Below are positions 1 to 64,000 of a stretch of DNA of 64,000 bases, in pieces (within the stretch, counting starts at the first letter, position 1; each line of letters opens with the position of its first letter). This stretch comes from Sphingosinicella sp. LHD-64 (lineage in GTDB: Bacteria > Pseudomonadota > Alphaproteobacteria > Sphingomonadales > Sphingomonadaceae). The notes under the pieces were generated by a model that saw nothing but the letters and a program-made list of their open reading frames with translations, searched no databases and was not told the origin of the DNA. The position numbers and the translations under genes are program-made. The stretch lies in the NCBI RefSeq assembly GCF_031157375.1, contig NZ_JAVIFV010000001.1:992001-1056000 (forward strand). The letters run 5' to 3'.

Positions 1-20
1 AATTTTCGGAGTTTGGCAAC

Positions 21-389
21 GTGGCGGACCAGTCCCTCAAGAGCTGGATGGAAACGCTCATCAACTATGTCCGATCGGGGGAGCCGGACCTTACCAATCG
101 CCAGATGGCGCTGATGCTGATGGTCTATCTGACCCCGGGGCCGCATACGGTCCGCGGCCTCGCCCATATCCTCGGCGTCTCGAAACCGGTCATCACGCGC
201 GCCTTGAACACGCTCGGCTCGCTCGGCTATCTGCGGCGGGTTCGCGACGAGAGCGATCGCCGCAACGTCTTCGTTGCAAGGACCAGCACCGGGCAGGACT
301 TTCTTGACTCTTTCCAGCGCAACCTCGACCAGGATGGCCCCAACCGGAGAGCGGCTCGCGAACGCAGCTTCATCCTCCAGCACGGATGA
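21..389 (+). CDS. MarR-family winged-helix transcriptional regulator
   Basis: A 122-residue protein with a winged helix-turn-helix of MarR type: the stretch around residues 43-90 (VRGLAHILGVSKPVITRALN, then a wing rich in Arg/Asp) matches the DNA-binding core of the family. The start is a GTG with a GGAG ribosome site 9 bases upstream. The 3' end overlaps the next gene by 56 bases, so the two are probably co-transcribed. Ligand and targets cannot be told from the sequence. The beginning of its operon may lie before the window. Confidence 0.75.
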   Translation: MADQSLKSWMETLINYVRSGEPDLTNRQMALMLMVYLTPGPHTVRGLAHILGVSKPVITRALNTLGSLGYLRRVRDESDRRNVFVARTSTGQDFLDSFQRNLDQDGPNRRAARERSFILQHG

Positions 390-1221
390 GCGCTTCAACC
401 TGTCCGGCCCCTCGGTGCCGCTCGATGCGCGGCTGAACGCCTATCGCAGCGATCTCGCCGATATCGGCCTCGCCGGCCGCATCCTCGCACCCCACTATGC
501 CCGGCCGCTGATGCGGGCGTGCGGCGCCCATGCGACCTATGTCCGCGGCAGGGCAGATGGAGAGAGCGCGGCGATCTCCGAATTGTTGCCGGGCGAGGAT
601 TTCGCGGTGCTGGAATATGCCGGCGGCTGGGCCTGGGGCTATTGCGCGGCCGATCATGTCGTCGGCTATGTCGAGGCGATCACGCTCGCGGCGCCGCAGA
701 TCTGGACTCATATCGTGTGCGAGAAATGGGCACCCGTCGCCCCCGACGCGCGGATCACCGCACCGGTGCTGGCGGGGCTGCCCATGGGCGCACGGCTGCA
801 CGGCGAGGAATGCGGCGCCTGCCTCTCGACCGAATATGGCTGCGTGCCGCTCAGCCATTTGCGGCCGATCGCGGAGCCCTGCGAAGATCCGGTCGCGGTG
901 GCCGAGCGGCTGATCGGCGCGCCTTATCTGGAGGGCGGGCGCGGGCCCGCAGGCGTCGATGCGGCCGGCCTGATCCAGCTCGCGCTCGGCCTGAGCGGAA
1001 TCGAGGCGCCGCGCTTCGTCGAGCAGCTGGCGGTCCTCGGCGCGCCGGTGCCATCGGGCGCGCCCTTGCGCCCCGGCGATCTGATCGTCGCCGACAGCGA
1101 GGCCGGGCTGATGATCGACGATCTCATGCTGATCCATGCCAGCAGGTCCGCCGGCAAGGTCACGACTGCGCCTTATGCGGCGTTCGATGGCCCGGACACG
1201 GCGCGCCGCCGCCTGTTCTGA
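334..1221 (+). CDS. SH3/NlpC-P60 family protein lacking the catalytic Cys (probable pseudoenzyme)
   Basis: About 295 residues from ATG 334, which overlaps the MarR gene in another frame. Residues ~70-115 resemble a bacterial SH3 domain. Residues ~205-290 have the NlpC/P60 layout (LIGAPYLEGGRGPAGVDAAG, then LIHAS), the fold of cell-wall peptide hydrolases. In active members the motif is GxDCSG; here it reads GVDAAG, so the nucleophilic Cys is Ala. The His normally found in a 'HVGI' segment is also not visible (EAGLMID). The fold assignment is fairly secure; enzymatic activity is doubtful, and a binding or scaffold role is an inference. Convergent with mltG, 3 bases apart. Confidence 0.65.
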   Translation: MAPTGERLANAASSSSTDERFNLSGPSVPLDARLNAYRSDLADIGLAGRILAPHYARPLMRACGAHATYVRGRADGESAAISELLPGEDFAVLEYAGGWAWGYCAADHVVGYVEAITLAAPQIWTHIVCEKWAPVAPDARITAPVLAGLPMGARLHGEECGACLSTEYGCVPLSHLRPIAEPCEDPVAVAERLIGAPYLEGGRGPAGVDAAGLIQLALGLSGIEAPRFVEQLAVLGAPVPSGAPLRPGDLIVADSEAGLMIDDLMLIHASRSAGKVTTAPYAAFDGPDTARRRLF

Positions 1222-1224
1222 GCG

Positions 1225-2199
1225 TTACATTTCGCCGCGCGCGCGGCGGATCGCGTACCAGCGCTGCACGTTGGCATTGTGCTGGTCCAGCGTGTCGGCG
1301 AAGATATGTCCGCCGGTCCCGTCCGCGACGAAATAGAGCGCGTTGGTCTGCGCCGGGTTGAGCACCGCCGCGATCGATTCCCGGCCCGGATTGGCGATCG
1401 GGCCGATCGGCAGGCCGGCGCTGCGATAGGTGTTGTAGCCATTGTCGGCATTGAGCTCCGAGCGCAGGATGCGCCGGCCGAGCGGGCGCCCGCGTGTGAT
1501 CGGATAGATGACGGTGGGATCGGCCTGCAGCGGCATGCCGCGTCGCAGCCGATTGGTGTAGACGCCCGCGACCATCCGCCGCTCGGAGGGCTTGCCGGTC
1601 TCCTTCTCGACGATCGAGGCGAGGATGATCGCCGCCTCCGGGCTCGCCACCGCGCTGTTGCCGCCGCGCTGCCCCCAAAGCCGTTCGAGCTCGCGGCGCA
1701 TCGCCCCGCGCATCCGGTCCAGCACCGCCACGCGGCTTTCGCCGCGGCGGTAGGAATAACTGTCCGGCAAGATCGACCCTTCCGGCGGCACCTCGATATT
1801 TCCGGTGAGATAGGGGACCTGCATCAGCCGCTCGTGCACCAGCACGGAGGGCATGCCTTCGGGGATCGTGACCAGCCGCTGGATCGGCCGCCCATATTGG
1901 AGGTGCGTCAGGATCGCCGCGGCGCTCATCTTCGGCCGGAGCTGGAACTCGCCAGCCTGGATCGGTGCGTTGCCACCGAACAGCCGCGCGAAGCCGCGGA
2001 AGGTGGTCGCGTTGCCGCGGATCAGCCCTTCGCGCTCGAGTTGGTAGGCGAGGCGCGAAACGCTGCTGCCCTGCTCGACGATCAGCGTCTTCGGCTGGTC
2101 GATCGGCCCCGGCCCCGCCCACAGGATCCAGAAGGCGGTGCCGGCGGCCAGAATCGCCAGCGCCGGCAGGATCAGCAGCAGCAGGAAGGCGTGCTTCAT
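1225..2199 (-). CDS. mltG: endolytic murein transglycosylase MltG (YceG-like)
   Basis: A 324-residue protein with one N-terminal membrane helix (residues ~3-28) and a periplasmic YceG domain. MltG cuts nascent glycan strands and terminates their elongation. The family signature is clear: LPDSYSY, the catalytic ASIVEKE (Glu ~198), then Y(T)NRL...LQADPTVIY and the YNTY..GLP.GPI..PG block near the end. It follows fabF by 16 bases on the same strand, the usual alphaproteobacterial fabF-mltG arrangement, so it is probably the last gene of the acpP-fabF transcript. Confidence 0.95.
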   Translation of the reverse strand: MKHAFLLLLILPALAILAAGTAFWILWAGPGPIDQPKTLIVEQGSSVSRLAYQLEREGLIRGNATTFRGFARLFGGNAPIQAGEFQLRPKMSAAAILTHLQYGRPIQRLVTIPEGMPSVLVHERLMQVPYLTGNIEVPPEGSILPDSYSYRRGESRVAVLDRMRGAMRRELERLWGQRGGNSAVASPEAAIILASIVEKETGKPSERRMVAGVYTNRLRRGMPLQADPTVIYPITRGRPLGRRILRSELNADNGYNTYRSAGLPIGPIANPGRESIAAVLNPAQTNALYFVADGTGGHIFADTLDQHNANVQRWYAIRRARGEM

Positions 2200-2215
2200 G
2201 AGCGCCGAGATCGGG

Positions 2216-3475
2216 TCAGATCGCCTTCATGACAAGGCTGGCATTGGTGCCGCCGAAGCCGAAGCTGTTGTTGAGCACCGCGCGGACCTGCCGTTCCTTG
2301 GCGACATGCGGCACCAGATCGACGCCCTCCACGCCCTCGCTCGGATTGTCGAGGTTGAGCGTCGGCGGGACGATCTGGTCGCGCAGCGCGAGGATGCAGA
2401 AAATACTCTCCACCGCGCCGGCGCCGCCGAGCAGATGGCCGATCGCCGATTTGGTCGAACTCATCGACAGGTTGGCGATGTTGTTGCCGAACAGGCGGCG
2501 GACGGCGCCCAGCTCCAGCTCGTCGCCGAGCGGGGTCGAGGTGCCATGGGCGTTGATATAGTCGATGTCGGAGAGGGAAAGGCCGGACTTGCGGACCGCC
2601 ATCTCCATCGACCGGTACGCGCCCGAGCCTTCGGGATGCGGCGCCGTGACGTGATAGGCGTCACCGGAGAGGCCATAGCCCACGACCTCGGCGTAGATCT
2701 TGGCCCCGCGCGCCTTGGCCCGCTCATATTCCTCGAGCACGACCACGCCCGCGCCCTCGCCCATCACGAAGCCGTCGCGGTCCTTGTCATAGGGGCGGCT
2801 GCCGCGCTGCGGCTCGGCCTTGAAGTTGGTCGAGAGCGCCCGCGCCTGGGCGAAGCCGGCGATACCGATCGGGCAGATCGCACCCTCCGCGCCGCCGGCG
2901 AGCATCACGTCCGCATCGTCCATCGCGATCATGCGTGCCGCATCGCCGATCGAGTGCGCGCCGGTCGAGCAGGCGGTGACGACGGCATGGTTGGGGCCCA
3001 TCAGGCCATATTTGATCGAGACCTGGCCGGAGATGAGGTTGATGAGGCGCCCGTGGACGAAGTGCGGTGAAACACGCCGCGGCCCCTTGTGCTCCAGCAC
3101 CAGGCTCTCGCTCTCGATGCCCGGCAGCCCCCCGATGCCCGATCCGATCGAGCAGCCGGCGCGGAAACGCTCCTCCTCGCTCATGTCGGTGAGGCCGGCG
3201 TCCTCGATCGCCTGGCCGGCGGCATCGATGCCGTAGATGATGAACGGATCGACCTGGCGCTGCACCTTGTGATCGACGCGCAGGTTCGGGTCGAAGCCAT
3301 ATTCGTGCTCCGGCGGCTTCACCTCGCAGGCATAGTCGCAGGCATAGTCGGTCGCGTCGAAGCGCGTGATCGTGCCCGCCCCGCTCTTCGCGGCGATGAT
3401 GTTCCTCCAGCTGGTCTCGACGTCTCCGCCCAAAGGCGTCACGAGGCCCAGACCCGTCACCACGACACGGCGCAT
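2216..3475 (-). CDS. fabF: beta-ketoacyl-ACP synthase II
   Basis: 419 residues, normal for FabF, which condenses acyl-ACP with malonyl-ACP in cytosolic fatty-acid synthesis. The catalytic triad is visible: Cys169 in VVTACSTG, His310 in NAHGTSTPLGD and His347 in SAIGHLLGGAG. The C-terminal NNSFGFGGTNAS loop is present. It lies downstream of acpP with an inverted repeat in between, and upstream of mltG. There is a Cys/Tyr-rich near-duplication at residues 43-50 (DYACDYAC) in the cap region, which is only a small oddity. Confidence 0.97.
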   Translation of the reverse strand: MRRVVVTGLGLVTPLGGDVETSWRNIIAAKSGAGTITRFDATDYACDYACEVKPPEHEYGFDPNLRVDHKVQRQVDPFIIYGIDAAGQAIEDAGLTDMSEEERFRAGCSIGSGIGGLPGIESESLVLEHKGPRRVSPHFVHGRLINLISGQVSIKYGLMGPNHAVVTACSTGAHSIGDAARMIAMDDADVMLAGGAEGAICPIGIAGFAQARALSTNFKAEPQRGSRPYDKDRDGFVMGEGAGVVVLEEYERAKARGAKIYAEVVGYGLSGDAYHVTAPHPEGSGAYRSMEMAVRKSGLSLSDIDYINAHGTSTPLGDELELGAVRRLFGNNIANLSMSSTKSAIGHLLGGAGAVESIFCILALRDQIVPPTLNLDNPSEGVEGVDLVPHVAKERQVRAVLNNSFGFGGTNASLVMKAI

Positions 3476-3495
3476 TCTATACTCCCAAGATAGAC

Positions 3496-3529
3496 AAACG
3501 GCCCCCCGACCATCGACGGGGAGCCGTTT
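3496..3529 (-). terminator. hairpin between acpP and fabF
   Basis: On the minus strand an inverted repeat pairs AAACGGC-t-CCCCG with CGGGG-g-GCCGTTT around an 8-base loop. The tail is only GTC TAT C, not a U-run, so this may be a partial terminator or a processing and stability element that lets acpP be made in excess of fabF. Confidence 0.5.
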
Positions 3530-3585
3530 TCATTCAAATCGGCTCGAACACCGCCTCAGCCGGCGGGGAGGCCCTCAAAATCAGG

Positions 3586-3822
3586 TCAGGCCTTGTTCTG
3601 GTCGATATAGTCGATCGCGTCCTTCACCGTCGTGATCTTCTCGGCGGCGTCGTCCGGAATCTCGACCCCGAACTCTTCCTCGAACGCCATGACCAGCTCG
3701 ACGATGTCGAGGCTGTCCGCGCCGAGATCGTCGATGAAGCTCGCTTCCTCGGTGACCTTGTCGGCCTCGACGCCGAGATGGTCGACGACGATCTTCTTCA
3801 CGCGGTCCGCGGTCTCGCTCAT
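3586..3822 (-). CDS. acpP: acyl carrier protein
   Basis: A 78-residue acidic protein with the canonical phosphopantetheine site DSLD (Ser37) in [20 protein letters not shown]. It carries growing acyl chains for FabD, FabG and FabF encoded on both sides. Size and sequence are typical. A run of 80 bases separates it from fabG upstream, enough for its own promoter. Confidence 0.98.
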
Positions 3823-3902
3823 AGTTCACCTTTCCCTAGAGGCGTTTTTCGTTGGGAATGCCCTAGCCGCTTGGCCGGGGGGTGCGCAAGTGGGGCGCGC
3901 GA

Positions 3903-4640
3903 TCAGAGCATCGCCATCCCGCCATTGACGTGCAGCGTCTGGCCGGTGACGTAGCCCGCCTCGCGGCTCGCCAGATAGACGGCGGCCGCGGCGATGTCCT
4001 CGCCGGTGCCGAGGTCGCCGACCGGGATGCGGCCGAGCAGGGCCTCCTTCTGGGCCTCGGGCAGCACCTCCGTCATCGCCGAGCGGATGAACCCGGGCGC
4101 GATGCAGTTGACGGTGATGCCGCGCGAGGCGACTTCCTGGGCGAGCGCCTTGGACATGCCGACGATGCCGGCCTTGGACGCCGCGTAATTGGCCTGTCCC
4201 GGATTGCCGGTGGCGCCGACCACCGAGGTCACCGAGACGATCCGGCCGAAGCGGGCGCGCATCATGGGCTTCAGCGCGGCACGGGCGAGACGGAAGGCGG
4301 CTTCCAGGTTCACCCGGATCACTGTGTCCCACTCCTCATCCTTCATCCGCATCGCGAGATTGTCGCGGGTGACGCCGGCATTGTTGACGAGGATGTCGAG
4401 CTGGCCCAGCGCCTCAACCGCCTGCGGCACCAGCGCATCGACTGCGGCACCAGCGCCGAGATCGCAGACCAGAGCGACATGATCGTCGCCCAGTTCCGCC
4501 CGGAAAGCCTCCAGCTTCTCCGCATTCGACCCCGACACGGCGAGCCGCGCGCCCTGGGCCGTCAGCCCCCGCGCGATCGCCGAGCCAATGCCGCCCGAAG
4601 CGCCGGTGACGAGGGCGGTCATTCCCGAAAGGTCGAACAT
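3903..4640 (-). CDS. fabG: 3-oxoacyl-ACP reductase
   Basis: A 245-residue short-chain dehydrogenase that reduces beta-ketoacyl-ACP with NADPH. The cofactor site TGASGGIG is at residues 12-19, the NNAG motif near residue 86, and the Ser139-Tyr152-Lys156 catalytic triad in VTSVVGATG...YAASK. fabD ends 2 bases before it on the same strand, so fabD-fabG form a transcription unit that continues towards acpP-fabF-mltG. Confidence 0.96.
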   Translation of the reverse strand: MFDLSGMTALVTGASGGIGSAIARGLTAQGARLAVSGSNAEKLEAFRAELGDDHVALVCDLGAGAAVDALVPQAVEALGQLDILVNNAGVTRDNLAMRMKDEEWDTVIRVNLEAAFRLARAALKPMMRARFGRIVSVTSVVGATGNPGQANYAASKAGIVGMSKALAQEVASRGITVNCIAPGFIRSAMTEVLPEAQKEALLGRIPVGDLGTGEDIAAAAVYLASREAGYVTGQTLHVNGGMAML

Positions 4641-4642
4641 GG

Positions 4643-5566
4643 TCAGATCTCCTTCACCAGCGCGTCGATATCGTCCATCGTCACCACGTTCGTCACCTGG
4701 GCATCCGGGGCGATGCGCTTGACCATCGGGCCCAGCACCTTGCCGCCGAACTCGACGAAATGGGTGACGCCGGCCGCCGCCATGTTGGCAACGCTCTCGC
4801 GCCAGCGGACGATGCCGGTCACCTGCTCGATGAGCAGCTCCCGTATCGTATCGACGCTTTCGACCGGCTCGGCGGTCACGTTGGCGTAGAGTGGCACCGC
4901 TGGCGGCGCCATCGCGACCCCGGCCAGCGCTCCGGCCATCGCGTCGGCCGCCGGCTGCATCAGCGCGCAGTGGAACGGCGCGGAGACGGGCAGCAGGATG
5001 GCCCGCTTGGCGCCCTTCTCCTTCGCGATCTCGAGCGCGCGCTCGACCGCCGCCTTGCTGCCCGAGATCACGACCTGGGAAGGATCATTGTCGTTGGCGA
5101 CGGCGCAAACCTCACCCTGAGCCGCAGCATCCACAACCGCCTGCGCGACGGCGAGATCGGCGCCGAGCAAAGCGGCCATCGCGCCATCGCCCACCGGCAC
5201 CGCCGCCTGCATCGCCAGGCCGCGCGTCTTCAGCAGTCGCGCCGTCGTGGTGAGATCGAAGGTGCCGGCCGCGCAGAGCGCGGTATATTCACCGAGGCTG
5301 TGGCCGGCGACGAAACGCGCCTTGCCCGCCAGATCGATGCCCGCGGCACGCAGCGTCGCGATCGCATTGGCCATGATCGCCGGCTGGGCGTTTTCGGTCA
5401 GGGTCAGTTCGTCGGCCGGCCCTTCGGCCATCAGCCGCGCCAGCGACTGCCCCAGCGCCGCGTCGACTTCCTCCAGCACCGCCCGCGCGGCCGGGCTCGT
5501 TTCGGCGAGGGTCTTGCCCATGCCGACCGACTGGCTCCCCTGGCCGGGGAAGATGAAAGCGCGCAT
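4643..5566 (-). CDS. fabD: malonyl-CoA:ACP transacylase
   Basis: 307 residues from ATG 5566, which has an AAGGGG-type ribosome site; this length matches the family. It loads malonyl groups on ACP. Visible motifs are FPGQGSQ at the N-terminus, the nucleophile elbow GHSLG (Ser ~90), and SAPFHCALM with the catalytic His. An in-frame extension upstream to 5731 has no similarity to the family and was not used. Confidence 0.95.
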   Translation of the reverse strand: MRAFIFPGQGSQSVGMGKTLAETSPAARAVLEEVDAALGQSLARLMAEGPADELTLTENAQPAIMANAIATLRAAGIDLAGKARFVAGHSLGEYTALCAAGTFDLTTTARLLKTRGLAMQAAVPVGDGAMAALLGADLAVAQAVVDAAAQGEVCAVANDNDPSQVVISGSKAAVERALEIAKEKGAKRAILLPVSAPFHCALMQPAADAMAGALAGVAMAPPAVPLYANVTAEPVESVDTIRELLIEQVTGIVRWRESVANMAAAGVTHFVEFGGKVLGPMVKRIAPDAQVTNVVTMDDIDALVKEI

Positions 5567-5895
5567 GTTCACCCCTTTCGCGAAAGGCATGGCGTTAGGA
5601 AGTGCGCTCGCGCCTGGCAAGCCCGGGATGCCGCCCTGGAAGCGCGACAATCCGGCATCGCGGGCCAACCCATCCTGTACCGCCCATTTCGCCGCCTCGA
5701 GCAGAGACGATGCTCCTGAAGTCCGTCGCAAACGCGCAGCAGTCGACGCTATGACCGCGACGATTCGTCGTCTGCCGATCCAGGCTTCGACAAGTGGCGG
5801 CGGGTCGGCGGCAGGAAGGCGGACAGCAGCTACTGATGTCGATGCGCGTCATCGAAGGTCGCGATCGTCCGCGCGTTGGCGAGGATGCTCCGGGC
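5567..5895. other. 329-bp non-coding stretch
   Basis: No convincing gene here; the open frames have atypical composition and no recognisable motif. On the minus strand TTGCCA followed 17 bases later by TAACGC, just upstream of fabD, could be its promoter. I see no clear terminator for the genes on either side. Confidence 0.5.
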
Positions 5896-7955
<2,060 letters not shown>

Positions 7956-8090
7956 GGGACTCTCCTTTGAACGGGGATGACAGACGGGACATCCGGCGCT
8001 GCGGGCTGCGCCTCGCCAACCGAAATAGCCCGTACCTCGCCCCGCGATTAGAGGCTATGAATGGCATGCAGTGATGAATGGAGTTCATGA

Positions 8091-8996
8091 ATGCGCCGCG
8101 AGGAGCTTGTCGACCTCAACGCCTTCCTCACCGTCGCGGAGGAGCGCAGCTTCACCCGCGCCGCGGGTCGGCTCAACACCTCGCAATCGGCGCTGAGCCA
8201 TACGGTCCGCCGCCTCGAAACGCGGCTCGGCGTCCGCCTGCTCAACCGCACCACGCGCAGCGTCGCACCCACCGAGGCCGGCGAGCGCCTGATCGGCACG
8301 CTGCGGCCGGCGCTGGACGAAATCGGCGCGGAACTTTCGGCGCTCGGCGCGCTGCGCGAGAAGCCGAGCGGCACGATCCGGATCACCACCGGCGCGCATG
8401 CCGCCGAGACGATCCTCTGGCCGGCGCTCAAGGGCATGCTCCCGGACTATCCCGACATCACGGTCGAGCTGTTTCTCGATCTTGGCCTTACCGACATCGT
8501 GACCGAGCAGTTCGACGCGGGGGTGCGGATGGGCGAGCAGATCGCCAAGGACATGATCGCCGTCCCGATCGGGCCGGAGATGCGGCTCGTCGTCGTCGGT
8601 GCGCCCGATTATCTCGCCCGGCATCGCCGGCCCCGGACGCCGCAGGACCTTTCCGAGCACAGGTGCATCAACCTGCGCCTGCCGACGCGGGGCGGCCTCT
8701 ACGCCTGGGAGTTCGAGAAGGACGGTCGCGCACTCAACGTACGGGTCGAGGGGCAGCTCGTTTTCAACGACCTCGCCATGATCCTCGATGCCGCGCTCGC
8801 CGGCTTCGGCCTCGCCTTCCTGATGGAGGACCAGGTGGCCTCGCATGTCGGTGAGGGCAGCCTCGTCCAAGTGCTCGACGACTGGTGCCCGCCTTTCCCC
8901 GGCTACCATCTCTATTATTCGAGCCGCCGCCAGCCGACGCCGGCGTTCGCGCTGCTGGTGGAGCGGCTGCGCTACCGGCCGTCGCGGCAGGGTTGA
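8091..8996 (+). CDS. LysR-family transcriptional regulator
   Basis: 301 residues with an N-terminal LysR helix-turn-helix (residues ~8-67; FTRAAGRLNTSQSALSHTVRRLE) and a C-terminal effector-binding domain. It is divergent from the alcohol dehydrogenase/aldo-keto reductase pair, the standard LysR arrangement, so those genes are the likely target. The 135-bp shared upstream region holds three direct copies of ATGAATG (8057, 8074 and 8087), the last spanning the start of the gene. Confidence 0.92.
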   Translation: MRREELVDLNAFLTVAEERSFTRAAGRLNTSQSALSHTVRRLETRLGVRLLNRTTRSVAPTEAGERLIGTLRPALDEIGAELSALGALREKPSGTIRITTGAHAAETILWPALKGMLPDYPDITVELFLDLGLTDIVTEQFDAGVRMGEQIAKDMIAVPIGPEMRLVVVGAPDYLARHRRPRTPQDLSEHRCINLRLPTRGGLYAWEFEKDGRALNVRVEGQLVFNDLAMILDAALAGFGLAFLMEDQVASHVGEGSLVQVLDDWCPPFPGYHLYYSSRRQPTPAFALLVERLRYRPSRQG

Positions 8997-9074
8997 TTTT
9001 CCGGGCGACTTGCGCCAAATGGCCGCCGTCCGGGGCAAAGGCCATGCCTTTAGCGCCCCGGTTTACGTTTTGAA

Positions 9075-9113
9075 GCGATTGCGAGGCGGCAACGCCGCCG
9101 GCTCGGAAATCGC
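9075..9113 (+). promoter_or_regulatory. candidate S6:S18 ribosomal-protein leader hairpin
   Basis: Upstream of rpsF, GCGATT pairs with AATCGC (outer stem), CGAG with CTCG, and GCGGC with GCCGC (apical stem, loop AAC). A CGG/CCG bulge interrupts the 3' arm. This matches the known S6:S18 leader, where a bulged CCG is bound by the S6:S18 complex to shut down its own operon. Identified by eye only. Confidence 0.55.
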
Positions 9114-9196
9114 GACAGACAAAAGTACGACGACAGCCGGAGGGGCGTCCGCATTGGGCGGCGTCAGCGATCGGCCAAATGAAGGAATAGCGCAAC

Positions 9197-9634
9197 ATGG
9201 CTCTCTACGAGCATGTGTTTCTCGCGCGTCAGGATCTGGCCCAGGCCCAGGTCGATGCGCTGGCGGAAACCGCCACCAAGATCGTCGAAGACAATGGCGG
9301 CAAGGTCGTCCGGACCGAGACCTGGGGTCTTCGCAACATCGCCTACCGGATCGCCAAGAACCGCAAGGCCCATTATGTCGCGCTCGATTTCGATGCGCCG
9401 CCGACCGTGGTCGCCGAGCTCGAGCGCCAGACCCAGATCAACGAAGACGTCATCCGCTACATGACCATCAAGGTCGACGAGCACGAGAACGGCCCGTCGG
9501 TGATGATGCGCCGCGGCGACCGCGACAAGCGCGACCGCGACGATCGTGGTGACCGTGGCGATCGCGGCGATCGTGGTCCGCGCGGCGATCGTGATGACCG
9601 TCCCCGTCGCAGCCGCGACGATTTCGACGCCTGA
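9197..9634 (+). CDS. rpsF: 30S ribosomal protein S6, with Arg/Asp-rich tail
   Basis: A 145-residue S6. Residues 1-~95 are the normal ferredoxin-like S6 fold ([14 protein letters not shown]...). It pairs with S18 on the 30S platform. The last ~45 residues are a low-complexity tail made of repeated RGD/DRGD units, longer than the acidic tail of enteric S6 and probably disordered. It heads rpsF-rpsR-rplI, with a candidate autoregulatory hairpin in its leader. Confidence 0.97.
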
Positions 9635-9653
9635 AGCCTGAGGATCAGCACAT

Positions 9654-9878
9654 ATGGCACGCCCATTTTTCCGCCGCCGCAAGAGCTGCCCCTTCTCGGG
9701 CAAGGATGCGCCGAAGATCGATTACAAGGACGTCCGCCTGCTTCAGGGCTTCGTCTCCGAGCGGGGCAAGATCGTCCCGAGCCGCATCACCGCGGTTTCC
9801 ACCAAGAAGCAGCGCGAGCTGGCGAAGGCGATCAAGCGCGCCCGCCACATCGGCCTGCTTCCCTATGTCGTGAAGTAA
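9654..9878 (+). CDS. rpsR: 30S ribosomal protein S18
   Basis: 74 residues, usual length. The motif [18 protein letters not shown] followed by a basic helix ([23 protein letters not shown]) is diagnostic of S18. It binds S6 and 16S rRNA on the platform of the small subunit. It sits between rpsF and rplI. Confidence 0.98.
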
Positions 9879-9891
9879 AGAGGGCAGACCC

Positions 9892-10506
9892 ATGGACGTC
9901 ATCCTGCTCGAACGCATCGAGAAGCTCGGCACCATCGGCGACGTGGTGAAGGTGAAGAACGGCTATGCCCGCAACTTCCTCCTTCCCCGCGGCAAGGCCC
10001 TTCGCGCCAACGAGAGCAATCGCAAGGTCTTCGAGGCCAATCGCGAGAAGATCGAGGCACAGAATGCCGAGCGCCGCACCGAGGCCGAGAAGGACTCGAA
10101 GAAGGTCGACGGGCTGAAGCTTCAGCTCATCCGCCAGGCGTCGAACACCGGCCAGCTCTATGGCTCGGTTTCCGCCCGCGATCTCGCCGAGGCGCTGGAG
10201 GCCGAAGGCCACAAGATCGCCAAGAACCAGATCGTGCTCGACAAGCCGATCAAGGCGATCGGCCTCACCGACGTGAAGATCGCGCTCCATCCGGAAGTGT
10301 CGGTCACCATCCAGGTCAACGTCGCCCGCTCGCCGGAAGAGGCCGAGCTGCAGGCACAGGGCAAGGACGTGATGGCCGAGATGTTCGAAAAGGACGTCGC
10401 GGGCTTCACCGAGGAGCGGATCGAGGGCCTGGAGCCCGGCGAGATCGTTCCGGAGGCCGAAGAGGCCGCGCCGGCCGTCGCGGAGGGCGAGGCCGAACAG
10501 GCCTGA
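9892..10506 (+). CDS. rplI: 50S ribosomal protein L9
   Basis: 204 residues. The N-terminal L9 signature VKNGYARNFLLPRGKALRA binds 23S rRNA; a long central helix (residues ~45-75) links it to a C-terminal domain. It has a ~50-residue acidic, Glu/Ala-rich tail (from about residue 155), longer than the ~150-residue enteric L9. It is the last gene of the rpsF operon and is followed by a terminator. Confidence 0.97.
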   Translation: MDVILLERIEKLGTIGDVVKVKNGYARNFLLPRGKALRANESNRKVFEANREKIEAQNAERRTEAEKDSKKVDGLKLQLIRQASNTGQLYGSVSARDLAEALEAEGHKIAKNQIVLDKPIKAIGLTDVKIALHPEVSVTIQVNVARSPEEAELQAQGKDVMAEMFEKDVAGFTEERIEGLEPGEIVPEAEEAAPAVAEGEAEQA

Positions 10507-10529
10507 GCCCGTCTGTCGGATACAGGAAG

Positions 10530-10566
10530 AAGCCGCCCGCTCCACCGAGCCGGCGGCTTTTTTCTT
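10530..10566 (+). terminator. intrinsic terminator of the rpsF-rpsR-rplI operon
   Basis: AAGCCGCC pairs with GGCGGCTT around a 14-base loop and is followed by TTTTTT. It ends just short of the convergent mocR-like gene. Confidence 0.85.
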
Positions 10567-10573
10567 GCGGGGG

Positions 10574-12025
10574 TCAGTAGACCTCTTCAAGCGCGGACGC
10601 CGGGCGCCAGCCGGCGGCTCCCGACCGCGTCGACCGGGCCGCCTGCCAGGCCTGCGCCAGCCGCATCATCCCCTTCTCCAGCTCCGCTTCCGGCAAGGCG
10701 AACGGCAGCCGCACGAACCGGGCGAAGGCGCCATCCACCCCGAACCGCGGGCCGGCGGCGATCCGGACCCCGTGCGCGTCGGCAGCCGCCGCAAGCCGGG
10801 CGCTGATCGCCTCGGGCAGTTCTGCCCAGAGCGACAGTCCGCCCGCCGGCCGGTTGACCCGCCAGTCGGGAAAACGGTGCACGACGAGGCCTTCCAGCGT
10901 CCGGCGCTGATCCCGCAGTCGGGCGCGGCGTGCCTCGATATCGCCCTCCCCGTCGGAGAGCAGCACGGCCGAGGCGAGTTGCTCAAGCACGGGCGTACCG
11001 AGGTCGATCGTCGGGCGCACCCGGGTCAGCGCCTCGATCACCTCCGCATCGGCGCGGATCCAGCCAACCCTGAGGCCGCCCCAGAAGGTCTTGCCGGTCG
11101 AGCCCAGCGCGATCACGCGCCCGGCCTGATCGTAAGCGGCGAGTGACGGCGGCGCCGGCGCGTCCAGCCAGAGCTCGGCCAGGGTCTCGTCGACGACGAT
11201 CGTGGTGCGCGTCCGCGCGGCCAGCTCGGCGACGCGCCGGCGCGTGGCCTCGTCCATGCAGAGCCCGGTCGGGTTGTGGAAATCGGCGATCAGGAAGGCG
11301 AGCCGCGGCGCCGTCTGGCGGATCGCCGCCTCCAGCGCCTCGACATCCCAGCCATCCTCCTGGAGACCGACAGGGACCGGCCGGCAGGCGGCTTGCTGGA
11401 TCGCGTCGATCGTGTGCGGATAGGTCGGATGGTCGATCACCACCCGGTCGCCGGGCCCGGTCAAAAGCTTGAGCAACAGCGCAAAGCCATGCACCGCGCC
11501 ATGCGTCACCATGATCTGCTCCGGGCGGGTCGGGCAGCCGCGACGGGCATAGTGACCGGCGATCGCCTCGCGCAGCACACCGAGGCCGACCGGTTCATAG
11601 CCATGCGCGCCGAGATGGGCCGGCAGCATCTCCAGCGCCCGGCGGTAGGCGCGATGGACCGAGTCCCCCGCCGGCACGGCCGCCACCGCAAGGTCGATCA
11701 CGTCGGGGCCGAGCGCCCCCTCCCCTTGTGGCCGAGCGGATTGAACTCCCGGCGTGCGCGTGATGCTGCCGGAACCCTGGCGGCTGGCGAGATAGCCTTC
11801 GTCGCGCAGCGCGGCATAAGCGGTGGTGATCGTCGTGCGGCTGACACCCAGTCCGGCCGCCAGTTCACGCTCCCCCGGCAACCGGGCCCCGAGCGGCGCC
11901 CGGCCGTCGAGGATCATCAGCCGCAGGGCGTCCGCCAGCTGCCGATAGCCGGCGCCTCGGCCGGCGCTCCGCCAGTCACCGAGCTGCCGGACAAGGGAGG
12001 TGGTACCAATCGTGCGTGCATCCAT
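10574..12025 (-). CDS. MocR-family PLP-binding transcriptional regulator (YczR-like)
   Basis: A 483-residue GntR/aminotransferase chimera. Residues ~20-90 are a GntR winged helix (PGERELAAGLGVSRTTITTAYAAL); residues ~110-470 are a fold-type I aminotransferase domain with the PLP lysine in GSTGKTFWGG. MocR proteins sense PLP or amino compounds. It is divergent from a YczE-like membrane protein, the known yczR-yczE pairing, and the 61 bases between them contain an exact inverted repeat. Regulation of the divergent gene is inferred from that arrangement. Confidence 0.88.
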   Translation of the reverse strand: MDARTIGTTSLVRQLGDWRSAGRGAGYRQLADALRLMILDGRAPLGARLPGERELAAGLGVSRTTITTAYAALRDEGYLASRQGSGSITRTPGVQSARPQGEGALGPDVIDLAVAAVPAGDSVHRAYRRALEMLPAHLGAHGYEPVGLGVLREAIAGHYARRGCPTRPEQIMVTHGAVHGFALLLKLLTGPGDRVVIDHPTYPHTIDAIQQAACRPVPVGLQEDGWDVEALEAAIRQTAPRLAFLIADFHNPTGLCMDEATRRRVAELAARTRTTIVVDETLAELWLDAPAPPSLAAYDQAGRVIALGSTGKTFWGGLRVGWIRADAEVIEALTRVRPTIDLGTPVLEQLASAVLLSDGEGDIEARRARLRDQRRTLEGLVVHRFPDWRVNRPAGGLSLWAELPEAISARLAAAADAHGVRIAAGPRFGVDGAFARFVRLPFALPEAELEKGMMRLAQAWQAARSTRSGAAGWRPASALEEVY

Positions 12026-12028
12026 GAT

Positions 12029-12048
12029 GCCAATATCTCTTGATTGGC
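12029..12048. promoter_or_regulatory. inverted repeat, probable operator of the MocR-like regulator
   Basis: GCCAATATCTCTTGATTGGC: perfect 6-base arms (GCCAAT/ATTGGC) around 8 bases, ending 4 bases from the mocR start. A further GGCCAATTT lies at 12061. Together they fill the divergent promoter region. Confidence 0.5.
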
Positions 12049-12086
12049 TATTTTAAACAAGGCCAATTTGGACAAAGGCCAGGACC

Positions 12087-12701
12087 ATGTTCCTGCGTCG
12101 ATTCCTTCAGCTCCAGGCCGGTCTCGTCCTCTACGGCTTCTCGATGGCACTGATGCTGCGCGCCAATCTCGGGCTCGATCCGTGGGACGTGTTCCATCAG
12201 GGCGTAGCGCTGCGCACCGGCTGGAGCTTCGGCACGGTGGTGATCGTCGTCGGCGCGCTGGTGCTGCTGCTCTGGCTGCCGCTGCGCCAGAAGCCGGGGA
12301 TCGGCACGATCAGCAACATCGTCGTCATCGGGCTCGCGGTCGATGCCAGCCTCTTCCTGATCGCCGCGCCGGAGGGCTATCCGGCGCGCTTGTCGATGCT
12401 CATCGCCGGCATCGTGCTCAACGGCATCGCCGGCGGCGCCTATATCGGCGCGGGCCTCGGCCCCGGGCCGCGCGACGGGCTGATGACCGGCTTCGTGCGC
12501 AAGACCGGCCTGTCGATCCGGCTGGTGCGCACCACGATCGAGGTGGCAGTGCTCGCCGTCGGCTGGCTGCTGGGCGGCACCGTCGGCCTCGGCACCGTGC
12601 TCTATGCGCTGTCGATCGGCTGGCTGGTGCAGGTCTTCCTGCCGCTCTTCACGATCAGGGATCCCGCCCCCGGGCCCGAGCCGCTGACACAAGGCTCGTA
12701 A
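12087..12701 (+). CDS. YczE/YitT-like integral membrane protein
   Basis: 204 residues with about five hydrophobic segments (residues ~8-28, 48-68, 74-92, 104-130, 150-190). The motifs ANLGLDPWDVFHQG and GIAGGAYIGAGLGPGPRDGLMTG are typical of the YczE family. Function is not established; a role in transport of a vitamin B6-related or amino compound has been suggested only through its regular pairing with PLP-binding MocR regulators, which is also seen here. Confidence 0.8.
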   Translation: MFLRRFLQLQAGLVLYGFSMALMLRANLGLDPWDVFHQGVALRTGWSFGTVVIVVGALVLLLWLPLRQKPGIGTISNIVVIGLAVDASLFLIAAPEGYPARLSMLIAGIVLNGIAGGAYIGAGLGPGPRDGLMTGFVRKTGLSIRLVRTTIEVAVLAVGWLLGGTVGLGTVLYALSIGWLVQVFLPLFTIRDPAPGPEPLTQGS

Positions 12702-12756
12702 ATCCGCTTCGACAGGCGTATCCCTCGCTCCGCAAACGATCGACATCTGGGGGGAT

Positions 12757-13530
12757 ATGTCGTCTGCCCGCCTTTCCACGCTCTGGATCGGCCCGGCGCT
12801 CGGCGCGGTCGAGCGCGCCTGCCTCCGGTCGGCCCTGCGACAGGGCCATCCGGTGTCGCTCTATTGCTATCGCACACCGGATGGCGTGCCCGACGGCGTC
12901 GAGATTCGCGATGCTGCGGACGTGCTTCCGGAAACGCGCATCCTTCATCACCACACGGGCAGCGTCTCCCTGTTCTCGAACCTCTTTCGCTACGCGCTGC
13001 TGCGGCGCGGACCCGGAACGTGGATCGATACCGACGTCTGCCTGCTGCGCCCGATCGACAGCGGCGAGCCCTATCTCTTCGGGCGGCAGAGCCCGGCGAT
13101 CCTCAACGGCGCGGTCCTGCGGCCCCCCCCGGATTCTCCCCTGCTCGAACCGCTGATCCGACTGTTCGACGAGACGGAGATTCCATTCTGGCTGAGCCCC
13201 GCCGAACAGGATGCGGCGGCGATCCGGCTGCGCGAGACCGGGCGGGCGGGCCTGTCGTTGATGCCGTGGGGAACGGCGGGCCCCGGTGCGCTCACCGCGC
13301 TCGCCGCACGTGCCGGATTCGGGTCCCTGGCGTTGCCGGAGGCCACCTTCTACCCGGTGTCCTATCAGCGCGCCGGGTGGATCCTGAATCCGGCAATCCG
13401 GCTGGACGACGTCGTTCGTCCGGAAACCATCGCCGTCCATTTGTGGAACGAGCTGATCAAAAGCTGCAAGGAAGCGCCAGCCCCGGACGGCAGCTTTCTG
13501 GCCCGGCTCCAGGCCGAGGGGCGACCCTAG
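12757..13530 (+). CDS. glycosyltransferase with DXD motif (GT32/capsular-polysaccharide type)
   Basis: A 257-residue protein with the DXD sugar-nucleotide/metal motif in WIDTDVCLL (residues ~89-97), preceded by SNLFRYALL and followed by YLFGRQ and an AVHLW segment. This layout fits GT32-type or capsular polysaccharide glycosyltransferases. It stands alone, without other surface-polysaccharide genes nearby, so acceptor and sugar are unknown. Its 3' end overlaps the convergent transporter gene by 4 bases. Confidence 0.7.
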   Translation: MSSARLSTLWIGPALGAVERACLRSALRQGHPVSLYCYRTPDGVPDGVEIRDAADVLPETRILHHHTGSVSLFSNLFRYALLRRGPGTWIDTDVCLLRPIDSGEPYLFGRQSPAILNGAVLRPPPDSPLLEPLIRLFDETEIPFWLSPAEQDAAAIRLRETGRAGLSLMPWGTAGPGALTALAARAGFGSLALPEATFYPVSYQRAGWILNPAIRLDDVVRPETIAVHLWNELIKSCKEAPAPDGSFLARLQAEGRP

Positions 13531-14816
13531 CGTATCGCTGCGAGCTCCACGCCCTTCGTCTCGCGTGCCAGCAGCGCGGCGAGGCCGCTGAGGGCGCAGC
13601 TCGCGCCGACATAGATCGCGACCGGCAATGCCGAATCGTAGGTCTTGTAGAGCCAGAGCGCGATGATCGGCGCGAGCGAGCCGGCAAGGATCGAGGTCAG
13701 CTGATAGGCGATCGAGACGCCCGAATAGCGGATGCGGGTCGGGAACAGCTCGGTGATGAATGCCGCCTGCGGCCCATACATCGCGCCGTGCAGGACAAGG
13801 CCGACGACGATCGCGAGGATGATCCCGCCATTGTCGCCGCCTGCCAGCAACGGAAAAAACGCAAAGCTCCAGGCGGCCAATCCGAGCCCACCGAATGCGT
13901 AGACCGGGCGGCGCCCGATCCTGTCGGAGAGGAGCGCGAAGGCCGGAATGGCGAAGAACTGCACCGCGGCGCCGATCAGGAGCGCGTTGAGCGCGAGGCT
14001 GCGGCTCTCCGATGCGACATCGACCAGGAAGGTCAGCGAGAAGACGGTGAGAATGTAATAGGAGATGTTCTCGCCCCAGCGGATGCCGGCACCGAGCAAC
14101 ACCGCTTTGGGACGTTCGCGGAACACGTCGATCGCCGGCAGCTTCGGCGGCGCCTCGGCCTCGGCCAGCGCCTCCTCGAACATCCGGCTCTCGCTCACCC
14201 GGTTGCGGATATACCAGCCGACCAGCACCATCGCGGCGGACAGGAGGAACGGCACCCGCCAGCCCCAGTTCAGGAAATCCTCCTCGCTCTGGAGGCCCGC
14301 CATCAGCGCCAGCACGCCGGCGGCGAGCAGGTTGCCGGCGGCCACGCTTGCTTGCGGCCAGCTCGCCCAAAAGCCGCGCCGCGCCGCATCGCCGTGCTCG
14401 GCGACCATCAGTACCGCCCCGCCCCATTCGCCGCCGACCGCGAAGCCCTGGACGAGGCGGAGCAGGATGAGCGCGATCGGCGCCCAGATGCCGATCTGGG
14501 CATAAGTCGGGAGCAGGCCGATCAGTACCGTTGCCACGCCCATCAGGATGAGGCTCAGCATCAGCAGCTTCTTGCGGCCGAGCCGGTCGCCGTAATGGCC
14601 GAAGACGATGCCGCCCACCGGCCGCGCGACGAAGCCGAGCGCATAGGTGGCGAAGGCGAGGATGGTGCCAGTCAGCGGATCGTAGGACGGAAAGAACAGC
14701 CGGTTGAAGACGAGCGCGGCAGCCGATCCGTAGAGGAAGAAATCATACCATTCGATCGTGGTGCCGACCATGCTCGACATCACCACCCGTTTGAGCGGTG
14801 TGCGCGCCTCGCTCAT
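13527..14816 (-). CDS. MFS transporter of the metabolite:H+ symporter (MHS) family
   Basis: 429 residues with 12 predicted membrane helices. Family signatures are visible: GTTIEWYDFFLYG near residue 20, the loop motif GHYGDRLGRKKLL, and RLVQGFAVGGEWGGA. MHS proteins (ShiA, KgtP, ProP relatives) import organic acids or osmolytes with protons. The substrate cannot be deduced. Its start overlaps the 3' end of the neighbouring lipoprotein gene by 4 bases on the same strand. Confidence 0.88.
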   Translation of the reverse strand: MSEARTPLKRVVMSSMVGTTIEWYDFFLYGSAAALVFNRLFFPSYDPLTGTILAFATYALGFVARPVGGIVFGHYGDRLGRKKLLMLSLILMGVATVLIGLLPTYAQIGIWAPIALILLRLVQGFAVGGEWGGAVLMVAEHGDAARRGFWASWPQASVAAGNLLAAGVLALMAGLQSEEDFLNWGWRVPFLLSAAMVLVGWYIRNRVSESRMFEEALAEAEAPPKLPAIDVFRERPKAVLLGAGIRWGENISYYILTVFSLTFLVDVASESRSLALNALLIGAAVQFFAIPAFALLSDRIGRRPVYAFGGLGLAAWSFAFFPLLAGGDNGGIILAIVVGLVLHGAMYGPQAAFITELFPTRIRYSGVSIAYQLTSILAGSLAPIIALWLYKTYDSALPVAIYVGASCALSGLAALLARETKGVELAAIR

Positions 14817-15268
14817 CCCCTGCCCTCGCAGTTCCAGATGCCCAGCCGCTGCTGCTGCACGCCGGTGCGGCGGTTGGTGACCAGCACCCGGCCCGAGCCG
14901 ATCGCGGCGCCGGCACCGACGCTGATGCTGACCTGCCGGTCCTCGAAGAAGCCTCCTGTCGGCCCGACCGGCCCGGCAGGCACGAGCGTGCGCAGCTCGT
15001 CATTAAGCCTGGCCACCGCCCCCTCGGCCGACGCGAGCACGTAGACCCGGTTCTCGCGGATGAAACGGCAGGACGCGCCCGAAAGGCTGCCCGCGTCCGC
15101 CTGTTGCAGCGGCTGCAGCCGCGCCGTCTCGCTGACGTCCTCGACCTTGTTCTGCTCCGGCGTCGAGAGCCGCTCGATCTGTTCACGCGAGGCATTTCCG
15201 TCCGCATCCCCGCTGCCGCCGCATGCCGCGACGGCCAGCGACAGCGAGGCGATCGCCAGACTGCGCAT
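14813..15268 (-). CDS. small lipoprotein of unknown function
   Basis: 151 residues. Residues 1-16 are a lipoprotein signal with a Cys in VAAC. The mature part is ~135 residues, soluble, with a Gly/Ala-rich segment (SVGAGAAIGSGRVLV) and no recognised domain. It is translationally coupled to folE (TGATG) and overlaps the following transporter gene. I cannot assign a role. Confidence 0.7.
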   Translation of the reverse strand: MRSLAIASLSLAVAACGGSGDADGNASREQIERLSTPEQNKVEDVSETARLQPLQQADAGSLSGASCRFIRENRVYVLASAEGAVARLNDELRTLVPAGPVGPTGGFFEDRQVSISVGAGAAIGSGRVLVTNRRTGVQQQRLGIWNCEGRG

Positions 15269-15897
15269 CAATAACCCATCAGGGCCAGCACCTCGCGGCG
15301 GCTGCGCTCGTCCTCGCGGAACACGCCCATCATCCGGCTGGTCGTCATCATCACCCCGGGCGTGCGGACGCCGCGCGCGGTCATGCAGCTGTGGCTCGCC
15401 TCGATCACCACCGCGACGCCCTGCGGCTGGAGATTGTCCCAAATGCAGTCGGCGACCTGCGCGGTCAGCCGCTCCTGCACCTGCAGGCGCCGGGCGAAGC
15501 CGTGCAGGACGCGGGCGAGCTTGGAAATGCCGACGACGCGGTCGTTGGGCAGATAGGCGATCGCCGCCCTGCCGATGATCGGCGCCATGTGATGCTCGCA
15601 ATGCGATTGGAACGGAATGTCCTTCAAGAGCACGATCTCGTCATAGCCGCCCACTTCCTCGAAGGTGCGGCTGAGATGATAAGCCGGGTTTTCCTCATAG
15701 CCCTTCGCGTACTCTCGCCAGGCCCGCGCCACCCGCTTGGGCGTGTCGGCGAGGCCCTCGCGCGCGGGATCGTCGCCGGCCCAGCGGATCAGCGTGCGAA
15801 CCGCCTCCTGCACGTCGTCGGGAACCGCGACCTTGCCGGGCTCGTCGACCAGATCGCCGTTGGAAAGATCGGGTTCGTGGGTATCGCCGGCCATCAA
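15268..15897 (-). CDS. folE: GTP cyclohydrolase I
   Basis: 209 residues, usual length. It converts GTP to dihydroneopterin triphosphate, the first step of folate/pterin synthesis. Zinc and active-site motifs are clear: [24 protein letters not shown] and [11 protein letters not shown]. Two adjacent ATGs (15897, 15894) make the exact start uncertain. A tRNA-Arg gene lies immediately upstream on the same strand. Confidence 0.97.
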
Positions 15898-15911
15898 GCG
15901 CCTCGAGAAAA

Positions 15912-15988
15912 TGGTGACCCCGACAGGATTCGAACCTGTGGCCTACTGATTAGGAATCAGTTGCTCTATCCTGCTGAGCTACGGGGCC
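15912..15988 (-). tRNA. tRNA-Arg (anticodon CCT)
   Basis: 77 bases including an encoded CCA. The acceptor stem GGCCCCG pairs with CGGGGTC (one G-T pair). The anticodon arm is ACTGA-TTCCTAA-TCAGT, giving CCT. The T arm holds GGTTCGAATCC. It reads the AGG codon. Confidence 0.96.
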
Positions 15989-16136
15989 TTGCCTCGACAC
16001 CGGCCTTTCCACAGAGAGGAAAGCGGGTCAACCGCGCCCATGCCGACCCGTCCGGTAGTTGCCCGATCGGGAACCTTCCTGACCGTCCTGCCTTTATGCC
16101 CGCGCCGAGGGCAAACAATTTTCAGGGAGGGCAGCA

Positions 16137-16673
16137 ATGAAGCACGTGACCGCAATCCTGGGTGTGGCGATTCTCGCCGGCTGTTCGGGCCAGACCAGCG
16201 AGACGGCAGGAAACAACAATGCTGCGACCGCCAGCGCCAACACGCAGACGGCGGCGCCGCGAATCCTCGCACTGCAACCGGGTCAGTGGGAGACGACGGT
16301 CGAGGTTCTGAAGATGGAAATGACCGGCATGCCGGGCACCCCGATGCCGCAGACCCCGCCGACGACGACCAGCCAGTGCATCACGCCCGAACAGGCGAAC
16401 AAGCCGGTCGAGGGGATCATGGCTGGCGGCGCGCTGCCGCCCGGCTGCGTCTCGGAAAGCAACAACGTGACGGACGGCCGCATCCAGGCGACCTTCTCCT
16501 GCGTCCAGAGTGGCGTGCCCACCCGCGTCTCGATGCAGGGCGTCATCTCGCCGACCAGCTACGAGATGGAGATGGATCTCAGCGCCGGTGAGGGCCAGAC
16601 CGCCGTGCGCAGCGACATGCGGGTGCGCGCCCGCCGCCTCGGCGAATGCCAGACGGCGCCGGCCGCGCAATAG
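16137..16673 (+). CDS. DUF3617-type lipoprotein
   Basis: 178 residues. The signal peptide ends at LAGC (Cys16), so it is a predicted lipoprotein. After a Ala/Thr/Asn linker, the domain starting LQPGQWETTVEVLKMEM with QCITPEQ and conserved Cys matches DUF3617, common in sphingomonads and of unknown function. It is convergent with the next gene; their stop codons are adjacent. Confidence 0.75.
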   Translation: MKHVTAILGVAILAGCSGQTSETAGNNNAATASANTQTAAPRILALQPGQWETTVEVLKMEMTGMPGTPMPQTPPTTTSQCITPEQANKPVEGIMAGGALPPGCVSESNNVTDGRIQATFSCVQSGVPTRVSMQGVISPTSYEMEMDLSAGEGQTAVRSDMRVRARRLGECQTAPAAQ

Positions 16674-17024
16674 CTAATCATGGCTGAGGATGTTCACCAG
16701 CCGTCCGAACGGATCGCGGACGTAGAAGCGGCGAACGCCCCAAGGCTCTGAAGCGGGGCCGTATTCGATTGCGATCCCGGCCTGCCTGACGCGGCGATGG
16801 ATCTCGTCCAGATCGTCGACCTCGATTGACAGGTCGGGAACGGGCGTGCCCGAGCCGCCCTCGGTCGCGATGCTGACCTGTGCTCTGGCCTGCGCATCGC
16901 TCGCGAAGGTCACGATCCAGCCATGGTCCATCGCAACCTGCATGCCGAGAATGTCGCCATAGAAGGCTTTGGCCCCCTCGACGCTGGAAACGGCGATGTT
17001 GGCCACGACGCGTTTGACCGTCAC
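16674..17024 (-). CDS. VOC (glyoxalase/bleomycin-resistance fold) protein
   Basis: 116 residues from GTG 17024, which has GGAGG 7 bases upstream. It is a single vicinal-oxygen-chelate domain: SSVEGAKAFYGDILGMQVAMD...WIVTFAS at the N-terminus and FYVRDPFGRLVNI at the C-terminus. Members bind metal and small hydrophobic or antibiotic ligands; no specific activity can be read here. It is separated from the DUF1178 gene by 19 bases on the same strand. Confidence 0.85.
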   Translation of the reverse strand: MTVKRVVANIAVSSVEGAKAFYGDILGMQVAMDHGWIVTFASDAQARAQVSIATEGGSGTPVPDLSIEVDDLDEIHRRVRQAGIAIEYGPASEPWGVRRFYVRDPFGRLVNILSHD

Positions 17025-17043
17025 GCATACCTCCGGCGAAATT

Positions 17044-17472
17044 CTAGTGCTTCTTGCCGCGCTCCGGCACGGGGAATGGCAGCGGCGCGACGGGAATGCC
17101 CTCATCGACCAGCGTCTTCGCCTCGTCGCGGCTGGCGCGGCCGTGGATGGCGCGGGCTTCCGCCTCGCCGAGATGGATGGCGCGCGCCTCGTCGGGAAAG
17201 CGGTCGCCGACGAAATCGCTGTTCTCCAGCATCCGCTGCTGGAGGTCCGCCATCTCGGCGAGCGCCTTCTTGACCGCCGCCGGATCGGCAGGCGCCTGGT
17301 TGCCCTTGGCGCCGACATGTGGGGCCATCGGCGCCTTGCCGATCTCGGCATCGCCGCAGATCGGACAGGTGACCAGGCCCCGCGCGCGTTGCGAATCATA
17401 GTCTTCCGAAGAGCCGAACCAGCCTTCGAAGACGTGCTCCTGGGCACCGCATTTGAGGTCGAAGACGATCAC
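17044..17472 (-). CDS. DUF1178 family protein
   Basis: 142 residues from a GTG that overlaps the stop of the upstream nitrilase gene (GTGA). MIVFDLKCGAQEHVFEGWFGSSEDYDSQ and the CPICG pair of Cys are the DUF1178 signature; the two Cys motifs suggest a zinc ribbon-like site. Widespread in Alphaproteobacteria next to nitrilase and grxC, as here; function unknown. Confidence 0.9.
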   Translation of the reverse strand: MIVFDLKCGAQEHVFEGWFGSSEDYDSQRARGLVTCPICGDAEIGKAPMAPHVGAKGNQAPADPAAVKKALAEMADLQQRMLENSDFVGDRFPDEARAIHLGEAEARAIHGRASRDEAKTLVDEGIPVAPLPFPVPERGKKH

Positions 17473-18302
17473 GACGCGAACCGCTCCGGTCGCGGGATCG
17501 GACGGCGGTGAAGAATGGCGGGGAGTCGCGCGCGCACCTCCTCGACCTGCGCCGGATCGATCTCGGCAAAGCCCAGGCCGGGGCTCTCCCCGCCCATGTC
17601 GAGCAGCACCTTGCCCCAAGGATCGACGACCACGCTGTGGCCAAAGGTCACCCGCCCGTCCTCGTGCCGGCCCACCTGCGCGGCCGCGATCACGAACACG
17701 CCCGCCTCGATCGCCCGTGCCCGCATCAGCACATGCCAGTGCGCCTCGCCTGTCGGCACGGTGAAGGCGGCCGGGATGCTGATCAACGTCGCGCCGTGAT
17801 TGGTCAGAGCGGAAAACAGGTCCGCGAAACGCAGGTCGTAACAAATCGACAGGCCGAGGCCGCCAAGCGGCGTATCGGCCACGACGCTGCGCGTACCGCC
17901 GCGATAGGCAGCGGATTCGCGCCAGCTCTCGCCGGTCGGCAGATCGACGTCGAAGAGATGGATCTTGTCGTAGCGGGCACGGATCCCGCCGGTGCCGTCG
18001 ATCACGAAGCCGCGATTGACCAGCTTGTCGCCATCCGCGTCGAGCAGGGCGAGTGAGCCGATATGGACCCACAGGCCCGCTTTCGCAGCGGCTTCGCGCA
18101 CCGCCGCCAGCACCGGATCGTCGCTCTCGAAATGGAGATGCTGCATCGCCCGGGAGCGGTCGCGGTCCAGCAGGCCGCTCATTTCCGGCGTGAACAGCAT
18201 CGTGGCGCCCCCGGCGGCAGCCTCCTCGACCCCGCCGACCAGATCGCGCGCATTCGCGGCCGGATCGATACCGGTCTGCGCCTGGTAGACGGCGATCTTC
18301 AT
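17469..18302 (-). CDS. carbon-nitrogen hydrolase (Nit family, omega-amidase-like)
   Basis: 277 residues, with the Glu-Lys-Cys triad in MLFTPEMSGL, YDKIHLFDVDLP and SICYDLRF. It belongs to the Nit1/Nit2 branch, whose members hydrolyse omega-amides or deaminated glutathione. The grxC gene just upstream overlaps it by 4 bases (ATGA), which fits a glutathione-repair role, but substrate use is inferred. Confidence 0.92.
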   Translation of the reverse strand: MKIAVYQAQTGIDPAANARDLVGGVEEAAAGGATMLFTPEMSGLLDRDRSRAMQHLHFESDDPVLAAVREAAAKAGLWVHIGSLALLDADGDKLVNRGFVIDGTGGIRARYDKIHLFDVDLPTGESWRESAAYRGGTRSVVADTPLGGLGLSICYDLRFADLFSALTNHGATLISIPAAFTVPTGEAHWHVLMRARAIEAGVFVIAAAQVGRHEDGRVTFGHSVVVDPWGKVLLDMGGESPGLGFAEIDPAQVEEVRARLPAILHRRPIPRPERFAS

Positions 18303-18559
18303 TGCGGGCTCAACAGCCCGTCGAGTCGGCCGGCGTCCTCGAGTGCATGCAGGTCGTCGCAGCCGCCGACATGGCGTCCGTCGATGAAGATCTGCGGCAC
18401 GGTGGTCCGGCCTCGGGCGCGGTCGATCATCTCGCCACGCTTCGAACCGCTCATGGTGATGTCATGTTCTTCGTAGATCACGCCCTTGCGATCCAGCAGC
18501 CGCTTGGCGCCGACGCAGAAGGAGCAGAAAGCCTTGGTGTAGATCTCGACGTGAGCCAT
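18299..18559 (-). CDS. grxC: glutaredoxin 3
   Basis: 86 residues, thioredoxin fold. It reduces disulfides with glutathione in the cytosol. The glutathione-binding TVPQIFIDGRHVGGCDDL segment is normal. The redox motif reads CSFC instead of the common CPYC/CPFC: both Cys are kept, but the Pro, which tunes redox potential, is Ser. It heads a grxC-nit-DUF1178 operon of overlapping genes. Confidence 0.92.
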   Translation of the reverse strand: MAHVEIYTKAFCSFCVGAKRLLDRKGVIYEEHDITMSGSKRGEMIDRARGRTTVPQIFIDGRHVGGCDDLHALEDAGRLDGLLSPQ

Positions 18560-18600
18560 GTCGTCCTCGGCTCTCGAAGTGAGGGCCTCGCCGCACCTTG

Positions 18601-19344
18601 TCAATGATCGGCGTTCTTCACCACCCGCGCCCAGGTCACGACATCGACCCTCTCTGCTCCGGCCCGCTTCAGCGCCCGCGCGCAACCGTTCGCGGTAGCG
18701 CCGCTGGTATAGACATCGTCGACCAGGATGAAGGCCCGGCCCTTCACCTCGGCCTTGCGATAGGCCGGCACCTTGAAGGCACCGCGCAAGACCTCGCGCC
18801 GCTCGCGCGGGCTCATCTCCTTGAGCGGCGGCGTCCGCCGAATCCGGGCGATGAGATCGAGCCGCGCCTCCAATCCGGCCTGTCGCGCCAGCGCGCCTGC
18901 GATCAGCGCGGCCTGGTTGTACCCCCGCCGCCAGATTCGCCAGCGATGCAGCGGCACCGGCACCAGAATGGCATCAGCCTGCGCGCCGATATGCCGCACC
19001 ATGAACCGCGCCATCGTCTCGGCCACTCCCGGCCGGCCGTATTTGAGCTTCAGCGCGACCGCGCGCGGAATCTCGCCATAGGTGACCGCAGCCCGCAACC
19101 GGTCGAACCGCGGCGGATGGGCAAGGCAGCCGCCGCAGACGGCGTCTGGGCCCGCATCATAGTCGAACGGCAGGGCGCATTGCGCACAACATGGGTCGCC
19201 GAGGAATGCGAGCTGAGACCAGCAGCCCAGGCAGAAGCGATGCGGATCGGCCGTCACAGCCCCGCAACCGGGGCAGCGTGGCGGCAGCGCGAAATCGAGC
19301 GCGGGCCGCATAACCAGGCGGCTCAGGAGATCGGCAGCCGGCAT
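18601..19344 (-). CDS. comF: ComF-family phosphoribosyltransferase-like protein
   Basis: About 247 residues from ATG 19344; an in-frame ATG at 19365 is also possible. A zinc ribbon (CPGCG...CLGC...CCAQC...CGGC) precedes a phosphoribosyltransferase domain with the PRPP loop ILVDDVYTSGATANG near the C-terminus. ComF takes part in DNA uptake and replication-linked processing; here it is a single gene, next to grxC and downstream of nothing on its strand. Confidence 0.92.
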   Translation of the reverse strand: MPAADLLSRLVMRPALDFALPPRCPGCGAVTADPHRFCLGCWSQLAFLGDPCCAQCALPFDYDAGPDAVCGGCLAHPPRFDRLRAAVTYGEIPRAVALKLKYGRPGVAETMARFMVRHIGAQADAILVPVPLHRWRIWRRGYNQAALIAGALARQAGLEARLDLIARIRRTPPLKEMSPRERREVLRGAFKVPAYRKAEVKGRAFILVDDVYTSGATANGCARALKRAGAERVDVVTWARVVKNADH

Positions 19345-19411
19345 ATCCCCAGCCTGCCACAGCATCTCGCCGGTTGACAGCCCCGCCAAAGCCGACCATT
19401 TCGCCCGCGGC

Positions 19412-19485
19412 GGCCCGATGGCGGAGTGGTTACGCAGAGGACTGCAAATCCTTGCACGCCGGTTCGATTCCGGCTCGGGCCTCCA
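19412..19485 (+). tRNA. tRNA-Cys (anticodon GCA)
   Basis: 74 bases with encoded CCA. The acceptor stem GGCCCGA pairs with TCGGGCC, the anticodon loop carries GCA (GGACTGCAAATCC), and the T arm has GGTTCGATTCC. Typical tRNA-Cys size. Confidence 0.96.
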
Positions 19486-19628
19486 GAGACTTCCTGACAC
19501 CCCGAGAATGGTGACTTGCAGGCATATCCTCGCCGGGCGAGACAGCAGCGGCCATGGTCGTCATGAGGGGCGGCGCGTCATCCTCCTCCCCTGTCATCCG
19601 CCGGCCGGAGAGGAGAGGATCATTGCGC

Positions 19629-21092
19629 ATGACCGTTGCGTCGCGCTCGATCGCGGGACTGTTTGCCGCCATATTCCTGCTCCTGGCAACGGCTGCGCTG
19701 GCTGAGGAGCGGATCGCGATCGTCGGCGTGACCATGATCGACGGCACGGGTGCGCCACCGCGGCCGGACATGACGGTGGAAATCGCCGACGGCCGCATCG
19801 TCGCGGTCAATCGCGGCCAGCGCCATTCGCCCGGCGCGCAGGCGATCGATGGGCGCGGGCGTTATCTGTTGCCCGGCTTCGTTGACAGCAACGTCCACGG
19901 CACGGTCTACGGCAATCCGGCCCGGCGGGACACGTCGGTGCGCTATGCCAATCGCAACGAGGAGCTGGCGCTGGAGTTCGCCCAGCGTCACCTCAGGGTC
20001 GGCGTGACGACGATCCGCGACAGCTATGGCGTGCTACCGCCCCTGCTCGCGGTTCGTGACCGAATCGCGCGCGGCGAGGCGATAGGCCCGCGCCTGCTCG
20101 TCGCCGGCAACATCCTGGGCTGGGGCGGCCCTTTCTCCCGCACCTATTCGCTGACCGATGATTCCGAGCTCTCGGCCTTCCAGGAGCAGTGGAACGACAT
20201 TCTCGCCCAGGGCATGGGCGAGGAATTGCTCGACATGACGCCCGAAGAATTGCGCGGCGCGATGAACCGCTACCTCGATCTCGGCGTCGACTTCGTCAAA
20301 TATGGCGGCACCAGCCATTTCATGCGTCCGTCGCTGATCGGCTTCTCGCCCCGCGCGCAGCGGGTGATCATCGAGGAGACGCACCGCCGCGGCCGGATGG
20401 TCGAGACCCATGCCACCAGTTCGGAAGCGCTGCGTATCGCGGTCGAGGCGGGGATCGATCTCATCCAGCATCCCGAGCTGATGAGCCGCGACCTGCCGCA
20501 GGATCTCATCGAGCTGATCGTGCGTCGCGGCACCTTGTGCGCGATCCGTGCGAACGTCGTGACCGGCGACATCCGGCAGCGCCAGATCGCTGCGCGGACC
20601 GCCGCCCAAGCGGAGATCGCGGCTGAGCCGCCGGCAACCACCTCCGCCGAACGCAACCGGCGCGTCGAGCGGCTCGGCGAGGAAGAGGAGATTCAGCGGC
20701 GCAATGCCGAGCGGCTGATCCGCGCCGGATGCCGCGTCACCATCGCCACCGACAATTATCTCGGCGACGCACCGGAGTTCCGCCGCACACCCAAGCCGCC
20801 CGAACAGGAGCCAGGCGAAGGCAGCCTGCGGGCGATCGAAGGCCTGGTCGAGCTCGGCATGACGCCGTTGCAGGCGATCAGCGCGGCGACCCGCAACGGC
20901 GCCGCGGCGGCCGGCATGGCGGACGAGCTTGGGACGATCGCGCCCGGCAGGATCGCCGACCTGATCCTGCTCCGCGCCGATCCGAGCGCCGACATCCGCA
21001 ACATCCGCGCGCTCGACATGGTGATCGCACGCGGGCGGATCGTCGACACCGCGCGGCTGCCCGATCAGGTGATTTTCGGACCGCCGCGCTAG
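19629..21092 (+). CDS. exported amidohydrolase-family protein
   Basis: 487 residues from ATG 19629 with a Sec signal peptide (cleavage after ATAALA, residue ~26). It has the composite sandwich ([13 protein letters not shown]) and metal barrel of the amidohydrolase superfamily: METHATS, IQHPE and TDNYLGDAP, and a C-terminal [14 protein letters not shown]. In the first metal motif the usual D-x-H-x-H reads D-S-N-V-H, so one His ligand is Asn. Related to imidazolonepropionase-like or prolidase-like exported enzymes; substrate unknown. Its stop overlaps the convergent leuD stop by 3 bases. Confidence 0.85.
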
Positions 21093-21688
21093 GCGGTGGA
21101 AAGACTGAGGGGCCGGCCCCAGTTCAGGGATGGCGTCGCGGCTTCATATGCCGCAATCGCCGCCTCGCTCGCCAGGGTGAGGCCGATCTCGTCGAGCCCC
21201 TTCAGCAGGCATTCGCGACGAAACGGATCCATCTCGAAGACGAAACGGTCCTGGAGCGGGGTGGTGACGCTCATCGTCTCGAGGTCGACGGTCACCGGCT
21301 GGGCGCAGGCGACCTCGAGCAGGCGATCGACCGCAGCCTGCGGCAGGACGACCGCCGCGATGCCGTTCTTGAAAGCATTGCCGGAGAAGATGTCGGAGAA
21401 GCTCGGCGCGATCACTACGCGGACGCCCATGTCGACGAGCGCCCAGGCGGCGTGCTCGCGGCTGGAGCCGCAGCCGAAATTGTCGCCGGCGATCAGGACC
21501 GGCGCGCCGGCATAGACCGGATCGTCGAAGACGTTGCCCGGCTCGGCGCGGACCGTCTCGAAGGCGTGCTGGCCGAGGCCGGCGCGGGTGATCGTCTTCA
21601 AGTGCGCGGCCGGTATGATGACGTCGGTGTCGACGTTGCGGCGGCCGAACGGATAGGCGCGGCCCTCGATGCGCTCGCGGCCGCTCAT
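21089..21688 (-). CDS. leuD: 3-isopropylmalate dehydratase, small subunit
   Basis: 199 residues. With LeuC it isomerises 2- to 3-isopropylmalate. The swivel-domain motifs [14 protein letters not shown] and [17 protein letters not shown] are present. It is the last gene of ilvC-ilvG-ilvM-leuA-leuB-leuC-leuD; its ATG overlaps the leuC stop (ATGA). Confidence 0.97.
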
Positions 21689-23121
21689 GCCGGCACCAGA
21701 TCGCGCACGTCGGCGAGGCGGCCGCTCACCGCCGCGGCGGCGGCCATGGCCGGAGACATCAGATGGGTGCGCGCGCCCGGCCCCTGCCGGCCGACGAAGT
21801 TGCGATTGGAGGTGGAGGCGCAGCGCTCGCCCGCCGGCACCTTGTCCGGGTTCATCGCCAGGCACATCGAACAACCCGGCTCGCGCCATTCGAAGCCGGC
21901 CTCGGTGAAGATGCGATCGAGCCCTTCGGCCTCCGCCTGACGTTTCACCAGCCCCGATCCGGGGACGATCAACGCCTGACGGACGCCGCCGCTGACCCGC
22001 CGGCCACGCACGACGTCGGCGGCAGCGCGCAGATCCTCGATCCGGCTGTTGGTGCAGGAACCGATGAAGATATGCTCGACCGGCACGTCGCGCATCGCGG
22101 TGCCCGGGGCGAGGCCCATATAGGCCAGCGACTTGCGCGCGGCTTCGCGTTTGGCCGGATCGTCGAAGCTCTCGGGATCGGGGACGGCGCCGGTGATCGG
22201 GACGACGTCCTCGGGAGACGTGCCCCAGGTGACGTTGGGGGCGATCGTTCCGGCGTCGAGGGTGACGCTGGCGTCGAAAACCGCCCCGTCGTCGGTCGGC
22301 AGGGTCTTCCACCAGGCGACCAGGCGCTCCCAGTCCTCGCCGGCCGGCGCCATCGGGCGGCCCTGGAGATAGGCGAAGGTCTTCTCGTCCGGCGCGAACA
22401 GGCCAGAGCGGGCGCCCGCCTCGATCGACATGTTGGCGACGGTGAGGCGGCCCTCGATGCTCATCTCGCGGAAAGCGACGCCGCTATATTCGATGACATA
22501 GCCCGTGCCGCCGGCGGCACCGATCTTGCCGATGATGGCGAGAATCAGGTCCTTGGGCGTGACACCGAAACCGAGCGCACCATCAACGCGGACCTCCATC
22601 GTCTTCGAGGGTTTGAGCAGCAGGGTCTGGGTCGCCAGCACATGCTCGACCTCGCTGGTGCCGATGCCGAAGGCGAGCGAGCCCAAGGCACCGTGCGCCG
22701 CCGTGTGGCTGTCGCCGCAGACGAGGGTGGTCCCCGGCAACGTGAAACCGAGTTCCGGCCCGACGACGTGGACGATGCCCTGGTGCGCGTCGGTCGCGCC
22801 GATATAGGGCACGCCGAACTCGGCGACGTTGCGCTCCAGCGCGGCGAGCTGGCCGGCGCTGGCCGGATCGGCGATCGGCAGACGCTGCCCGTCTGCGCCG
22901 ACGCGCGCGGTGGTCGGCAGGTTGTGGTCGGGGACGGCCAGAGTCAGGTCCGGCCGGCGGACCTTGCGGCCGGCGGCGCGCAGACCTTCAAACGCCTGCG
23001 GGCTCGTCACCTCATGGACGAGATGGCGGTCGATGTAGATCAGGCAGGTGCCGTCGTCGCGTTTCTCGACGACATGTGCATCCCAGATCTTCTCGTAAAG
23101 CGTGCGCGATGTTGCGCTCAT
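21685..23121 (-). CDS. leuC: 3-isopropylmalate dehydratase, large subunit
   Basis: 478 residues from ATG 23121, which overlaps the leuB stop (ATGA). It carries the [4Fe-4S] cluster: Cys ligands in [13 protein letters not shown] and [13 protein letters not shown]. Other aconitase-family motifs are [20 protein letters not shown] and [13 protein letters not shown]. Length is usual. Confidence 0.98.
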
Positions 23122-24215
23122 CCGCAGCAGCCTCGATTCATTGCGACAAGATCGCGCAGCGCTTCCATCTTCACAAGGCCGGTCTCTAGCTTCGTCCGCA
23201 CCGCCGCGCCGAAGGTTGAACAGCGTGCGTCGCCGCCCAGGTCGGCGGTGCGACAGCCCTCCGCCAGCACCTCCTCCACCACGGCATCGAGCAGCCGCGC
23301 GAGATCGTGATGGCCGAGGTGGTCGAGCAGCATCGCGGCGCTGGCGATCATTCCGGCCGGGTTGGCGATGTCGCAACCGGCGATGTCGGGCGCGGAGCCG
23401 TGGATCGGTTCGAACAGACCGGGGCCGGCGCCACCGGTGCTCGCGGAGCCGAGGAGGCCGATCGAGCCGCTGATCACCGACATTTCATCGGACAGAATGT
23501 CGCCGAACATGTTCTCGGTCAGGATCACATCGAAGCGGCGCGGATTGGTGACCAGCGCCATGGCGGCCGCATCGACATAGAGATGATCGACCGCCACGTC
23601 GGGATAGTCCGCCGCGACCTCGTTGACGACGCGGCGCCAGAGCTTGGAGGTCGCCAGTACATTGGCCTTGTCGATCGAGGTCAGCTTCCCTCGCCGCTGC
23701 CGGGCGACGCCGAAGGCGACATGGGCGACGCGCTCGATTTCGTCCCGCGTGTAGACGCAGGTGTCCGACGCGAAATCGTCGCTGTAGCTCTTCTCGCCGA
23801 AATAGGCGCCGCCGGTGAGCTCGCGCACCACCAGGATGTCGGCGCCCGCCGCCACCTCGGCCTTGAGCGGCGACAGGGCCTCCATTCCCGCCATGACGCG
23901 CGCGGGTCTCAAGTTGGCGAACAGGCCGAGGCCCGCACGCAGCTTGAGCAGGCCCGCTTCCGGCCGCGCCGGCGCGTCGTCCCACCTGGGACCGCCCACG
24001 GCGCCCATCAGCACGGCGTCGGCGTCCTTGCAGGCGGCCAGCGTCGCGTCGGGGAGCGGCATGCCGTGCCGGTCGATCGCGATGCCGCCGAAGTCATGGC
24101 TCTCGAATTCGAAGCCGAGGCCGGCGGCGTCGGAGATCAGCTCGAGGCAGGCGCGGCCTTCCTCGATCACCTCGGGCCCGATGCCGTCGCCGGGCAGGAG
24201 AACGATACGTGTCAT
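23118..24215 (-). CDS. leuB: 3-isopropylmalate dehydrogenase
   Basis: 365 residues. It oxidises and decarboxylates 3-isopropylmalate with NAD. Motifs: [12 protein letters not shown] at the N-terminus, [32 protein letters not shown] and [12 protein letters not shown]. It follows leuA by 12 bases and is coupled to leuC. Confidence 0.98.
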
Positions 24216-24227
24216 GTCTCGCTCTCC

Positions 24228-25802
24228 CTATGCGGCCGCACGCGCGGCCGGCATCGCCGCGCGGACGCGGCGGACGGCGGCGGCATTGCCGGCGGCGTCG
24301 ATATAGGCCGAGACGCAGCAGGGCAGGATGTCGCGCGCGCGGGCACGGCCGGCGAAGACCTCGCCCTCGACGGCGATGCGGATCTCGACCAGCACGTTGG
24401 CGCCCTGCCCGCCTTCATCACCCTCCTCGGCGGCGACATATTGCATGTCGAGCCCGTCGACCCGGGCGGGAAGACCCATGATCTGGCTCACCGCCTGGAA
24501 CGCCGCATCCAGCGCGCCCGGAGCGGAAGCGAGATCGGTCAGGCGGCCACGGTCGCCATGTTCCAGCTCGACCCGGGCCACCGGCCACGCATTGGGTGTC
24601 GCGGGCGCGCGGATCTCGACCCGCGACAGGGTCCACAATTTCTCGTCGCTGTCGCCGTCCAGCGACGCCAGCAACGCAGCGAGACGCGCCGTATCGACGA
24701 TGCCGACCTCGTCCGCCACATCCTTGAATGCGGCGAAGGCGCGGTCGAGCTTCTCGCCTTCGAGGAGATAGCCGAGTTCCTCCGCGCGCGAGGCGAGCGC
24801 GTGGCGCCCGCTATGCTTGCCGAGGACGATGCCGTCCGTCGCAAGCCCAATGTCTTCCGGTTTCATGATCTCGTAGGTTTCCCGGTTCTGCAGCACGCCG
24901 TGCTGATGGATGCCCGCCTCGTGCGCGAAGGCGTTGGCCCCGACGATCGCCTTGTTCCTGGGCGGCGAGACGTTGGTGACCTGGGCGAGCATCCGGCTGG
25001 CGGCCATGATCTTGGTGGTGTCGACGCGGGTGGAGACGCCGAACGTGTCGCTACGGGTTTTCAGCGCCATCACGACATCCTCGAGCGCGCAATTGCCCGC
25101 CCTTTCACCGATGCCGTTGACGGCGCATTCTACCTGCCGCGCCCCGCCGCGTACCGCGGCCAGCGAGTTGGCGACCGCCATGCCGAGATCGTCGTGGCAA
25201 TGGGCGGAGAACACCACGTCCGGATCGCGCACGACATGGTCGCCGAGATAACGGAACAGGTCGTAAATCTCTTCGGGCGTGGTGTAGCCGACGGTGTCGG
25301 GGACGTTGAGCGTCCCCGCTCCCGCCGCCGCCGCGACCGACAGCGCCTCGACGAGGAAGTCGCGTTCGGTGCGGATCGCGTCCTCGGCCGAGAATTCGAC
25401 ATCGTCGGTGAACTGGCGCGCGAAGGCGACCGACTCATGGATCGACGCGATCACCTGCTCGCGGCTCATGTGGAGCTTGAAGTCGCGGTGGATCGGGCTG
25501 GTGCCGAGGAAGATGTGGATGCGCTTCCTGGCCGCCGGCGCCAAGGCGTCGGCCGATGCCTGGATATCGCCGCGATGGGCGCGGGCGAGCGAGCAGATCA
25601 CCGGCCCCTCGATCTCGCGCGAAATCGCCTGGACGGCGCGGAAGTCGCCGGGCGAGGCGGCGGCGAAGCCGGCCTCGATCACGTCGACGTTCAGCGCCGC
25701 CAACGTGCGGGCCATCTTGAGCTTGCCTTCCTCGGTCATCGAGAAGCCCGGCGCCTGCTCGCCGTCGCGCAAGGTGGTGTCGAAAATGCGTACCCGGTTC
25801 AT
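24228..25802 (-). CDS. leuA: 2-isopropylmalate synthase
   Basis: 524 residues, long form with a regulatory domain. The catalytic HMGL barrel shows FDTTLRDGEQAPG (metal-binding Asp) and SAHCHDDLGMAVANSLAA. The C-terminal LeuA regulatory domain (residues ~385-520) is present, so leucine feedback is expected to be kept. Its ATG overlaps the ilvM stop (ATGA). In this operon ilvM leads directly into leuA, without the ilvA seen between them in Xanthomonas-like clusters. Confidence 0.97.
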   Translation of the reverse strand: MNRVRIFDTTLRDGEQAPGFSMTEEGKLKMARTLAALNVDVIEAGFAAASPGDFRAVQAISREIEGPVICSLARAHRGDIQASADALAPAARKRIHIFLGTSPIHRDFKLHMSREQVIASIHESVAFARQFTDDVEFSAEDAIRTERDFLVEALSVAAAAGAGTLNVPDTVGYTTPEEIYDLFRYLGDHVVRDPDVVFSAHCHDDLGMAVANSLAAVRGGARQVECAVNGIGERAGNCALEDVVMALKTRSDTFGVSTRVDTTKIMAASRMLAQVTNVSPPRNKAIVGANAFAHEAGIHQHGVLQNRETYEIMKPEDIGLATDGIVLGKHSGRHALASRAEELGYLLEGEKLDRAFAAFKDVADEVGIVDTARLAALLASLDGDSDEKLWTLSRVEIRAPATPNAWPVARVELEHGDRGRLTDLASAPGALDAAFQAVSQIMGLPARVDGLDMQYVAAEEGDEGGQGANVLVEIRIAVEGEVFAGRARARDILPCCVSAYIDAAGNAAAVRRVRAAMPAARAAA

Positions 25803-26083
25803 GCGGCCTGATCCTGAATGAGGGCGGTTTCGGTCTCGACCCGGCCGACGCCGTGAAGACGACCGAGCTGGAGGGCGAGCGTGTCGGCGGAACGGCCGAG
25901 ATCGCGGCCCTCGACCATGAGGGTGAGCGTCGCGCGGCGGCCGCAGGGCTGCTCGGCCATGGCGACGCGGCGGACGAGGAAGCCGCGCCGCTCGACGAGG
26001 CCAATCATCCGCACGACGGCACCCTCCGCGGTCGCGAACTCGATGAAGAGACGGGCGCTCTGGTTGTAAGCGCTTGGGGTCAT
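25799..26083 (-). CDS. ilvM: acetolactate synthase small subunit, IlvM-like (ACT domain)
   Basis: 94 residues, a single ACT domain (ARLFIEFATAEGAVVRMIGLVERRGFLV). Alphaproteobacteria normally use a ~170-residue IlvH/IlvN; this short form resembles the enteric IlvM of isozyme II. It starts inside the ilvG stop (ATGA) and ends inside the leuA start (ATGA), so the three are tightly coupled. It should activate IlvG. Confidence 0.85.
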   Translation of the reverse strand: MTPSAYNQSARLFIEFATAEGAVVRMIGLVERRGFLVRRVAMAEQPCGRRATLTLMVEGRDLGRSADTLALQLGRLHGVGRVETETALIQDQAA

Positions 26084-27801
26084 CGGGACTTCTCCATCAT
26101 TTGCGTGTTTGCGCTGTTGGGCGGCACCAAAGGCCAGACATTCTCGCGCGGATCGATCCGGACGTGGCAGAAGATCGGCCCCTCCGTGCGGAGCAGCCGG
26201 TCGATCGCGCCCGGCACCTCGCTGCGGTGGTCGATCGTGAACGCCTCGATGCCGAAGGCGCGGGCGACCTCGGCGAAGTCGGGATTGTCGCTGAGGTCGA
26301 CCTCCGAAAAATTCTCGTCGAAGAACAGCTCCTGCCACTGGCGGACCATGCCGAGCGTGCCGTTGTCGAGCAGCACGATCTTGAGCGGGATCCGGTAGCG
26401 GCGGATCGTCGCCAGCTCGTGGATGTTCATCATGATCGAGCCGTCGCCCGAAACGGTGACGACGGTCGCATCCGGCTCGGCAAACAAGGCGCCAATCCCG
26501 GCCGGGATGCCGTAGCCCATCGTGCCGAGGCCGGCACTGGTGAGATGCGCCTGCGGCCGGGTGAAGCGGCAATGCTGCGCCACCCACATCTGATGCTGGC
26601 CGACGTCGCAGGTCATGATCAGCTTGTCGCCCGCGGCCTCGCTCAACTGCTTGAGCATGGCCGGCGCGTAGATGCCATTGCCGGGCGCGTCATAAGCGAA
26701 GGCCCAGCGCTCGGCATTGGCGGCGCATTTGGCCTGCCATGCGGCGATATCGGCGGAGACCGCGGTCAGCAGGTCCAGCGCGCGCGCGATGTCGCCGGGG
26801 ATCGCGACCTCGGGCCGGCGCAGCTTGCCGATCTCGGCCGGATCGCCGTCGAGATGGATGACCTTCGCCTTGGCGGCGAAGGTGTCGAGCTTGCCCGTCG
26901 CGCGGTCGTCGAAACGGGCGCCGACGCAGATCAGCAGATCGCTCTCGTCGACCGCCATGTTGGCGGCGCGGGTGCCGTGCATGCCGAGCATGCCGAGGAA
27001 ACCCGGCGTATCGGTCGGCAGGCCGCCCAGCCCCTTCAGGGTGGCGACCGAGGGGATGCCGGTGCGGGCGGCGAAGTCGCGCAGCGCGCGCTCGGCGCGT
27101 GCGATGGAAACGCCGCCGCCGAAATAGAGGACGGGGCTGCGCGCCGCCGCGATCAGCGCGTTCGCGCGCTCGATCGCCTCGCCATTCGGCGCGGGCCAGA
27201 CCGGCGCGGAAACCGTCGGATGATCGCCGGAGACCGCGATCCGCTTCTGGCCCATGTCCTTGGGCAGATCGATCAGCACCGGACCGGGCCGGCCGGACCG
27301 GGCGAGCATGAAGGCTTCGGCGAAGATTTCGGGGATCTCCTCGACGCTACGGATCAGGTAGCTGTGCTTCACGATCGGCAGCGTGATCCCGAAGATGTCG
27401 ACTTCCTGAAAGGCGTCCGTGCCCATCAGCGGCGAAGCGACCTGGCCGGTGATCGCGACCATTGGCACGCTGTCCAGGAAGGCGTTGGCGATGCCGGTGA
27501 CGAGGTTGGTCGCGCCGGGACCGGAGGTCGCGAGGCACACGCCCGGCCGGCCGGTGACGCGACCGTAGGCATCGGCGGCCAGCGCCGCCGCCTGCTCGTG
27601 GCGGACCAGGATATGCTGCAGGCCTGATCCCGGCAGCGCGTCATACACAGGCATGATCGCGCCACCGGGATAGCCGAAGACATGGCGCACGCCCTCGCGC
27701 TCCAGCGCCTCCACAACCAGGCGGGCCCCGGACACCAGTTCGGCGGCCGGGTTCGCCCGTTGCGTGGGGGACGGTGAGACGGCTGAAGCGCTTCGGGACA
27801 T
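26080..27801 (-). CDS. ilvG: acetolactate synthase large subunit (IlvG/IlvB type)
   Basis: 573 residues. A ThDP- and FAD-dependent enzyme that makes acetolactate or acetohydroxybutyrate for Val, Leu and Ile. Catalytic Glu in RHEQAAALAADAYGR, and the ThDP motif GDGSIMMNIHELATI...DNGTLGMVRQWQELFF. I use ilvG because it is coupled to an ilvM-sized small subunit; ilvB is the general name. Confidence 0.95.
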   Translation of the reverse strand: MSRSASAVSPSPTQRANPAAELVSGARLVVEALEREGVRHVFGYPGGAIMPVYDALPGSGLQHILVRHEQAAALAADAYGRVTGRPGVCLATSGPGATNLVTGIANAFLDSVPMVAITGQVASPLMGTDAFQEVDIFGITLPIVKHSYLIRSVEEIPEIFAEAFMLARSGRPGPVLIDLPKDMGQKRIAVSGDHPTVSAPVWPAPNGEAIERANALIAAARSPVLYFGGGVSIARAERALRDFAARTGIPSVATLKGLGGLPTDTPGFLGMLGMHGTRAANMAVDESDLLICVGARFDDRATGKLDTFAAKAKVIHLDGDPAEIGKLRRPEVAIPGDIARALDLLTAVSADIAAWQAKCAANAERWAFAYDAPGNGIYAPAMLKQLSEAAGDKLIMTCDVGQHQMWVAQHCRFTRPQAHLTSAGLGTMGYGIPAGIGALFAEPDATVVTVSGDGSIMMNIHELATIRRYRIPLKIVLLDNGTLGMVRQWQELFFDENFSEVDLSDNPDFAEVARAFGIEAFTIDHRSEVPGAIDRLLRTEGPIFCHVRIDPRENVWPLVPPNSANTQMMEKSR

Positions 27802-27804
27802 GCG

Positions 27805-28815
27805 CTAGGCCGCCTTCGAAGCCGGCTGACTCTGCAGCCAGGCCATCTGGTTGCGCAGACGCGCGCCGACCTTCTCGATCGGCTGCTCGAGATCGGCGTC
27901 GTACATCTGCTGGTATTTGGGCTTGCCGGCCTGGTTCTCCTCGATCCACTGATTGGCGAACTTGCCGTTGCGGATGTCGGCCAGCACCTCGCGCATCCGC
28001 GCCCTGGTCTCGTGGTTGATGACGCGCGGGCCGGAGACGAAGTCGCCGTACTTGGCCGTCTCCGAGACGAAGTGCAGCATCTTGGCGAGGCCGCCCTCGT
28101 ACATCAGGTCGACGATCAGCTTCAGCTCGTGCAGGCACTCGAAATAGGCGACCTCGGGCTTGTAGCCCGCCTCGACCAGGGTCTGGAAACCGGCGACGAC
28201 CAGCTCGCTCGCGCCGCCGCACAACACCGCCTGCTCGCCGAACAGATCGGTCTCGGTCTCTTCGGCGAACGTCGTCTCGATCGCGCCGCCCTTGGTGCCG
28301 CCGATGCCCTGCGCATAGGCCAGCGCCTTGTCACGGGCATTGCCGCTCGCGTCCTGCTGGACGGCGAACAGGCAGGGGACGCCCCGGCCGATCTCGAACT
28401 CGCGACGGACGAGATCGCCGGGACCCTTCGGCGCGACGAGGACGATGTCGACGTCGCGGCGCGGGTCGATCTCGCCATAGTGGACGGAGAAGCCATGGGC
28501 GACGAGCAAGGCCGCGCCGGGCTGGAGGTTCGGCGCGATCGCCTCGCTATAAGCTTCCTTGTGGCTCATGTCGGGACTGAGCAGCGCCACCAGGCTGGCC
28601 TGCGCTGCCGCCTCGGCCGGGGTGACCGGTGCGAAACCGTCGGCCTTGGCACGCTTCTCCGCGCCGCCGCCGGGGCGGGCGCCGACGACCACGTCGAAGC
28701 CGCTGTCGCGCAGGTTGCGGGCATGGGCCCGGCCCTGGCTGCCATAGCCGATGATCGCGACCTTGCCGCTCAAGGCCGCGGGATTGGCATCGTCGTCCGT
28801 GTAGATCCGTTCCAC
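27805..28815 (-). CDS. ilvC: ketol-acid reductoisomerase (class I)
   Basis: 336 residues. It converts acetolactate to dihydroxyisovalerate with NADPH. The cofactor motif [17 protein letters not shown], the [13 protein letters not shown] block and the [17 protein letters not shown] metal site are typical. The start is GTG 28815 with AAGGAG 7 bases upstream; the alternative TTG at 28833 would translate that ribosome site. It is first in the operon, behind a leader peptide and attenuator; ilvG follows after 3 bases. Confidence 0.97.
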
Positions 28816-28842
28816 CTGGGTTCTCCTTCGCAAAGCACAAAG

Positions 28843-28874
28843 AAAAACCCCCGCTCCGGTGGGGAGCGGGGGTT
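28843..28874 (-). terminator. attenuator terminator before ilvC
   Basis: On the minus strand a perfect 12-bp stem (AACCCCCGCTCC with GGAGCGGGGGTT, loop CCACC) runs directly into TTTTTC. It lies between the leader peptide stop (28907) and ilvC (28815). A second hairpin, GGTCCT/AGGACC at 28885-28905, starts just after the leader stop. Confidence 0.9.
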
Positions 28875-28906
28875 CCGTGTTTCTGGTCCTATCTCGTCCA
28901 GGACCG

Positions 28907-29020
28907 TCAGCCGGTTACCGCTCCCATCGGGAAGCTAATAAGTACGATAAGGGTAATAAGGAGCGCGGCGGCCGGGAGGGCCACCGTCAGGGTCTCAACG
29001 CGGATCGCGTTCAGGTTCAC
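28907..29020 (-). CDS. branched-chain amino-acid leader peptide (ilvL-like)
   Basis: A 37-codon open frame from GTG 29020 (GGAG 6 bases upstream). Residues 20-29 read [10 protein letters not shown], a run of Leu, Ile and Val. The control codons are CTC-CTT-ATT-ACC-CTT-ATC-GTA-CTT-ATT: CTT, ATT and GTA are rare in this GC-rich sequence, which strengthens the case for ribosome stalling. Together with the downstream terminator this is a classical transcription attenuator for ilvC-ilvGM-leuABCD. Function is inferred from design and position. Confidence 0.88.
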
Positions 29021-29047
29021 CAAAAGCTCCGTCGAAAAATCGCGCTT

Positions 29048-29075
29048 AGGATACGGACGCGCGGAATCCTGGCAA
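29048..29075 (-). promoter_or_regulatory. candidate promoter of the ilv-leu operon
   Basis: Minus strand TTGCCA (29070-29075), 16-base spacer, TATCCT (29048-29053). Transcription would begin about 20 bases before the leader peptide start. Confidence 0.5.
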
Positions 29076-29128
29076 CCCCAAAAATCGCCCCCGTCCAAAA
29101 TTCCATCGTCCCGATACAGGCCGGATGG

Positions 29129-30811
29129 TTAACAAGCCGTATCCGCCCCGCTCGTCACCGCCCCCTGCGAGGCCGAGCCGACGAGGCGGGCGTATTTGGC
29201 GTAAGCACCTGTGCTTTCACCGGTTTCCCGAAGCGGCGCCGGATCGCGCGAGGCGAGATCCGCGTCGGTTTCGATAACCCGCGCCTCGACGTCGATGACG
29301 ATCCGGTCGCCGGTCTTGAGCCGCGCGATCGGCCCGCCTTTCGCCGCTTCCGGCGCGATATGGCCGACCATGAAGCCGTAGGTCGCGCCCGAGAATCGCC
29401 CGTCGGTGACGAGCGCGACGGTGTCGCCGAGCCCGCGCCCCTGGATCGCGGCGGTGATCGCCAGCATCTCGCGCATGCCGGGGCCGCCGACCGGCCCCTC
29501 GCCGCGGATCACGACGACATCGCCATGGTCGATCTCGCCATGGGTGACCGCGTCGAAACAGGCCTCCTCCCCCTCATAGACCCTGGCCGGCCCTTCGTGC
29601 CGCAGCCGCTCGTGGCCGGCGAGCTTCACCACGCAGCCGTCCGGCGCGATGTTGCCGTAGAGGATGCCGAAACCGCCGCGCGCTTTCCGCGGCCTCTCGG
29701 CGGAGAGGATCACCTCCTGCCCCGGCGTTTCCGCCGCGCCCGCAAACAGCTCGAACAGGCTCCGGCCGGTCACGGTCGGCGTGTCGGTAATGAGCCCGCC
29801 GTCGATCAGCCGCCGGCCGAGCAAGGCCGAGCCACCCGCTTCGCTCATGTCGGGTGCCATGAAGCGGCCGCCGGGCTTCAGGTCGGCGATCACCGGCGTG
29901 GCGCGGCTGACCTCGTCGAACAGGTCGATGTTGAACTGGTCCGAGGGGATTCCCGCTTCCCGCGCGATGGCGAGGAGATGAAGGACGAGATTGGTCGACC
30001 CTGCCGTCGCGGTGCCCGCCACGGCCGCGTTGCGCAGGCTTTCCGGCGTGATCAGGCTGCGCGCATTGCGGCCGGCGTTGAGCGCCTCGACCAGAATGCG
30101 CCCGGCTTCTTCGGCCGCCTTCGGCTTGTCGGGATGGGTCGCCGGGATGTCGTTGAGGCCGGCGGGCGAGAGGCCGAGGAAGGTCATCGCCAGCGCCATC
30201 GTGTTGGCGGTGAACTGGCCGCCGCAGGCGCCTGCGCCCGGGCAGGCCGCCTTCTCGACCGCGAGCAGGCCGGCATCGTCGAGCGTGCCGGCGCTGTGCG
30301 CCCCGATCGCCTCGAACACGTCCTGGATGGTGAGCTTCTTCTCGCCCAGCCGCCCCTGCATGATCGAGCCGCCGTAAAGGATGACGCTCGGCACATCGAG
30401 CCGCGCCGCCGCCATCGCCGCGGCGGGAATGGTCTTGTCGCAGCCGACGATGAACAGCACCGCGTCGAGCGAATGGCCGCGCACCGCGAGCTCGGCCGAA
30501 TCGGCGATGGCCTCGCGGCTCATCAGCGAGGCGCGCATACCGCGCGTGCCCATCGAGATGCCGTCGGTGACGACGATCGTGTTGAAATCGAACGGCGTCG
30601 CCCCCGCTTCGATGATGCCGCGGCGGGCATGTCCGGCAAGGTCGCGCAGGTGCATGTTGCAGGGCGTGACGTTTGACCAGGTGTTGACGATCGCCACCAT
30701 CGGCTTCGCCATCGCTTCGTCGTCGAGCCCGGTGGCGCGCAGCATCGCGCGGGCGGCGGCACGCGCCGGGCCGCCCTTCATCTCGTCGGAAGGCAAATGA
30801 TCTTGGGACAT
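29129..30811 (-). CDS. ilvD: dihydroxy-acid dehydratase
   Basis: 560 residues. It dehydrates the dihydroxy acids of the Val/Ile pathways. Iron-sulfur Cys residues are in [16 protein letters not shown] and [12 protein letters not shown]; the C-terminal [17 protein letters not shown] block is typical. It lies 10 bases after thrC, so it is the last gene of thrA-thrB-thrC-ilvD and would share the Thr/Ile attenuator. ilvC and the other Ile/Val genes follow in a separately attenuated unit. Confidence 0.97.
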
Positions 30812-30821
30812 GTCGGTTTAC

Positions 30822-32114
30822 TCAGGCAGCCGTGGGTTCGTGGTGCGGTTGGAGGGCATGGGCAAGCGCGTCAAGGCTTGCCGGGATGGAGATGCTCGAC
30901 GCGGCGCGATCCAGTATCGCGGCAAGCGCCGGCGGCGGCGCGATCGGCCGGCCGATCAACGGCTCGACGGTTTCCGCGAACTTATAGGGATGCGCCGTCG
31001 CCGCGGCGATCCAAGTGACCTCGTCGCGCAATCGATCGGAGAGCCGCGCATAGGCCTCGGCCGCCGTCGCGCCATGCGGGCACCAAACATAGCCGCTGGT
31101 CTCATATTCGGCGCGGATGCGATCCCGGATCTGATCGTCCGTCACCAGCTCGACGCCGAGCTTGCGCTGCTCGGGCGGCAAAGCGGCGACCCGCTCGAAA
31201 TTGCTCGGCGCACCGACGTCCATCGCATTGGCAATGGTCGCGATTGAAGCGCGCGGCGCGTAGACGCCCGTCGCCTTCCAGTCCGCGAGCGTGCGATTGG
31301 CGTTGGTCGCGAGCAGGATCGGGCGGATCGGAAAGCCCATCGCCCGGGCGTAGAGCGCCGCGAAACCGTGGCCGAGATTGCCGCTCGGGATGATGAAGCC
31401 GACATCCTTGCCAGTTGCCCGCTTCGCCTGGACCGCAGCGTGGGCCAGATAAGCGATCTGCGGCAGCAGACGGCCGATATTGATCGAATTGGCCGAAGTC
31501 AGGTTGTGAGCCTCGGTCAGATCGGCATCGGCGAAGGCGGCCTTCACCAGCCGCTGGCAGTCGTCGAAATCGCCCTCGACCTCCAGCGCCCGCACCGGAT
31601 CGTCCCAACACGAGAGCTGCAGCGCCTGAAACGGCGAGACCCGCCCCTTGGGATAGAGAATCACGGCCCTGACAGCGCTCCGTCCCTCCGCCGCACAACC
31701 GACGGCGCCACCGGTGTCGCCGGAGGTCGCGACCAGCACGGTAAGCGGATCCGCCGGATCGCCGATCCGGTCGAAACAGGCGAGCAGGAAGCGGGCGCCG
31801 AAATCCTTGAAGGCCCCGGTCGGCCCATGGAACAGTTCCAGCGCGTGCAAGCCCGATGCGACCGGGACCAGCGGCGCGGGGAAATCCAGTGCCTCGGCGC
31901 AGATGCTCGGCAATTCCTTCGCGAGCGCATCACCCGCAAAGAACGGCGCGAGGATCGCCGCCGCAAATTCCGACAGCGGCAGATCCGCGTCGATCGCTTG
32001 CGGCATAGTTTCCGGCAGGTAGAGCCCGCCATCCGGCGCGGCGCCGGCGCGGATCGCTGCGCCGATCCCGACCGCCGGTGCCCGCCCGCCCGTGCTGACA
32101 TAGCGCATGCTCAT
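30822..32114 (-). CDS. thrC: threonine synthase
   Basis: 430 residues from ATG 32114, overlapping the thrB stop (ATGA); an ATG two codons later is also possible. A PLP enzyme that makes threonine from O-phosphohomoserine. Lys in PTGAFKDFGARF binds PLP; VATSGDTGGAVG and IPSGNLGHGFA bind the phosphate. Length and motifs fit the enteric ThrC class. Confidence 0.97.
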   Translation of the reverse strand: MSMRYVSTGGRAPAVGIGAAIRAGAAPDGGLYLPETMPQAIDADLPLSEFAAAILAPFFAGDALAKELPSICAEALDFPAPLVPVASGLHALELFHGPTGAFKDFGARFLLACFDRIGDPADPLTVLVATSGDTGGAVGCAAEGRSAVRAVILYPKGRVSPFQALQLSCWDDPVRALEVEGDFDDCQRLVKAAFADADLTEAHNLTSANSINIGRLLPQIAYLAHAAVQAKRATGKDVGFIIPSGNLGHGFAALYARAMGFPIRPILLATNANRTLADWKATGVYAPRASIATIANAMDVGAPSNFERVAALPPEQRKLGVELVTDDQIRDRIRAEYETSGYVWCPHGATAAEAYARLSDRLRDEVTWIAAATAHPYKFAETVEPLIGRPIAPPPALAAILDRAASSISIPASLDALAHALQPHHEPTAA

Positions 32115-33064
32115 GCCGCCGCCGAAACCGGGACGGTGCGCTCCAGCCGCGCGCCCGGCGAATCGACCGGGGCGCGATAGGCGCGCGCGTCGAGGCCGGC
32201 CTCGCGGAACGCCGCGGCCATCGCGGCTTCCACCCGGTCCGCATCGGCGGCGAGCGCCCACGCGAATACCGAAGGCCCCGAGCCCGAGAAGGAGCAGCCG
32301 AGCGCGCCGGCGCCCAGCGCCGCCGCCTTCACCTGCGGCAGCGCCGGCAGCAGATGCTGGCGCTGCGGCTCGACCAGCACATCCTCGAGGCCGGCGCGAA
32401 TGAGGCCCATGTCGTTGCCGACGCAGCCGGCGACGAAGGCCGCGAGCCGCCGCGAATGCTCGACCGCGACGCGCATCGGCACCTCGCCCTTCAGCAGCTT
32501 GCGCGCCGCGCGCGTCTCCACCTTCGCAGAAGGATGAAGCAGCACGGCAACGAGACCGGAGGGGGCGGGCAGGCGCTGGACGAAGTCTGGCTCCTCGCGC
32601 GCGGCGAGGACGAGGCCGCCGAGCAGGCTCGCCATCACATTGTCCCAGGGCGGCGGATCGGAGGACACCCGCTCCCCCTCCAGCGCGAAGGGCAGCAGCT
32701 CCTCATGCGCATAGGGCCGAGGCAGAAGCGCGTTGACCGCGACCGCTGCAGCGACCGCCGAGGCGGCCGATCCACCCATGCCGGCGCTCACCGGCACGCC
32801 CTTGTCGATGTCGAGTCGCACGCCGAAATCGGCGCCCGCCGCGTCGAGAAGCGCCTGCGAGGCGGCGAGCGCGGTGTTGCGCTCGACCTCGGCCGGCAGG
32901 CTGGACACGAGACCGGAGACGGCGCCGAGCCGGACGCCGGGCCGCGCCTCGCGCGCCGCGGTCACGCGGTCGCGGACGGCATCGAAGGCCTGGCCCAGCA
33001 CGTCGAAGCCGACACCGACATTGCCGATGCTCGCCGGCGCGCTCGCCATGGATCGTTCACGCAT
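32111..33064 (-). CDS. thrB: homoserine kinase (GHMP family)
   Basis: 317 residues from ATG 33064, with GAGGAG 7 bases upstream; a GTG at 33079 overlapping the thrA stop is the alternative. It is the GHMP-kinase type (ASIGNVGVGFDVLG, then PVSAGMGGSAASAVAAAVAVN for ATP binding, and GCSFSGSGPSVFAW). It is not the APH-like homoserine kinase common in Alphaproteobacteria. It phosphorylates homoserine for ThrC. Confidence 0.95.
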   Translation of the reverse strand: MRERSMASAPASIGNVGVGFDVLGQAFDAVRDRVTAAREARPGVRLGAVSGLVSSLPAEVERNTALAASQALLDAAGADFGVRLDIDKGVPVSAGMGGSAASAVAAAVAVNALLPRPYAHEELLPFALEGERVSSDPPPWDNVMASLLGGLVLAAREEPDFVQRLPAPSGLVAVLLHPSAKVETRAARKLLKGEVPMRVAVEHSRRLAAFVAGCVGNDMGLIRAGLEDVLVEPQRQHLLPALPQVKAAALGAGALGCSFSGSGPSVFAWALAADADRVEAAMAAAFREAGLDARAYRAPVDSPGARLERTVPVSAAA

Positions 33065-33075
33065 CACGCCGCTCC

Positions 33076-34818
33076 TCACGCGCTGAGCTTCAACGGCGCG
33101 GCCTGCGCCTCGGCGGCAAGCCGCCGCTGCAGGTCCATGACGTCGCCGAACACGGCCGCCGCCGTCGGCCAGCGCCCCGCGCCCTTACCATAGACGGCAT
33201 GGACCCGGCCATCGCCCTGGCGGACCAGGAAGCGGTTCTCCTCGTTGACCGCGCCGGCCAGCGGATGATCCGCCGGCAGCGCCTCGACGCGTACCGAGGC
33301 CTCCACCGAGCCGTCGGCCTTGAGCACGCAGCGCCCGACCTGCTTCAGCACCTTGCCCTCGGCAAGCGCGGCGCGCACCGCTTCGGCATCGACCTGCCGC
33401 AGCGAGTCCTTCGCGATCTTTGACGGCGGCAGCGCGACGCCGAAGGCGCGGCGCACGAGCAGCGACAGCTTGTCGGCCGCATCATGTCCGTCGACGTCGG
33501 TCGAGGGGTCCGCTTCGGCGAAACCCAACCGCTGCGCCTCGGCCACGGCATCATCGAAGGCGACGCCTTGGGCCAATTGGCTCAGCAGGAAATTGCACGT
33601 GCCATTCATCACACTCTCGACGGCGACCACGCCCTCGCCCCGGAGCCGCTCGAGCGTCTCCAGAACCGGCGTCCCGCCGCCCACCGCCGAAGAGTAAGCG
33701 AGGCTCGCCTCGCCCGCTTCGGCGCAGGCATGGAGCGCGTCGTAATGGCCGGCGAGCGCCGCCTTGTTCGCCGTCACGACATGGACGCCGCGTTTCAGCG
33801 CCCTGCACATGATGTCGGCCGGATAGTCGGCGCCGCCGATCGCCTCGACCAGCAGGTCCGGCTCCGCGCGCAGCGCGACGGCGAGATCGTCGGTATAGGC
33901 CTCGTCGCCATAGCGCTCCCGCCCGTCGGGATTGCGGACCAGCACCGGGCCGACCTCGAACAGGTCCGGCCGCTGCTGGAGATAAGACAGCACCCCTGCC
34001 CCGACCGCACCGCAGCCCAGCAGGGCGACGCGCAGCTTCGGGAACTGGAGCGGCACCTCGCGCCGCGCCGGCAGCGCGGCGATCACCGTCGCCTCGTGAT
34101 GGCCGATCGCGGCGATCTCGATCGTGATCCCCTCCGCCCTGGCCGCATCGATCGCCTTGGGCTGGATCAGCCCCTTGCTGGCCCCGGCGGCGAGCTCGTA
34201 GGAGAGCGCGCCGTAGCGCTCGGCATTGGGATGGACCGCCGGATCCTGCGCGTAGACGCCGTCCACATCCTTCAGTAGCCGCACCCGCTTCGAGCCCAGC
34301 CGGCCGGCGAAGAAGACGGCGGACAAATCGGTCCCGCCGCGGCCCAGCGTCACCACGCCATACTCGGCATGGCCCGCGGTGAAGCCCGGCACCACGACCA
34401 CGTCATGATCGCTGAGCTTCGCGTTGACCGCATCGGCGTCGAGGCCGGTCAGGTTGGAATCGAGCGGCGCGCCCTCGGCCACCAGCCCCATCTCGTCGGG
34501 ATCGAGCACCCAGGTGCGTACCCCCATGCGGTTGAGCGCCAGCCCCATCAAAGCCGCCGAATGGAGTTCGCCGACCCGCGCCAGCCGGGCGACGAAGGCG
34601 GGCGCCGGATCGCCGCCGACCCGGTTGGCTTGGGCGAGCAGCGCATCGGTCTCGCCGGCGATCGCGGAAACGACGGCGACGACCTTCTCGCCGTCGCGGA
34701 TGTGGCGGTACACTTCCTGCGCGCAGGTCCGGTAATCGTCCTCGCATTCGAGCACCGAGCTGCCGAATTTGAGGACGCAGAGCTTGCGCTCCGGTTCGCT
34801 TTGATCCTGTCCATCCAT
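33076..34818 (-). CDS. thrA: fused aspartokinase-homoserine dehydrogenase lacking the ACT region
   Basis: 580 residues from ATG 34818. Residues ~12-245 are an aspartokinase catalytic domain (KFGSSV, SAIAGETDALL, TLGRGGTDLSAVFFA, DVDGVYAQDP). Residues ~262-570 are homoserine dehydrogenase (LLGCGAVGAG, TANKAALAGHYDAL, NGTCNFLLSQ, VDGHDAADKL). Enteric ThrA is ~820 residues because two ACT regulatory domains join the halves; here the kinase passes into the dehydrogenase within about 17 residues. Loss of threonine feedback is an inference. The kinase motif is KFGSSV rather than KFGGTS, as in ProB-type kinases. First structural gene behind the Thr/Ile leader. Confidence 0.9.
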   Translation of the reverse strand: MDGQDQSEPERKLCVLKFGSSVLECEDDYRTCAQEVYRHIRDGEKVVAVVSAIAGETDALLAQANRVGGDPAPAFVARLARVGELHSAALMGLALNRMGVRTWVLDPDEMGLVAEGAPLDSNLTGLDADAVNAKLSDHDVVVVPGFTAGHAEYGVVTLGRGGTDLSAVFFAGRLGSKRVRLLKDVDGVYAQDPAVHPNAERYGALSYELAAGASKGLIQPKAIDAARAEGITIEIAAIGHHEATVIAALPARREVPLQFPKLRVALLGCGAVGAGVLSYLQQRPDLFEVGPVLVRNPDGRERYGDEAYTDDLAVALRAEPDLLVEAIGGADYPADIMCRALKRGVHVVTANKAALAGHYDALHACAEAGEASLAYSSAVGGGTPVLETLERLRGEGVVAVESVMNGTCNFLLSQLAQGVAFDDAVAEAQRLGFAEADPSTDVDGHDAADKLSLLVRRAFGVALPPSKIAKDSLRQVDAEAVRAALAEGKVLKQVGRCVLKADGSVEASVRVEALPADHPLAGAVNEENRFLVRQGDGRVHAVYGKGAGRWPTAAAVFGDVMDLQRRLAAEAQAAPLKLSA

Positions 34819-34854
34819 CGTCGTGTCGCTTTCGTGTCCTGGGCGGCAGGCATG

Positions 34855-34887
34855 AAAAAACCCGCTCGCCGGTGTCGGGGAGCGGGT
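34855..34887 (-). terminator. attenuator terminator before thrA
   Basis: Minus strand ACCCGCTC pairs with GAGCGGGT around a 12-base GC-rich loop and is followed by TTTTTTC. It lies between the leader stop (34920) and thrA (34818). Confidence 0.88.
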
Positions 34888-34919
34888 CGGTGAAACTCTC
34901 AGGTTTCTGGGCCTCAAGA

Positions 34920-35042
34920 TCAGCCGCTACCGCCCCGCTTTCGGGTGGTGGTAATGGTAATGATCGTGGTGGCGAGGCGCGCGACAAGGCCCTCGCCGTT
35001 GCCGGCAAGGCCAAGGTCCCGGAACTGTGCAGCCGTCAACAT
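34920..35042 (-). CDS. threonine/isoleucine leader peptide (thrL-like)
   Basis: The peptide ends ...LATTIITITTTRKRGGSG: nine consecutive Thr or Ile codons close to the end, followed by an Arg/Lys/Gly tail, a near copy of the design of enteric ThrL. The start is uncertain: in-frame ATGs at 35060, 35051 and 35042; 35042 (40 residues) has GAGGG about 11 bases upstream. A short hairpin (CCGGCC/GGCCGG) precedes it in the transcript. Stalling at these codons would prevent formation of the following terminator when threonyl- or isoleucyl-tRNA is scarce. Confidence 0.85.
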   Translation of the reverse strand: MLTAAQFRDLGLAGNGEGLVARLATTIITITTTRKRGGSG

Positions 35043-35100
35043 CGGTGCCATTTCCCTCATCGCCGCAAGCCGGCCCGCGTGGCCGGTTCGCTTGCCCTTA

Positions 35101-35130
35101 AGCATGGAGACGAGAACGGCTATCCGTCAA
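35101..35130 (-). promoter_or_regulatory. candidate promoter of the thr-ilvD operon
   Basis: Minus strand TTGACG (35125-35130), 18-base spacer, CATGCT (35101-35106). Its start point would lie upstream of the leader peptide and downstream of the REP-like repeat. Confidence 0.45.
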
Positions 35131-35186
35131 CCGCCTTAATTTTCGGTGTCGGGACGGTTCACGATGATCGCGTGACTGCCGCCTCT

Positions 35187-35278
35187 CGTCATTCCGGCGA
35201 AGGCCGGAATCCACCTTCCTTCAATCCGCTGATCTAGAAGAAGAAAAACTGGATCCCGGCCTTTGCCGGGATGACGAC
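35187..35278. repeat. REP-like palindromic repeat pair
   Basis: Two imperfectly matching palindromes, ATTCCGGC-gaag-GCCGGAAT and ATCCCGGC-cttt-GCCGGGAT, face each other ~40 bases apart, and the outer ends GTCAT/ATGAC pair too. It is of the same kind as those at 46869 and 47762. It separates the thr and proBA operons and could stop transcripts running through. Confidence 0.75.
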
Positions 35279-35351
35279 GGGAGCCTGACGGTTTCGGCAA
35301 GATTCGCACGCTGAGTGGCTAATCTTTGGAAGATCTTCCTACGTCAAATGT

Positions 35352-36593
35352 TCACGGCCGGGTCTGCCCGGCGCCCCGTACAACATATTTGAACGTCGTG
35401 AGCTGTTCCGGGCCGACCGGTCCGCGGGCGTGGAGGCGGCCCGTGGCAATGCCGATTTCGGCGCCGAATCCGAACTCGCCGCCGTCCGCGAACTGGGTCG
35501 AGGCGTTGCGGATGACGATCGCGCTGTCGACTTCTCTGAGGAAGCGTTCGGCGGCCGCATCATCGGCCGCGACGATCGCCTCGGTGTGGCCCGAACCATA
35601 GCGCGCGATGTGCGCCATCGCCGCGTCGAGGCCGTCGACGACGCGCACGGCGAGGATCGGCGCGAGATATTCCCGGCCCCAGTCGTCCGCGTTCGCCGCG
35701 GCCATGTCCGGCACGATTCTCCGCGCCGCATCGTCCCCGCGCAACTCGCAGCCGCCGGCCTGCAAGGCTCCGGCGATGGGGGGCAGTAGAGCAGCGGCCG
35801 CGGCGTGATCGACCAGCAAACATTCGGTCGCGCCGCAGACCGAGGTGCGCCGGAGCTTCGCATTGACGACCACGTCCAGCGCCATCGCCGGGTCGGCCGA
35901 GGCGTGCAGATAGGTGTGGCAGATGCCCTCGAGATGGCCGAGCACCGCGACCCGCGCCTCGCGTTCCACCCGCTCGACCAGCGCCCTGCCGCCGCGCGGG
36001 ATGATGAGGTCGATCACGCCGCCGAGGCCCTGCAGCATCAGCCCGACCGCCGCCCGGTCCTCGGTCGGAACGAGCTGCACACTCGCCGCCGGCAGCCCTG
36101 CCTCGGCGAGACCGGCGGCGATCGCGGCGTGGAGGGCGAGGCAGGTGCCGAGCGCGTCCGATCCGCTGCGCAGGATCACCGCATTGCCGGCGCGCAGACA
36201 GATCGCGGCGGCGTCGGCAGCAACGTTGGGCCGGCTTTCGAAGATCATGCCGATGACGCCGATCGGCGTTGCGACCCGCGCAATGTCGAGCCCGTTGGGC
36301 CGCCGCCAGCGCGCCAGCTCCCGCCCGACCGGATCGGGCAAGCCGGCCACCGCCTCGACGCCGGCGGCGACGCCCTCCAGCCGCCCGGGGTCGAGTCGCA
36401 GGCGATCGACCAGCCCGCTCGCTTTCGCGACATCCTCGGCATTGGCGGCCAGGATCGCTGCGGCTTGCGCACGAATATGCCGGGCGGCGGCCCGAATCGC
36501 CTCGGTCCGCGTCTCGGCGGAAGCATCGCGCAACACGGCCGCCGCAGTCCGCGTGGCGGCGCCCATCGCCAGCATGTCTGTGTCCAGCGTCAT
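35352..36593 (-). CDS. proA: gamma-glutamyl phosphate reductase
   Basis: 413 residues. It reduces glutamyl phosphate to the semialdehyde on the proline route. Motifs: [41 protein letters not shown], and the catalytic Cys in [12 protein letters not shown]. Its ATG overlaps the proB stop (ATGA). Confidence 0.97.
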
Positions 36594-37747
36594 GATCCCA
36601 GCATCACCAGATCGTCGCGATGGATCAACGCGTCCGGCCCCGCATAGCCGAGGCGGGCTTCGATCCCCTTGCTCGACGCCCCGGCGATCGTCCGCACTTC
36701 GTCAGCCGTATAGGCGCAGATGCCGCGCGCGATCTCGGCGCCGGCGAGGGTGCGGACGGTCAGGCAGGAGCCGCGCTCGAACGCGCCCTCGACTGCCGTC
36801 ACGCCGGCCGGAAGCAGGCTCTTGCCGCCGGCCAGCGCCCGCGCCGCGCCATCGTCGACGACGAGTGTGCCCGCCGTCTCCAGCGTGCCGGCGATCCACT
36901 GCTTGTAGGCCCGCGCCGGCGATCCGTGCGCCCCGAACGCAGTGGCCCGGGCGCCTTCGGCCAGCAGCCGGAGCGGATGATGCTCATGCCCGGCCGCGAT
37001 GAGGGTGGCGCAGCCGGCACCGCCCGCGATCCGCGCGGCGACGATCTTGGTGCGCATCCCGCCCGATCCGACCCCGGCCGCGGCAGCCCCGCCGGCATGG
37101 GCCTCGATCGCACCCGTCACATCGGCGACATGCGGGATATGGACGGCCGCGGGATCGTGGCGCGGGTCGCCGGTGTAGAGGCCGTCGACATCGGAGAGCA
37201 GCACCAGCAGATCGGCGCGCAGCATCTGGGCGACGCGTGCCGAGAGCCGGTCATTGTCGCCATAGCGCAGCTCGTCGGTGGCGACGCTGTCATTCTCGTT
37301 GATCACCGGCAGCGCACTCTGGGCGAGCAGCACCTCCATGGTGGCGCGGGCGTTGAGCCAGCGGCGGCGCTTCTCGCTGTCCTCGAGCGTGAGCAGCAGC
37401 TGTGCCGTCGGAACATCGTGCGGCGCCATTGCCGCGTCCCAGGCCTGCATCAGCATCGTCTGACCCGCTGCTGCGGCCGCCTGCTTGTGGTCGAGCCGCG
37501 CCGAGCGCCTGAGCCCGAGCTTCCCCCGCCCCAGTGCCACGGCGCCCGAGGAAACGACGATCACCTGCTTGCCCTCGGCCCTCAGCGCCGCGATGTCCGC
37601 CCCGACGCTCGCCAGCCAGCCCACCCGCGCGGCATCGCCGCTGTCGCCGATCAGCAGCGAGGACCCGATCTTCACGACGATTCGCCGCGCGGCCTTCAGC
37701 AGCCGCGCGGGCTCAGACGCGGCGGCTGTCCCTCGCTCCATCGCCAT
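36590..37747 (-). CDS. proB: glutamate 5-kinase
   Basis: 385 residues from ATG 37747 (GAGG 5 bases upstream); the TTG at 37771 would add the ribosome site. An amino-acid kinase domain ([54 protein letters not shown]) is followed by a C-terminal PUA domain (residues ~295-380), as in full-length ProB. Proline inhibition is expected because the long form is kept. No leader peptide is visible before it, unlike its neighbours. Confidence 0.97.
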
Positions 37748-37794
37748 GCGAACCTCGGTCTGGCGCCGCAACGAACCCGGCGCGGGGGCGGCTC

Positions 37795-37826
37795 TTGACA
37801 GCGTGGGGCGCCCTTGTCAGCCTAAA
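37795..37826 (+). promoter_or_regulatory. possible promoter of the Phe/Tyr-leader aromatic operon
   Basis: TTGACA at 37795-37800 is an ideal -35. The best -10 candidates (CCTAAA at 37821 with a long spacer) are weak. It lies 60 bases upstream of the leader start in the proB-divergent region. Confidence 0.4.
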
Positions 37827-37862
37827 AGCGACGGCGACAGGTCCGTCGGCAGGAGCATCACC

Positions 37863-37952
37863 ATGAGCACAGGGCTTTGCATCCGCACCCCCTCCGCGCT
37901 GGTCGGCCGCTCCTATTTTATCGGCTCGTTTATCGGCCGGTACGCCTATTGA
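37863..37952 (+). CDS. phenylalanine/tyrosine leader peptide
   Basis: A 29-residue frame from ATG 37863 with AGGAG 8 bases upstream. Residues 18-29 read YFIGSFIGRYAY: three Tyr and two Phe codons in the last 12, spelled TAT-TTT-...-TTT-...-TAC-GCC-TAT. It precedes the chorismate mutase-aroA-pheA-aroC-aroB-aroE operon, which supplies Phe and Tyr. A hairpin overlaps the final codons and the stop, so a ribosome at the Tyr codons would occlude it. Confidence 0.8.
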   Translation: MSTGLCIRTPSALVGRSYFIGSFIGRYAY

Positions 37953-37962
37953 GGCGTGCCGG
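37937..37962 (+). promoter_or_regulatory. hairpin spanning the end of the Phe/Tyr leader
   Basis: CCGGTACGCC pairs with GGCGTGCCGG (ten pairs, one G-U) around TATTGA, the loop holding part of the last Tyr codon and the stop. No U-run follows, so it is not a plain intrinsic terminator. A second hairpin (GCTGC...GCAGC, ~38000-38031) lies before the ribosome site of the next gene. Confidence 0.6.
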
Positions 37963-38045
37963 AGACCCGATTCAACCTTCCCGACCATCCGAGCTGATCC
38001 GCTGCCGACGCCCCGAACAGGCCGGGCGCAGCGACGAGGACCGAA

Positions 38046-38753
38046 ATGCCTCAGACCGACACCGATACGCCCGCCGCGGGCGCCCGCGATCTGGCCGAAA
38101 TCCGCGCCGAGATCGACCGAATCGACGATACGTTGCTCGAGTTGATCGAGCGCCGCCTCTCCCACGTCCTCGCTGTCGCCGAGGTGAAGCGCAGCGCCGC
38201 CGCCACCGCCCTGCTGCTCCGCCCGGACCGCGAGGAGGCGGTGCTGAACCGTCTCGCCGACCGCGCCGCGGCGCTGCGCCACGACACGATCGCCGTGCTC
38301 TGGCGCGAGCTGATGGGCGTCAGCCTGCAGGCGCAGCGGCGCACCGAGCTCGTCCTCCACGCCGCGCGCCAGCCGATCCGCGTCACCGACGCGACCCGCC
38401 AGCGTTTCGGCTGCGCCGCGCCGATCGTCATCGCGACCGAGGCGCACGAGGCGCTTGAGGCCGCGCGCTCCCGCGAGGCGATCGCCGTGGTCGAGCTCGA
38501 CGCCCAGAGCCGCTGGTGGGCCGAACTGTTCCAGGACCCCGATCTCGTCATCTTCGACCGGGTGATGGCCGGGGAGGAGACGCTGGCGCTGACCATCGGC
38601 CGGCTCACCGGCGACAGCCTGCTCGGCGGCGTTACCTACCCGATCGTCAGCGACGTGACCCTCCAGCAGCGCACCATCGCCGGCGCGGACATCCGCCCGC
38701 TCGCCGCCTGCGGGCATCTCAGGCTCTGCATCGCCCGGGAGCCGCGGGCATGA
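38046..38753 (+). CDS. chorismate mutase (AroQ class) with unknown C-terminal domain
   Basis: 235 residues. Residues ~15-100 are an AroQ-type helical chorismate mutase ([34 protein letters not shown]). Residues ~105-235 form a second domain starting [26 protein letters not shown], known from other alphaproteobacterial chorismate mutases but without a clear function; it is not an ACT domain. It is the first enzyme gene behind the Phe/Tyr leader, and its stop overlaps the aroA ATG. Confidence 0.88.
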
Positions 38754-40027
38754 CCCTCCAAGCGACGGCCTCGGGACCACTCCGGGGCCGGATCAAGGTC
38801 CCCGGCGACAAGTCGATCTCGCACCGCGCGCTGATCCTCGGCGGGCTGGCCGAGGGCGAGACGCGGATCGAAGGGCTGCTGGAAGGCGACGATGTGCTCG
38901 CCACAGCCGCGGCGGTGCGCGCGCTCGGCGCCGAGGTCGAGCGGACGGGCGAAGGCGCCTGGCGCGTGCGCGGCGGCCCCTGGACCTCGCCCGAAGCGCC
39001 CATCGACTGCGGCAATTCCGGCACCGGCGCGAGGCTGCTGATGGGCGCCGTCGCCGGCCGTCCGATCACTGCCACCTTCACCGGAGACGAGTCGCTGCGC
39101 AGCCGGCCGATGAAGCGGGTGACGGGGCCATTGGGCGAGATGGGCACGCGTTTCGAAGGCGGCGACAGGCTGCCGATCACCGTCCATGGCGGCGGGCTCG
39201 GCGGCATCGATTTCGAGAACGCCACCGCGTCGGCGCAGGTCAAATCGGCGATCCTGCTCGCCGGCCTCGGCAGCGCGGCCGATGTGATCGTGCGCGAGCC
39301 GCGCCCCAGCCGCGATCACAGCGAGAACATGCTTGCCGCATTCGGCTGCGAACTGACGCGCGACGGCGGCACCGTCCGGCTCGGCGCGCAGCGTGGCCTC
39401 AGGGGCACCGATGTCGTCGTCCCCGCCGACCCGTCCTCTGCCGCCTTCCCGCTGGTCGCCGGCCTGATCGTTCGGGGATCGGAGGTCACGGTCGAAGGGA
39501 TGCTGGTCAACCCGCTCCGCGCCGGGCTCTATGAAACGCTGATCGAAATGGGCGCAGACCTCAGGATCGAGAACCGCCGGGCCGTCAACGGCGAAGCGGT
39601 GGCGGACCTGACCGCCCGTGCCTCGCGACTGTATGGCGTCACCGTCCCGGCCGATCGCGCGCCCTCGATGATCGATGAATATCCGATCCTGGCCGTCGCA
39701 GCCGCCTTTGCCGAGGGCGAGACCGTGATGCACGGGCTCGGCGAGTTGCGGGTAAAGGAAAGCGATCGGCTGGCGGCGATCCTCGCCGGCCTCGCCGCCT
39801 GCGGCGTGGATGCTCGCGCCGACGGCGACACGCTGGTCGTCACAGGCGGTGCGCCGGCCGGCGGCGGACTGGTCACCACCCATGGCGATCATCGCATCGC
39901 AATGAGCTTCCTCATGCTCGGCCTCGCGGCACGCGACGCCGCCACCGTCGACGAACCGCACATGATCGCGACCAGCTTTCCCGGCTTCGTGCCGCTGATG
40001 CAGGGCCTGGGAGCGCGGATCGCATGA
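38750..40027 (+). CDS. aroA: 5-enolpyruvylshikimate-3-phosphate synthase
   Basis: 425 residues from ATG 38750 (ATGA with the mutase stop). It joins shikimate 3-phosphate and PEP. Motifs: [39 protein letters not shown] and [10 protein letters not shown]. In most Alphaproteobacteria aroA is next to cmk-rpsA; here it sits in an aromatic operon instead. Confidence 0.97.
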
Positions 40028-40575
40028 AGGTCGCCTATCAGGGCGTGCCCGGGGCGTTCAGTTGGGAGGCGTGCCGCACCTTCCTCCCCGAATGGACGCC
40101 AGTCCCCCGCGCCACCTTCGCCAATGTCATCAAGGCGGTACAGGCCGGCGCGGCCGGCCGCGGCATGCTGCCGGTGCGCAATTCCACCGCCGGCCCGGTG
40201 CCGGGCGTCGAGGACCTGATCCGCGAGAGCGGCCTGCTCATCGTCGGCCGCCACCGCCTGCCGATCCGGCTCCACCTGCTCGGCCTGCCGGACGCCGAGT
40301 TGGAAGGCATCGTGCGCGTCACCAGCCATCCGATGGCCCTCGCGCAATGCGTACGCTGGCGGGAGGAGGCCGGTGTGACGGCCGAGGACGCGCCGAACAC
40401 CGCGATGGCGGCCGAGGCTCTGGCCGAATCCGGCGATCCGGCGATCGGCGTCATCGCCTCGGAAGTGGCGGCGGAGGCCTATGGCCTTCGCATCCTCAAG
40501 CGCGATATTCAGGATCGCGAGGACAATGCCACCACCTTCTGCGTGGTCGCGCGCGATGACGGGGAACAGCCGTGA
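40024..40575 (+). CDS. pheA: prephenate dehydratase without ACT domain
   Basis: 183 residues: only the periplasmic-binding-like dehydratase domain ([48 protein letters not shown]). The TTF catalytic motif is present. Usual enzymes are ~280 residues because of an ACT domain (with GALV and ESRP motifs) that gives phenylalanine inhibition; here the protein ends about ten residues after TTFCVV. Coupled to aroA (ATGA) and aroC (GTGA). Confidence 0.93.
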
Positions 40576-41648
40576 GCGTCAACAGCTTCGGACGGGTGCT
40601 GCGCTTTTCGACTTGGGGTGAGAGCCACGGGCCGGCGATCGGCGCCCTCGTTGATGGCTGCCCGCCCGCGCTTACCCTGAGCGAAGCGGACATCCAACCG
40701 TGGCTCGACAAAAGGCGGCCCGGCCAGTCACGCTTCACCACCCAGCGCCGCGAGCCGGACGAGGTGCGCATCCTCTCCGGTACCTTCGAGGGGCGGACGA
40801 CCGGCACGCCGGTCAGCCTGATGATCGACAATGTCGACCAGCGCTCCAAGGACTATTCGGAGGTCAGCCAGGCCTACCGGCCGGGCCATGCCGACTACAC
40901 CTATGACGCCAAATACGGCCTGCGCGACTGGCGCGGAGGCGGGCGCAGCTCGGCGCGCGAGACGGCGGCGCGAGTCGCGGCCGGAGCGGTGGCACGGCTG
41001 ATCATACCAGATGTCAATATAAGTGCCTATGTCGTTGAGATTGGAGGCGATGCTGTCGACCCGATGTCCTTCGACAACGCGGCAATCGACGCCAATCCCT
41101 TTTTCTGTCCGGACCCGATCGCGGCGGCACGCTGGGAGGGGCTGGTCGACAACGCGCGCAAGGCCGGCAGTTCGCTGGGCGCCGTCGTCGAATGCGTCGC
41201 GACCGGTGTTCCCGCCGGCTGGGGTGCCCCGGTCTACGGCAAGCTCGACGCGGATCTCGCGGCAGCGATGATGTCGATCAACGCCGCGAAGGGCGTCGAG
41301 ATCGGCGACGGCTTCGCGGCCGCGCGCCTGTCCGGGGAGGCCAATGCCGACGAGATGCGCGCCGGCCCGGACGGCAGGCCGGTCTTCCTCAGCAACCATG
41401 CCGGCGGCATCCTCGGCGGCATTTCGAGCGGGCAGCCGGTGTTGCTGCGGGTCGCCTTCAAACCGACCTCGTCGATCCTGACGCCGCGGCGGACGATCGA
41501 TCGCGACGGCAACGAGACGGAGATCCTCACGAAAGGGCGCCACGATCCCTGCGTCGGCATTCGCGGCGTGCCGGTGGTCGAGGCGATGATGGCGCTTGTG
41601 CTGGCCGACCACAAACTGCTCCACCGCGCCCAGTGCGGGGACGGATGA
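40572..41648 (+). CDS. aroC: chorismate synthase
   Basis: 358 residues from a GTG that overlaps the pheA stop. FMN-dependent last step of the common aromatic pathway. Signatures: [50 protein letters not shown] and [17 protein letters not shown]. Complete length. Confidence 0.98.
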
Positions 41649-42733
41649 TGCGACGGATCGACGTCGCGCTCGGCGACCGCTCCTATCCGATCCTGATCGA
41701 ATCGGGCCTGCTCGGCCGCGCCGACGAGGTGCTCGGACCTTTCGTGCGCGGCGACCGGATCGTGGTCGTGACCGACGAGAATGTCTGGGCCGCCCGAGGC
41801 GCAAAGCTCGATGCCGGCGCGGAGATCGTGCCGATCGTCCTGCCCGCTGGCGAGGCGACCAAGAGCTGGGGTCAGCTTGCAGCTTTGCTCGACAAGCTGT
41901 TGGAACTAGCTGTCGAACGCTCCGACCATATCGTCGCTTTCGGCGGCGGTGTGATCGGCGATCTGGTCGGTTTCGCCGCCGCGATCCTGAAGCGCGGCTG
42001 TGGCTTCGTGCAGATCCCGACCACCCTGCTCGCCCAGGTCGACAGTTCGGTCGGCGGCAAGACCGCGATCAATGTCCCCGCCGGCAAGAACCTCGTCGGC
42101 GCTTTCCACCAGCCGTCGCTGGTGCTGATCGACCCCGATTGCCTCGACACGCTACCGCCGCGCGAGGTGCGCGCCGGCTATGCCGAGGTGGTGAAATACG
42201 GCCTGATCGGCGACCCCGGTTTCTTCGACTGGTGCGAGGCGAACGGCGCGGCCCTGCTCGCCGGCGACGCCGCGGCGCGCACCCAAGCCATCGCCGTCAG
42301 CGTCGCGGCCAAGGCGGCCATCGTCGGCGAGGACGAACGCGAGACCAGCGGGCGTCGCGCTTTGCTCAATCTCGGCCATACCTTCGGCCATGCGTTGGAG
42401 GCGGAAACCGGATTCTCGGACCGGCTGCTCCATGGCGAGGGCGTGGCGGCCGGCATGGCCCTCGCCTTCCGCTTCTCCGCCGAACGCGGGCTGTGCCCGC
42501 CCGAAGATGCCGACCGGACGGCGAATGTGCTGGCCGAAGCCGGGCTGCCGACCACGCTCGCCGGGGCCGGAGTGGCAGCCGACGGCGCGCGGCTGACCGC
42601 GCACATGCTCCACGACAAGAAGGCGTCGGGCGGCACCCTGCCCTTCATCCTCGCGCGCGGCATCGGCCGGGCGTTTGTCGACAAGAGTGTCGACCTCGCC
42701 GACGTCGCGGCCTTCCTCGACCGGCAGCCATGA
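41645..42733 (+). CDS. aroB: 3-dehydroquinate synthase
   Basis: 362 residues from ATG 41645, within the aroC stop (ATGA). It cyclises DAHP to dehydroquinate with NAD and a metal. Motifs: [46 protein letters not shown], and the metal residues in [12 protein letters not shown] and [11 protein letters not shown]. Unlike the frequent aroK-aroB pairing, there is no shikimate kinase beside it. Confidence 0.97.
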
Positions 42734-43515
42734 AGCCCTGGGCCGAGGTGATCGGCGATCCGGTCGCCCAGTCCCGCTCGCCCGCCATCCACGGCGCCTG
42801 GCTGGCCGAAGCGCGGATCGACGCCGCCTATCACGCGACGCAGGTGAAGCCGGACGAACTGGCCGACTTCTTCGCCAGCCGCCGCGACAACCCGTTCTGG
42901 CGCGGCTGCAACGTGACCGCGCCGCTGAAGCAGGCGGTCGTACCTTTTCTCAACCATCTCGACCCGGCGGTGGAGCGGATCGGCGCGGTGAATTGCATCG
43001 TTCCCGGAACAGCTGGCCTCACCGGCTACAACACCGATGTGGACGGCGTGTTCGCGGCGCTGGAAGGCGTCGACCTTCGGGGCGAGATTGCGACGATGAT
43101 CGGCTCCGGCGGCGCGGCTCGCGCCGGTTTCTACGCTCTGACGGAGTTTGGCGCGCAGGTGCGCATTCTCGCGCGCAGTCCCGACAAGGCGCGAGCGCTG
43201 GGCAACGTCGACACCTTCCCCTTCGATGGGGCATATGAGGCGATGGCCGGCGCGGCGGCGATCGTGAACGCCTCCACGCTCGGCATGGCCCAGGCCGATC
43301 CCATGCCCGACGACCTGCTGGCCGCGTTGGACGCCGCCGCGCCCGGCGCACTCGTCTTCGACATGGTCTACCACCCCGAGGAAACCGCCCTCCTCGCCGC
43401 CGCCCGCGCCCGCGGGCTTCGCACCGTCGGCGGCCTCGTCATGCTGGAGGGCCAGGGCCGGCGCGCCTTCCGGCTGTTCTTCGGTGGATTGACGCCGTCG
43501 GGTGAGGCCGCCTAA
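42730..43515 (+). CDS. aroE: shikimate 5-dehydrogenase
   Basis: 261 residues. It reduces 3-dehydroshikimate with NADPH. Substrate-binding [11 protein letters not shown], the catalytic Lys in [10 protein letters not shown] (commonly NVTIPHK), NTDVDG and the cofactor loop GSGGAARA are visible. Its ATG overlaps the aroB stop. Its 3' end contains the candidate promoter of the next, Trp-controlled unit. Confidence 0.93.
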
Positions 43516-43517
43516 AC
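43489..43517 (+). promoter_or_regulatory. candidate promoter of the Trp-attenuated operon
   Basis: TTGACG (43489-43494), 17-base spacer, CTAAAC (43512-43517), overlapping the aroE stop codon. A start point seven bases on would fall at or one base before the leader ATG, so the leader may be translated from a nearly leaderless RNA. Confidence 0.45.
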
Positions 43518-43524
43518 AGGATCG

Positions 43525-43626
43525 ATGACCGACGGGTTTTCCCTGCCGACCTCCTCGCACGCGGCCGCATGGTGGCGCTGGCAGGCGATATGCGCGCCCG
43601 TCTGGCGATGGTCGAGCTCGCTCTAG
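43525..43626 (+). CDS. tryptophan leader peptide (trpL-like)
   Basis: A 33-residue frame with five Trp: residues 16-19 are WWRW and 27-29 are WRW, ending WSSSL. Trp is the rarest residue, and five in 14 positions is far above chance. It is 10 bases after aroE and followed at once by a terminator, then DAHP synthase, trpE and trpG. This is a textbook trp attenuator; the first cluster of Trp codons would be the stalling site. Confidence 0.92.
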   Translation: MTDGFSLPTSSHAAAWWRWQAICAPVWRWSSSL

Positions 43627-43657
43627 GCGAGACTCCCCTTCAAACAGACCCGACGGG

Positions 43658-43682
43658 CCCGCCTTCTGGCGGGTCTTTTTTT
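43658..43682 (+). terminator. trp attenuator terminator
   Basis: CCCGCC pairs with GGCGGG around TTCT and runs into TCTTTTTTT. An alternative pairing, AGACCCG (43646-43652) with CGGGTCT (43670-43676), shares the 3' arm and could compete with it. Confidence 0.9.
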
Positions 43683-43710
43683 GCCCACCGCACCTGAAAG
43701 CCATGTTCCG

Positions 43711-44727
43711 ATGATCATCGTCCTCAAGCCCGACGCCCCGGCCGAAACCGCCGACGCTCTGCTCAAACAGATTGCCGACAAGGGCCTGCAACCCCTTCAT
43801 TTGCCTGGCACGGAGCGTGTCGTGCTCGGCGCGCTCGGCGACGAGCGGGTGCTCGCCGAGCTGCGGCTGGAAAGCCATCCGCATGTCGAGTCGGTGAAGC
43901 CGATCCTCCAGCCCTACAAACTGGTCAGCCGCGAGCTGCACCCGCACGACACGATCGTGAAGATCGGCAATCTCGCCATCGGCGGGCGCGGCTTCGCCGT
44001 CATCGCCGGCCCCTGCGCGGTCGAGACGCCCGAGCAGATGCGCAATACCGCCGAGGCGGTGAAGGCCGCGGGCGCGCAGGCGCTGCGGGCCGGCGCCTAC
44101 AAGCCGCGCACCAGCCCCTACGGCTTTCGCGGCCACGGCCCGGAGGGGCTGAAGATCCTGCGCGAGGTCGGCGACGAACTCGGCCTGCCGGTCGTCACCG
44201 AGGTGATGGACACCGCTGACGTCGACATCGTCGCCGAACATGCCGACGCGCTCCAGATCGGCGCGCGCAACATGCAGAATTTCGCGCTGCTCCGCGTGGT
44301 CGGGCGGGCGGGCAAGCCGGTGCTGCTGAAGCGCGGGCTCTCCGCCAAGATCGAGGAACTGCTGCTGGCGGCCGAATATCTCCTCGCTGAGGGCAACGAC
44401 CAGGTCGTGCTCTGCGAGCGCGGCATCCGCACCTTCGAGACCGCGACCCGCAACACGCTCGATCTCAACGCCATCCCCTATATCAAGCAGAAGACCCATC
44501 TGCCGGTGGTCGTCGATCCCAGCCACGGCACCGGCATCCGCGACCTCGTCACGCCGATGGCGCTCGCGGCGGCCGCCTGCGGGGCGGATGGCATCCTCGT
44601 CGAGGTCCACGAGAACCCGGCCGCCGCGCTCTCCGACGGCGCCCAGTCGCTCTATCCCGACCAGTTCGAGGATCTGATGGGGCAGCTCCGCCGCGTCGCC
44701 ACCGCCGTCGGCCGGGAGGTCGCATGA
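43711..44727 (+). CDS. aroF: 3-deoxy-7-phosphoheptulonate (DAHP) synthase, type I-beta
   Basis: 338 residues from ATG 43711. First step of the aromatic pathway (PEP + erythrose 4-phosphate). Residues 1-~70 are the ferredoxin-like regulatory domain of the Thermotoga-type enzyme. The barrel shows [34 protein letters not shown] and [14 protein letters not shown]. Alphaproteobacteria mostly use the unrelated type II enzyme, so this copy is unusual here. Attenuation by Trp codons upstream makes it the Trp-controlled isozyme by context. Confidence 0.94.
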
Positions 44728-46298
44728 TCCCGACCCTTCCGAAAGCCGGCGAGGCGCTGACCCTGCAGCGCAGCCTGCCCGGCAAATATGATCCGCTCGA
44801 CCTTTATGCCGCGCTGACCGACGGCGGCGGGCGCGCCGACACCATGCTGTTCGAGACGCGCGGCCAGGCGCTGATCCTGGAGCGCGCGGCGCTGCGTGCC
44901 GAATGCCGCGGCCTGGAGGTGACGGTCACCGCCCTCACCCATGGCGGCCGGCAGGTGCTGGCGACGATCGCGGGAGAGCTGGCGGACCATGTCGACACGG
45001 CATCGAACGATGAGGTCGTTTTGCGGTTCGAGCGCTGCACCGACGACGACGATGCGGTGCGCCTCGCCGCCCCCTCCCCGCTTGACGTGCTGCGCGCGCT
45101 CAGCGTTCGCCGGATGTCCCTGTCCCCGGAGGAGCCCTTCGCCCTGCTCGCCGCCGGCATCATCGCCTTCGACCATGTCGAGATGTTCGAGTCGCTCCCT
45201 GACGGGCAGGAGGACCCGCTCGGTTTCCCGAACTATCTGTTCTGGCTCGCTGAATCGCTGGTCGTCGTCCAGCCGGGCGGCGAAGCGCGGATCGTCTGCG
45301 CGGCCTTCGGGTCGGACGATCCGGCCGAGGCGCGGCGCTCGCACGGCACCGCGATGCAACGCCTTTCCGACCTCGTCGAGCGCTGCCGACGCCCGGCCCG
45401 GATCGCCGATCCGGCGCCGGCGGATGTGACCGTCGACCCCGAAACCGACCTCTCCGACACCGCCTATGCCGCGGTCATCGAGCGGGCGAAGGCGCATATC
45501 GTCGCGGGTGACGTCTACCAGATCGTCCCGTCGCGTACCTTCCGGGTGCCCTGTTCCGATCCACTCGGCGCCTTCGCGCGAGCGCGGCGGATCGACCCCA
45601 GCCCCTACATGTTCTTCGTCTCGGCCGAGGACCAGTTGCTGTTCGGCGCCTCACCCGAAACCTCGGTGCGGGTGCTGAAGAAGGACGGCGCACCCGTCGT
45701 CGAGATCAAGCCGATCGCCGGGACCCGCCCGCGCGGCGCCCATGCCGACATCGACGACAAGCTGGAGGTCGATCTGCGCCTCGACGACAAGGAGATGGCC
45801 GAGCACATGATGCTCGTCGATCTGGCGCGGAACGATGTCGCCCGTGTCAGCGCGCCCGGCACGCGGCGAGTGGCCCGCCTGCTCAGCGTCGAGCGCTATG
45901 CGCGGGTGATGCATCTCGTTTCGTCGGTGCAGGGGCGGCTGGCCGACGGTTTCGACGCCCTCACGGCGCTCCAGGCCGGCCTCAACGTCGGCACGCTATC
46001 GGGCGCGCCGAAGCTCAGGGCCACCGAATTGCTGCGCACGCTCGAGGCAACCCGCCGCGGCGCCTATGGCGGCGCGATCGGCTGGATCTCGGGCAATGGC
46101 GAAATGGACACCGGCGTCGTCATCCGCTCCGCCGTGGTCAAGGACGGCACCGCTTATGTCCGTGCCGGAGCTGGTGTGGTCTTCGATTCCGATCCGATGA
46201 AGGAGGCGGACGAATCGCGGCGCAAGGCCTCGGCCGTCCTGTCCGCCATCGCGGCAGCCGAAGCGGCGATCCCAGCACGACAGGAGGCGGCGGAATGA
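44724..46298 (+). CDS. trpE: anthranilate synthase component I
   Basis: 524 residues, overlapping the DAHP synthase stop (ATGA). Chorismate-binding motifs: [57 protein letters not shown] and [11 protein letters not shown]. The sequence style, especially residues ~260-310, recalls enteric TrpE. The tryptophan feedback motif LLES of enteric TrpE aligns by position with LFET (residues 42-45), so feedback may be changed. trpDCFBA are not in the window. Confidence 0.95.
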
Positions 46299-46867
46299 TC
46301 CTGATGATCGACAATCGCGACAGCTTCACCTTCAACCTGGTCGAGGCGTTCGAACGGCTCGGCGAGACCGTGACGGTGCTCCGCAACAGCATCGGCGTCG
46401 ATGCCGCGCTGATACGGGCGGAGGCGGAAAACGCACTGATCGTGCTGTCGCCCGGACCGGGGCGGCCGGAAGATGCCGGCTGCTGCCTCGAGCTGATCGC
46501 CAGGGCGAAAGGCCGCGCCCCGGTGCTTGGCGTCTGTCTCGGCCATCAGGCGATCGTTCACGAAGCGGGCGGTACCGTGGTTGGCGCCCACGCCATCGTC
46601 CACGGCAAAGCCTCGGTGATCACCCATGACGGAACCGGACCGTTCGAGGGGCTACCCAATCCCCTGCGCGTCGGACGCTACCACTCGCTCTGCACGCCGA
46701 GCCCGCCCGCCCGCTTCCGCGTCCATGGCGAAATCGACGGCATGGCGATGGCGATCAGCGACCCCGAGGCCCGGCAATATGGCGTCCAGTTCCACCCGGA
46801 ATCGATCCTGACCCCGCATGGCGATCACCTGCTGCACAATATCGTGCGGTTGGCCGTCGCGCCCTAG
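46295..46867 (+). CDS. trpG: anthranilate synthase component II (glutamine amidotransferase)
   Basis: 190 residues, coupled to trpE (ATGA). Class I amidotransferase: Cys in GVCLGHQAI, oxyanion SPGPGRPED, and His/Glu in GVQFHPESILT. It hands ammonia to TrpE. It is not fused to TrpD. It ends just before a REP-like repeat that could terminate the operon. Confidence 0.96.
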   Translation: MILMIDNRDSFTFNLVEAFERLGETVTVLRNSIGVDAALIRAEAENALIVLSPGPGRPEDAGCCLELIARAKGRAPVLGVCLGHQAIVHEAGGTVVGAHAIVHGKASVITHDGTGPFEGLPNPLRVGRYHSLCTPSPPARFRVHGEIDGMAMAISDPEARQYGVQFHPESILTPHGDHLLHNIVRLAVAP

Positions 46868-46868
46868 C

Positions 46869-46955
46869 CGTCATTCCAGCGAAAGCTGGAATCTCGCTTT
46901 TCTTGAAACTGGCGGCCGAAAGGCAGGGAGATTCCGGCTTTCGCTGGAATGACGG
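46869..46955. repeat. REP-like palindromic repeat pair
   Basis: ATTCCAGC-gaaa-GCTGGAAT and ATTCCGGC-tttc-GCTGGAAT in a ~87-bp unit whose ends (CGTCATT and AATGACG) are inverted. It lies between trpG and the hisN-like gene. Confidence 0.75.
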
Positions 46956-46992
46956 GTTTCGTCATCGGGAGCGGCGCTTTAGTCATCCGTGA

Positions 46993-47760
46993 ATGTCGAG
47001 CGATTCCCTTTCCGACTATGCCGCCTTCGCCGCCGAGCTGGCGGATGCCGCGCGCGCGGCGATCGCCGTCGCCTCGCGCGACGCGGACGACAAGGGCGGC
47101 GGCGCCTTCGACCCCGTTACGGAGGCCGACCGGGCGGCGGAGCGGGCGATGCGCGCGCTGATCGGGGCGCGCTATCCGGACCATGGCATTGCCGGCGAGG
47201 AATATGGCGTGGTGCGCGGCGACGCGCGCTTCGTCTGGAGCCTCGATCCGATCGACGGCACCCGGTCCTTCATCTGCGGCCTGCCGAGCTGGACGACCCT
47301 GATCGCCCTGGTCGAGGAAGGTGCCGCGACGGTCGGCCTGATCGACGCGCCGGCACTCGATGAACGCTATTCCGGCTTCGGCCGGATGGCGCGGCTCAAC
47401 GGCGAGGCGCTGGCGACGAGCGGCTGCGCGACGCTGGCAGAGGCCCGCTTCTCGACCACCGACCCCTATCTCTTCGCCGGCGCCGAAGCGGAGGGGTTCG
47501 AGCGGCTCCGCCGCGCCACCCGCGTCGCGCGCTATGGGCTCGATGCCTATGCCTATGCACGCGTGGCGGCGGGCGGGCTCGACCTGGTGGTGGAATCCGG
47601 GCTGAAGCCGCACGACTACAACGCGCTGGGCCCGGTGGTCCGCGGCGCGGGCGGCTTTTTCGGCAATTGGGAAGGCGGCGACGACCTGTCCGCCGGTCGG
47701 GTGGTCGCGGCCGCATCCGAGCGGCTCTTCGAGGACGCTGTGGCTTTGTTGCAAGACTGA
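46993..47760 (+). CDS. hisN: inositol monophosphatase-family phosphatase, probable histidinol-phosphatase (HisN)
   Basis: 255 residues. Metal-binding motifs of the family: GEE (68-70), DPIDGT (85-90) and the C-terminal PHDYNALGPVV, where the usual W-D is H-D. HisN-type members remove phosphate from histidinol phosphate. The his operon opposite has a HisB with no phosphatase domain, so this enzyme would complete the pathway; that context is the reason for the symbol. It is convergent with hisIE, with a REP-like repeat between. Confidence 0.75.
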   Translation: MSSDSLSDYAAFAAELADAARAAIAVASRDADDKGGGAFDPVTEADRAAERAMRALIGARYPDHGIAGEEYGVVRGDARFVWSLDPIDGTRSFICGLPSWTTLIALVEEGAATVGLIDAPALDERYSGFGRMARLNGEALATSGCATLAEARFSTTDPYLFAGAEAEGFERLRRATRVARYGLDAYAYARVAAGGLDLVVESGLKPHDYNALGPVVRGAGGFFGNWEGGDDLSAGRVVAAASERLFEDAVALLQD

Positions 47761-47761
47761 T

Positions 47762-47850
47762 CGTCATGCCGGACTTGATCCGGCATCCACCTGTTCTTGT
47801 CGGAGGCTCGCAGAAAAAAGGTGGACCCCGGATCAAGTCCGGGGTGACGA
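47762..47850. repeat. REP-like palindromic repeat pair
   Basis: ATGCCGGA-cttga-TCCGGCAT and a matching ACCCCGGA-tcaag-TCCGGGGT, with the outer sequences CGTCAT.. / ..TGACG inverted. It lies between the 3' ends of hisN and hisIE and could work as a two-way terminator. Confidence 0.75.
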
Positions 47851-47856
47851 AAGGGG

Positions 47857-48492
47857 TCAGCCCTCGTGTCGCTCCGCCAGCACCTTGGCGACATCCTCCC
47901 AGCCGAACGCCCGCGCTTCCATCAGCACGGTCAGGTGATAGACGAGATCCGCGGTTTCCGAGATGCAGGCGGCGCGGTCCCGCGACACCGCGGCGAGCGC
48001 GACCTCCACTCCCTCCTCGCCCACCTTCTGGGCGATGCGGTCCGGTCCCTCAGCCAGCAACCGCGCGGTATAGCTCGACTCCGCCGGCGCTCCCCGGCGC
48101 GCCTCGACGATCCGCGCGAGCAAGCCCAGCCAGCCGACGCCATTTGGCCCGGTCTCGCTGAAGCAGCTCAATGTGCCCAAATGGCAGGTCGATCCGGCCG
48201 GCTCGGCGAGGACCAGCAACGCATCCTCATCGCAATCGGCGCGGACGGCGACGAGGGCGAGCGTGTTGCCGGACGTCTCGCCCTTGCGCCACAGGCGATC
48301 CTTCGACCGGCTGAAGAAGGTGACGAAGCCGCTCTCCAGCGTCGTAGCGAGCGCTTCGGCGTTCATATAGCCGAGCATCAGCACCTGCGCGGTTGCGGAA
48401 TCCTGCACGACGGCCGGGATCAGCCCGTCGCCCTTCGCCCAGGCGAGGCCGGCGATGTCGGCCGGCGTCAGCGGCGCATTTCGATCCCGCAT
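47857..48492 (-). CDS. hisIE: phosphoribosyl-AMP cyclohydrolase / phosphoribosyl-ATP pyrophosphatase (fused HisIE)
   Basis: 211 residues. Residues ~18-115 are HisI ([40 protein letters not shown]), and ~120-205 are HisE ([25 protein letters not shown]). Alphaproteobacteria usually keep hisI and hisE separate; the fused form is typical of enteric and Bacteroidetes operons. It overlaps the end of hisF by 25 bases and closes the operon. Confidence 0.96.
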
Positions 48493-49232
48493 GAGGCGAG
48501 ATACTCCTTGAGGTCGGGGATCGGGAGGATCCGGTCATGGAAGACGGTGGCGGCGAGCGCGCCGCTCGCGCCGGCCTCGAAGGCGGCGCGGAAATGCGCC
48601 GGCGCACCGGCACCGCCCGAGGCGATGACGGGGACGGTGACCGCCGCGATCACGGCCGCGGTGTGGGCGATGTCGTAACCGGAGCGAACGCCGTCATTGT
48701 TCATGCAGTTGAGCACGATCTCCCCGGCCCCGCGTCCGGTCGCTTCGCGGACCCAATCGAGGGTCAGGCGGCCGGAATCACGGGTGGCCGCCACGCTGCC
48801 GGTATATTGCTGGACCCGATAGGCGGCGCCGTCGGCGAAGCTGTCCACGCCGAGGACGACGCACTGGCAGCCGAACGCACGGGCGATCTCCCCGATCAAC
48901 TCCGGCCGCTCCAGCGCCGGTGAGTTGATCGAGATCTTATCGGCGCCGGCCTCGAGACAGGCCGCCGCCTGATCGACCGAGCGGATCCCCCCGGCGACCG
49001 CAAACGGAATGTCGATCACCTCGGCGATCCGTTCGATCCAGCCGATGTCGAGCCCCCGGCCCTCGGCGCTTGCGGTGATGTCGTAGAAGACCAGCTCGTC
49101 GGCGCCCTCGTCGCGGTAGCGCAGCGCATGTGCGACGATGTCGCCGACATCGCGATGGTCGCGGAACTTGACGCCTTTCACCACGCGGCCGTCCCGCACG
49201 TCGAGACAGGGGATGATCCTACGCGCCGGCAA
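48468..49232 (-). CDS. hisF: imidazole glycerol phosphate synthase, cyclase subunit
   Basis: 254 residues from TTG 49232, with GGAGG nine bases upstream; this start overlaps hisA by 14 bases and gives the normal N-terminus ([11 protein letters not shown]). It joins PRFAR-derived fragments with ammonia from HisH. Catalytic Asp in CLDVRDG and in [19 protein letters not shown] and [14 protein letters not shown] are the long-loop version seen in enteric HisF. Confidence 0.96.
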
Positions 49233-49947
49233 GGGAGATCGCCTCCGCAAGGTCGATCCGGCCTTCCCACAGCGCCTTTCCGATCACCACGCCGCCCGCG
49301 CCCGCCTGGGCCAGCGCGACGATGTCGGCCGTGCTGGCGACGCCGCCGGACGCCTGCAACCCCATCCGCCGCACCCGCCCGGCCGCCTCGCGGACCAGCG
49401 GCAGGTTCGGCCCCAGCATCATCCCGTCGCGCGAAATGTCGGTGACGAGCAGATGTCGCCCGTCGGCATATTCCGATGCGATGTCGTAGAGTGTGCGGCC
49501 GGAAGTCTGCGTCCAGCCGGCGGTCGCGACCATCGGCATGCCGCCGACGATGTGGACGTCGAGCGCCAGCACGACACGGTCGCCGCCATGGTCGGCGATG
49601 ATCGCACGGACGGCGTTGGGATCGCGCACGGCGAGGCTGCCGATGACGACACGCGATGCGCCAGCCTCCAGCGCCGCCGCGACCGAAGCGGCGTCGCGGA
49701 AGCCACCGGCGACCTGGAGCTTGACCGGCGCTCTCGCGGTCAGCCGCGCGAGGAGGTCGTGCTGAACCGGGCGTCCCGCCTTGGCGCCGTCGAGATCGAC
49801 CATATGGACCCAGCTCGCGCCGGCGTCGGCGAACCGGGCGAGCGCGTCGGCGGGATCGTCCGAATAGACGGTCGCGTCGTCGAAGCGCCCCTGCGCCAGC
49901 CGGACGCAGCGACCCTCCATCAGGTCGACGGCGGGATAGACGATCAT
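49219..49947 (-). CDS. hisA: phosphoribosylformimino-AICAR phosphate isomerase
   Basis: 242 residues. TIM-barrel isomerase with Asp8 in [21 protein letters not shown] and the second catalytic Asp in TDISRDGMM. Its ATG overlaps the hisH stop (ATGA). Adjacent hisH-hisA-hisF is the usual order of compact operons. Confidence 0.96.
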
Positions 49948-50537
49948 GACGCGAGAAACGCTTGAAGGAAGCGCGCTCCGGCATCGCCCGACCGCTCGGG
50001 GTGGAACTGGGCGCCGATCATGTTGTCCTTGCCCACCAGCGCGGGAATCGGGCGACCATAATCCGCCCTGGCAAGACTGGCGGGTCCATCGTCGCACGCA
50101 TAGCTGTGCGCGAAATACACGTAGTCGCCGTCGGCCAGACCGCAGGCGGGATCGGCGACGGCGAGACGGCTCCAGCCCATGTGGGGGACCGGGCGATCAG
50201 GACCGGGCTCAAGTCGGCGGACGACACCCTCGAACAGGCCGAGGCATTCGGTGTCTTCTTCCTCGGATCGCTCGAACAAAATCTGCATGCCGAGACAGAT
50301 GCCGAGCAGCGGGCGGGTCAATGCGCGCAACACATCACCAAGGCCGTGCTCGGCAATCCGCGTCATCGCGAAGCCGGCTGCACCCACGCCAGGCAGCACA
50401 ACACGATCCGCCGCAGCGATCTCGTTCGGGTCGGCGGTGAGGCGCGGCATGGCGCCGAGCCGCTCGAAGGCGATGCGGATCGAGCCGATATTTCCGTAGC
50501 CGAGATCGACGATGGCCAGGGGAATCGGGCGCGTCAC
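49944..50537 (-). CDS. hisH: imidazole glycerol phosphate synthase, glutaminase subunit
   Basis: 197 residues from a GTG overlapping the hisCB stop (GTGA). Class I amidotransferase: DLGYGNIGS, LPGVGAAGFA, Cys in LGICLGMQILFE, His in HMGW and the His-Glu pair in GAQFHPERSGDAG. It feeds ammonia to HisF. Confidence 0.96.
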   Translation of the reverse strand: MTRPIPLAIVDLGYGNIGSIRIAFERLGAMPRLTADPNEIAAADRVVLPGVGAAGFAMTRIAEHGLGDVLRALTRPLLGICLGMQILFERSEEEDTECLGLFEGVVRRLEPGPDRPVPHMGWSRLAVADPACGLADGDYVYFAHSYACDDGPASLARADYGRPIPALVGKDNMIGAQFHPERSGDAGARFLQAFLAS

Positions 50538-52192
50538 AGCACGCCCTTGGTGCTCGGCAAGGCCTCGCCGTCCCGCGCCACCGCCTGACGGAGTGCCCGC
50601 CCGAAGGCCTTGAAGCAGGCTTCGGTCTTGTGATGATCGTTCGCGCCGCTGACCTTCACATGGATCGCCGCACCCAAAGAATCCGCCAGCGAGCGGAAGA
50701 CGTGCGGCGTCATCTCGGTCGGATAGGCGCCGATATGGCTGGCGGCGAAATCGCCCTCGAAGACGCTGTAGGGGCGACCCGACAGGTCGATCAGCACCTG
50801 CGCCTCGGCCTCGTCCATCGGCAGCGCGAACCCGAAGCGACCGATGCCGCGCCTGTCGGCCAACGCCTGACGGAGCGTCTGGCCAAGGGCGATGGCGCAA
50901 TCCTCGACGCTGTGGTGGCCATCGATGTCGAGGTCGCCCTGGCAAGCGAGCGTCAGGGCGAAGCCGCCATGCGCGGCGACCTGATCGAGCATGTGATCAT
51001 AGAAGGGGATGCCGGTGTCGATCCGGCGCGGGCCCGCGGCGTCGAGATTAACCGCGACCGCGACCTGCGTCTCCTTCGTGTCGCGAACCACCTCGCCGCG
51101 CCGCGCGGGCTGATCGCCGGTCGTTACGCCGAGCGCCGCCAGCGCGACCGCATTCTCGGCCTCGGTGCCGATGCTGAGCCTGACTCCTCCGGGCGCGGCG
51201 TTCGGGCGGAAGCGGACCCGGATGCCGAGCGCGGTCAGCTTCGCCTCCAGATCCGCCGGATCGTCCACCTCGAAAAACAGGAAATTGCCGCCGCCGGACC
51301 GCACGTTGCGGGCGATCGGCGAAGTTGCGAGCAGGCCGGCGACCCGCGCCCGCTCCCGCTTCAGCCGCTCGATCCGCTCGGCATGGACCGACCGGCGCGA
51401 GGGCGACAGGCTGGCGAGCGCCGCCTGGATCGACAGGGTCGGCAGCGGATAGGGCGGCAGCGCGCGGGCGATGAGCTGGATCAACTCGGCCGTTCCGATC
51501 GCGCATCCCACCCGCGCCCCGGCGAGACCATAGGCCTTGGAAAGGGTGCGCAGAACGACGAGATTGTCGCGCCGCGCGGCCTCCGCCGCGAGGCTCTCCA
51601 GTTCCGAGAACTCGATATAGGCCTCGTCCAGGACGACGATCGCGTCCGGCAGCGCTTCGGCGACCCGGATCACGTCGGCCGGAGCGATCGGGTTGCCGGT
51701 CGGGTTGTTGGGCGAGCAGAGAAAGGCCAGCTTGAGATCGGCCACCTCTCCCATGGCCGCGAGGAATGCGTCGGCGTCGAAATCGAAGGTTGCAGTCAGC
51801 GGCGCCTCGACGACGCGGGCCCCCTGCAGACGGGCGAACTGGGCATAGGCCGAGAAGGTGGGCGGACAGATCGAGACGGCGTCCCGTCCCTCGCGGCAGA
51901 AGGTGCGCACCAGGATGTCGATCGCATCGTCCGCGCCGCGGGTGACGACAAGGCTCTCCGGCGCGACGCCGTAGAGCGCGGCCATGGCCCGGCGCAGCGA
52001 CGCCGGCTGCGGCTCGGGATAGCGGTTGACGGTGGCCGCGAGCGATCCCTCGACCAGCGGCGCATAGGGATTCTCGTTGGCGTCGAGCTTGATCGCGTCG
52101 GCGCCGAACGCGTCGTTCGCCTGGGCGGCGATATCGACCGGCGGCAGCGACAGGATTTCGGGGCGCGCAAGACGGGCGGCGAGCGACGTCAT
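50534..52192 (-). CDS. hisCB: fused histidinol-phosphate aminotransferase - imidazoleglycerol-phosphate dehydratase
   Basis: One 552-residue frame from ATG 52192, overlapping the hisD stop. Residues 1-~355 are HisC: DANENPYAP, RYPEPQP, SPNNPTGNP, VLDEAYIEF and the PLP lysine Lys219 in TLSKAYGLAG. Residues ~365-552 are the HisB dehydratase: TKETQVAV, GIPFYDHMLDQ, DGHHSVEDCA, DLSGRPY and NDHHKTEACFKAF, ending LPSTKGVL much like enteric HisB. The HAD phosphatase domain that precedes the dehydratase in enteric HisB is absent; a ~12-residue linker replaces it. The two halves catalyse successive steps (dehydration, then transamination). Confidence 0.95.
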   Translation of the reverse strand: MTSLAARLARPEILSLPPVDIAAQANDAFGADAIKLDANENPYAPLVEGSLAATVNRYPEPQPASLRRAMAALYGVAPESLVVTRGADDAIDILVRTFCREGRDAVSICPPTFSAYAQFARLQGARVVEAPLTATFDFDADAFLAAMGEVADLKLAFLCSPNNPTGNPIAPADVIRVAEALPDAIVVLDEAYIEFSELESLAAEAARRDNLVVLRTLSKAYGLAGARVGCAIGTAELIQLIARALPPYPLPTLSIQAALASLSPSRRSVHAERIERLKRERARVAGLLATSPIARNVRSGGGNFLFFEVDDPADLEAKLTALGIRVRFRPNAAPGGVRLSIGTEAENAVALAALGVTTGDQPARRGEVVRDTKETQVAVAVNLDAAGPRRIDTGIPFYDHMLDQVAAHGGFALTLACQGDLDIDGHHSVEDCAIALGQTLRQALADRRGIGRFGFALPMDEAEAQVLIDLSGRPYSVFEGDFAASHIGAYPTEMTPHVFRSLADSLGAAIHVKVSGANDHHKTEACFKAFGRALRQAVARDGEALPSTKGVL

Positions 52193-53490
52193 GCCACCAC
52201 TTCCAACTGGCGCGTCTCGGCGGCGCGGGCATGGGCTTCCAGGCCTTCCAGGCGGGCGAGCGCGGCCGCAGGCGCAGCAAGCTGGCGCGCCGCTTCGGGC
52301 GTCGCCTGCTGGATGCTGATCGCCTTCAGAAAGGAGTAAACCGAGACGCCGCTCCACGCGCGCGCCGCGCCGTCGGTCGGCAGGACGTGGCTCGATCCGG
52401 CGAGATAGTCACCAAATGTCTCGGCCGCGGCATAGCCGGCGAAGACCGCACCTGCATTGCGGACCAGCTCGACCAGCGCGAGGTGATCGGCGACGGCCAG
52501 CGAGAGGTGCTCGGGCGCATAGAGATTGGCAATCTCGACGGCCTGTTCCGTCGTCTCGGCGAGGATCAGCCGGGCCGACGCCAGCGCGGCTTCGGCCACC
52601 TCGGCGCGCGGAAGGCTCGCGAGTTGGGCGTTCAGCTCGGCTTCGACGGCGTCGGCCAGCTCGGCCGAGGTGGTGACCAGCAGCACCTGCGCCTGCCGAT
52701 CATGCTCGGCCTGGCTGAGCAGGTCGGCGGCAACGACCGCGGGGTTCGCTCCCCCATCCGCGATCACCAGCAGCTCGCTCGGACCGGCGGGCATGTCGAT
52801 CGCCGGGCCGCCGGGCAGCCCTGCGACACAGGCCTTGGCCTCCGCTACCCAGGCATTGCCGGGCCCGCAAATCTTGGCGACGCGGGGAATGTCGCCAGCG
52901 CCGAAGGCCAGCGCGGCGATCGCCTGCGCACCGCCCGCCGTCCAGATCGCCGGAATGCCGCACATGTCCGCCGCGAGCGCGATGACGGGATCGAGCCCGC
53001 CCCCGGCACGCGGCGGCGTCGCGACGACGATCTCCCTCACCCCCGCGGCGCGCGCCGGCAGCGCCAGCATCATCAAGGTCGAGAAGAGCGGCGCGACCCC
53101 ACCCGGCACATAGAGGCCGATCCGGTCGATCGGGCGCCAGACCTTGCGGACGCTGAGGCCCGGCACGGTCTCCACCGCATGTTCGGCCGGCAGGCTCTTC
53201 TCGTGAAACCGCACGATGTTCCGGCGCGCGAGCTCGATAGCGCGAAGCTGCTCGGTGGAAAGGATGCGGCGCGCCTCCTCGGCAGCGGCAGCGACCGGCA
53301 CCCGCTCCGGCGTCGCGCCGTCGATCCGCAGCGCCTGCGCGACCAGCGCCTCCCAGCCACCGGCGCGCACATCCTCGACGATCGCCGCGACCGCCGTGCG
53401 CAACGCCGGGTCGCTTCGCCCCGCAGGTCGGGCGACCGCGGCGATGCGGGCCGCCTCATCGAGGGTGTTCCAGTCGAAGCGCCGCATCAC
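52189..53490 (-). CDS. hisD: histidinol dehydrogenase
   Basis: 433 residues. It oxidises histidinol to histidine with zinc and NAD. Motifs: GLYVPGG, GPGNAWVAEAK, PAGPSELLVIAD, LLSQAEHD and the zinc/base residues in YAPEHLSL. Coupled to hisG and hisCB by ATGA overlaps. Confidence 0.97.
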   Translation of the reverse strand: MMRRFDWNTLDEAARIAAVARPAGRSDPALRTAVAAIVEDVRAGGWEALVAQALRIDGATPERVPVAAAAEEARRILSTEQLRAIELARRNIVRFHEKSLPAEHAVETVPGLSVRKVWRPIDRIGLYVPGGVAPLFSTLMMLALPARAAGVREIVVATPPRAGGGLDPVIALAADMCGIPAIWTAGGAQAIAALAFGAGDIPRVAKICGPGNAWVAEAKACVAGLPGGPAIDMPAGPSELLVIADGGANPAVVAADLLSQAEHDRQAQVLLVTTSAELADAVEAELNAQLASLPRAEVAEAALASARLILAETTEQAVEIANLYAPEHLSLAVADHLALVELVRNAGAVFAGYAAAETFGDYLAGSSHVLPTDGAARAWSGVSVYSFLKAISIQQATPEAARQLAAPAAALARLEGLEAHARAAETRQLEVVA

Positions 53491-54377
53491 ATCATCATCT
53501 TTTCAATGGGCATGACCAGGATCGCCGAGGCGCCGGCGGCTTTCAGCTTCTGCAGCGTCTCCCAGAAGACCGATTCCTTGCAGACCGCATGAACCGCGAA
53601 ATGGCCCGGCGTGCCGGCGAGTGGAATGATCGTGGGCGCCTCCGCGCCTGGCAGGATCGCGGAGATCTGGCCCAGCGCCGCCTCCGGCGCGTTCAGCATG
53701 ATATATTTGGATTCCTGGGTGGCGAGCACGCCCTCGATCCGGCGCAGCAGGTTCTCGCTCAGCTCCTGCTTTTCCGGATTGAGCGCCCTGCGGGTGCGCA
53801 CCAGCACTGCCTCGCTCTCCATCACCGTCTCGACCGGTACCAGGCCGTTGGCCTCGAGCGTCGCGCCGGTGGAGACGAGGTCGCAGACGAAGCGGGCGAT
53901 GCCGAGCCGCGGCGCCAGCTCGACCGCGCCGGTCATCTTGACCACCGTCGCGTCGATGCCGCGATCGTCGAGGAAGCGCTTGAGGAGACGCGGATAGGAG
54001 GTGGCGATCCGCTCTCCGGCCAGCACCTCAGGCCCCGAATAAGCAAAGGCTTCCGGCGCCGCGATTCTGAGCGCGCAACGGCCAAAGCCCAGCGGCGCGA
54101 CCACGTCGAAGCGCGCCTCGGGCTGGTCGAGCGCGAACTCCTCCAGCACGTTCAGGCCGACCATGCCGAACTCGCAGACGCCGTCGGCGACAAAGGTCGG
54201 GATGTCGTCGTCGCGCACGAACATCAGGTCGATCGGGAAATTGTCGACTCGGGCGGTCAGCGCATTCTTGCCGTTCTGGATCTTGAGGCCGGCATCGCGC
54301 AGCAGGCCGCGGCTGTAATCCGCGAGCCGGCCGGACTTCTGCACTGCGATGTGGAGGCGCTGGCTGTCAACGAACAT
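53487..54377 (-). CDS. hisG: ATP phosphoribosyltransferase, long form
   Basis: 296 residues. First step of histidine synthesis. N-terminal IAVQKSGRL, the PRPP region CDLVSTGATLEANGL, KYIMLNAP, and a C-terminal ferredoxin-like regulatory domain (residues ~225-296, ending GASAILVMPIEKM) for histidine inhibition. Most Alphaproteobacteria have the short HisG plus HisZ; the long form is another enteric-like trait of this operon. It overlaps the regulator gene by 11 bases. Confidence 0.96.
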   Translation of the reverse strand: MFVDSQRLHIAVQKSGRLADYSRGLLRDAGLKIQNGKNALTARVDNFPIDLMFVRDDDIPTFVADGVCEFGMVGLNVLEEFALDQPEARFDVVAPLGFGRCALRIAAPEAFAYSGPEVLAGERIATSYPRLLKRFLDDRGIDATVVKMTGAVELAPRLGIARFVCDLVSTGATLEANGLVPVETVMESEAVLVRTRRALNPEKQELSENLLRRIEGVLATQESKYIMLNAPEAALGQISAILPGAEAPTIIPLAGTPGHFAVHAVCKESVFWETLQKLKAAGASAILVMPIEKMMM

Positions 54378-54693
54378 CGCCGCCCCCCAAACGGTCGAGC
54401 GCGGCGCGGTAGCCGAGATGCCGCTCCTGCTTCAGGAAGCGGGCGACCCGGACGATCGTCGTCGTGCTCACCCCGGTCGCGTCATGGATCTCGCGATAGG
54501 TGAGGTCGGTCTCGTCGAGCAGCCGGGCGACGTGCCAGCGTTCGGCGAGGGTGCGGACCTCGGCGGGCGTACACAGGTCCGCGAGCAGGCGCTCCATCTC
54601 CGCCGCGTCGTCGGGCGCCAGCAGCGCACGGCACAGATCGGCGCTCAGCGCGGCGCTGTCGCGAGTGGGCTTGATGGTGGTCGTCGTAGTCAT
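54367..54693 (-). CDS. TrpR-superfamily (YerC/HisR-type) regulator, first gene of the his operon
   Basis: 108 residues. It has the TrpR/DnaA-like helix-turn-helix at ~66-88 (YREIHDATGVSTTTIVRVARFL) after the helical LCTPAEVRTLAERWHVARLL segment of the YerC group. A family name HisR has been used for members tied to his genes; TrpR itself is the tryptophan-sensing relative. Position at the head of hisGD(CB)HAF(IE) points to histidine control. The start at 54693 follows a candidate -10 by six bases, so the mRNA may be leaderless; there is no good ribosome site. Confidence 0.85.
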   Translation of the reverse strand: MTTTTTIKPTRDSAALSADLCRALLAPDDAAEMERLLADLCTPAEVRTLAERWHVARLLDETDLTYREIHDATGVSTTTIVRVARFLKQERHLGYRAALDRLGGGDVR

Positions 54694-54699
54694 CGGCTC

Positions 54700-54727
54700 G
54701 TTATATTGTGTTATCACGCTGTAACAA
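54700..54727 (-). promoter_or_regulatory. his promoter with palindromic operator
   Basis: Minus strand TTGTTA (54722-54727), 16-base spacer, TATAAC (54700-54705). The palindrome GTTATCACGCTGTAAC (54710-54725; arms GTTA/TAAC and a central CG) fills the spacer and reaches into the -35. A repressor bound there would block RNA polymerase, so autorepression is likely. Confidence 0.6.
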
Positions 54728-54851
54728 ACGGACCACTAACGGGCCGGGTCCGGAGATGCAAGCGATTCGGTGAAACGCGCAGCGCTGGCAGCCGGGCGGG
54801 GATCGGTGTAGGGCCGCTGGCGCACCAGAATGCGCAATGCGAGGAGAGGGA

Positions 54852-56129
54852 ATGGCGTGCGGTTACATGTCCGGCTTCGGCGGCCATTTCGAGACGGAGA
54901 CGGTGGCGGGCGCGCTGCCCGAGGGACGCAACTCGCCGCAGCGGCCGGCCTTCGGCCTCTATGCCGAGCAGCTTTCCGGCACCGCCTTCACCGCGCCGCG
55001 GCACGAGAACCGCCGCTCCTGGCTCTACCGGATGCGGCCGACCGCCGACCATCGCCCCTATCAACGCTACGAAGGCGCGGCCTTGTTCGCCCCGGGGCCG
55101 GTCGAGACGCCGCTCGCACCCAACCGCCTGCGCTGGGACCCGCTGACCATGCCCGAGACGCCGACCGACTTCGTCGACGGGCTGGTAACGATGATGGCCA
55201 ATCGCGATCCGGCGAGCCTCGAGGGCGTAGCCGTCCACGTCTATCGCGCGACGAAGGACATGGACCGCGTCTTCTTCGATGCCGACGGCGAGCTCCTGAT
55301 CATCCCTGAGCAGGGCCGGCTCGATCTCGCCACCGAAATGGGCCGGATCGCGCTGGAGCCCGGCGAGATCGCGCTGATCCCGCGTGGGCTTCGCTTCCGG
55401 GTCGCCCTGCCCGACGGCACGGCACGTGGTTATGTCGCCGAGAATCACGGCACCCTCTTCCGCCTGCCCGAACTGGGCCCGCTCGGCTCCAACGGCCTCG
55501 CCGCGGCGCGTGACTTCCTGACCCCGGTCGCCGCCTATGAGGACGAAGACGGCCCGGTCCAGCTCGTCCAGAAGAACTTGGGATCGCTCTGGACGACGAC
55601 GCTCGACCACTCCCCGCTCGACGTCGTCGCCTGGCACGGCAATCTCGCGCCGTGCAAATATGACCTCAGGCGCTTCAACACGATGGGAACGGTGAGCTTC
55701 GACCATCCCGATCCGTCGATCTTCACCGTGCTGACCTCGCCCTCCGAGACGCCCGGCCGCGCCAATGCCGATTTCGTCGTATTCCCGCCGCGCTGGATGG
55801 TCGCCGAGGACACGTTCCGTCCACCCTGGTTCCACCGCAACGTGATGAGCGAGTGCATGGGCCTCATCTACGGCGCCTACGACGCCAAGGCGGAAGGCTT
55901 CCAGCCCGGCGGCATGAGCTTGCACAATCTGATGGCCGGCCACGGACCGGACGTCGCCAGCTGGCAGGCGGCAAGCGCGGCGGAGCTGAAGCCGCACAAG
56001 ATCGACGGCACGCTGGCCTTCATGGTCGAGACCTGCTGGCCCTACCGGCCGACGCAATTCGCGCTCGACCGTGCCCAGAGCGATTATGATGCGGCCTGGG
56101 GCGGCTTCCCGAAGGCGCAGCTGCCCTGA
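54852..56129 (+). CDS. hmgA: homogentisate 1,2-dioxygenase
   Basis: 425 residues from ATG 54852, preceded by GAGGAGAGG; ATG 54837 is a weaker choice. It opens the ring of homogentisate in Phe/Tyr breakdown. Family features: GFGGHFETE at the N-terminus, RRSWLYR(M)RP, WHGNLAP...YDLRRFN, and the iron-binding His/Glu in [17 protein letters not shown] and GMSLHN...GHGPD. It is divergent from the his operon. No other Phe/Tyr catabolic gene is nearby. Confidence 0.95.
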
Positions 56130-56133
56130 CCGG

Positions 56134-56652
56134 CTAGTGCGCGAGCGCGGTCGCGAGCAGCACCAGCGCCGTCACGCCGAGCAGGGCTCGCCACGCATGG
56201 GACGCCTCCCATCGGTCGCGAAGGACGGTCCAGTCTGCGCCGAGCGCATCACCGTCGCGGGGGCGGCCAAAGAAGCGATTGGCTGACGCGGAGAGCGCGG
56301 TGTCCTTGAGCCAGAACTTGTTCACCGGCGCGGTCAGCATCCAGTAGAGCAGGTGCATGACGACCAGTATCGTGAGGGCGGCAAGGGTCAGCCAGAAAGC
56401 AGGGGTGTCCCGCGGTGTCAACAGCACGAGGAGGAGCGTCGCGACCATGCCGCCGAACTCGCCGATGAGGCCGCCCAGGGTGAAGCCCGGATAGTAGATC
56501 GGCTGCACGGCGATGTAGGTCTCACGGTCGAGCCGGGCCTTGCCCGGCCATTCGAGCGCATGGGCGAGCGCCGTCGCCATCGCGACCGCGACGAGCAGGA
56601 GCGTCAGCACCTGGAAGGCGATGAACATGGCGGCACCGATCCTTTCAGGCAT
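56134..56652 (-). CDS. DUF1772-like integral membrane protein
   Basis: About 172 residues from ATG 56652 (GAGG 5 bases upstream) with four hydrophobic helices (residues ~8-30, 60-82, 86-110, 148-168). The pattern is reminiscent of DUF1772 or anthrone-oxygenase-like small membrane proteins, but I am not sure of the family. Function unknown. It is convergent with hmgA. Confidence 0.6.
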   Translation of the reverse strand: MPERIGAAMFIAFQVLTLLLVAVAMATALAHALEWPGKARLDRETYIAVQPIYYPGFTLGGLIGEFGGMVATLLLVLLTPRDTPAFWLTLAALTILVVMHLLYWMLTAPVNKFWLKDTALSASANRFFGRPRDGDALGADWTVLRDRWEASHAWRALLGVTALVLLATALAH

Positions 56653-56695
56653 CAATGCCTCGACCGGCGATTTTCTCCGTTGACCGCAGACGTCC

Positions 56696-58276
56696 CTAGC
56701 GGCTGGCCCGGCGACGGCCGCCGCCCAGCGCTTCGGCGTCGCGGTTGTAGACGTCCGTGCGATAGGCGATGCCGCCGTCGCCGTCCGGCGCGGCGGTAAA
56801 GTAGGTGATATAGACCGGCACCGGCGTCGGCAGATCGACATTCTGCTCGCGGCCGCCCTGCGGAACGCGGATCGGGCGGCCGAACAGCCAGCGCGCGAGC
56901 CGCGGCGCGTCCTCGACCCGGACGCAGCCGGCGCTGAACTGCCGGGCGGCCTCGCGCAGCAGATCGCGCTCCGGCGTGTCGTGGAGATAGACGCCGAGCG
57001 TGTTGGGAAACATGAACTTCATCCGCCCCATCGCATTTTCCGGCCCGGGCAGCTGGCGCACGCGCAGCTGCCGCTGGCCGGCGAGGACCGCCTGCCAGTC
57101 GACCTCCGAGGCCTCGAGCACACGGGCATTGGACGTCCAGTCCGACAGCACCTCGAAGCGGCGCTGGCGCAGGAAGCCGGGCCCGTCGCGCAGCACCCCT
57201 TCGGCGACGCGCGAGGGAACGAGATCGGGCGGGATGTTCCAGTAGGGATTGACCGCGGCGTAGCGGATCAGGCCGGCCATGACCGGCGTCGGATCGGTGA
57301 CGCGGCCGACGACGACGCGCATCGTGTCGCGCACCCGGCCGTCCTCGTAGACCCAGAGGCGCGCGGCAGCGGCATCGACCAGGATGTAGCGGTCGAGATC
57401 GACTGGCAGCAGACGGGCGCGGGCCAGGTTGAGGCCGAGCACCCGCCGCCGGTCGACGCCGCCGTTGAGCGCGGCGAGCGTGCGCGGGCCGACCCGGCCG
57501 TCGTCCGGCAGGCCGTGGGAGCGCTGAAAGGCGCGCACGGCATTGGCGACCTCGCGGTCGAAGGCGCCCTCCTCCGGCTCGATGCCGAGCCGGGCGCGCA
57601 GCATCGGCACGCGCGGATCGAGGCTGCCTTCGCGCAGCAGCGGCCCCTCGGGCAGGCGGACGCGCACGACGCGCTCCGACCCGCCGGTCGCGGCATAGGC
57701 CGCGCGCAGCTGGCCATAATAGGGATGCATCCAGCCGATCCGCTCGAGATACTGGCCGAACGACGGCGCCGCGGCGGCGCGTTCGAGCACGGCGCGAACG
57801 GTAGGCGCGCTCGGCGCCAGCTCACGGTCGACATAGAAGGTGCCGGTCTCGCGCGGCGGTCGGCGCATGTCACGGACATATTCCACGAAGCGGCGCGAGA
57901 GCAGGATCTCGGTCTCGGCAAGCTCCTCGGGATGGCCTTCGCGGGCGCGGTCGATGGCGCGGACGAGCGAGCGGGTGCGATAATCGCCCGAGTCGAGGTC
58001 GTCGAGCTCCGCCGTCTCGAGCAGGCGCAGCAGCGTGTCGGCCTCGGGCCCGATCGTGCCGCCGCGGATCCAGAGCGGCCGGAAGCGGCGCGCCTGATAG
58101 AAGGCGCGCATCTCGCGGTCCGAGATGCGGACCGAGTTGAGCTCGGCCTGGACGGGTCCGGGAACCGGCTGCGTGGCGACGGACGCCGGCGACAGCGCGA
58201 CAACCAGGACGAAGCTTGCGAAGGCAAGAATGCGCGCCGGCCGGAGGACCCGGCCGGCCGCATGTCGTGTCAGCAT
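56696..58276 (-). CDS. L,D-transpeptidase with peptidoglycan-binding domain (YcbB/LdtD-like)
   Basis: 526 residues with an N-terminal signal or anchor (LAFASFVLVVALSPASVA). A peptidoglycan-binding domain (FDREVANAVRAFQRSHGLPDDGRVGPRTLAALN, residues ~260-295) is followed by a YkuD catalytic domain with FSAGCVRVEDAPRLA holding the nucleophilic Cys. The long family crosslinks peptidoglycan through 3-3 bonds in the periplasm. The start is not strongly marked. Confidence 0.92.
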   Translation of the reverse strand: MLTRHAAGRVLRPARILAFASFVLVVALSPASVATQPVPGPVQAELNSVRISDREMRAFYQARRFRPLWIRGGTIGPEADTLLRLLETAELDDLDSGDYRTRSLVRAIDRAREGHPEELAETEILLSRRFVEYVRDMRRPPRETGTFYVDRELAPSAPTVRAVLERAAAAPSFGQYLERIGWMHPYYGQLRAAYAATGGSERVVRVRLPEGPLLREGSLDPRVPMLRARLGIEPEEGAFDREVANAVRAFQRSHGLPDDGRVGPRTLAALNGGVDRRRVLGLNLARARLLPVDLDRYILVDAAAARLWVYEDGRVRDTMRVVVGRVTDPTPVMAGLIRYAAVNPYWNIPPDLVPSRVAEGVLRDGPGFLRQRRFEVLSDWTSNARVLEASEVDWQAVLAGQRQLRVRQLPGPENAMGRMKFMFPNTLGVYLHDTPERDLLREAARQFSAGCVRVEDAPRLARWLFGRPIRVPQGGREQNVDLPTPVPVYITYFTAAPDGDGGIAYRTDVYNRDAEALGGGRRRASR

Positions 58277-58292
58277 CGGCACGCGGATGGGA

Positions 58293-58643
58293 TCAGCCGC
58301 GTTCGCCGCTCTGGACCGGCGCCTCGTAGACGGGCGGCGGGGGCGGCGGCGCCGGCGGACGGCCCTGATAATATTGGCCGTTGTGATAATAGCCGTCGGC
58401 ATAGCCGTCATTGTCGCTGTCCGCCCAAACCGCACCGGCGATGCCGCCGACCGCGGCGCCGATCAGCGCGCCCTCGATCGGGCTCAGCCCGCCGATCAGC
58501 GCACCGGCGCCCGCGCCGGCCGCGGCGCCGATCGCCGCACCGGTGCCGGCGCTGGCGAGCGTGTCGCGATCTCCTTCATAGGTGGTGCAGGCACCCAACG
58601 ATACGGCGCCGGCCATCAGCACGGCGAGCATCGGCTTCTTCAT
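58293..58643 (-). CDS. glycine-zipper lipoprotein
   Basis: 116 residues. The lipobox is SLGAC (Cys19). Residues ~32-72 contain repeated GAxxGAAAG/ALIGG glycine-zipper motifs, and the C-terminal third is Pro/Tyr rich. Such outer-membrane lipoproteins (YMGG/OmpA-linked glycine zipper) may stabilise the envelope. It lies 16 bases upstream of the L,D-transpeptidase gene on the same strand, which fits an envelope role. Confidence 0.8.
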   Translation of the reverse strand: MKKPMLAVLMAGAVSLGACTTYEGDRDTLASAGTGAAIGAAAGAGAGALIGGLSPIEGALIGAAVGGIAGAVWADSDNDGYADGYYHNGQYYQGRPPAPPPPPPVYEAPVQSGERG

Positions 58644-58912
58644 ATGAGCCTCCCTGGCAAGTCAGAACGCCGGCGGGCAGACCCTTCGCATCGGTACACG
58701 GCGGATACAGCCCGCAAGCAGCATCCCCCCAACCAGAAGCGTTAACAAAGGTTCCGGCCCTGTGACGAACCGGGTGGCTCCGCGACCGCCATGACGGGCT
58801 TGGGCGCGATGAACCGATGCTATTTCGCGACGTGTCGCGGCGATATGGCAGGAAGGATCATGGCGTTCGGCTGGCCCTTGGATCGGGCGGGGAATTGGGC
58901 TTCAAGGGCCGG

Positions 58913-60652
58913 ATGAGCCCGGCCATCCTCAGCTCCGCGATCATGGCCCTCGCTTTGATCCTGTTCATCAGCGACCGGATCCGGCCCGACGCGGTTGCGC
59001 TGATCGTGCTGCTGCTGGCCTGGGTCACCGGCCTGGTGTCGTTCGAGGAGGCGCTGGCGGGCTTCGCCGCGCCGGCGGTGATCATCGTCGCGGCGGTGCT
59101 CGTGGTCGGCCGCGCGGTCGAGCTGACTGGCGCGGCACGGGTGATGACGAGCTGGTTCGTGCCGCGCACCCGCTTCGTCTCGATCCGGATCGGCGGCGTG
59201 CTGCTGATGGGCGCCCTGCTCTCCGCCTTCATGAACAACATCGCCGCGCTCGCCATCACCATGCCGGTCGCGGTGACGGTGGCGCGCGAGCACAAGCTGC
59301 CAGACGGTGCCGTGCTGATGGCGCTCGCCTTCGCGACCATCCTCGGCGGCATCACGACCCTGGTCGGCACGCCGGCCAACCTCATCATCTCCTCGGTGCG
59401 CGAGGACCGGCTGGGCGAAGGGTTCGGCATGTTCGACATGACGCCGGCCGCCGCCGCGGTGGCGCTCGCCGGCGTGCTCTACCTCGCCATCATCGGCTGG
59501 CGGATCACCCCGCGTCGTGCCGGGGCCGGCGATGCGGCGCCGGACCAGCGATTGTTCGTGTTCGAGCTGAACCCGCCGATGGCCGCGTTCCAGGGAGCGC
59601 TGCTGCTGAGCGATGCCCGCCGGGCCTTGCGTTCCGCCGGCGCCTCGCTGCTTGCCGTCATCCGCGACGGCGTGCGGACCAGGCTGGAGACGGATGCGCG
59701 CATCCACCATGACGACCGGATCCTGGTGATGAGCCGGACGCCACCCTGGGAAGTGGCGCCGCGTGCCCGGCTGTTCTCCGACTTGGCATCGCATGATTCG
59801 CGCACCCAGCTCGCCCATGTCTCGGTGATGTTCGGATCGCCGCTGATCGGCGAGCCTTATGCGGCGGTCGAGGCGCGCTCGGGCGATGAGGTCGCGTTCG
59901 TCGCCGCCGGCCCGCGCGCGGCGCGGCTGCGTGAGGCGCTCGACACCAACCGGATCGAGTCGGGCGACCAACTTTATCTCCGCGGCAGCCCGGAAGCCCT
60001 GGCCCGGCTGGTCCGTTCCGCCCGCCTGCTCGAGATCGACCGCGAGACCGGGCCGGTCCGGCCGGGGCGGCATGCGATGCTGACCGTCGGCATCTACGCG
60101 CTCGCGGTTTTGGCCGCGACCTTGTTCGCCGTGCCGACGACCGCCGCCTTCCTGACGGCGGCGGTGGCGATCTGCCTGTTGCGGCTGATTCCGGCGGACG
60201 AAGCCTATCGGGCGATCGACCTGCCCGTCATCGTCCTCCTCGCCGCGCTGATCCCGGTCGGCCGCGAGTTCAACCAGGCCGGCGGCAGCGACGCCATCGC
60301 CCAGGCCTTCGCCGCCGCGCTGTCCGGCATGCCCCTCTCGGTAACCCTGTTCGCGCTCGGCCTCGCGACGATGATCCTGACCATCTTCCTCAACAATGTC
60401 GCGACCGCGATCGTCATGGGCCAGGTCGGCATCGCCGTCGCGACCACGCTCGGCATCCCGGTCGACGCCGCGCTGATCACCGTGCTGATCGGCTGCTCGT
60501 GCGACTTCCTGACTCCGATCGGACACCAGAACAACCTGCTCGTGATGCGGCCGGGCAATTACCGCTTCACCGATTATGCCCGCGTGGGCGCGCCGCTCTG
60601 TCTCATCGCCATCGGCGGCGCGGCGTTGATCCTCAGCCGAATCTATGGCTGA
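58913..60652 (+). CDS. SLC13/DASS-type anion permease with central TrkA-C domains
   Basis: 579 residues from ATG 58913 (AAGGG 5 bases upstream). Two membrane halves (residues ~1-195 and ~400-579) contain the paired re-entrant motifs SAFMNNIAALAITMPVA with TLVGTPANLII, and IFLNNVATAIVMGQ with DFLTPIGHQNN. Between them lie RCK/TrkA-C-like regions (~205-385). Relatives carry sulfate, phosphate or dicarboxylates with Na+; the substrate is unknown here. Confidence 0.88.
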   Translation: MSPAILSSAIMALALILFISDRIRPDAVALIVLLLAWVTGLVSFEEALAGFAAPAVIIVAAVLVVGRAVELTGAARVMTSWFVPRTRFVSIRIGGVLLMGALLSAFMNNIAALAITMPVAVTVAREHKLPDGAVLMALAFATILGGITTLVGTPANLIISSVREDRLGEGFGMFDMTPAAAAVALAGVLYLAIIGWRITPRRAGAGDAAPDQRLFVFELNPPMAAFQGALLLSDARRALRSAGASLLAVIRDGVRTRLETDARIHHDDRILVMSRTPPWEVAPRARLFSDLASHDSRTQLAHVSVMFGSPLIGEPYAAVEARSGDEVAFVAAGPRAARLREALDTNRIESGDQLYLRGSPEALARLVRSARLLEIDRETGPVRPGRHAMLTVGIYALAVLAATLFAVPTTAAFLTAAVAICLLRLIPADEAYRAIDLPVIVLLAALIPVGREFNQAGGSDAIAQAFAAALSGMPLSVTLFALGLATMILTIFLNNVATAIVMGQVGIAVATTLGIPVDAALITVLIGCSCDFLTPIGHQNNLLVMRPGNYRFTDYARVGAPLCLIAIGGAALILSRIYG

Positions 60653-60673
60653 TCCGGTTATGGGGTGCAGGCT

Positions 60674-61720
60674 CTAGGCTTCCTGCAGCTTGTGCCGCCG
60701 CATCGCGTGACGGAGCTGGTCGTAGGTAAGGCTGAGCGCCGCCGCCGCCGCCCGCTGGTTCCAGCGGCATTTCTCCAGCGCCGCAATGAGGATCGCCTTT
60801 TCATATTCGGCAATGGCGAGCCGATAGTCGGCGCAGGTGGCGGGATCCCAGCTGACGGACGCGGCCGCAGCGGCCAGGCCGCCCGCGGCGGGCGCTTCGG
60901 CCACGGGCGGAGCAGGTGCAGCGATCGCCTTGGCCGCCGCCGGCGCCCACGGGCTTTCGAACGGATCGAACTGGATGTCGCCGATCGGGCTGCTCTGGTC
61001 CTCCCAGCGATAGACCGCGCGCTCGATGACGTTCCTGAGCTCGCGGACGTTGCCGGGCCAGGCGTGCGCCAGCAGCCTGGCCATCGCCTCCTCGCTGAAG
61101 CCGGGCCAGACGTCCCATTCCAGCTCCAGTCCCATTCGCCGGCCGAAATGGTCGGCGAGGACGGGAATGTCGCTGTGGCGGTGGCGGAGTGGCGGCAGCG
61201 TCACCACCTCGAAGCTCAGGCGGTCGAGCAGGTCGGCGCGGAAACGACTCTGCTCGACCATGCGCGGCAGATGCTCGTTGGTCGCCGCGACGATCCGCAC
61301 GTCGACCTGCATCGGCTTCGACGCACCGATGCGGGTGACCTCGCCATATTCGATCGCGCGGAGCAGCCGGTCCTGCGCCGGGCTGGAGAGCGTGCCCAAC
61401 TCGTCGAGAAACAGCGTGCCGCCATTGGCCTCCTCGAACCGGCCGGGCCGCGCCTTGGTCGCGCCCGTGAACGCGCCGGCCTCATGGCCGAACAGCTCGG
61501 CCTCGATCAAAGTCTCGGGCAGCGCGGCGCAATTCATGATAATGAGGGGGCCGTCCCAGCGCGAGGAGAGGCGATGAAGCCGCTCGGCGATCAGCTCCTT
61601 GCCGGTGCCGCGCTCGCCGATCACCAGCACCGGCCGGTCGAGCGGCGCGGCGCGGCTCGCCCGCTCCACGGCGTCGAGGAAGGACGAGGATTGGCCGACC
61701 AGATGGGTATTGCGATCCAT
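60674..61720 (-). CDS. pspF: sigma-54 activator PspF
   Basis: 348 residues. AAA+ activator without an N-terminal receiver domain, as in PspF: Walker A IGERGTGKE, sigma-54 contact loop GAFTGA, Walker B GGTLFLDELG, arginine finger region, and a C-terminal Fis-type helix-turn-helix (NQRAAAAALSLTYDQLRHAMRRH). An Ala/Pro linker (~258-290) precedes the helix-turn-helix. Divergent from pspABC, whose promoter has a sigma-54 site. PspA normally holds PspF inactive. Confidence 0.95.
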   Translation of the reverse strand: MDRNTHLVGQSSSFLDAVERASRAAPLDRPVLVIGERGTGKELIAERLHRLSSRWDGPLIIMNCAALPETLIEAELFGHEAGAFTGATKARPGRFEEANGGTLFLDELGTLSSPAQDRLLRAIEYGEVTRIGASKPMQVDVRIVAATNEHLPRMVEQSRFRADLLDRLSFEVVTLPPLRHRHSDIPVLADHFGRRMGLELEWDVWPGFSEEAMARLLAHAWPGNVRELRNVIERAVYRWEDQSSPIGDIQFDPFESPWAPAAAKAIAAPAPPVAEAPAAGGLAAAAASVSWDPATCADYRLAIAEYEKAILIAALEKCRWNQRAAAAALSLTYDQLRHAMRRHKLQEA

Positions 61721-61821
61721 TCCCGCTACTTGGCGTATCTCACCAACTCTTGGCAAGAGGAGAGTGGCTCACGACACTCTTGTCCGCGGCACTTTTGGCA
61801 CTTTTCCGGAGTTTTCCTGAC

Positions 61822-61838
61822 CTGGCACGGGCTCTGCT
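61822..61838 (+). promoter_or_regulatory. sigma-54 promoter of the psp operon
   Basis: CTGGCACGGGCTCTGCT: the -24 GG and -12 GC elements have the right spacing, one mismatch to TGGCACG-N4-TTGCA. It lies 70 bases upstream of the first small gene; the bases between pspF and this site would hold PspF-binding sequences. Confidence 0.8.
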
Positions 61839-61907
61839 TAACAGAAGCTGTCACCGCCGGATGGTCGGCGGGACGGGACCGAAGACCAAGGTTTCAGGAG
61901 ACCGGAC

Positions 61908-62069
61908 ATGTTCAATTTCGAAGGCTTCACCCGGGTCGCCACCGCCGCGGTTGGCGCGCTCGTCCTCTCGACCCTCACGATTGCCGCCGCGGTCGGCCCG
62001 GCACGGGTGGCGGAGACCGCCCAGCCGGTCTACGCTTCCGTGCACAACGGGACCGTGGCGCATGGCTGA
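61908..62069 (+). CDS. 53-residue secreted or membrane peptide, first gene of the psp operon
   Basis: From ATG 61908 with AGGAG 8 bases upstream. Residues ~9-31 are a hydrophobic segment (VATAAVGALVLSTLTIAAAVG) with an Ala-rich end that could be a signal peptide or a single membrane helix; the rest is a short polar tail. It is placed between the sigma-54 promoter and pspA, so it should be stress-induced. No known family recognised. Confidence 0.65.
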   Translation: MFNFEGFTRVATAAVGALVLSTLTIAAAVGPARVAETAQPVYASVHNGTVAHG

Positions 62070-62181
62070 GCCGAAGCGGGTGGTGGTCGCGGCCGAGGAG
62101 CTTATCCGGATGAGCTCCCCGAACCGCGACGCCGGAACCCGCCCGGAACGGCCTTACGTTACAGCCAAGGAGTTCTTTCCC

Positions 62182-62880
62182 ATGGGAATCTTTTCGCGGA
62201 CGCGCGATATCATTGCCGCCAACGTCACCGATCTGCTCGACAAGGCCGAAGACCCGGCCAAGATGATCCGCATGATCATCCTCGAGATGGAGGAGACCCT
62301 GGTCGAGGTCCGCGCCTCGGCCGCCCGTACCATCGCCGACCAAAAGGAGATGCGCCGTCAGATCGACAAGCTCGGCCGGCTGCAGGACGGCTGGATCGAG
62401 AAGGCCGAGCTCGCCCTCTCCAAGGGCCGCGAGGATCTCGCCAAGGCCGCTTTGTTCGAGAAGCAGAAGGCCGCCGACATGGCCGATCAGCTCAAGGCCG
62501 AGATCGAGGTGCTCGACGACGCGCTGCGTGCCTCTGAGGCCGACATCGCCAAGCTCCAGACCAAGCTCCGGGAGGCGCGCGCCCGCCAGAACGCGATCAT
62601 GACCCGCATGGAGAGCGCCAACAACCGGGCGCGCCTGCGCGAGCTGCATTCCGGCCCGAAGGTCGACGAGGCCTTCTCGCGCTTCGACGTGCTGGAGCGC
62701 CATGCCGACCTCGCCGAGGGCCATGCCGACGCGCTGAGCCTGGGGGGGCCGCCCAAGACGCTCGACGAGGAGATCGCCGAGCTCCGCAATGCCGACAAGG
62801 TCGATGCCGAGCTGGAGGCGCTGAAGGCCAGCCTTGCCAAGCGCACCAACGGCGGCACCGCCGAGACTAAGGAAGGCTGA
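62182..62880 (+). CDS. pspA: phage shock protein A
   Basis: 232 residues from ATG 62182 (AAGGAG 9 bases upstream). An all-helical ESCRT-III-like coiled-coil protein: MGIFSRTRDIIAANVTDLLDKAEDPAKMIRMIILEMEETL, then long Lys/Glu-rich helices. It binds stressed inner membranes and restrains PspF. An in-frame ATG at 62062 would add a 40-residue extension with no family match. Confidence 0.97.
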   Translation: MGIFSRTRDIIAANVTDLLDKAEDPAKMIRMIILEMEETLVEVRASAARTIADQKEMRRQIDKLGRLQDGWIEKAELALSKGREDLAKAALFEKQKAADMADQLKAEIEVLDDALRASEADIAKLQTKLREARARQNAIMTRMESANNRARLRELHSGPKVDEAFSRFDVLERHADLAEGHADALSLGGPPKTLDEEIAELRNADKVDAELEALKASLAKRTNGGTAETKEG

Positions 62881-62884
62881 TCAG

Positions 62885-63196
62885 ATGGAAGACGTGCTCG
62901 TACCCATCCTCGTCTGCGGCATGCTCTTCGTCGGCCTGCCCTGGATCATCCTGCACTATGTCAGCAAGTGGAAGACCTCCGCGACCCTGACCACCGAAGA
63001 CGAGAACCTGCTCGACGAGCTGCACGATCTCGCCCGCCGCCTCGACGAGCGGATGATGACGATCGAGCGGATCGTCCAGGCCGACAACCCGAACTGGCGG
63101 TCGGTCGCCTACGACCCCGTCGAAGACGCGCTGGAGGACCGCTCCGAGCGGCTGCTGGGCCAGCGCACCAACCGCGCGACCTCAAGGAGGAACTGA
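62885..63196 (+). CDS. pspB: phage shock protein B
   Basis: 103 residues. One N-terminal membrane helix (VLVPILVCGMLFVGLPWIILHY) and a cytosolic part with DELHDLARRLDERMMTIERI as in PspB, which together with PspC senses membrane stress. It is longer than the enteric 74 residues because of a charged C-terminal tail. Its stop overlaps the pspC start by one base. Confidence 0.9.
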   Translation: MEDVLVPILVCGMLFVGLPWIILHYVSKWKTSATLTTEDENLLDELHDLARRLDERMMTIERIVQADNPNWRSVAYDPVEDALEDRSERLLGQRTNRATSRRN

Positions 63197-63576
63197 TGGC
63201 TTCGCCCCGCACCCGCTTCTACCTCGACAAGATGAACGCCAAATGGTCGGGGGTCTGTGCTGGCATTGCGGACTATACCGGGATGGACGTGACCCTGGTG
63301 CGCGTCGCCGTCATCGGCCTCACCTTCCTGACCGGGCCCTGGACCATTCCCGCCTATTTCCTCACCGCCTGGATGGCGCCGAGGAAGCCGACGGAGCTCT
63401 ACGAGAGCAGCCGCGAGGAGCAGAAGTTCTGGCAGGGCGTGCGCGCCAATCCGCGCCGCACCGCCCGCGACGTCCGCTCGCGCTTCCGGGACATCGACCG
63501 CCGCCTCGCCGACATGGAGACCTACGTCACCAGCTCGAACAGCCGCCTCGCCCGCGAGATCGAAGAGCTGCGCTGA
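63196..63576 (+). CDS. pspC: phage shock protein C
   Basis: 126 residues. PspC domain at the N-terminus (FYLDKMNAKWSGVCAGIADYTGMDVTLVRVAVIGLTFLTGPWTIPAYFLTAWMAP) with one or two membrane helices, followed by a helical C-terminal part (residues ~75-126). Works with PspB to release PspF from PspA. Confidence 0.93.
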   Translation: MASPRTRFYLDKMNAKWSGVCAGIADYTGMDVTLVRVAVIGLTFLTGPWTIPAYFLTAWMAPRKPTELYESSREEQKFWQGVRANPRRTARDVRSRFRDIDRRLADMETYVTSSNSRLAREIEELR

Positions 63577-63599
63577 GCTGACCAGCAGGGGATTTTGAG

Positions 63600-63893
63600 A
63601 TGGATTTCGCAGGACCTTCCTTCGTCATTGCGATCATCGCGATCTGCACGGCCGGATGGGTGATCAACAACTGGATCCGCGCGCGCCACGGCTATCCGCT
63701 CGAGAACGAATGGTCGGGCATGACCTATCGCGACGGCGAGCCGGCGAAGAACCGCCAGATCGAGTTGCTCTCCGACGAGAACGCCCAGCTCAAGGGCCAG
63801 ATCGGCCGGCTCGAGGAGCGGCTCGCGGTACTCGAACGGATCGCCACCGACCCTGCCGAGCGCACCGCCCGCGAGATCGACAGCCTGCGCTGA
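63600..63893 (+). CDS. small membrane protein with coiled coil, psp-operon member
   Basis: 97 residues. N-terminal membrane helix (FVIAIIAICTAGWVINNWI), then a ~45-residue coiled coil (RQIELLSDENAQLKGQIGRLEERLAVLERIA). Layout is like a PspB/PspD-type accessory protein but I do not see identity with enteric PspD. It follows pspC by 23 bases; probably part of the same operon. Confidence 0.75.
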   Translation: MDFAGPSFVIAIIAICTAGWVINNWIRARHGYPLENEWSGMTYRDGEPAKNRQIELLSDENAQLKGQIGRLEERLAVLERIATDPAERTAREIDSLR

Positions 63894-63914
63894 CTTCAAT
63901 CAGGGAATACCAGC

Positions 63915-64000
63915 ATGACCGCCAATACGCCCGAGAAACTGCAGTTCGTTTCCCAGCTTTTCCCGTTCATCGCGATCATCGTCAGCGTGTCGATCGCCGG
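63915..64000 (+). CDS. start of a membrane protein gene, cut by the window end
   Basis: 28 codons from ATG 63915. After a polar start (TANTPEKLQFVSQ) a hydrophobic helix begins (LFPFIAIIVSVSIAG). It follows the psp genes on the same strand after 21 bases. No more can be said. Confidence 0.55.
   Translation, partial: MTANTPEKLQFVSQLFPFIAIIVSVSIA

Follow-up and report, generated by a model that had tools for sequence, protein, structure and literature searches.

Attenuation of threonine operons is best known from Enterobacteria: in Escherichia coli, thrL carries Thr and Ile codons, an antiterminator and a T-run terminator before the genes for the aspartate kinase-homoserine dehydrogenase fusion, thrB and thrC. 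The enterobacterial Phe leader lies before pheA and pheST, a branched-chain leader is found at ilvBN of Caulobacter, and in translational attenuation of the ermC/ermB type stalling in a leader ORF frees the start region of the next gene. For Alphaproteobacteria, a branched-chain leader of ilvB is cited from Vitreschak 2004 in PMC1273637. PMC10117765 places the Rhizobiales trpL/peTrpL attenuator before trpE and calls a Thr/Lys-rich small ORF before an aspartate dehydrogenase gene of Sinorhizobium a possible leader, which qualifies the statement of an earlier note on the present DNA that no alphaproteobacterial Thr leader was known. The uORFC-13-1 motif, according to PMC8632094, lies before aroF, adjoins an intrinsic terminator and occurs in Acholeplasma and environmental sequences only.

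The window analysed here is the whole 64,000-nt stretch of DNA from Sphingosinicella sp. LHD-64. Four short frames, rich in Leu/Ile/Val (ILV; 28907..29020, minus strand), Thr/Ile (34920..35042, minus strand), Phe/Tyr (37863..37952, plus strand) and Trp (43525..43626, plus strand), are all present where the earlier note had placed them, and most likely sense starvation for the amino acids of their operons. The match of each leader to its own operon was borne out, and so was conservation before orthologous operons in relatives: the Thr leader is found at 13/13 genus loci and 10/10 Maricaulis loci, an ILV-rich frame with terminator in 10/10 readable orthologues, a frame containing WWR with terminator in 19/19 readable orthologues and an F/Y frame with hairpin core in 16/18 genus loci (an ilvC locus, L089, and an aroG locus, L140, were left out of these counts because they lie at contig ends and their upstream regions are not readable). 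All three of the supposedly perfect hairpins with T-runs are present, although the Thr stem carries one C-C mismatch. The proposed attenuation architecture is that of the Thr, ILV and Trp leaders, whereas the Phe/Tyr leader is without an intrinsic terminator. Our explanation of the locus, which we consider probable as a whole, is that of three attenuators and a Phe/Tyr leader-translation switch acting as four independent switches of neighbouring operons. A search of the open-access literature found no description of these leaders.

Predicted attenuators of the Thr, ILV and Trp operons

The Thr leader, whose frame ends ARLATTIITITTTRKRGGSG, precedes thrA, which encodes an aspartate kinase-homoserine dehydrogenase fusion (33076..34818, minus strand), followed on the same strand by thrB, thrC and ilvD (29129..33079). 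The ILV leader (GTG start, 37 codons) precedes an ilvC-ilvB-ilvH-leuA operon with ilvC as its first gene (27805..28833, minus strand; start codon not settled), and the Trp leader (frame MTDGFSLPTSSHAAAWWRWQAICAPVWRWSSSL) precedes aroG (DAHP synthase), trpE and a trpG-like ORF (43711..46867, plus strand). NCBIfam provided the names of ilvC, ilvD, thrC, thrB, thrA, chorismate mutase, aroA, prephenate dehydratase, DAHP synthase and trpE, and Pfam those of leuA, the acetolactate-synthase-like ORF and its ACT-domain partner; aroC, aroB, aroE, leuB and trpG were named only from reading the ORFs.

Downstream of these three leaders stand intrinsic terminators, each a hairpin with a T-run, at 28843..28876 before ilvC (minus strand), at 34855..34888 before thrA (minus strand, GACCCGCTCCCC...GGCGAGCGGGTT) and at about 43647..43682 before aroG (plus strand, core GGCCCGCC..GGCGGGTC). 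The frames, their conservation, the terminators and the complementarity are observed, and from them we infer the stalling, the switch and the direction of response that would make the Thr, ILV and Trp leaders, with high probability, ribosome-mediated transcription attenuators. Translation of the leader peptide gene would report how fully the tRNAs for the downstream operon's amino-acid products are charged. When the control codons are read fast, the ribosome would reach the stop codon and cover the antiterminator strand, so that the terminator forms and transcription ends; a ribosome stalled on the control codons would instead let the antiterminator strand pair with the 5′ arm of the terminator, and transcription would continue.

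A scan of the whole window on both strands for T-run hairpins with a small ORF upstream returned six sites, three of which are the Thr, ILV and Trp leaders (uncorrected P of 5.8e-9, 1.6e-4 and 3.1e-4, respectively). Another, at 47656, is a Trp-rich out-of-frame ORF within a coding gene with a P of 7.5e-6, better than those of the ILV and Trp leaders, which indicates that such frames with a hairpin arise in G+C-rich coding DNA. The same scan of the reversed window gave three sites (best P 4.3e-4). Given these chance sites, composition alone proves only the Thr leader and the others rest on conservation. At gathering scores, Rfam matched only two tRNAs in the window and no leader family, and Thr_leader (RF00506) had no match above its gathering score at the window's Thr leader. 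With E up to 10, the single leader-family match near a leader was that of Thr_leader on the ilvC leader (20.3 bits against a gathering score of 55, E 6.2), not on the Thr leader.

A frame rich in Thr, Ile or Met is present in 24/24 terminator-bearing Thr loci, of which 23 are of the Thr/Ile kind and one (L046) has Met only; judging by its codons, the putative Thr leader of this relative became a Met leader. Met accounts for 45 of the 312 control-region residues across the 24 leaders. The Thr leader would read codons for the homoserine end products: Thr, Ile and, probably, Met. In the Thr terminator 98.3% of pair cells are formed and seven cells are changed on both sides (0/500 shuffles), and the antiterminator pairing is better than shuffles in 22/24 loci (mean z −1.38). 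A candidate Thr/Ile/Met leader conserved in Alphaproteobacteria, namely in the window's genus, in one genome from another family of the order and in Maricaulis, is new. Thr leaders of this type are missing at four weaker thrA homologues (L048-L051). Among nine loci opened after full-length matches to the Thr model in distant genomes, one before thrS (L160) is a convincing Thr leader, and the other eight resemble unrelated terminators or repeats.

In the Trp leader, 95.4% of the cells of the terminator and leader helix are paired over 19 sequences, with three pairs changed on both sides; its antiterminator is weak, with 15/19 loci below shuffles and a median longest run of 4 pairs. Searching with the Trp model, we opened 11 loci, and the convincing ones are L192 and a second, similar copy of the aroG leader before trpD of the window's genome.

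Structure and probable control by the Phe/Tyr leader

The Phe/Tyr leader (frame MSTGLCIRTPSALVGRSYFIGSFIGRYAY) precedes the genes for chorismate mutase, aroA, pheA, aroC, aroB and aroE (38046..43515, plus strand), where pheA encodes a prephenate dehydratase. No T-run terminator was found before 10 chorismate mutase loci scanned, nor in the window sequence. A search of 337 genomes of the class with the genus Phe/Tyr model gave one match and suggested restriction to the genus, which was corrected by a search of 249 family genomes with matches in 11 genomes of four genera; as both searches applied strict filters and scored few candidates in each genome, absence is weak evidence. The eight matches outside the genus come from three other genera and were not part of the model; 8/8 carry an F/Y frame (e.g., FSYYGYYFGSFSGRYA) and 8/8 precede an ORF resembling the window's chorismate mutase. 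Five of these ORFs were tested with HMMs and all five are chorismate mutases by NCBIfam, below the curated cut-off in each case, while Pfam CM_2 is above its cut-off in 2/2 ORFs run. Second chorismate mutase matches (L127, L128) stay outside the counts.

The region of the Phe/Tyr codons forms a covarying long-range stem, S2, which encloses a very conserved hairpin, H1. In the window, all on the plus strand, the 5′ arm of S2 (ATCGGCTCG, 37920..37928) overlaps the leader codons Ile-Gly-Ser, H1 (CCGGTACGCC / GGCGTGCCGG, 37937..37962) holds the leader stop codon in its loop, and the 3′ arm of S2 (CGAGCTGAT) lies at 37990..37998. All 149 lettered cells of H1 are paired over 15 sequences, with two pairs changed on both sides. 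The complementarity of S2 to its own downstream partner was equalled in 0/5000 permutations, with four control pairings unremarkable. Of five measures of S2/H1 covariation, pairs changed on both sides were unremarkable (52/500) and another was weak (132/500). The permutation test excludes the near-duplicates L121, L225 and L227, and alignment A1 excludes L116. Two elements seen by eye were discarded: a hairpin immediately upstream of the chorismate mutase start, which failed the permutation test (1421/5000), and a three-way switch of the H1 3′ arm with a downstream ACGCC element, which appeared in some copies only.

We consider it very probable that the Phe/Tyr leader controls its operon through leader translation. 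Stalling on Phe/Tyr codons would open the fold in which the codon segment of the leader takes part, i.e. S2 around H1 and, in other genera, also the pairing of this segment with the start region of chorismate mutase (38028..38048, plus strand; GAGGA, start codon at 38046), and this opening would raise chorismate mutase translation. Action at the translation start is our leading guess, held at a little under even chances. The pairing of leader and start region was equalled in 28/5000 permutations, weaker than S2; specific complementarity between the start region and the leader codon segment is seen in other genera. When the leader was masked in folding, the start region opened in 8/8 copies outside the genus (from a mean of 0.43 to 0.64), closed in the window's own copy (0.45 to 0.29) and went up in six and down in four of the 16 genus copies; given these mixed results within the genus, the translational model is kept only as the leading guess.

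A somewhat less probable, though still serious, alternative places the control in transcription, by Rho-dependent or non-canonical termination: a leader free of ribosomes would let Rho load, or H1 and S2 would act on RNA polymerase. That H1 and S2 are the conserved parts of the leader fits this view, as do the weaker start-region pairing and its failure in the window's copy, while the lack of a T-run after H1, the empty terminator scan and the specific complementarity seen in other genera count against it. Action of the leader peptides as such, whether in trans or through nascent-chain arrest, in place of codon-specific stalling is improbable. Trans action has been published for the Sinorhizobium Trp leader peptide (PMC7298713), and the Phe/Tyr peptide ends in an almost invariant SFxGRYA; however, this end overlaps H1 and its third codon positions are conserved as well, so that constraint on the RNA accounts for it, and the other three leaders preserve the class of codon even as their residues change.

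Shared layout and genomic setting

The predicted Thr and ILV attenuators have one switch layout in common, which is new. Directly before the stop codon of both frames lies a putative antiterminator strand of the form GG[GA]GCGG, in the same register: GGGGCGG at 34930..34936 in the Thr leader and GGAGCGG, which complements CCGCTCC of the terminator, at 28918..28924 in the ILV leader (both on the minus strand). The ILV antiterminator is more complementary than shuffles in 9/10 loci (mean z −0.86). Since these arms hardly vary in either leader, there is little covariation to back the pairing. The layout is absent from 6/6 second-type ilvC loci scanned whole, a natural negative control from which two contig-edge loci with unsure upstream offset (L096 and L107) were dropped by eye.

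This likeness may be mere convergence, in that any antiterminator must copy the 3′ arm of its terminator; we rate this at not quite an even chance. The signal is concentrated for the most part in the antiterminator and terminator, with the leader part by itself exceeding 10 bits in only 1/10 ILV leaders, and the best match among the other 336 class genomes (36.3 bits) scores at least as high as the weaker ILV leaders (34-36 bits). Against convergence, a model of the Thr leader matches 10/10 ILV leaders at full length (34.0-54.0 bits) and the window's copy, at 46.9 bits, is its best non-training match of 337 genomes; a full sequence profile gives the ILV leaders 17.4-35.4 bits versus at most 3.4 for 200 shuffles and at most 8.1 for 19 Trp leaders, and a scan of both strands of the genome finds the exact hairpin pattern at just one further site. 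The earlier note proposed one coordinated regulatory island, which now appears very improbable. The four leaders do fall within 15 kb in the window, and of the 11 genomes with all four orthologues whose operon spacing was compared, the window's own genome and G006 alone hold the operons within 18 kb, with G013 holding them within 44 kb of one contig. Yet in three relatives (G001, G015 and G020) the operons are widely dispersed along a single long contig with all leaders kept (12/12), and the set is not complete at four, as the window's genome carries at least two additional such leaders outside the window, before trpD and phhA (phhA fragments L252 and L253 outside the counts). Leaders that stay with their own operons in dispersed relatives, together with further leaders elsewhere, leave the island unsupported; five drafts (G003, G004, G005, G014 and G024) show two or three operons together at most or are indecisive.

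A wider reading, which is speculative and on balance doubtful, is that this lineage of sphingomonad-like bacteria senses amino acids with six or more leader-peptide switches of its own making, in which a small number of chassis are reused and their control codons recoded as operons change, and that these partly replaced enzyme feedback. The last point derives from a search for the ACT feedback domain in ThrA and PheA, which found none. Under this joint reading, one chassis would serve Thr/Ile/Met and Leu/Ile/Val and would have turned into a Met sensor in one relative, and one would serve Trp twice (aroG-trpE and trpD). A Tyr leader would control phenylalanine hydroxylase, in most of the genus the sole recognisable tyrosine route, and the terminator-less Phe/Tyr switch would block the chorismate mutase start with its own codon segment. 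A common chassis with a single codon switch, from Thr/Ile to Met, would be a natural experiment on sensor evolution. No prephenate dehydrogenase was found in genomes with the Tyr leader before phhA, and the leader would thereby be regulatory evidence that phenylalanine hydroxylase makes tyrosine there.

Relation to described leaders

The window's Thr leader resembles that of Enterobacteria (RF00506) in its Thr/Ile codons, predicted antiterminator, T-run terminator and the fusion gene with thrB and thrC downstream. It differs in the Met codons of the control region, in ilvD following thrC on the same strand and in an enzyme with no ACT domain detected. Its presence in the window's genus, one other-family genome and Maricaulis would widen Thr attenuation beyond Enterobacteria. 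The ILV leader shares Leu/Ile/Val codons and probable attenuation before ilv genes with alphaproteobacterial branched-chain leaders, but here it stands before ilvC and has its layout in common with the Thr leader of a neighbouring operon. Like Rhizobiales trpL, the Trp leader is a short Trp-codon leader with a terminator before trp genes; unlike trpL, it is placed before DAHP synthase, and so covers the entry to the whole aromatic pathway, with a second similar copy before trpD.

With the Phe/Tyr leader, response to amino acids in the absence of a terminator becomes testable. It and uORFC-13-1 both have a small ORF with one or more Phe codons; uORFC-13-1 precedes a DAHP synthase gene, whereas the leader described here precedes chorismate mutase and has no intrinsic terminator. 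With the enterobacterial Phe leader it shares Phe codons before the chorismate mutase/prephenate dehydratase step, but it also has Tyr codons, no T-run terminator and a covarying S2 that encloses H1. The proposed likeness to ermC/ermB, by folding only and in other genera, is that stalling would free a start region; unlike in ermC/ermB, the signal would be an amino acid and not a drug, and blocking would fall to the codon segment itself.

Four leaders and the order of their operons

Four short open reading frames precede amino-acid operons in the window, and their positions, as the earlier note had read them from the bases alone, are correct: Leu/Ile/Val-rich (ILV, 28907-29020), Thr (34920-35042), Phe/Tyr (37863-37952) and Trp (43525-43626). 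Gene order and HMM naming bear out that each stands before an operon of the matching pathway. These operons are ilvC-ilvB-ilvH-leuA for the ILV leader, thrA-thrB-thrC-ilvD for Thr, chorismate mutase-aroA-pheA-aroC-aroB-aroE for Phe/Tyr and, for Trp, aroG-trpE together with an ORF reading as trpG; the aroG product, DAHP synthase, catalyzes the entry step of the aromatic pathway. Hairpins followed by a T-run, noted at three of the four leaders (ILV, Thr and Trp), are seen in the sequence, and these make up three of the six sites that a window-wide scan returned for small ORFs with a T-run hairpin after them. Another of the six is a weak hairpin downstream of a chance look-alike at ~47656 on the plus strand, an out-of-frame Trp-rich ORF with WRRAGSTWWW within the coding ORF 46993-47760.

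The window spans 992001-1056000 of G000:C1 in a 3.9 Mb genome. Its host is likely a sphingomonad, since the best named match in the plasmid collection is DNA of Sphingomonas parapaucimobilis (79.3% over 17% of 24 kb). The further claim of a coordinated regulatory island is not supported by comparison within the genus sample (26 genomes). Among the 11 genomes with all four orthologues, the operons lie far apart on one contig in G001, G015 and G020, with leaders kept in 12 of 12 cases. All four fall within 18 kb in the own genome and G006 and within 44 kb in G013; the remaining five genomes, all drafts, show two or three operons together at most or cannot tell. Judged from these gene positions, the clustering appears to be gene order rather than a regulatory unit.

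Leaders with terminators

The Thr terminator is present at all 13 thrA orthologues of the genus (at least 65% identity, own copy counted), at 10/10 loci in Maricaulis and before a thrA homologue from another family of the same order (L047), while a leader of this type is absent at four weaker homologues (L048-L051). Taking at each locus the frame that a script picked as richest in T/I/M residues, all 24 terminator-bearing loci have a T/I/M-rich frame ending 23-33 nt upstream of the terminator, and the 312 control region residues include 131 Thr, 50 Ile and 45 Met. In G009, where the genes after thrA are others than thrBC, the leader (L046, AAMMMMAAMRMRGGAG) has kept Met and lost Thr and Ile. 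Terminator pairing holds in 98.3% of cells, with seven cells changed on both sides and none of 500 shuffles as good. A GGGGCGG strand ahead of the leader stop is complementary to CCGCTCC of the terminator, and this antiterminator complementarity exceeds that of shuffles in 22/24 loci. A Thr leader (MTYPTTATMTTTATRCGGP) with terminator was also seen upstream of thrS in another family of the class (L160, G375).

An ILV-rich frame with terminator was found at all 10 readable ilvC orthologues (at least 76% identity; unreadable L089 left out), and the layout common to Thr and ILV was found at none of six second-type ilvC loci scanned whole. The ILV antiterminator strand, GGAGCGG, has a register identical to that of the Thr strand. 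A covariance model built on Thr leaders only matches 10/10 ILV leaders over the full length (34.0-54.0 bits), and across 337 genomes of the class its top non-training match is the own ILV leader at 46.9 bits, the next reaching 36.3. A plain sequence profile gives the ILV leaders 17.4-35.4 bits versus at most 3.4 in 200 shuffles, its leader part alone exceeding 10 bits in only one of the 10. Common descent of the Thr and ILV leaders is plausible, not proven, on these resemblances. The terminators at 28843-28876 and 34855-34888 have CCCGCTCC...GAGCGGG in common. When a 3-10 nt spacer is allowed, the pattern has only two genome sites, the ilvC terminator and 215471, behind a gene.

A WWR-containing frame with terminator occurs at 19/19 readable aroG orthologues, unreadable L140 being left out. 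Terminator and leader helix are paired in 95.4% of cells, with three pairs changed on both sides and 9 of 500 shuffles as good; the antiterminator is less clear, its complementarity exceeding shuffles in 15/19. The own genome holds a second Trp leader outside the window (L218, G000:C1:1171412-1171540, minus strand; AWRWWWSDPAAARLYRW), with terminator, upstream of trpD; this leader matches the aroG-leader model at 40.4 bits. Upstream of another trpD (L192, in G282, which carries the same genus number as G375) a Trp leader, MWWWRCSQGPAGVRA, was also seen.

The Phe/Tyr leader

At the 10 loci scanned, no T-run hairpin lies between the Phe/Tyr leader and the gene. Chorismate mutase was matched in 18 genus genomes, 16 of which have the hairpin core and an F/Y frame, ending mostly in SFxGRYA. 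By reading of the sequences, the leader stop codon falls inside the loop of the hairpin H1 (37937..37962, plus strand) in 14 of the 16 copies; the other two, L116 and L126, have a frame that continues past it. H1 is paired in all sequences with letters, with changes on both sides at two pairs. Around it, a long-range stem, S2, pairs the codon region with a segment ~40-70 nt downstream; in a within-group permutation test on 21 sequences, S2 complementarity to its own partner beats 5000/5000 permutations, and four control pairings show no such excess.

A family search with the Phe/Tyr leader model gave eight matches in three other genera, all with a chorismate-mutase-like ORF behind them; their control-codon runs are richer, FSYYGYYFGSFSGRYA and RFFYYYLGSFSSRYAY being examples. 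Five of these ORFs were checked by HMM and all matched chorismate mutase below the NCBIfam cut-off; both of the two run against Pfam CM_2 passed its cut-off. In the eight copies a leader segment, TTTCGGxTCG or similar, is complementary to the start region of the gene. Masking the leader raises the openness of the start region in 8/8 of them (mean 0.43 to 0.64); among the 16 genus copies openness rises in six and falls in four, and in the window's own copy it falls (0.45 to 0.29). In the permutation test, leader-start pairing was equalled or bettered in 28 of 5000 permutations. These observations lead us to propose that the Phe/Tyr leader may act by translational attenuation, the leading, unproven reading.

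Enzyme feedback, tyrosine and known leaders

In the ThrA fusion (33076-34818) a Pfam search at E up to 1 detected the kinase and the dehydrogenase domain but none of the ACT type, and it likewise found no ACT domain in the prephenate dehydratase (183 residues, 40024-40575); the acetolactate synthase partner has one by Pfam. Since ThrA and the dehydratase lack a detected ACT domain, enzyme feedback may be reduced, and leader control could replace what was lost.

For tyrosine, prephenate dehydrogenase (PF02153) passes the cut-off in 6/26 genus genomes and was not found in the own genome, 14/14 control genomes being positive. Phenylalanine 4-hydroxylase (phhA) is present in 22/26, and 16 of these 22 loci (L230-L251) have a Tyr-rich leader frame with terminator upstream, including the own one (L243, G000:C3, before 276810-277466, minus strand; MIASTVYYYRTARAGPI). 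PMC7311316 describes tyrosine made via phenylalanine hydroxylase in Dyella, Echinicola and Legionella.

As to earlier leaders, a Thr/Lys-rich possible leader is noted for Sinorhizobium in PMC10117765, and an ilvB leader of Alphaproteobacteria is cited in PMC1273637. Our search of the openly available literature found no published account of the present four. Peptide-leader attenuation is a long-known kind of control; this set is a variant of it in that its Phe/Tyr leader does not pass the terminator test and its Thr and ILV leaders have a chassis in common.
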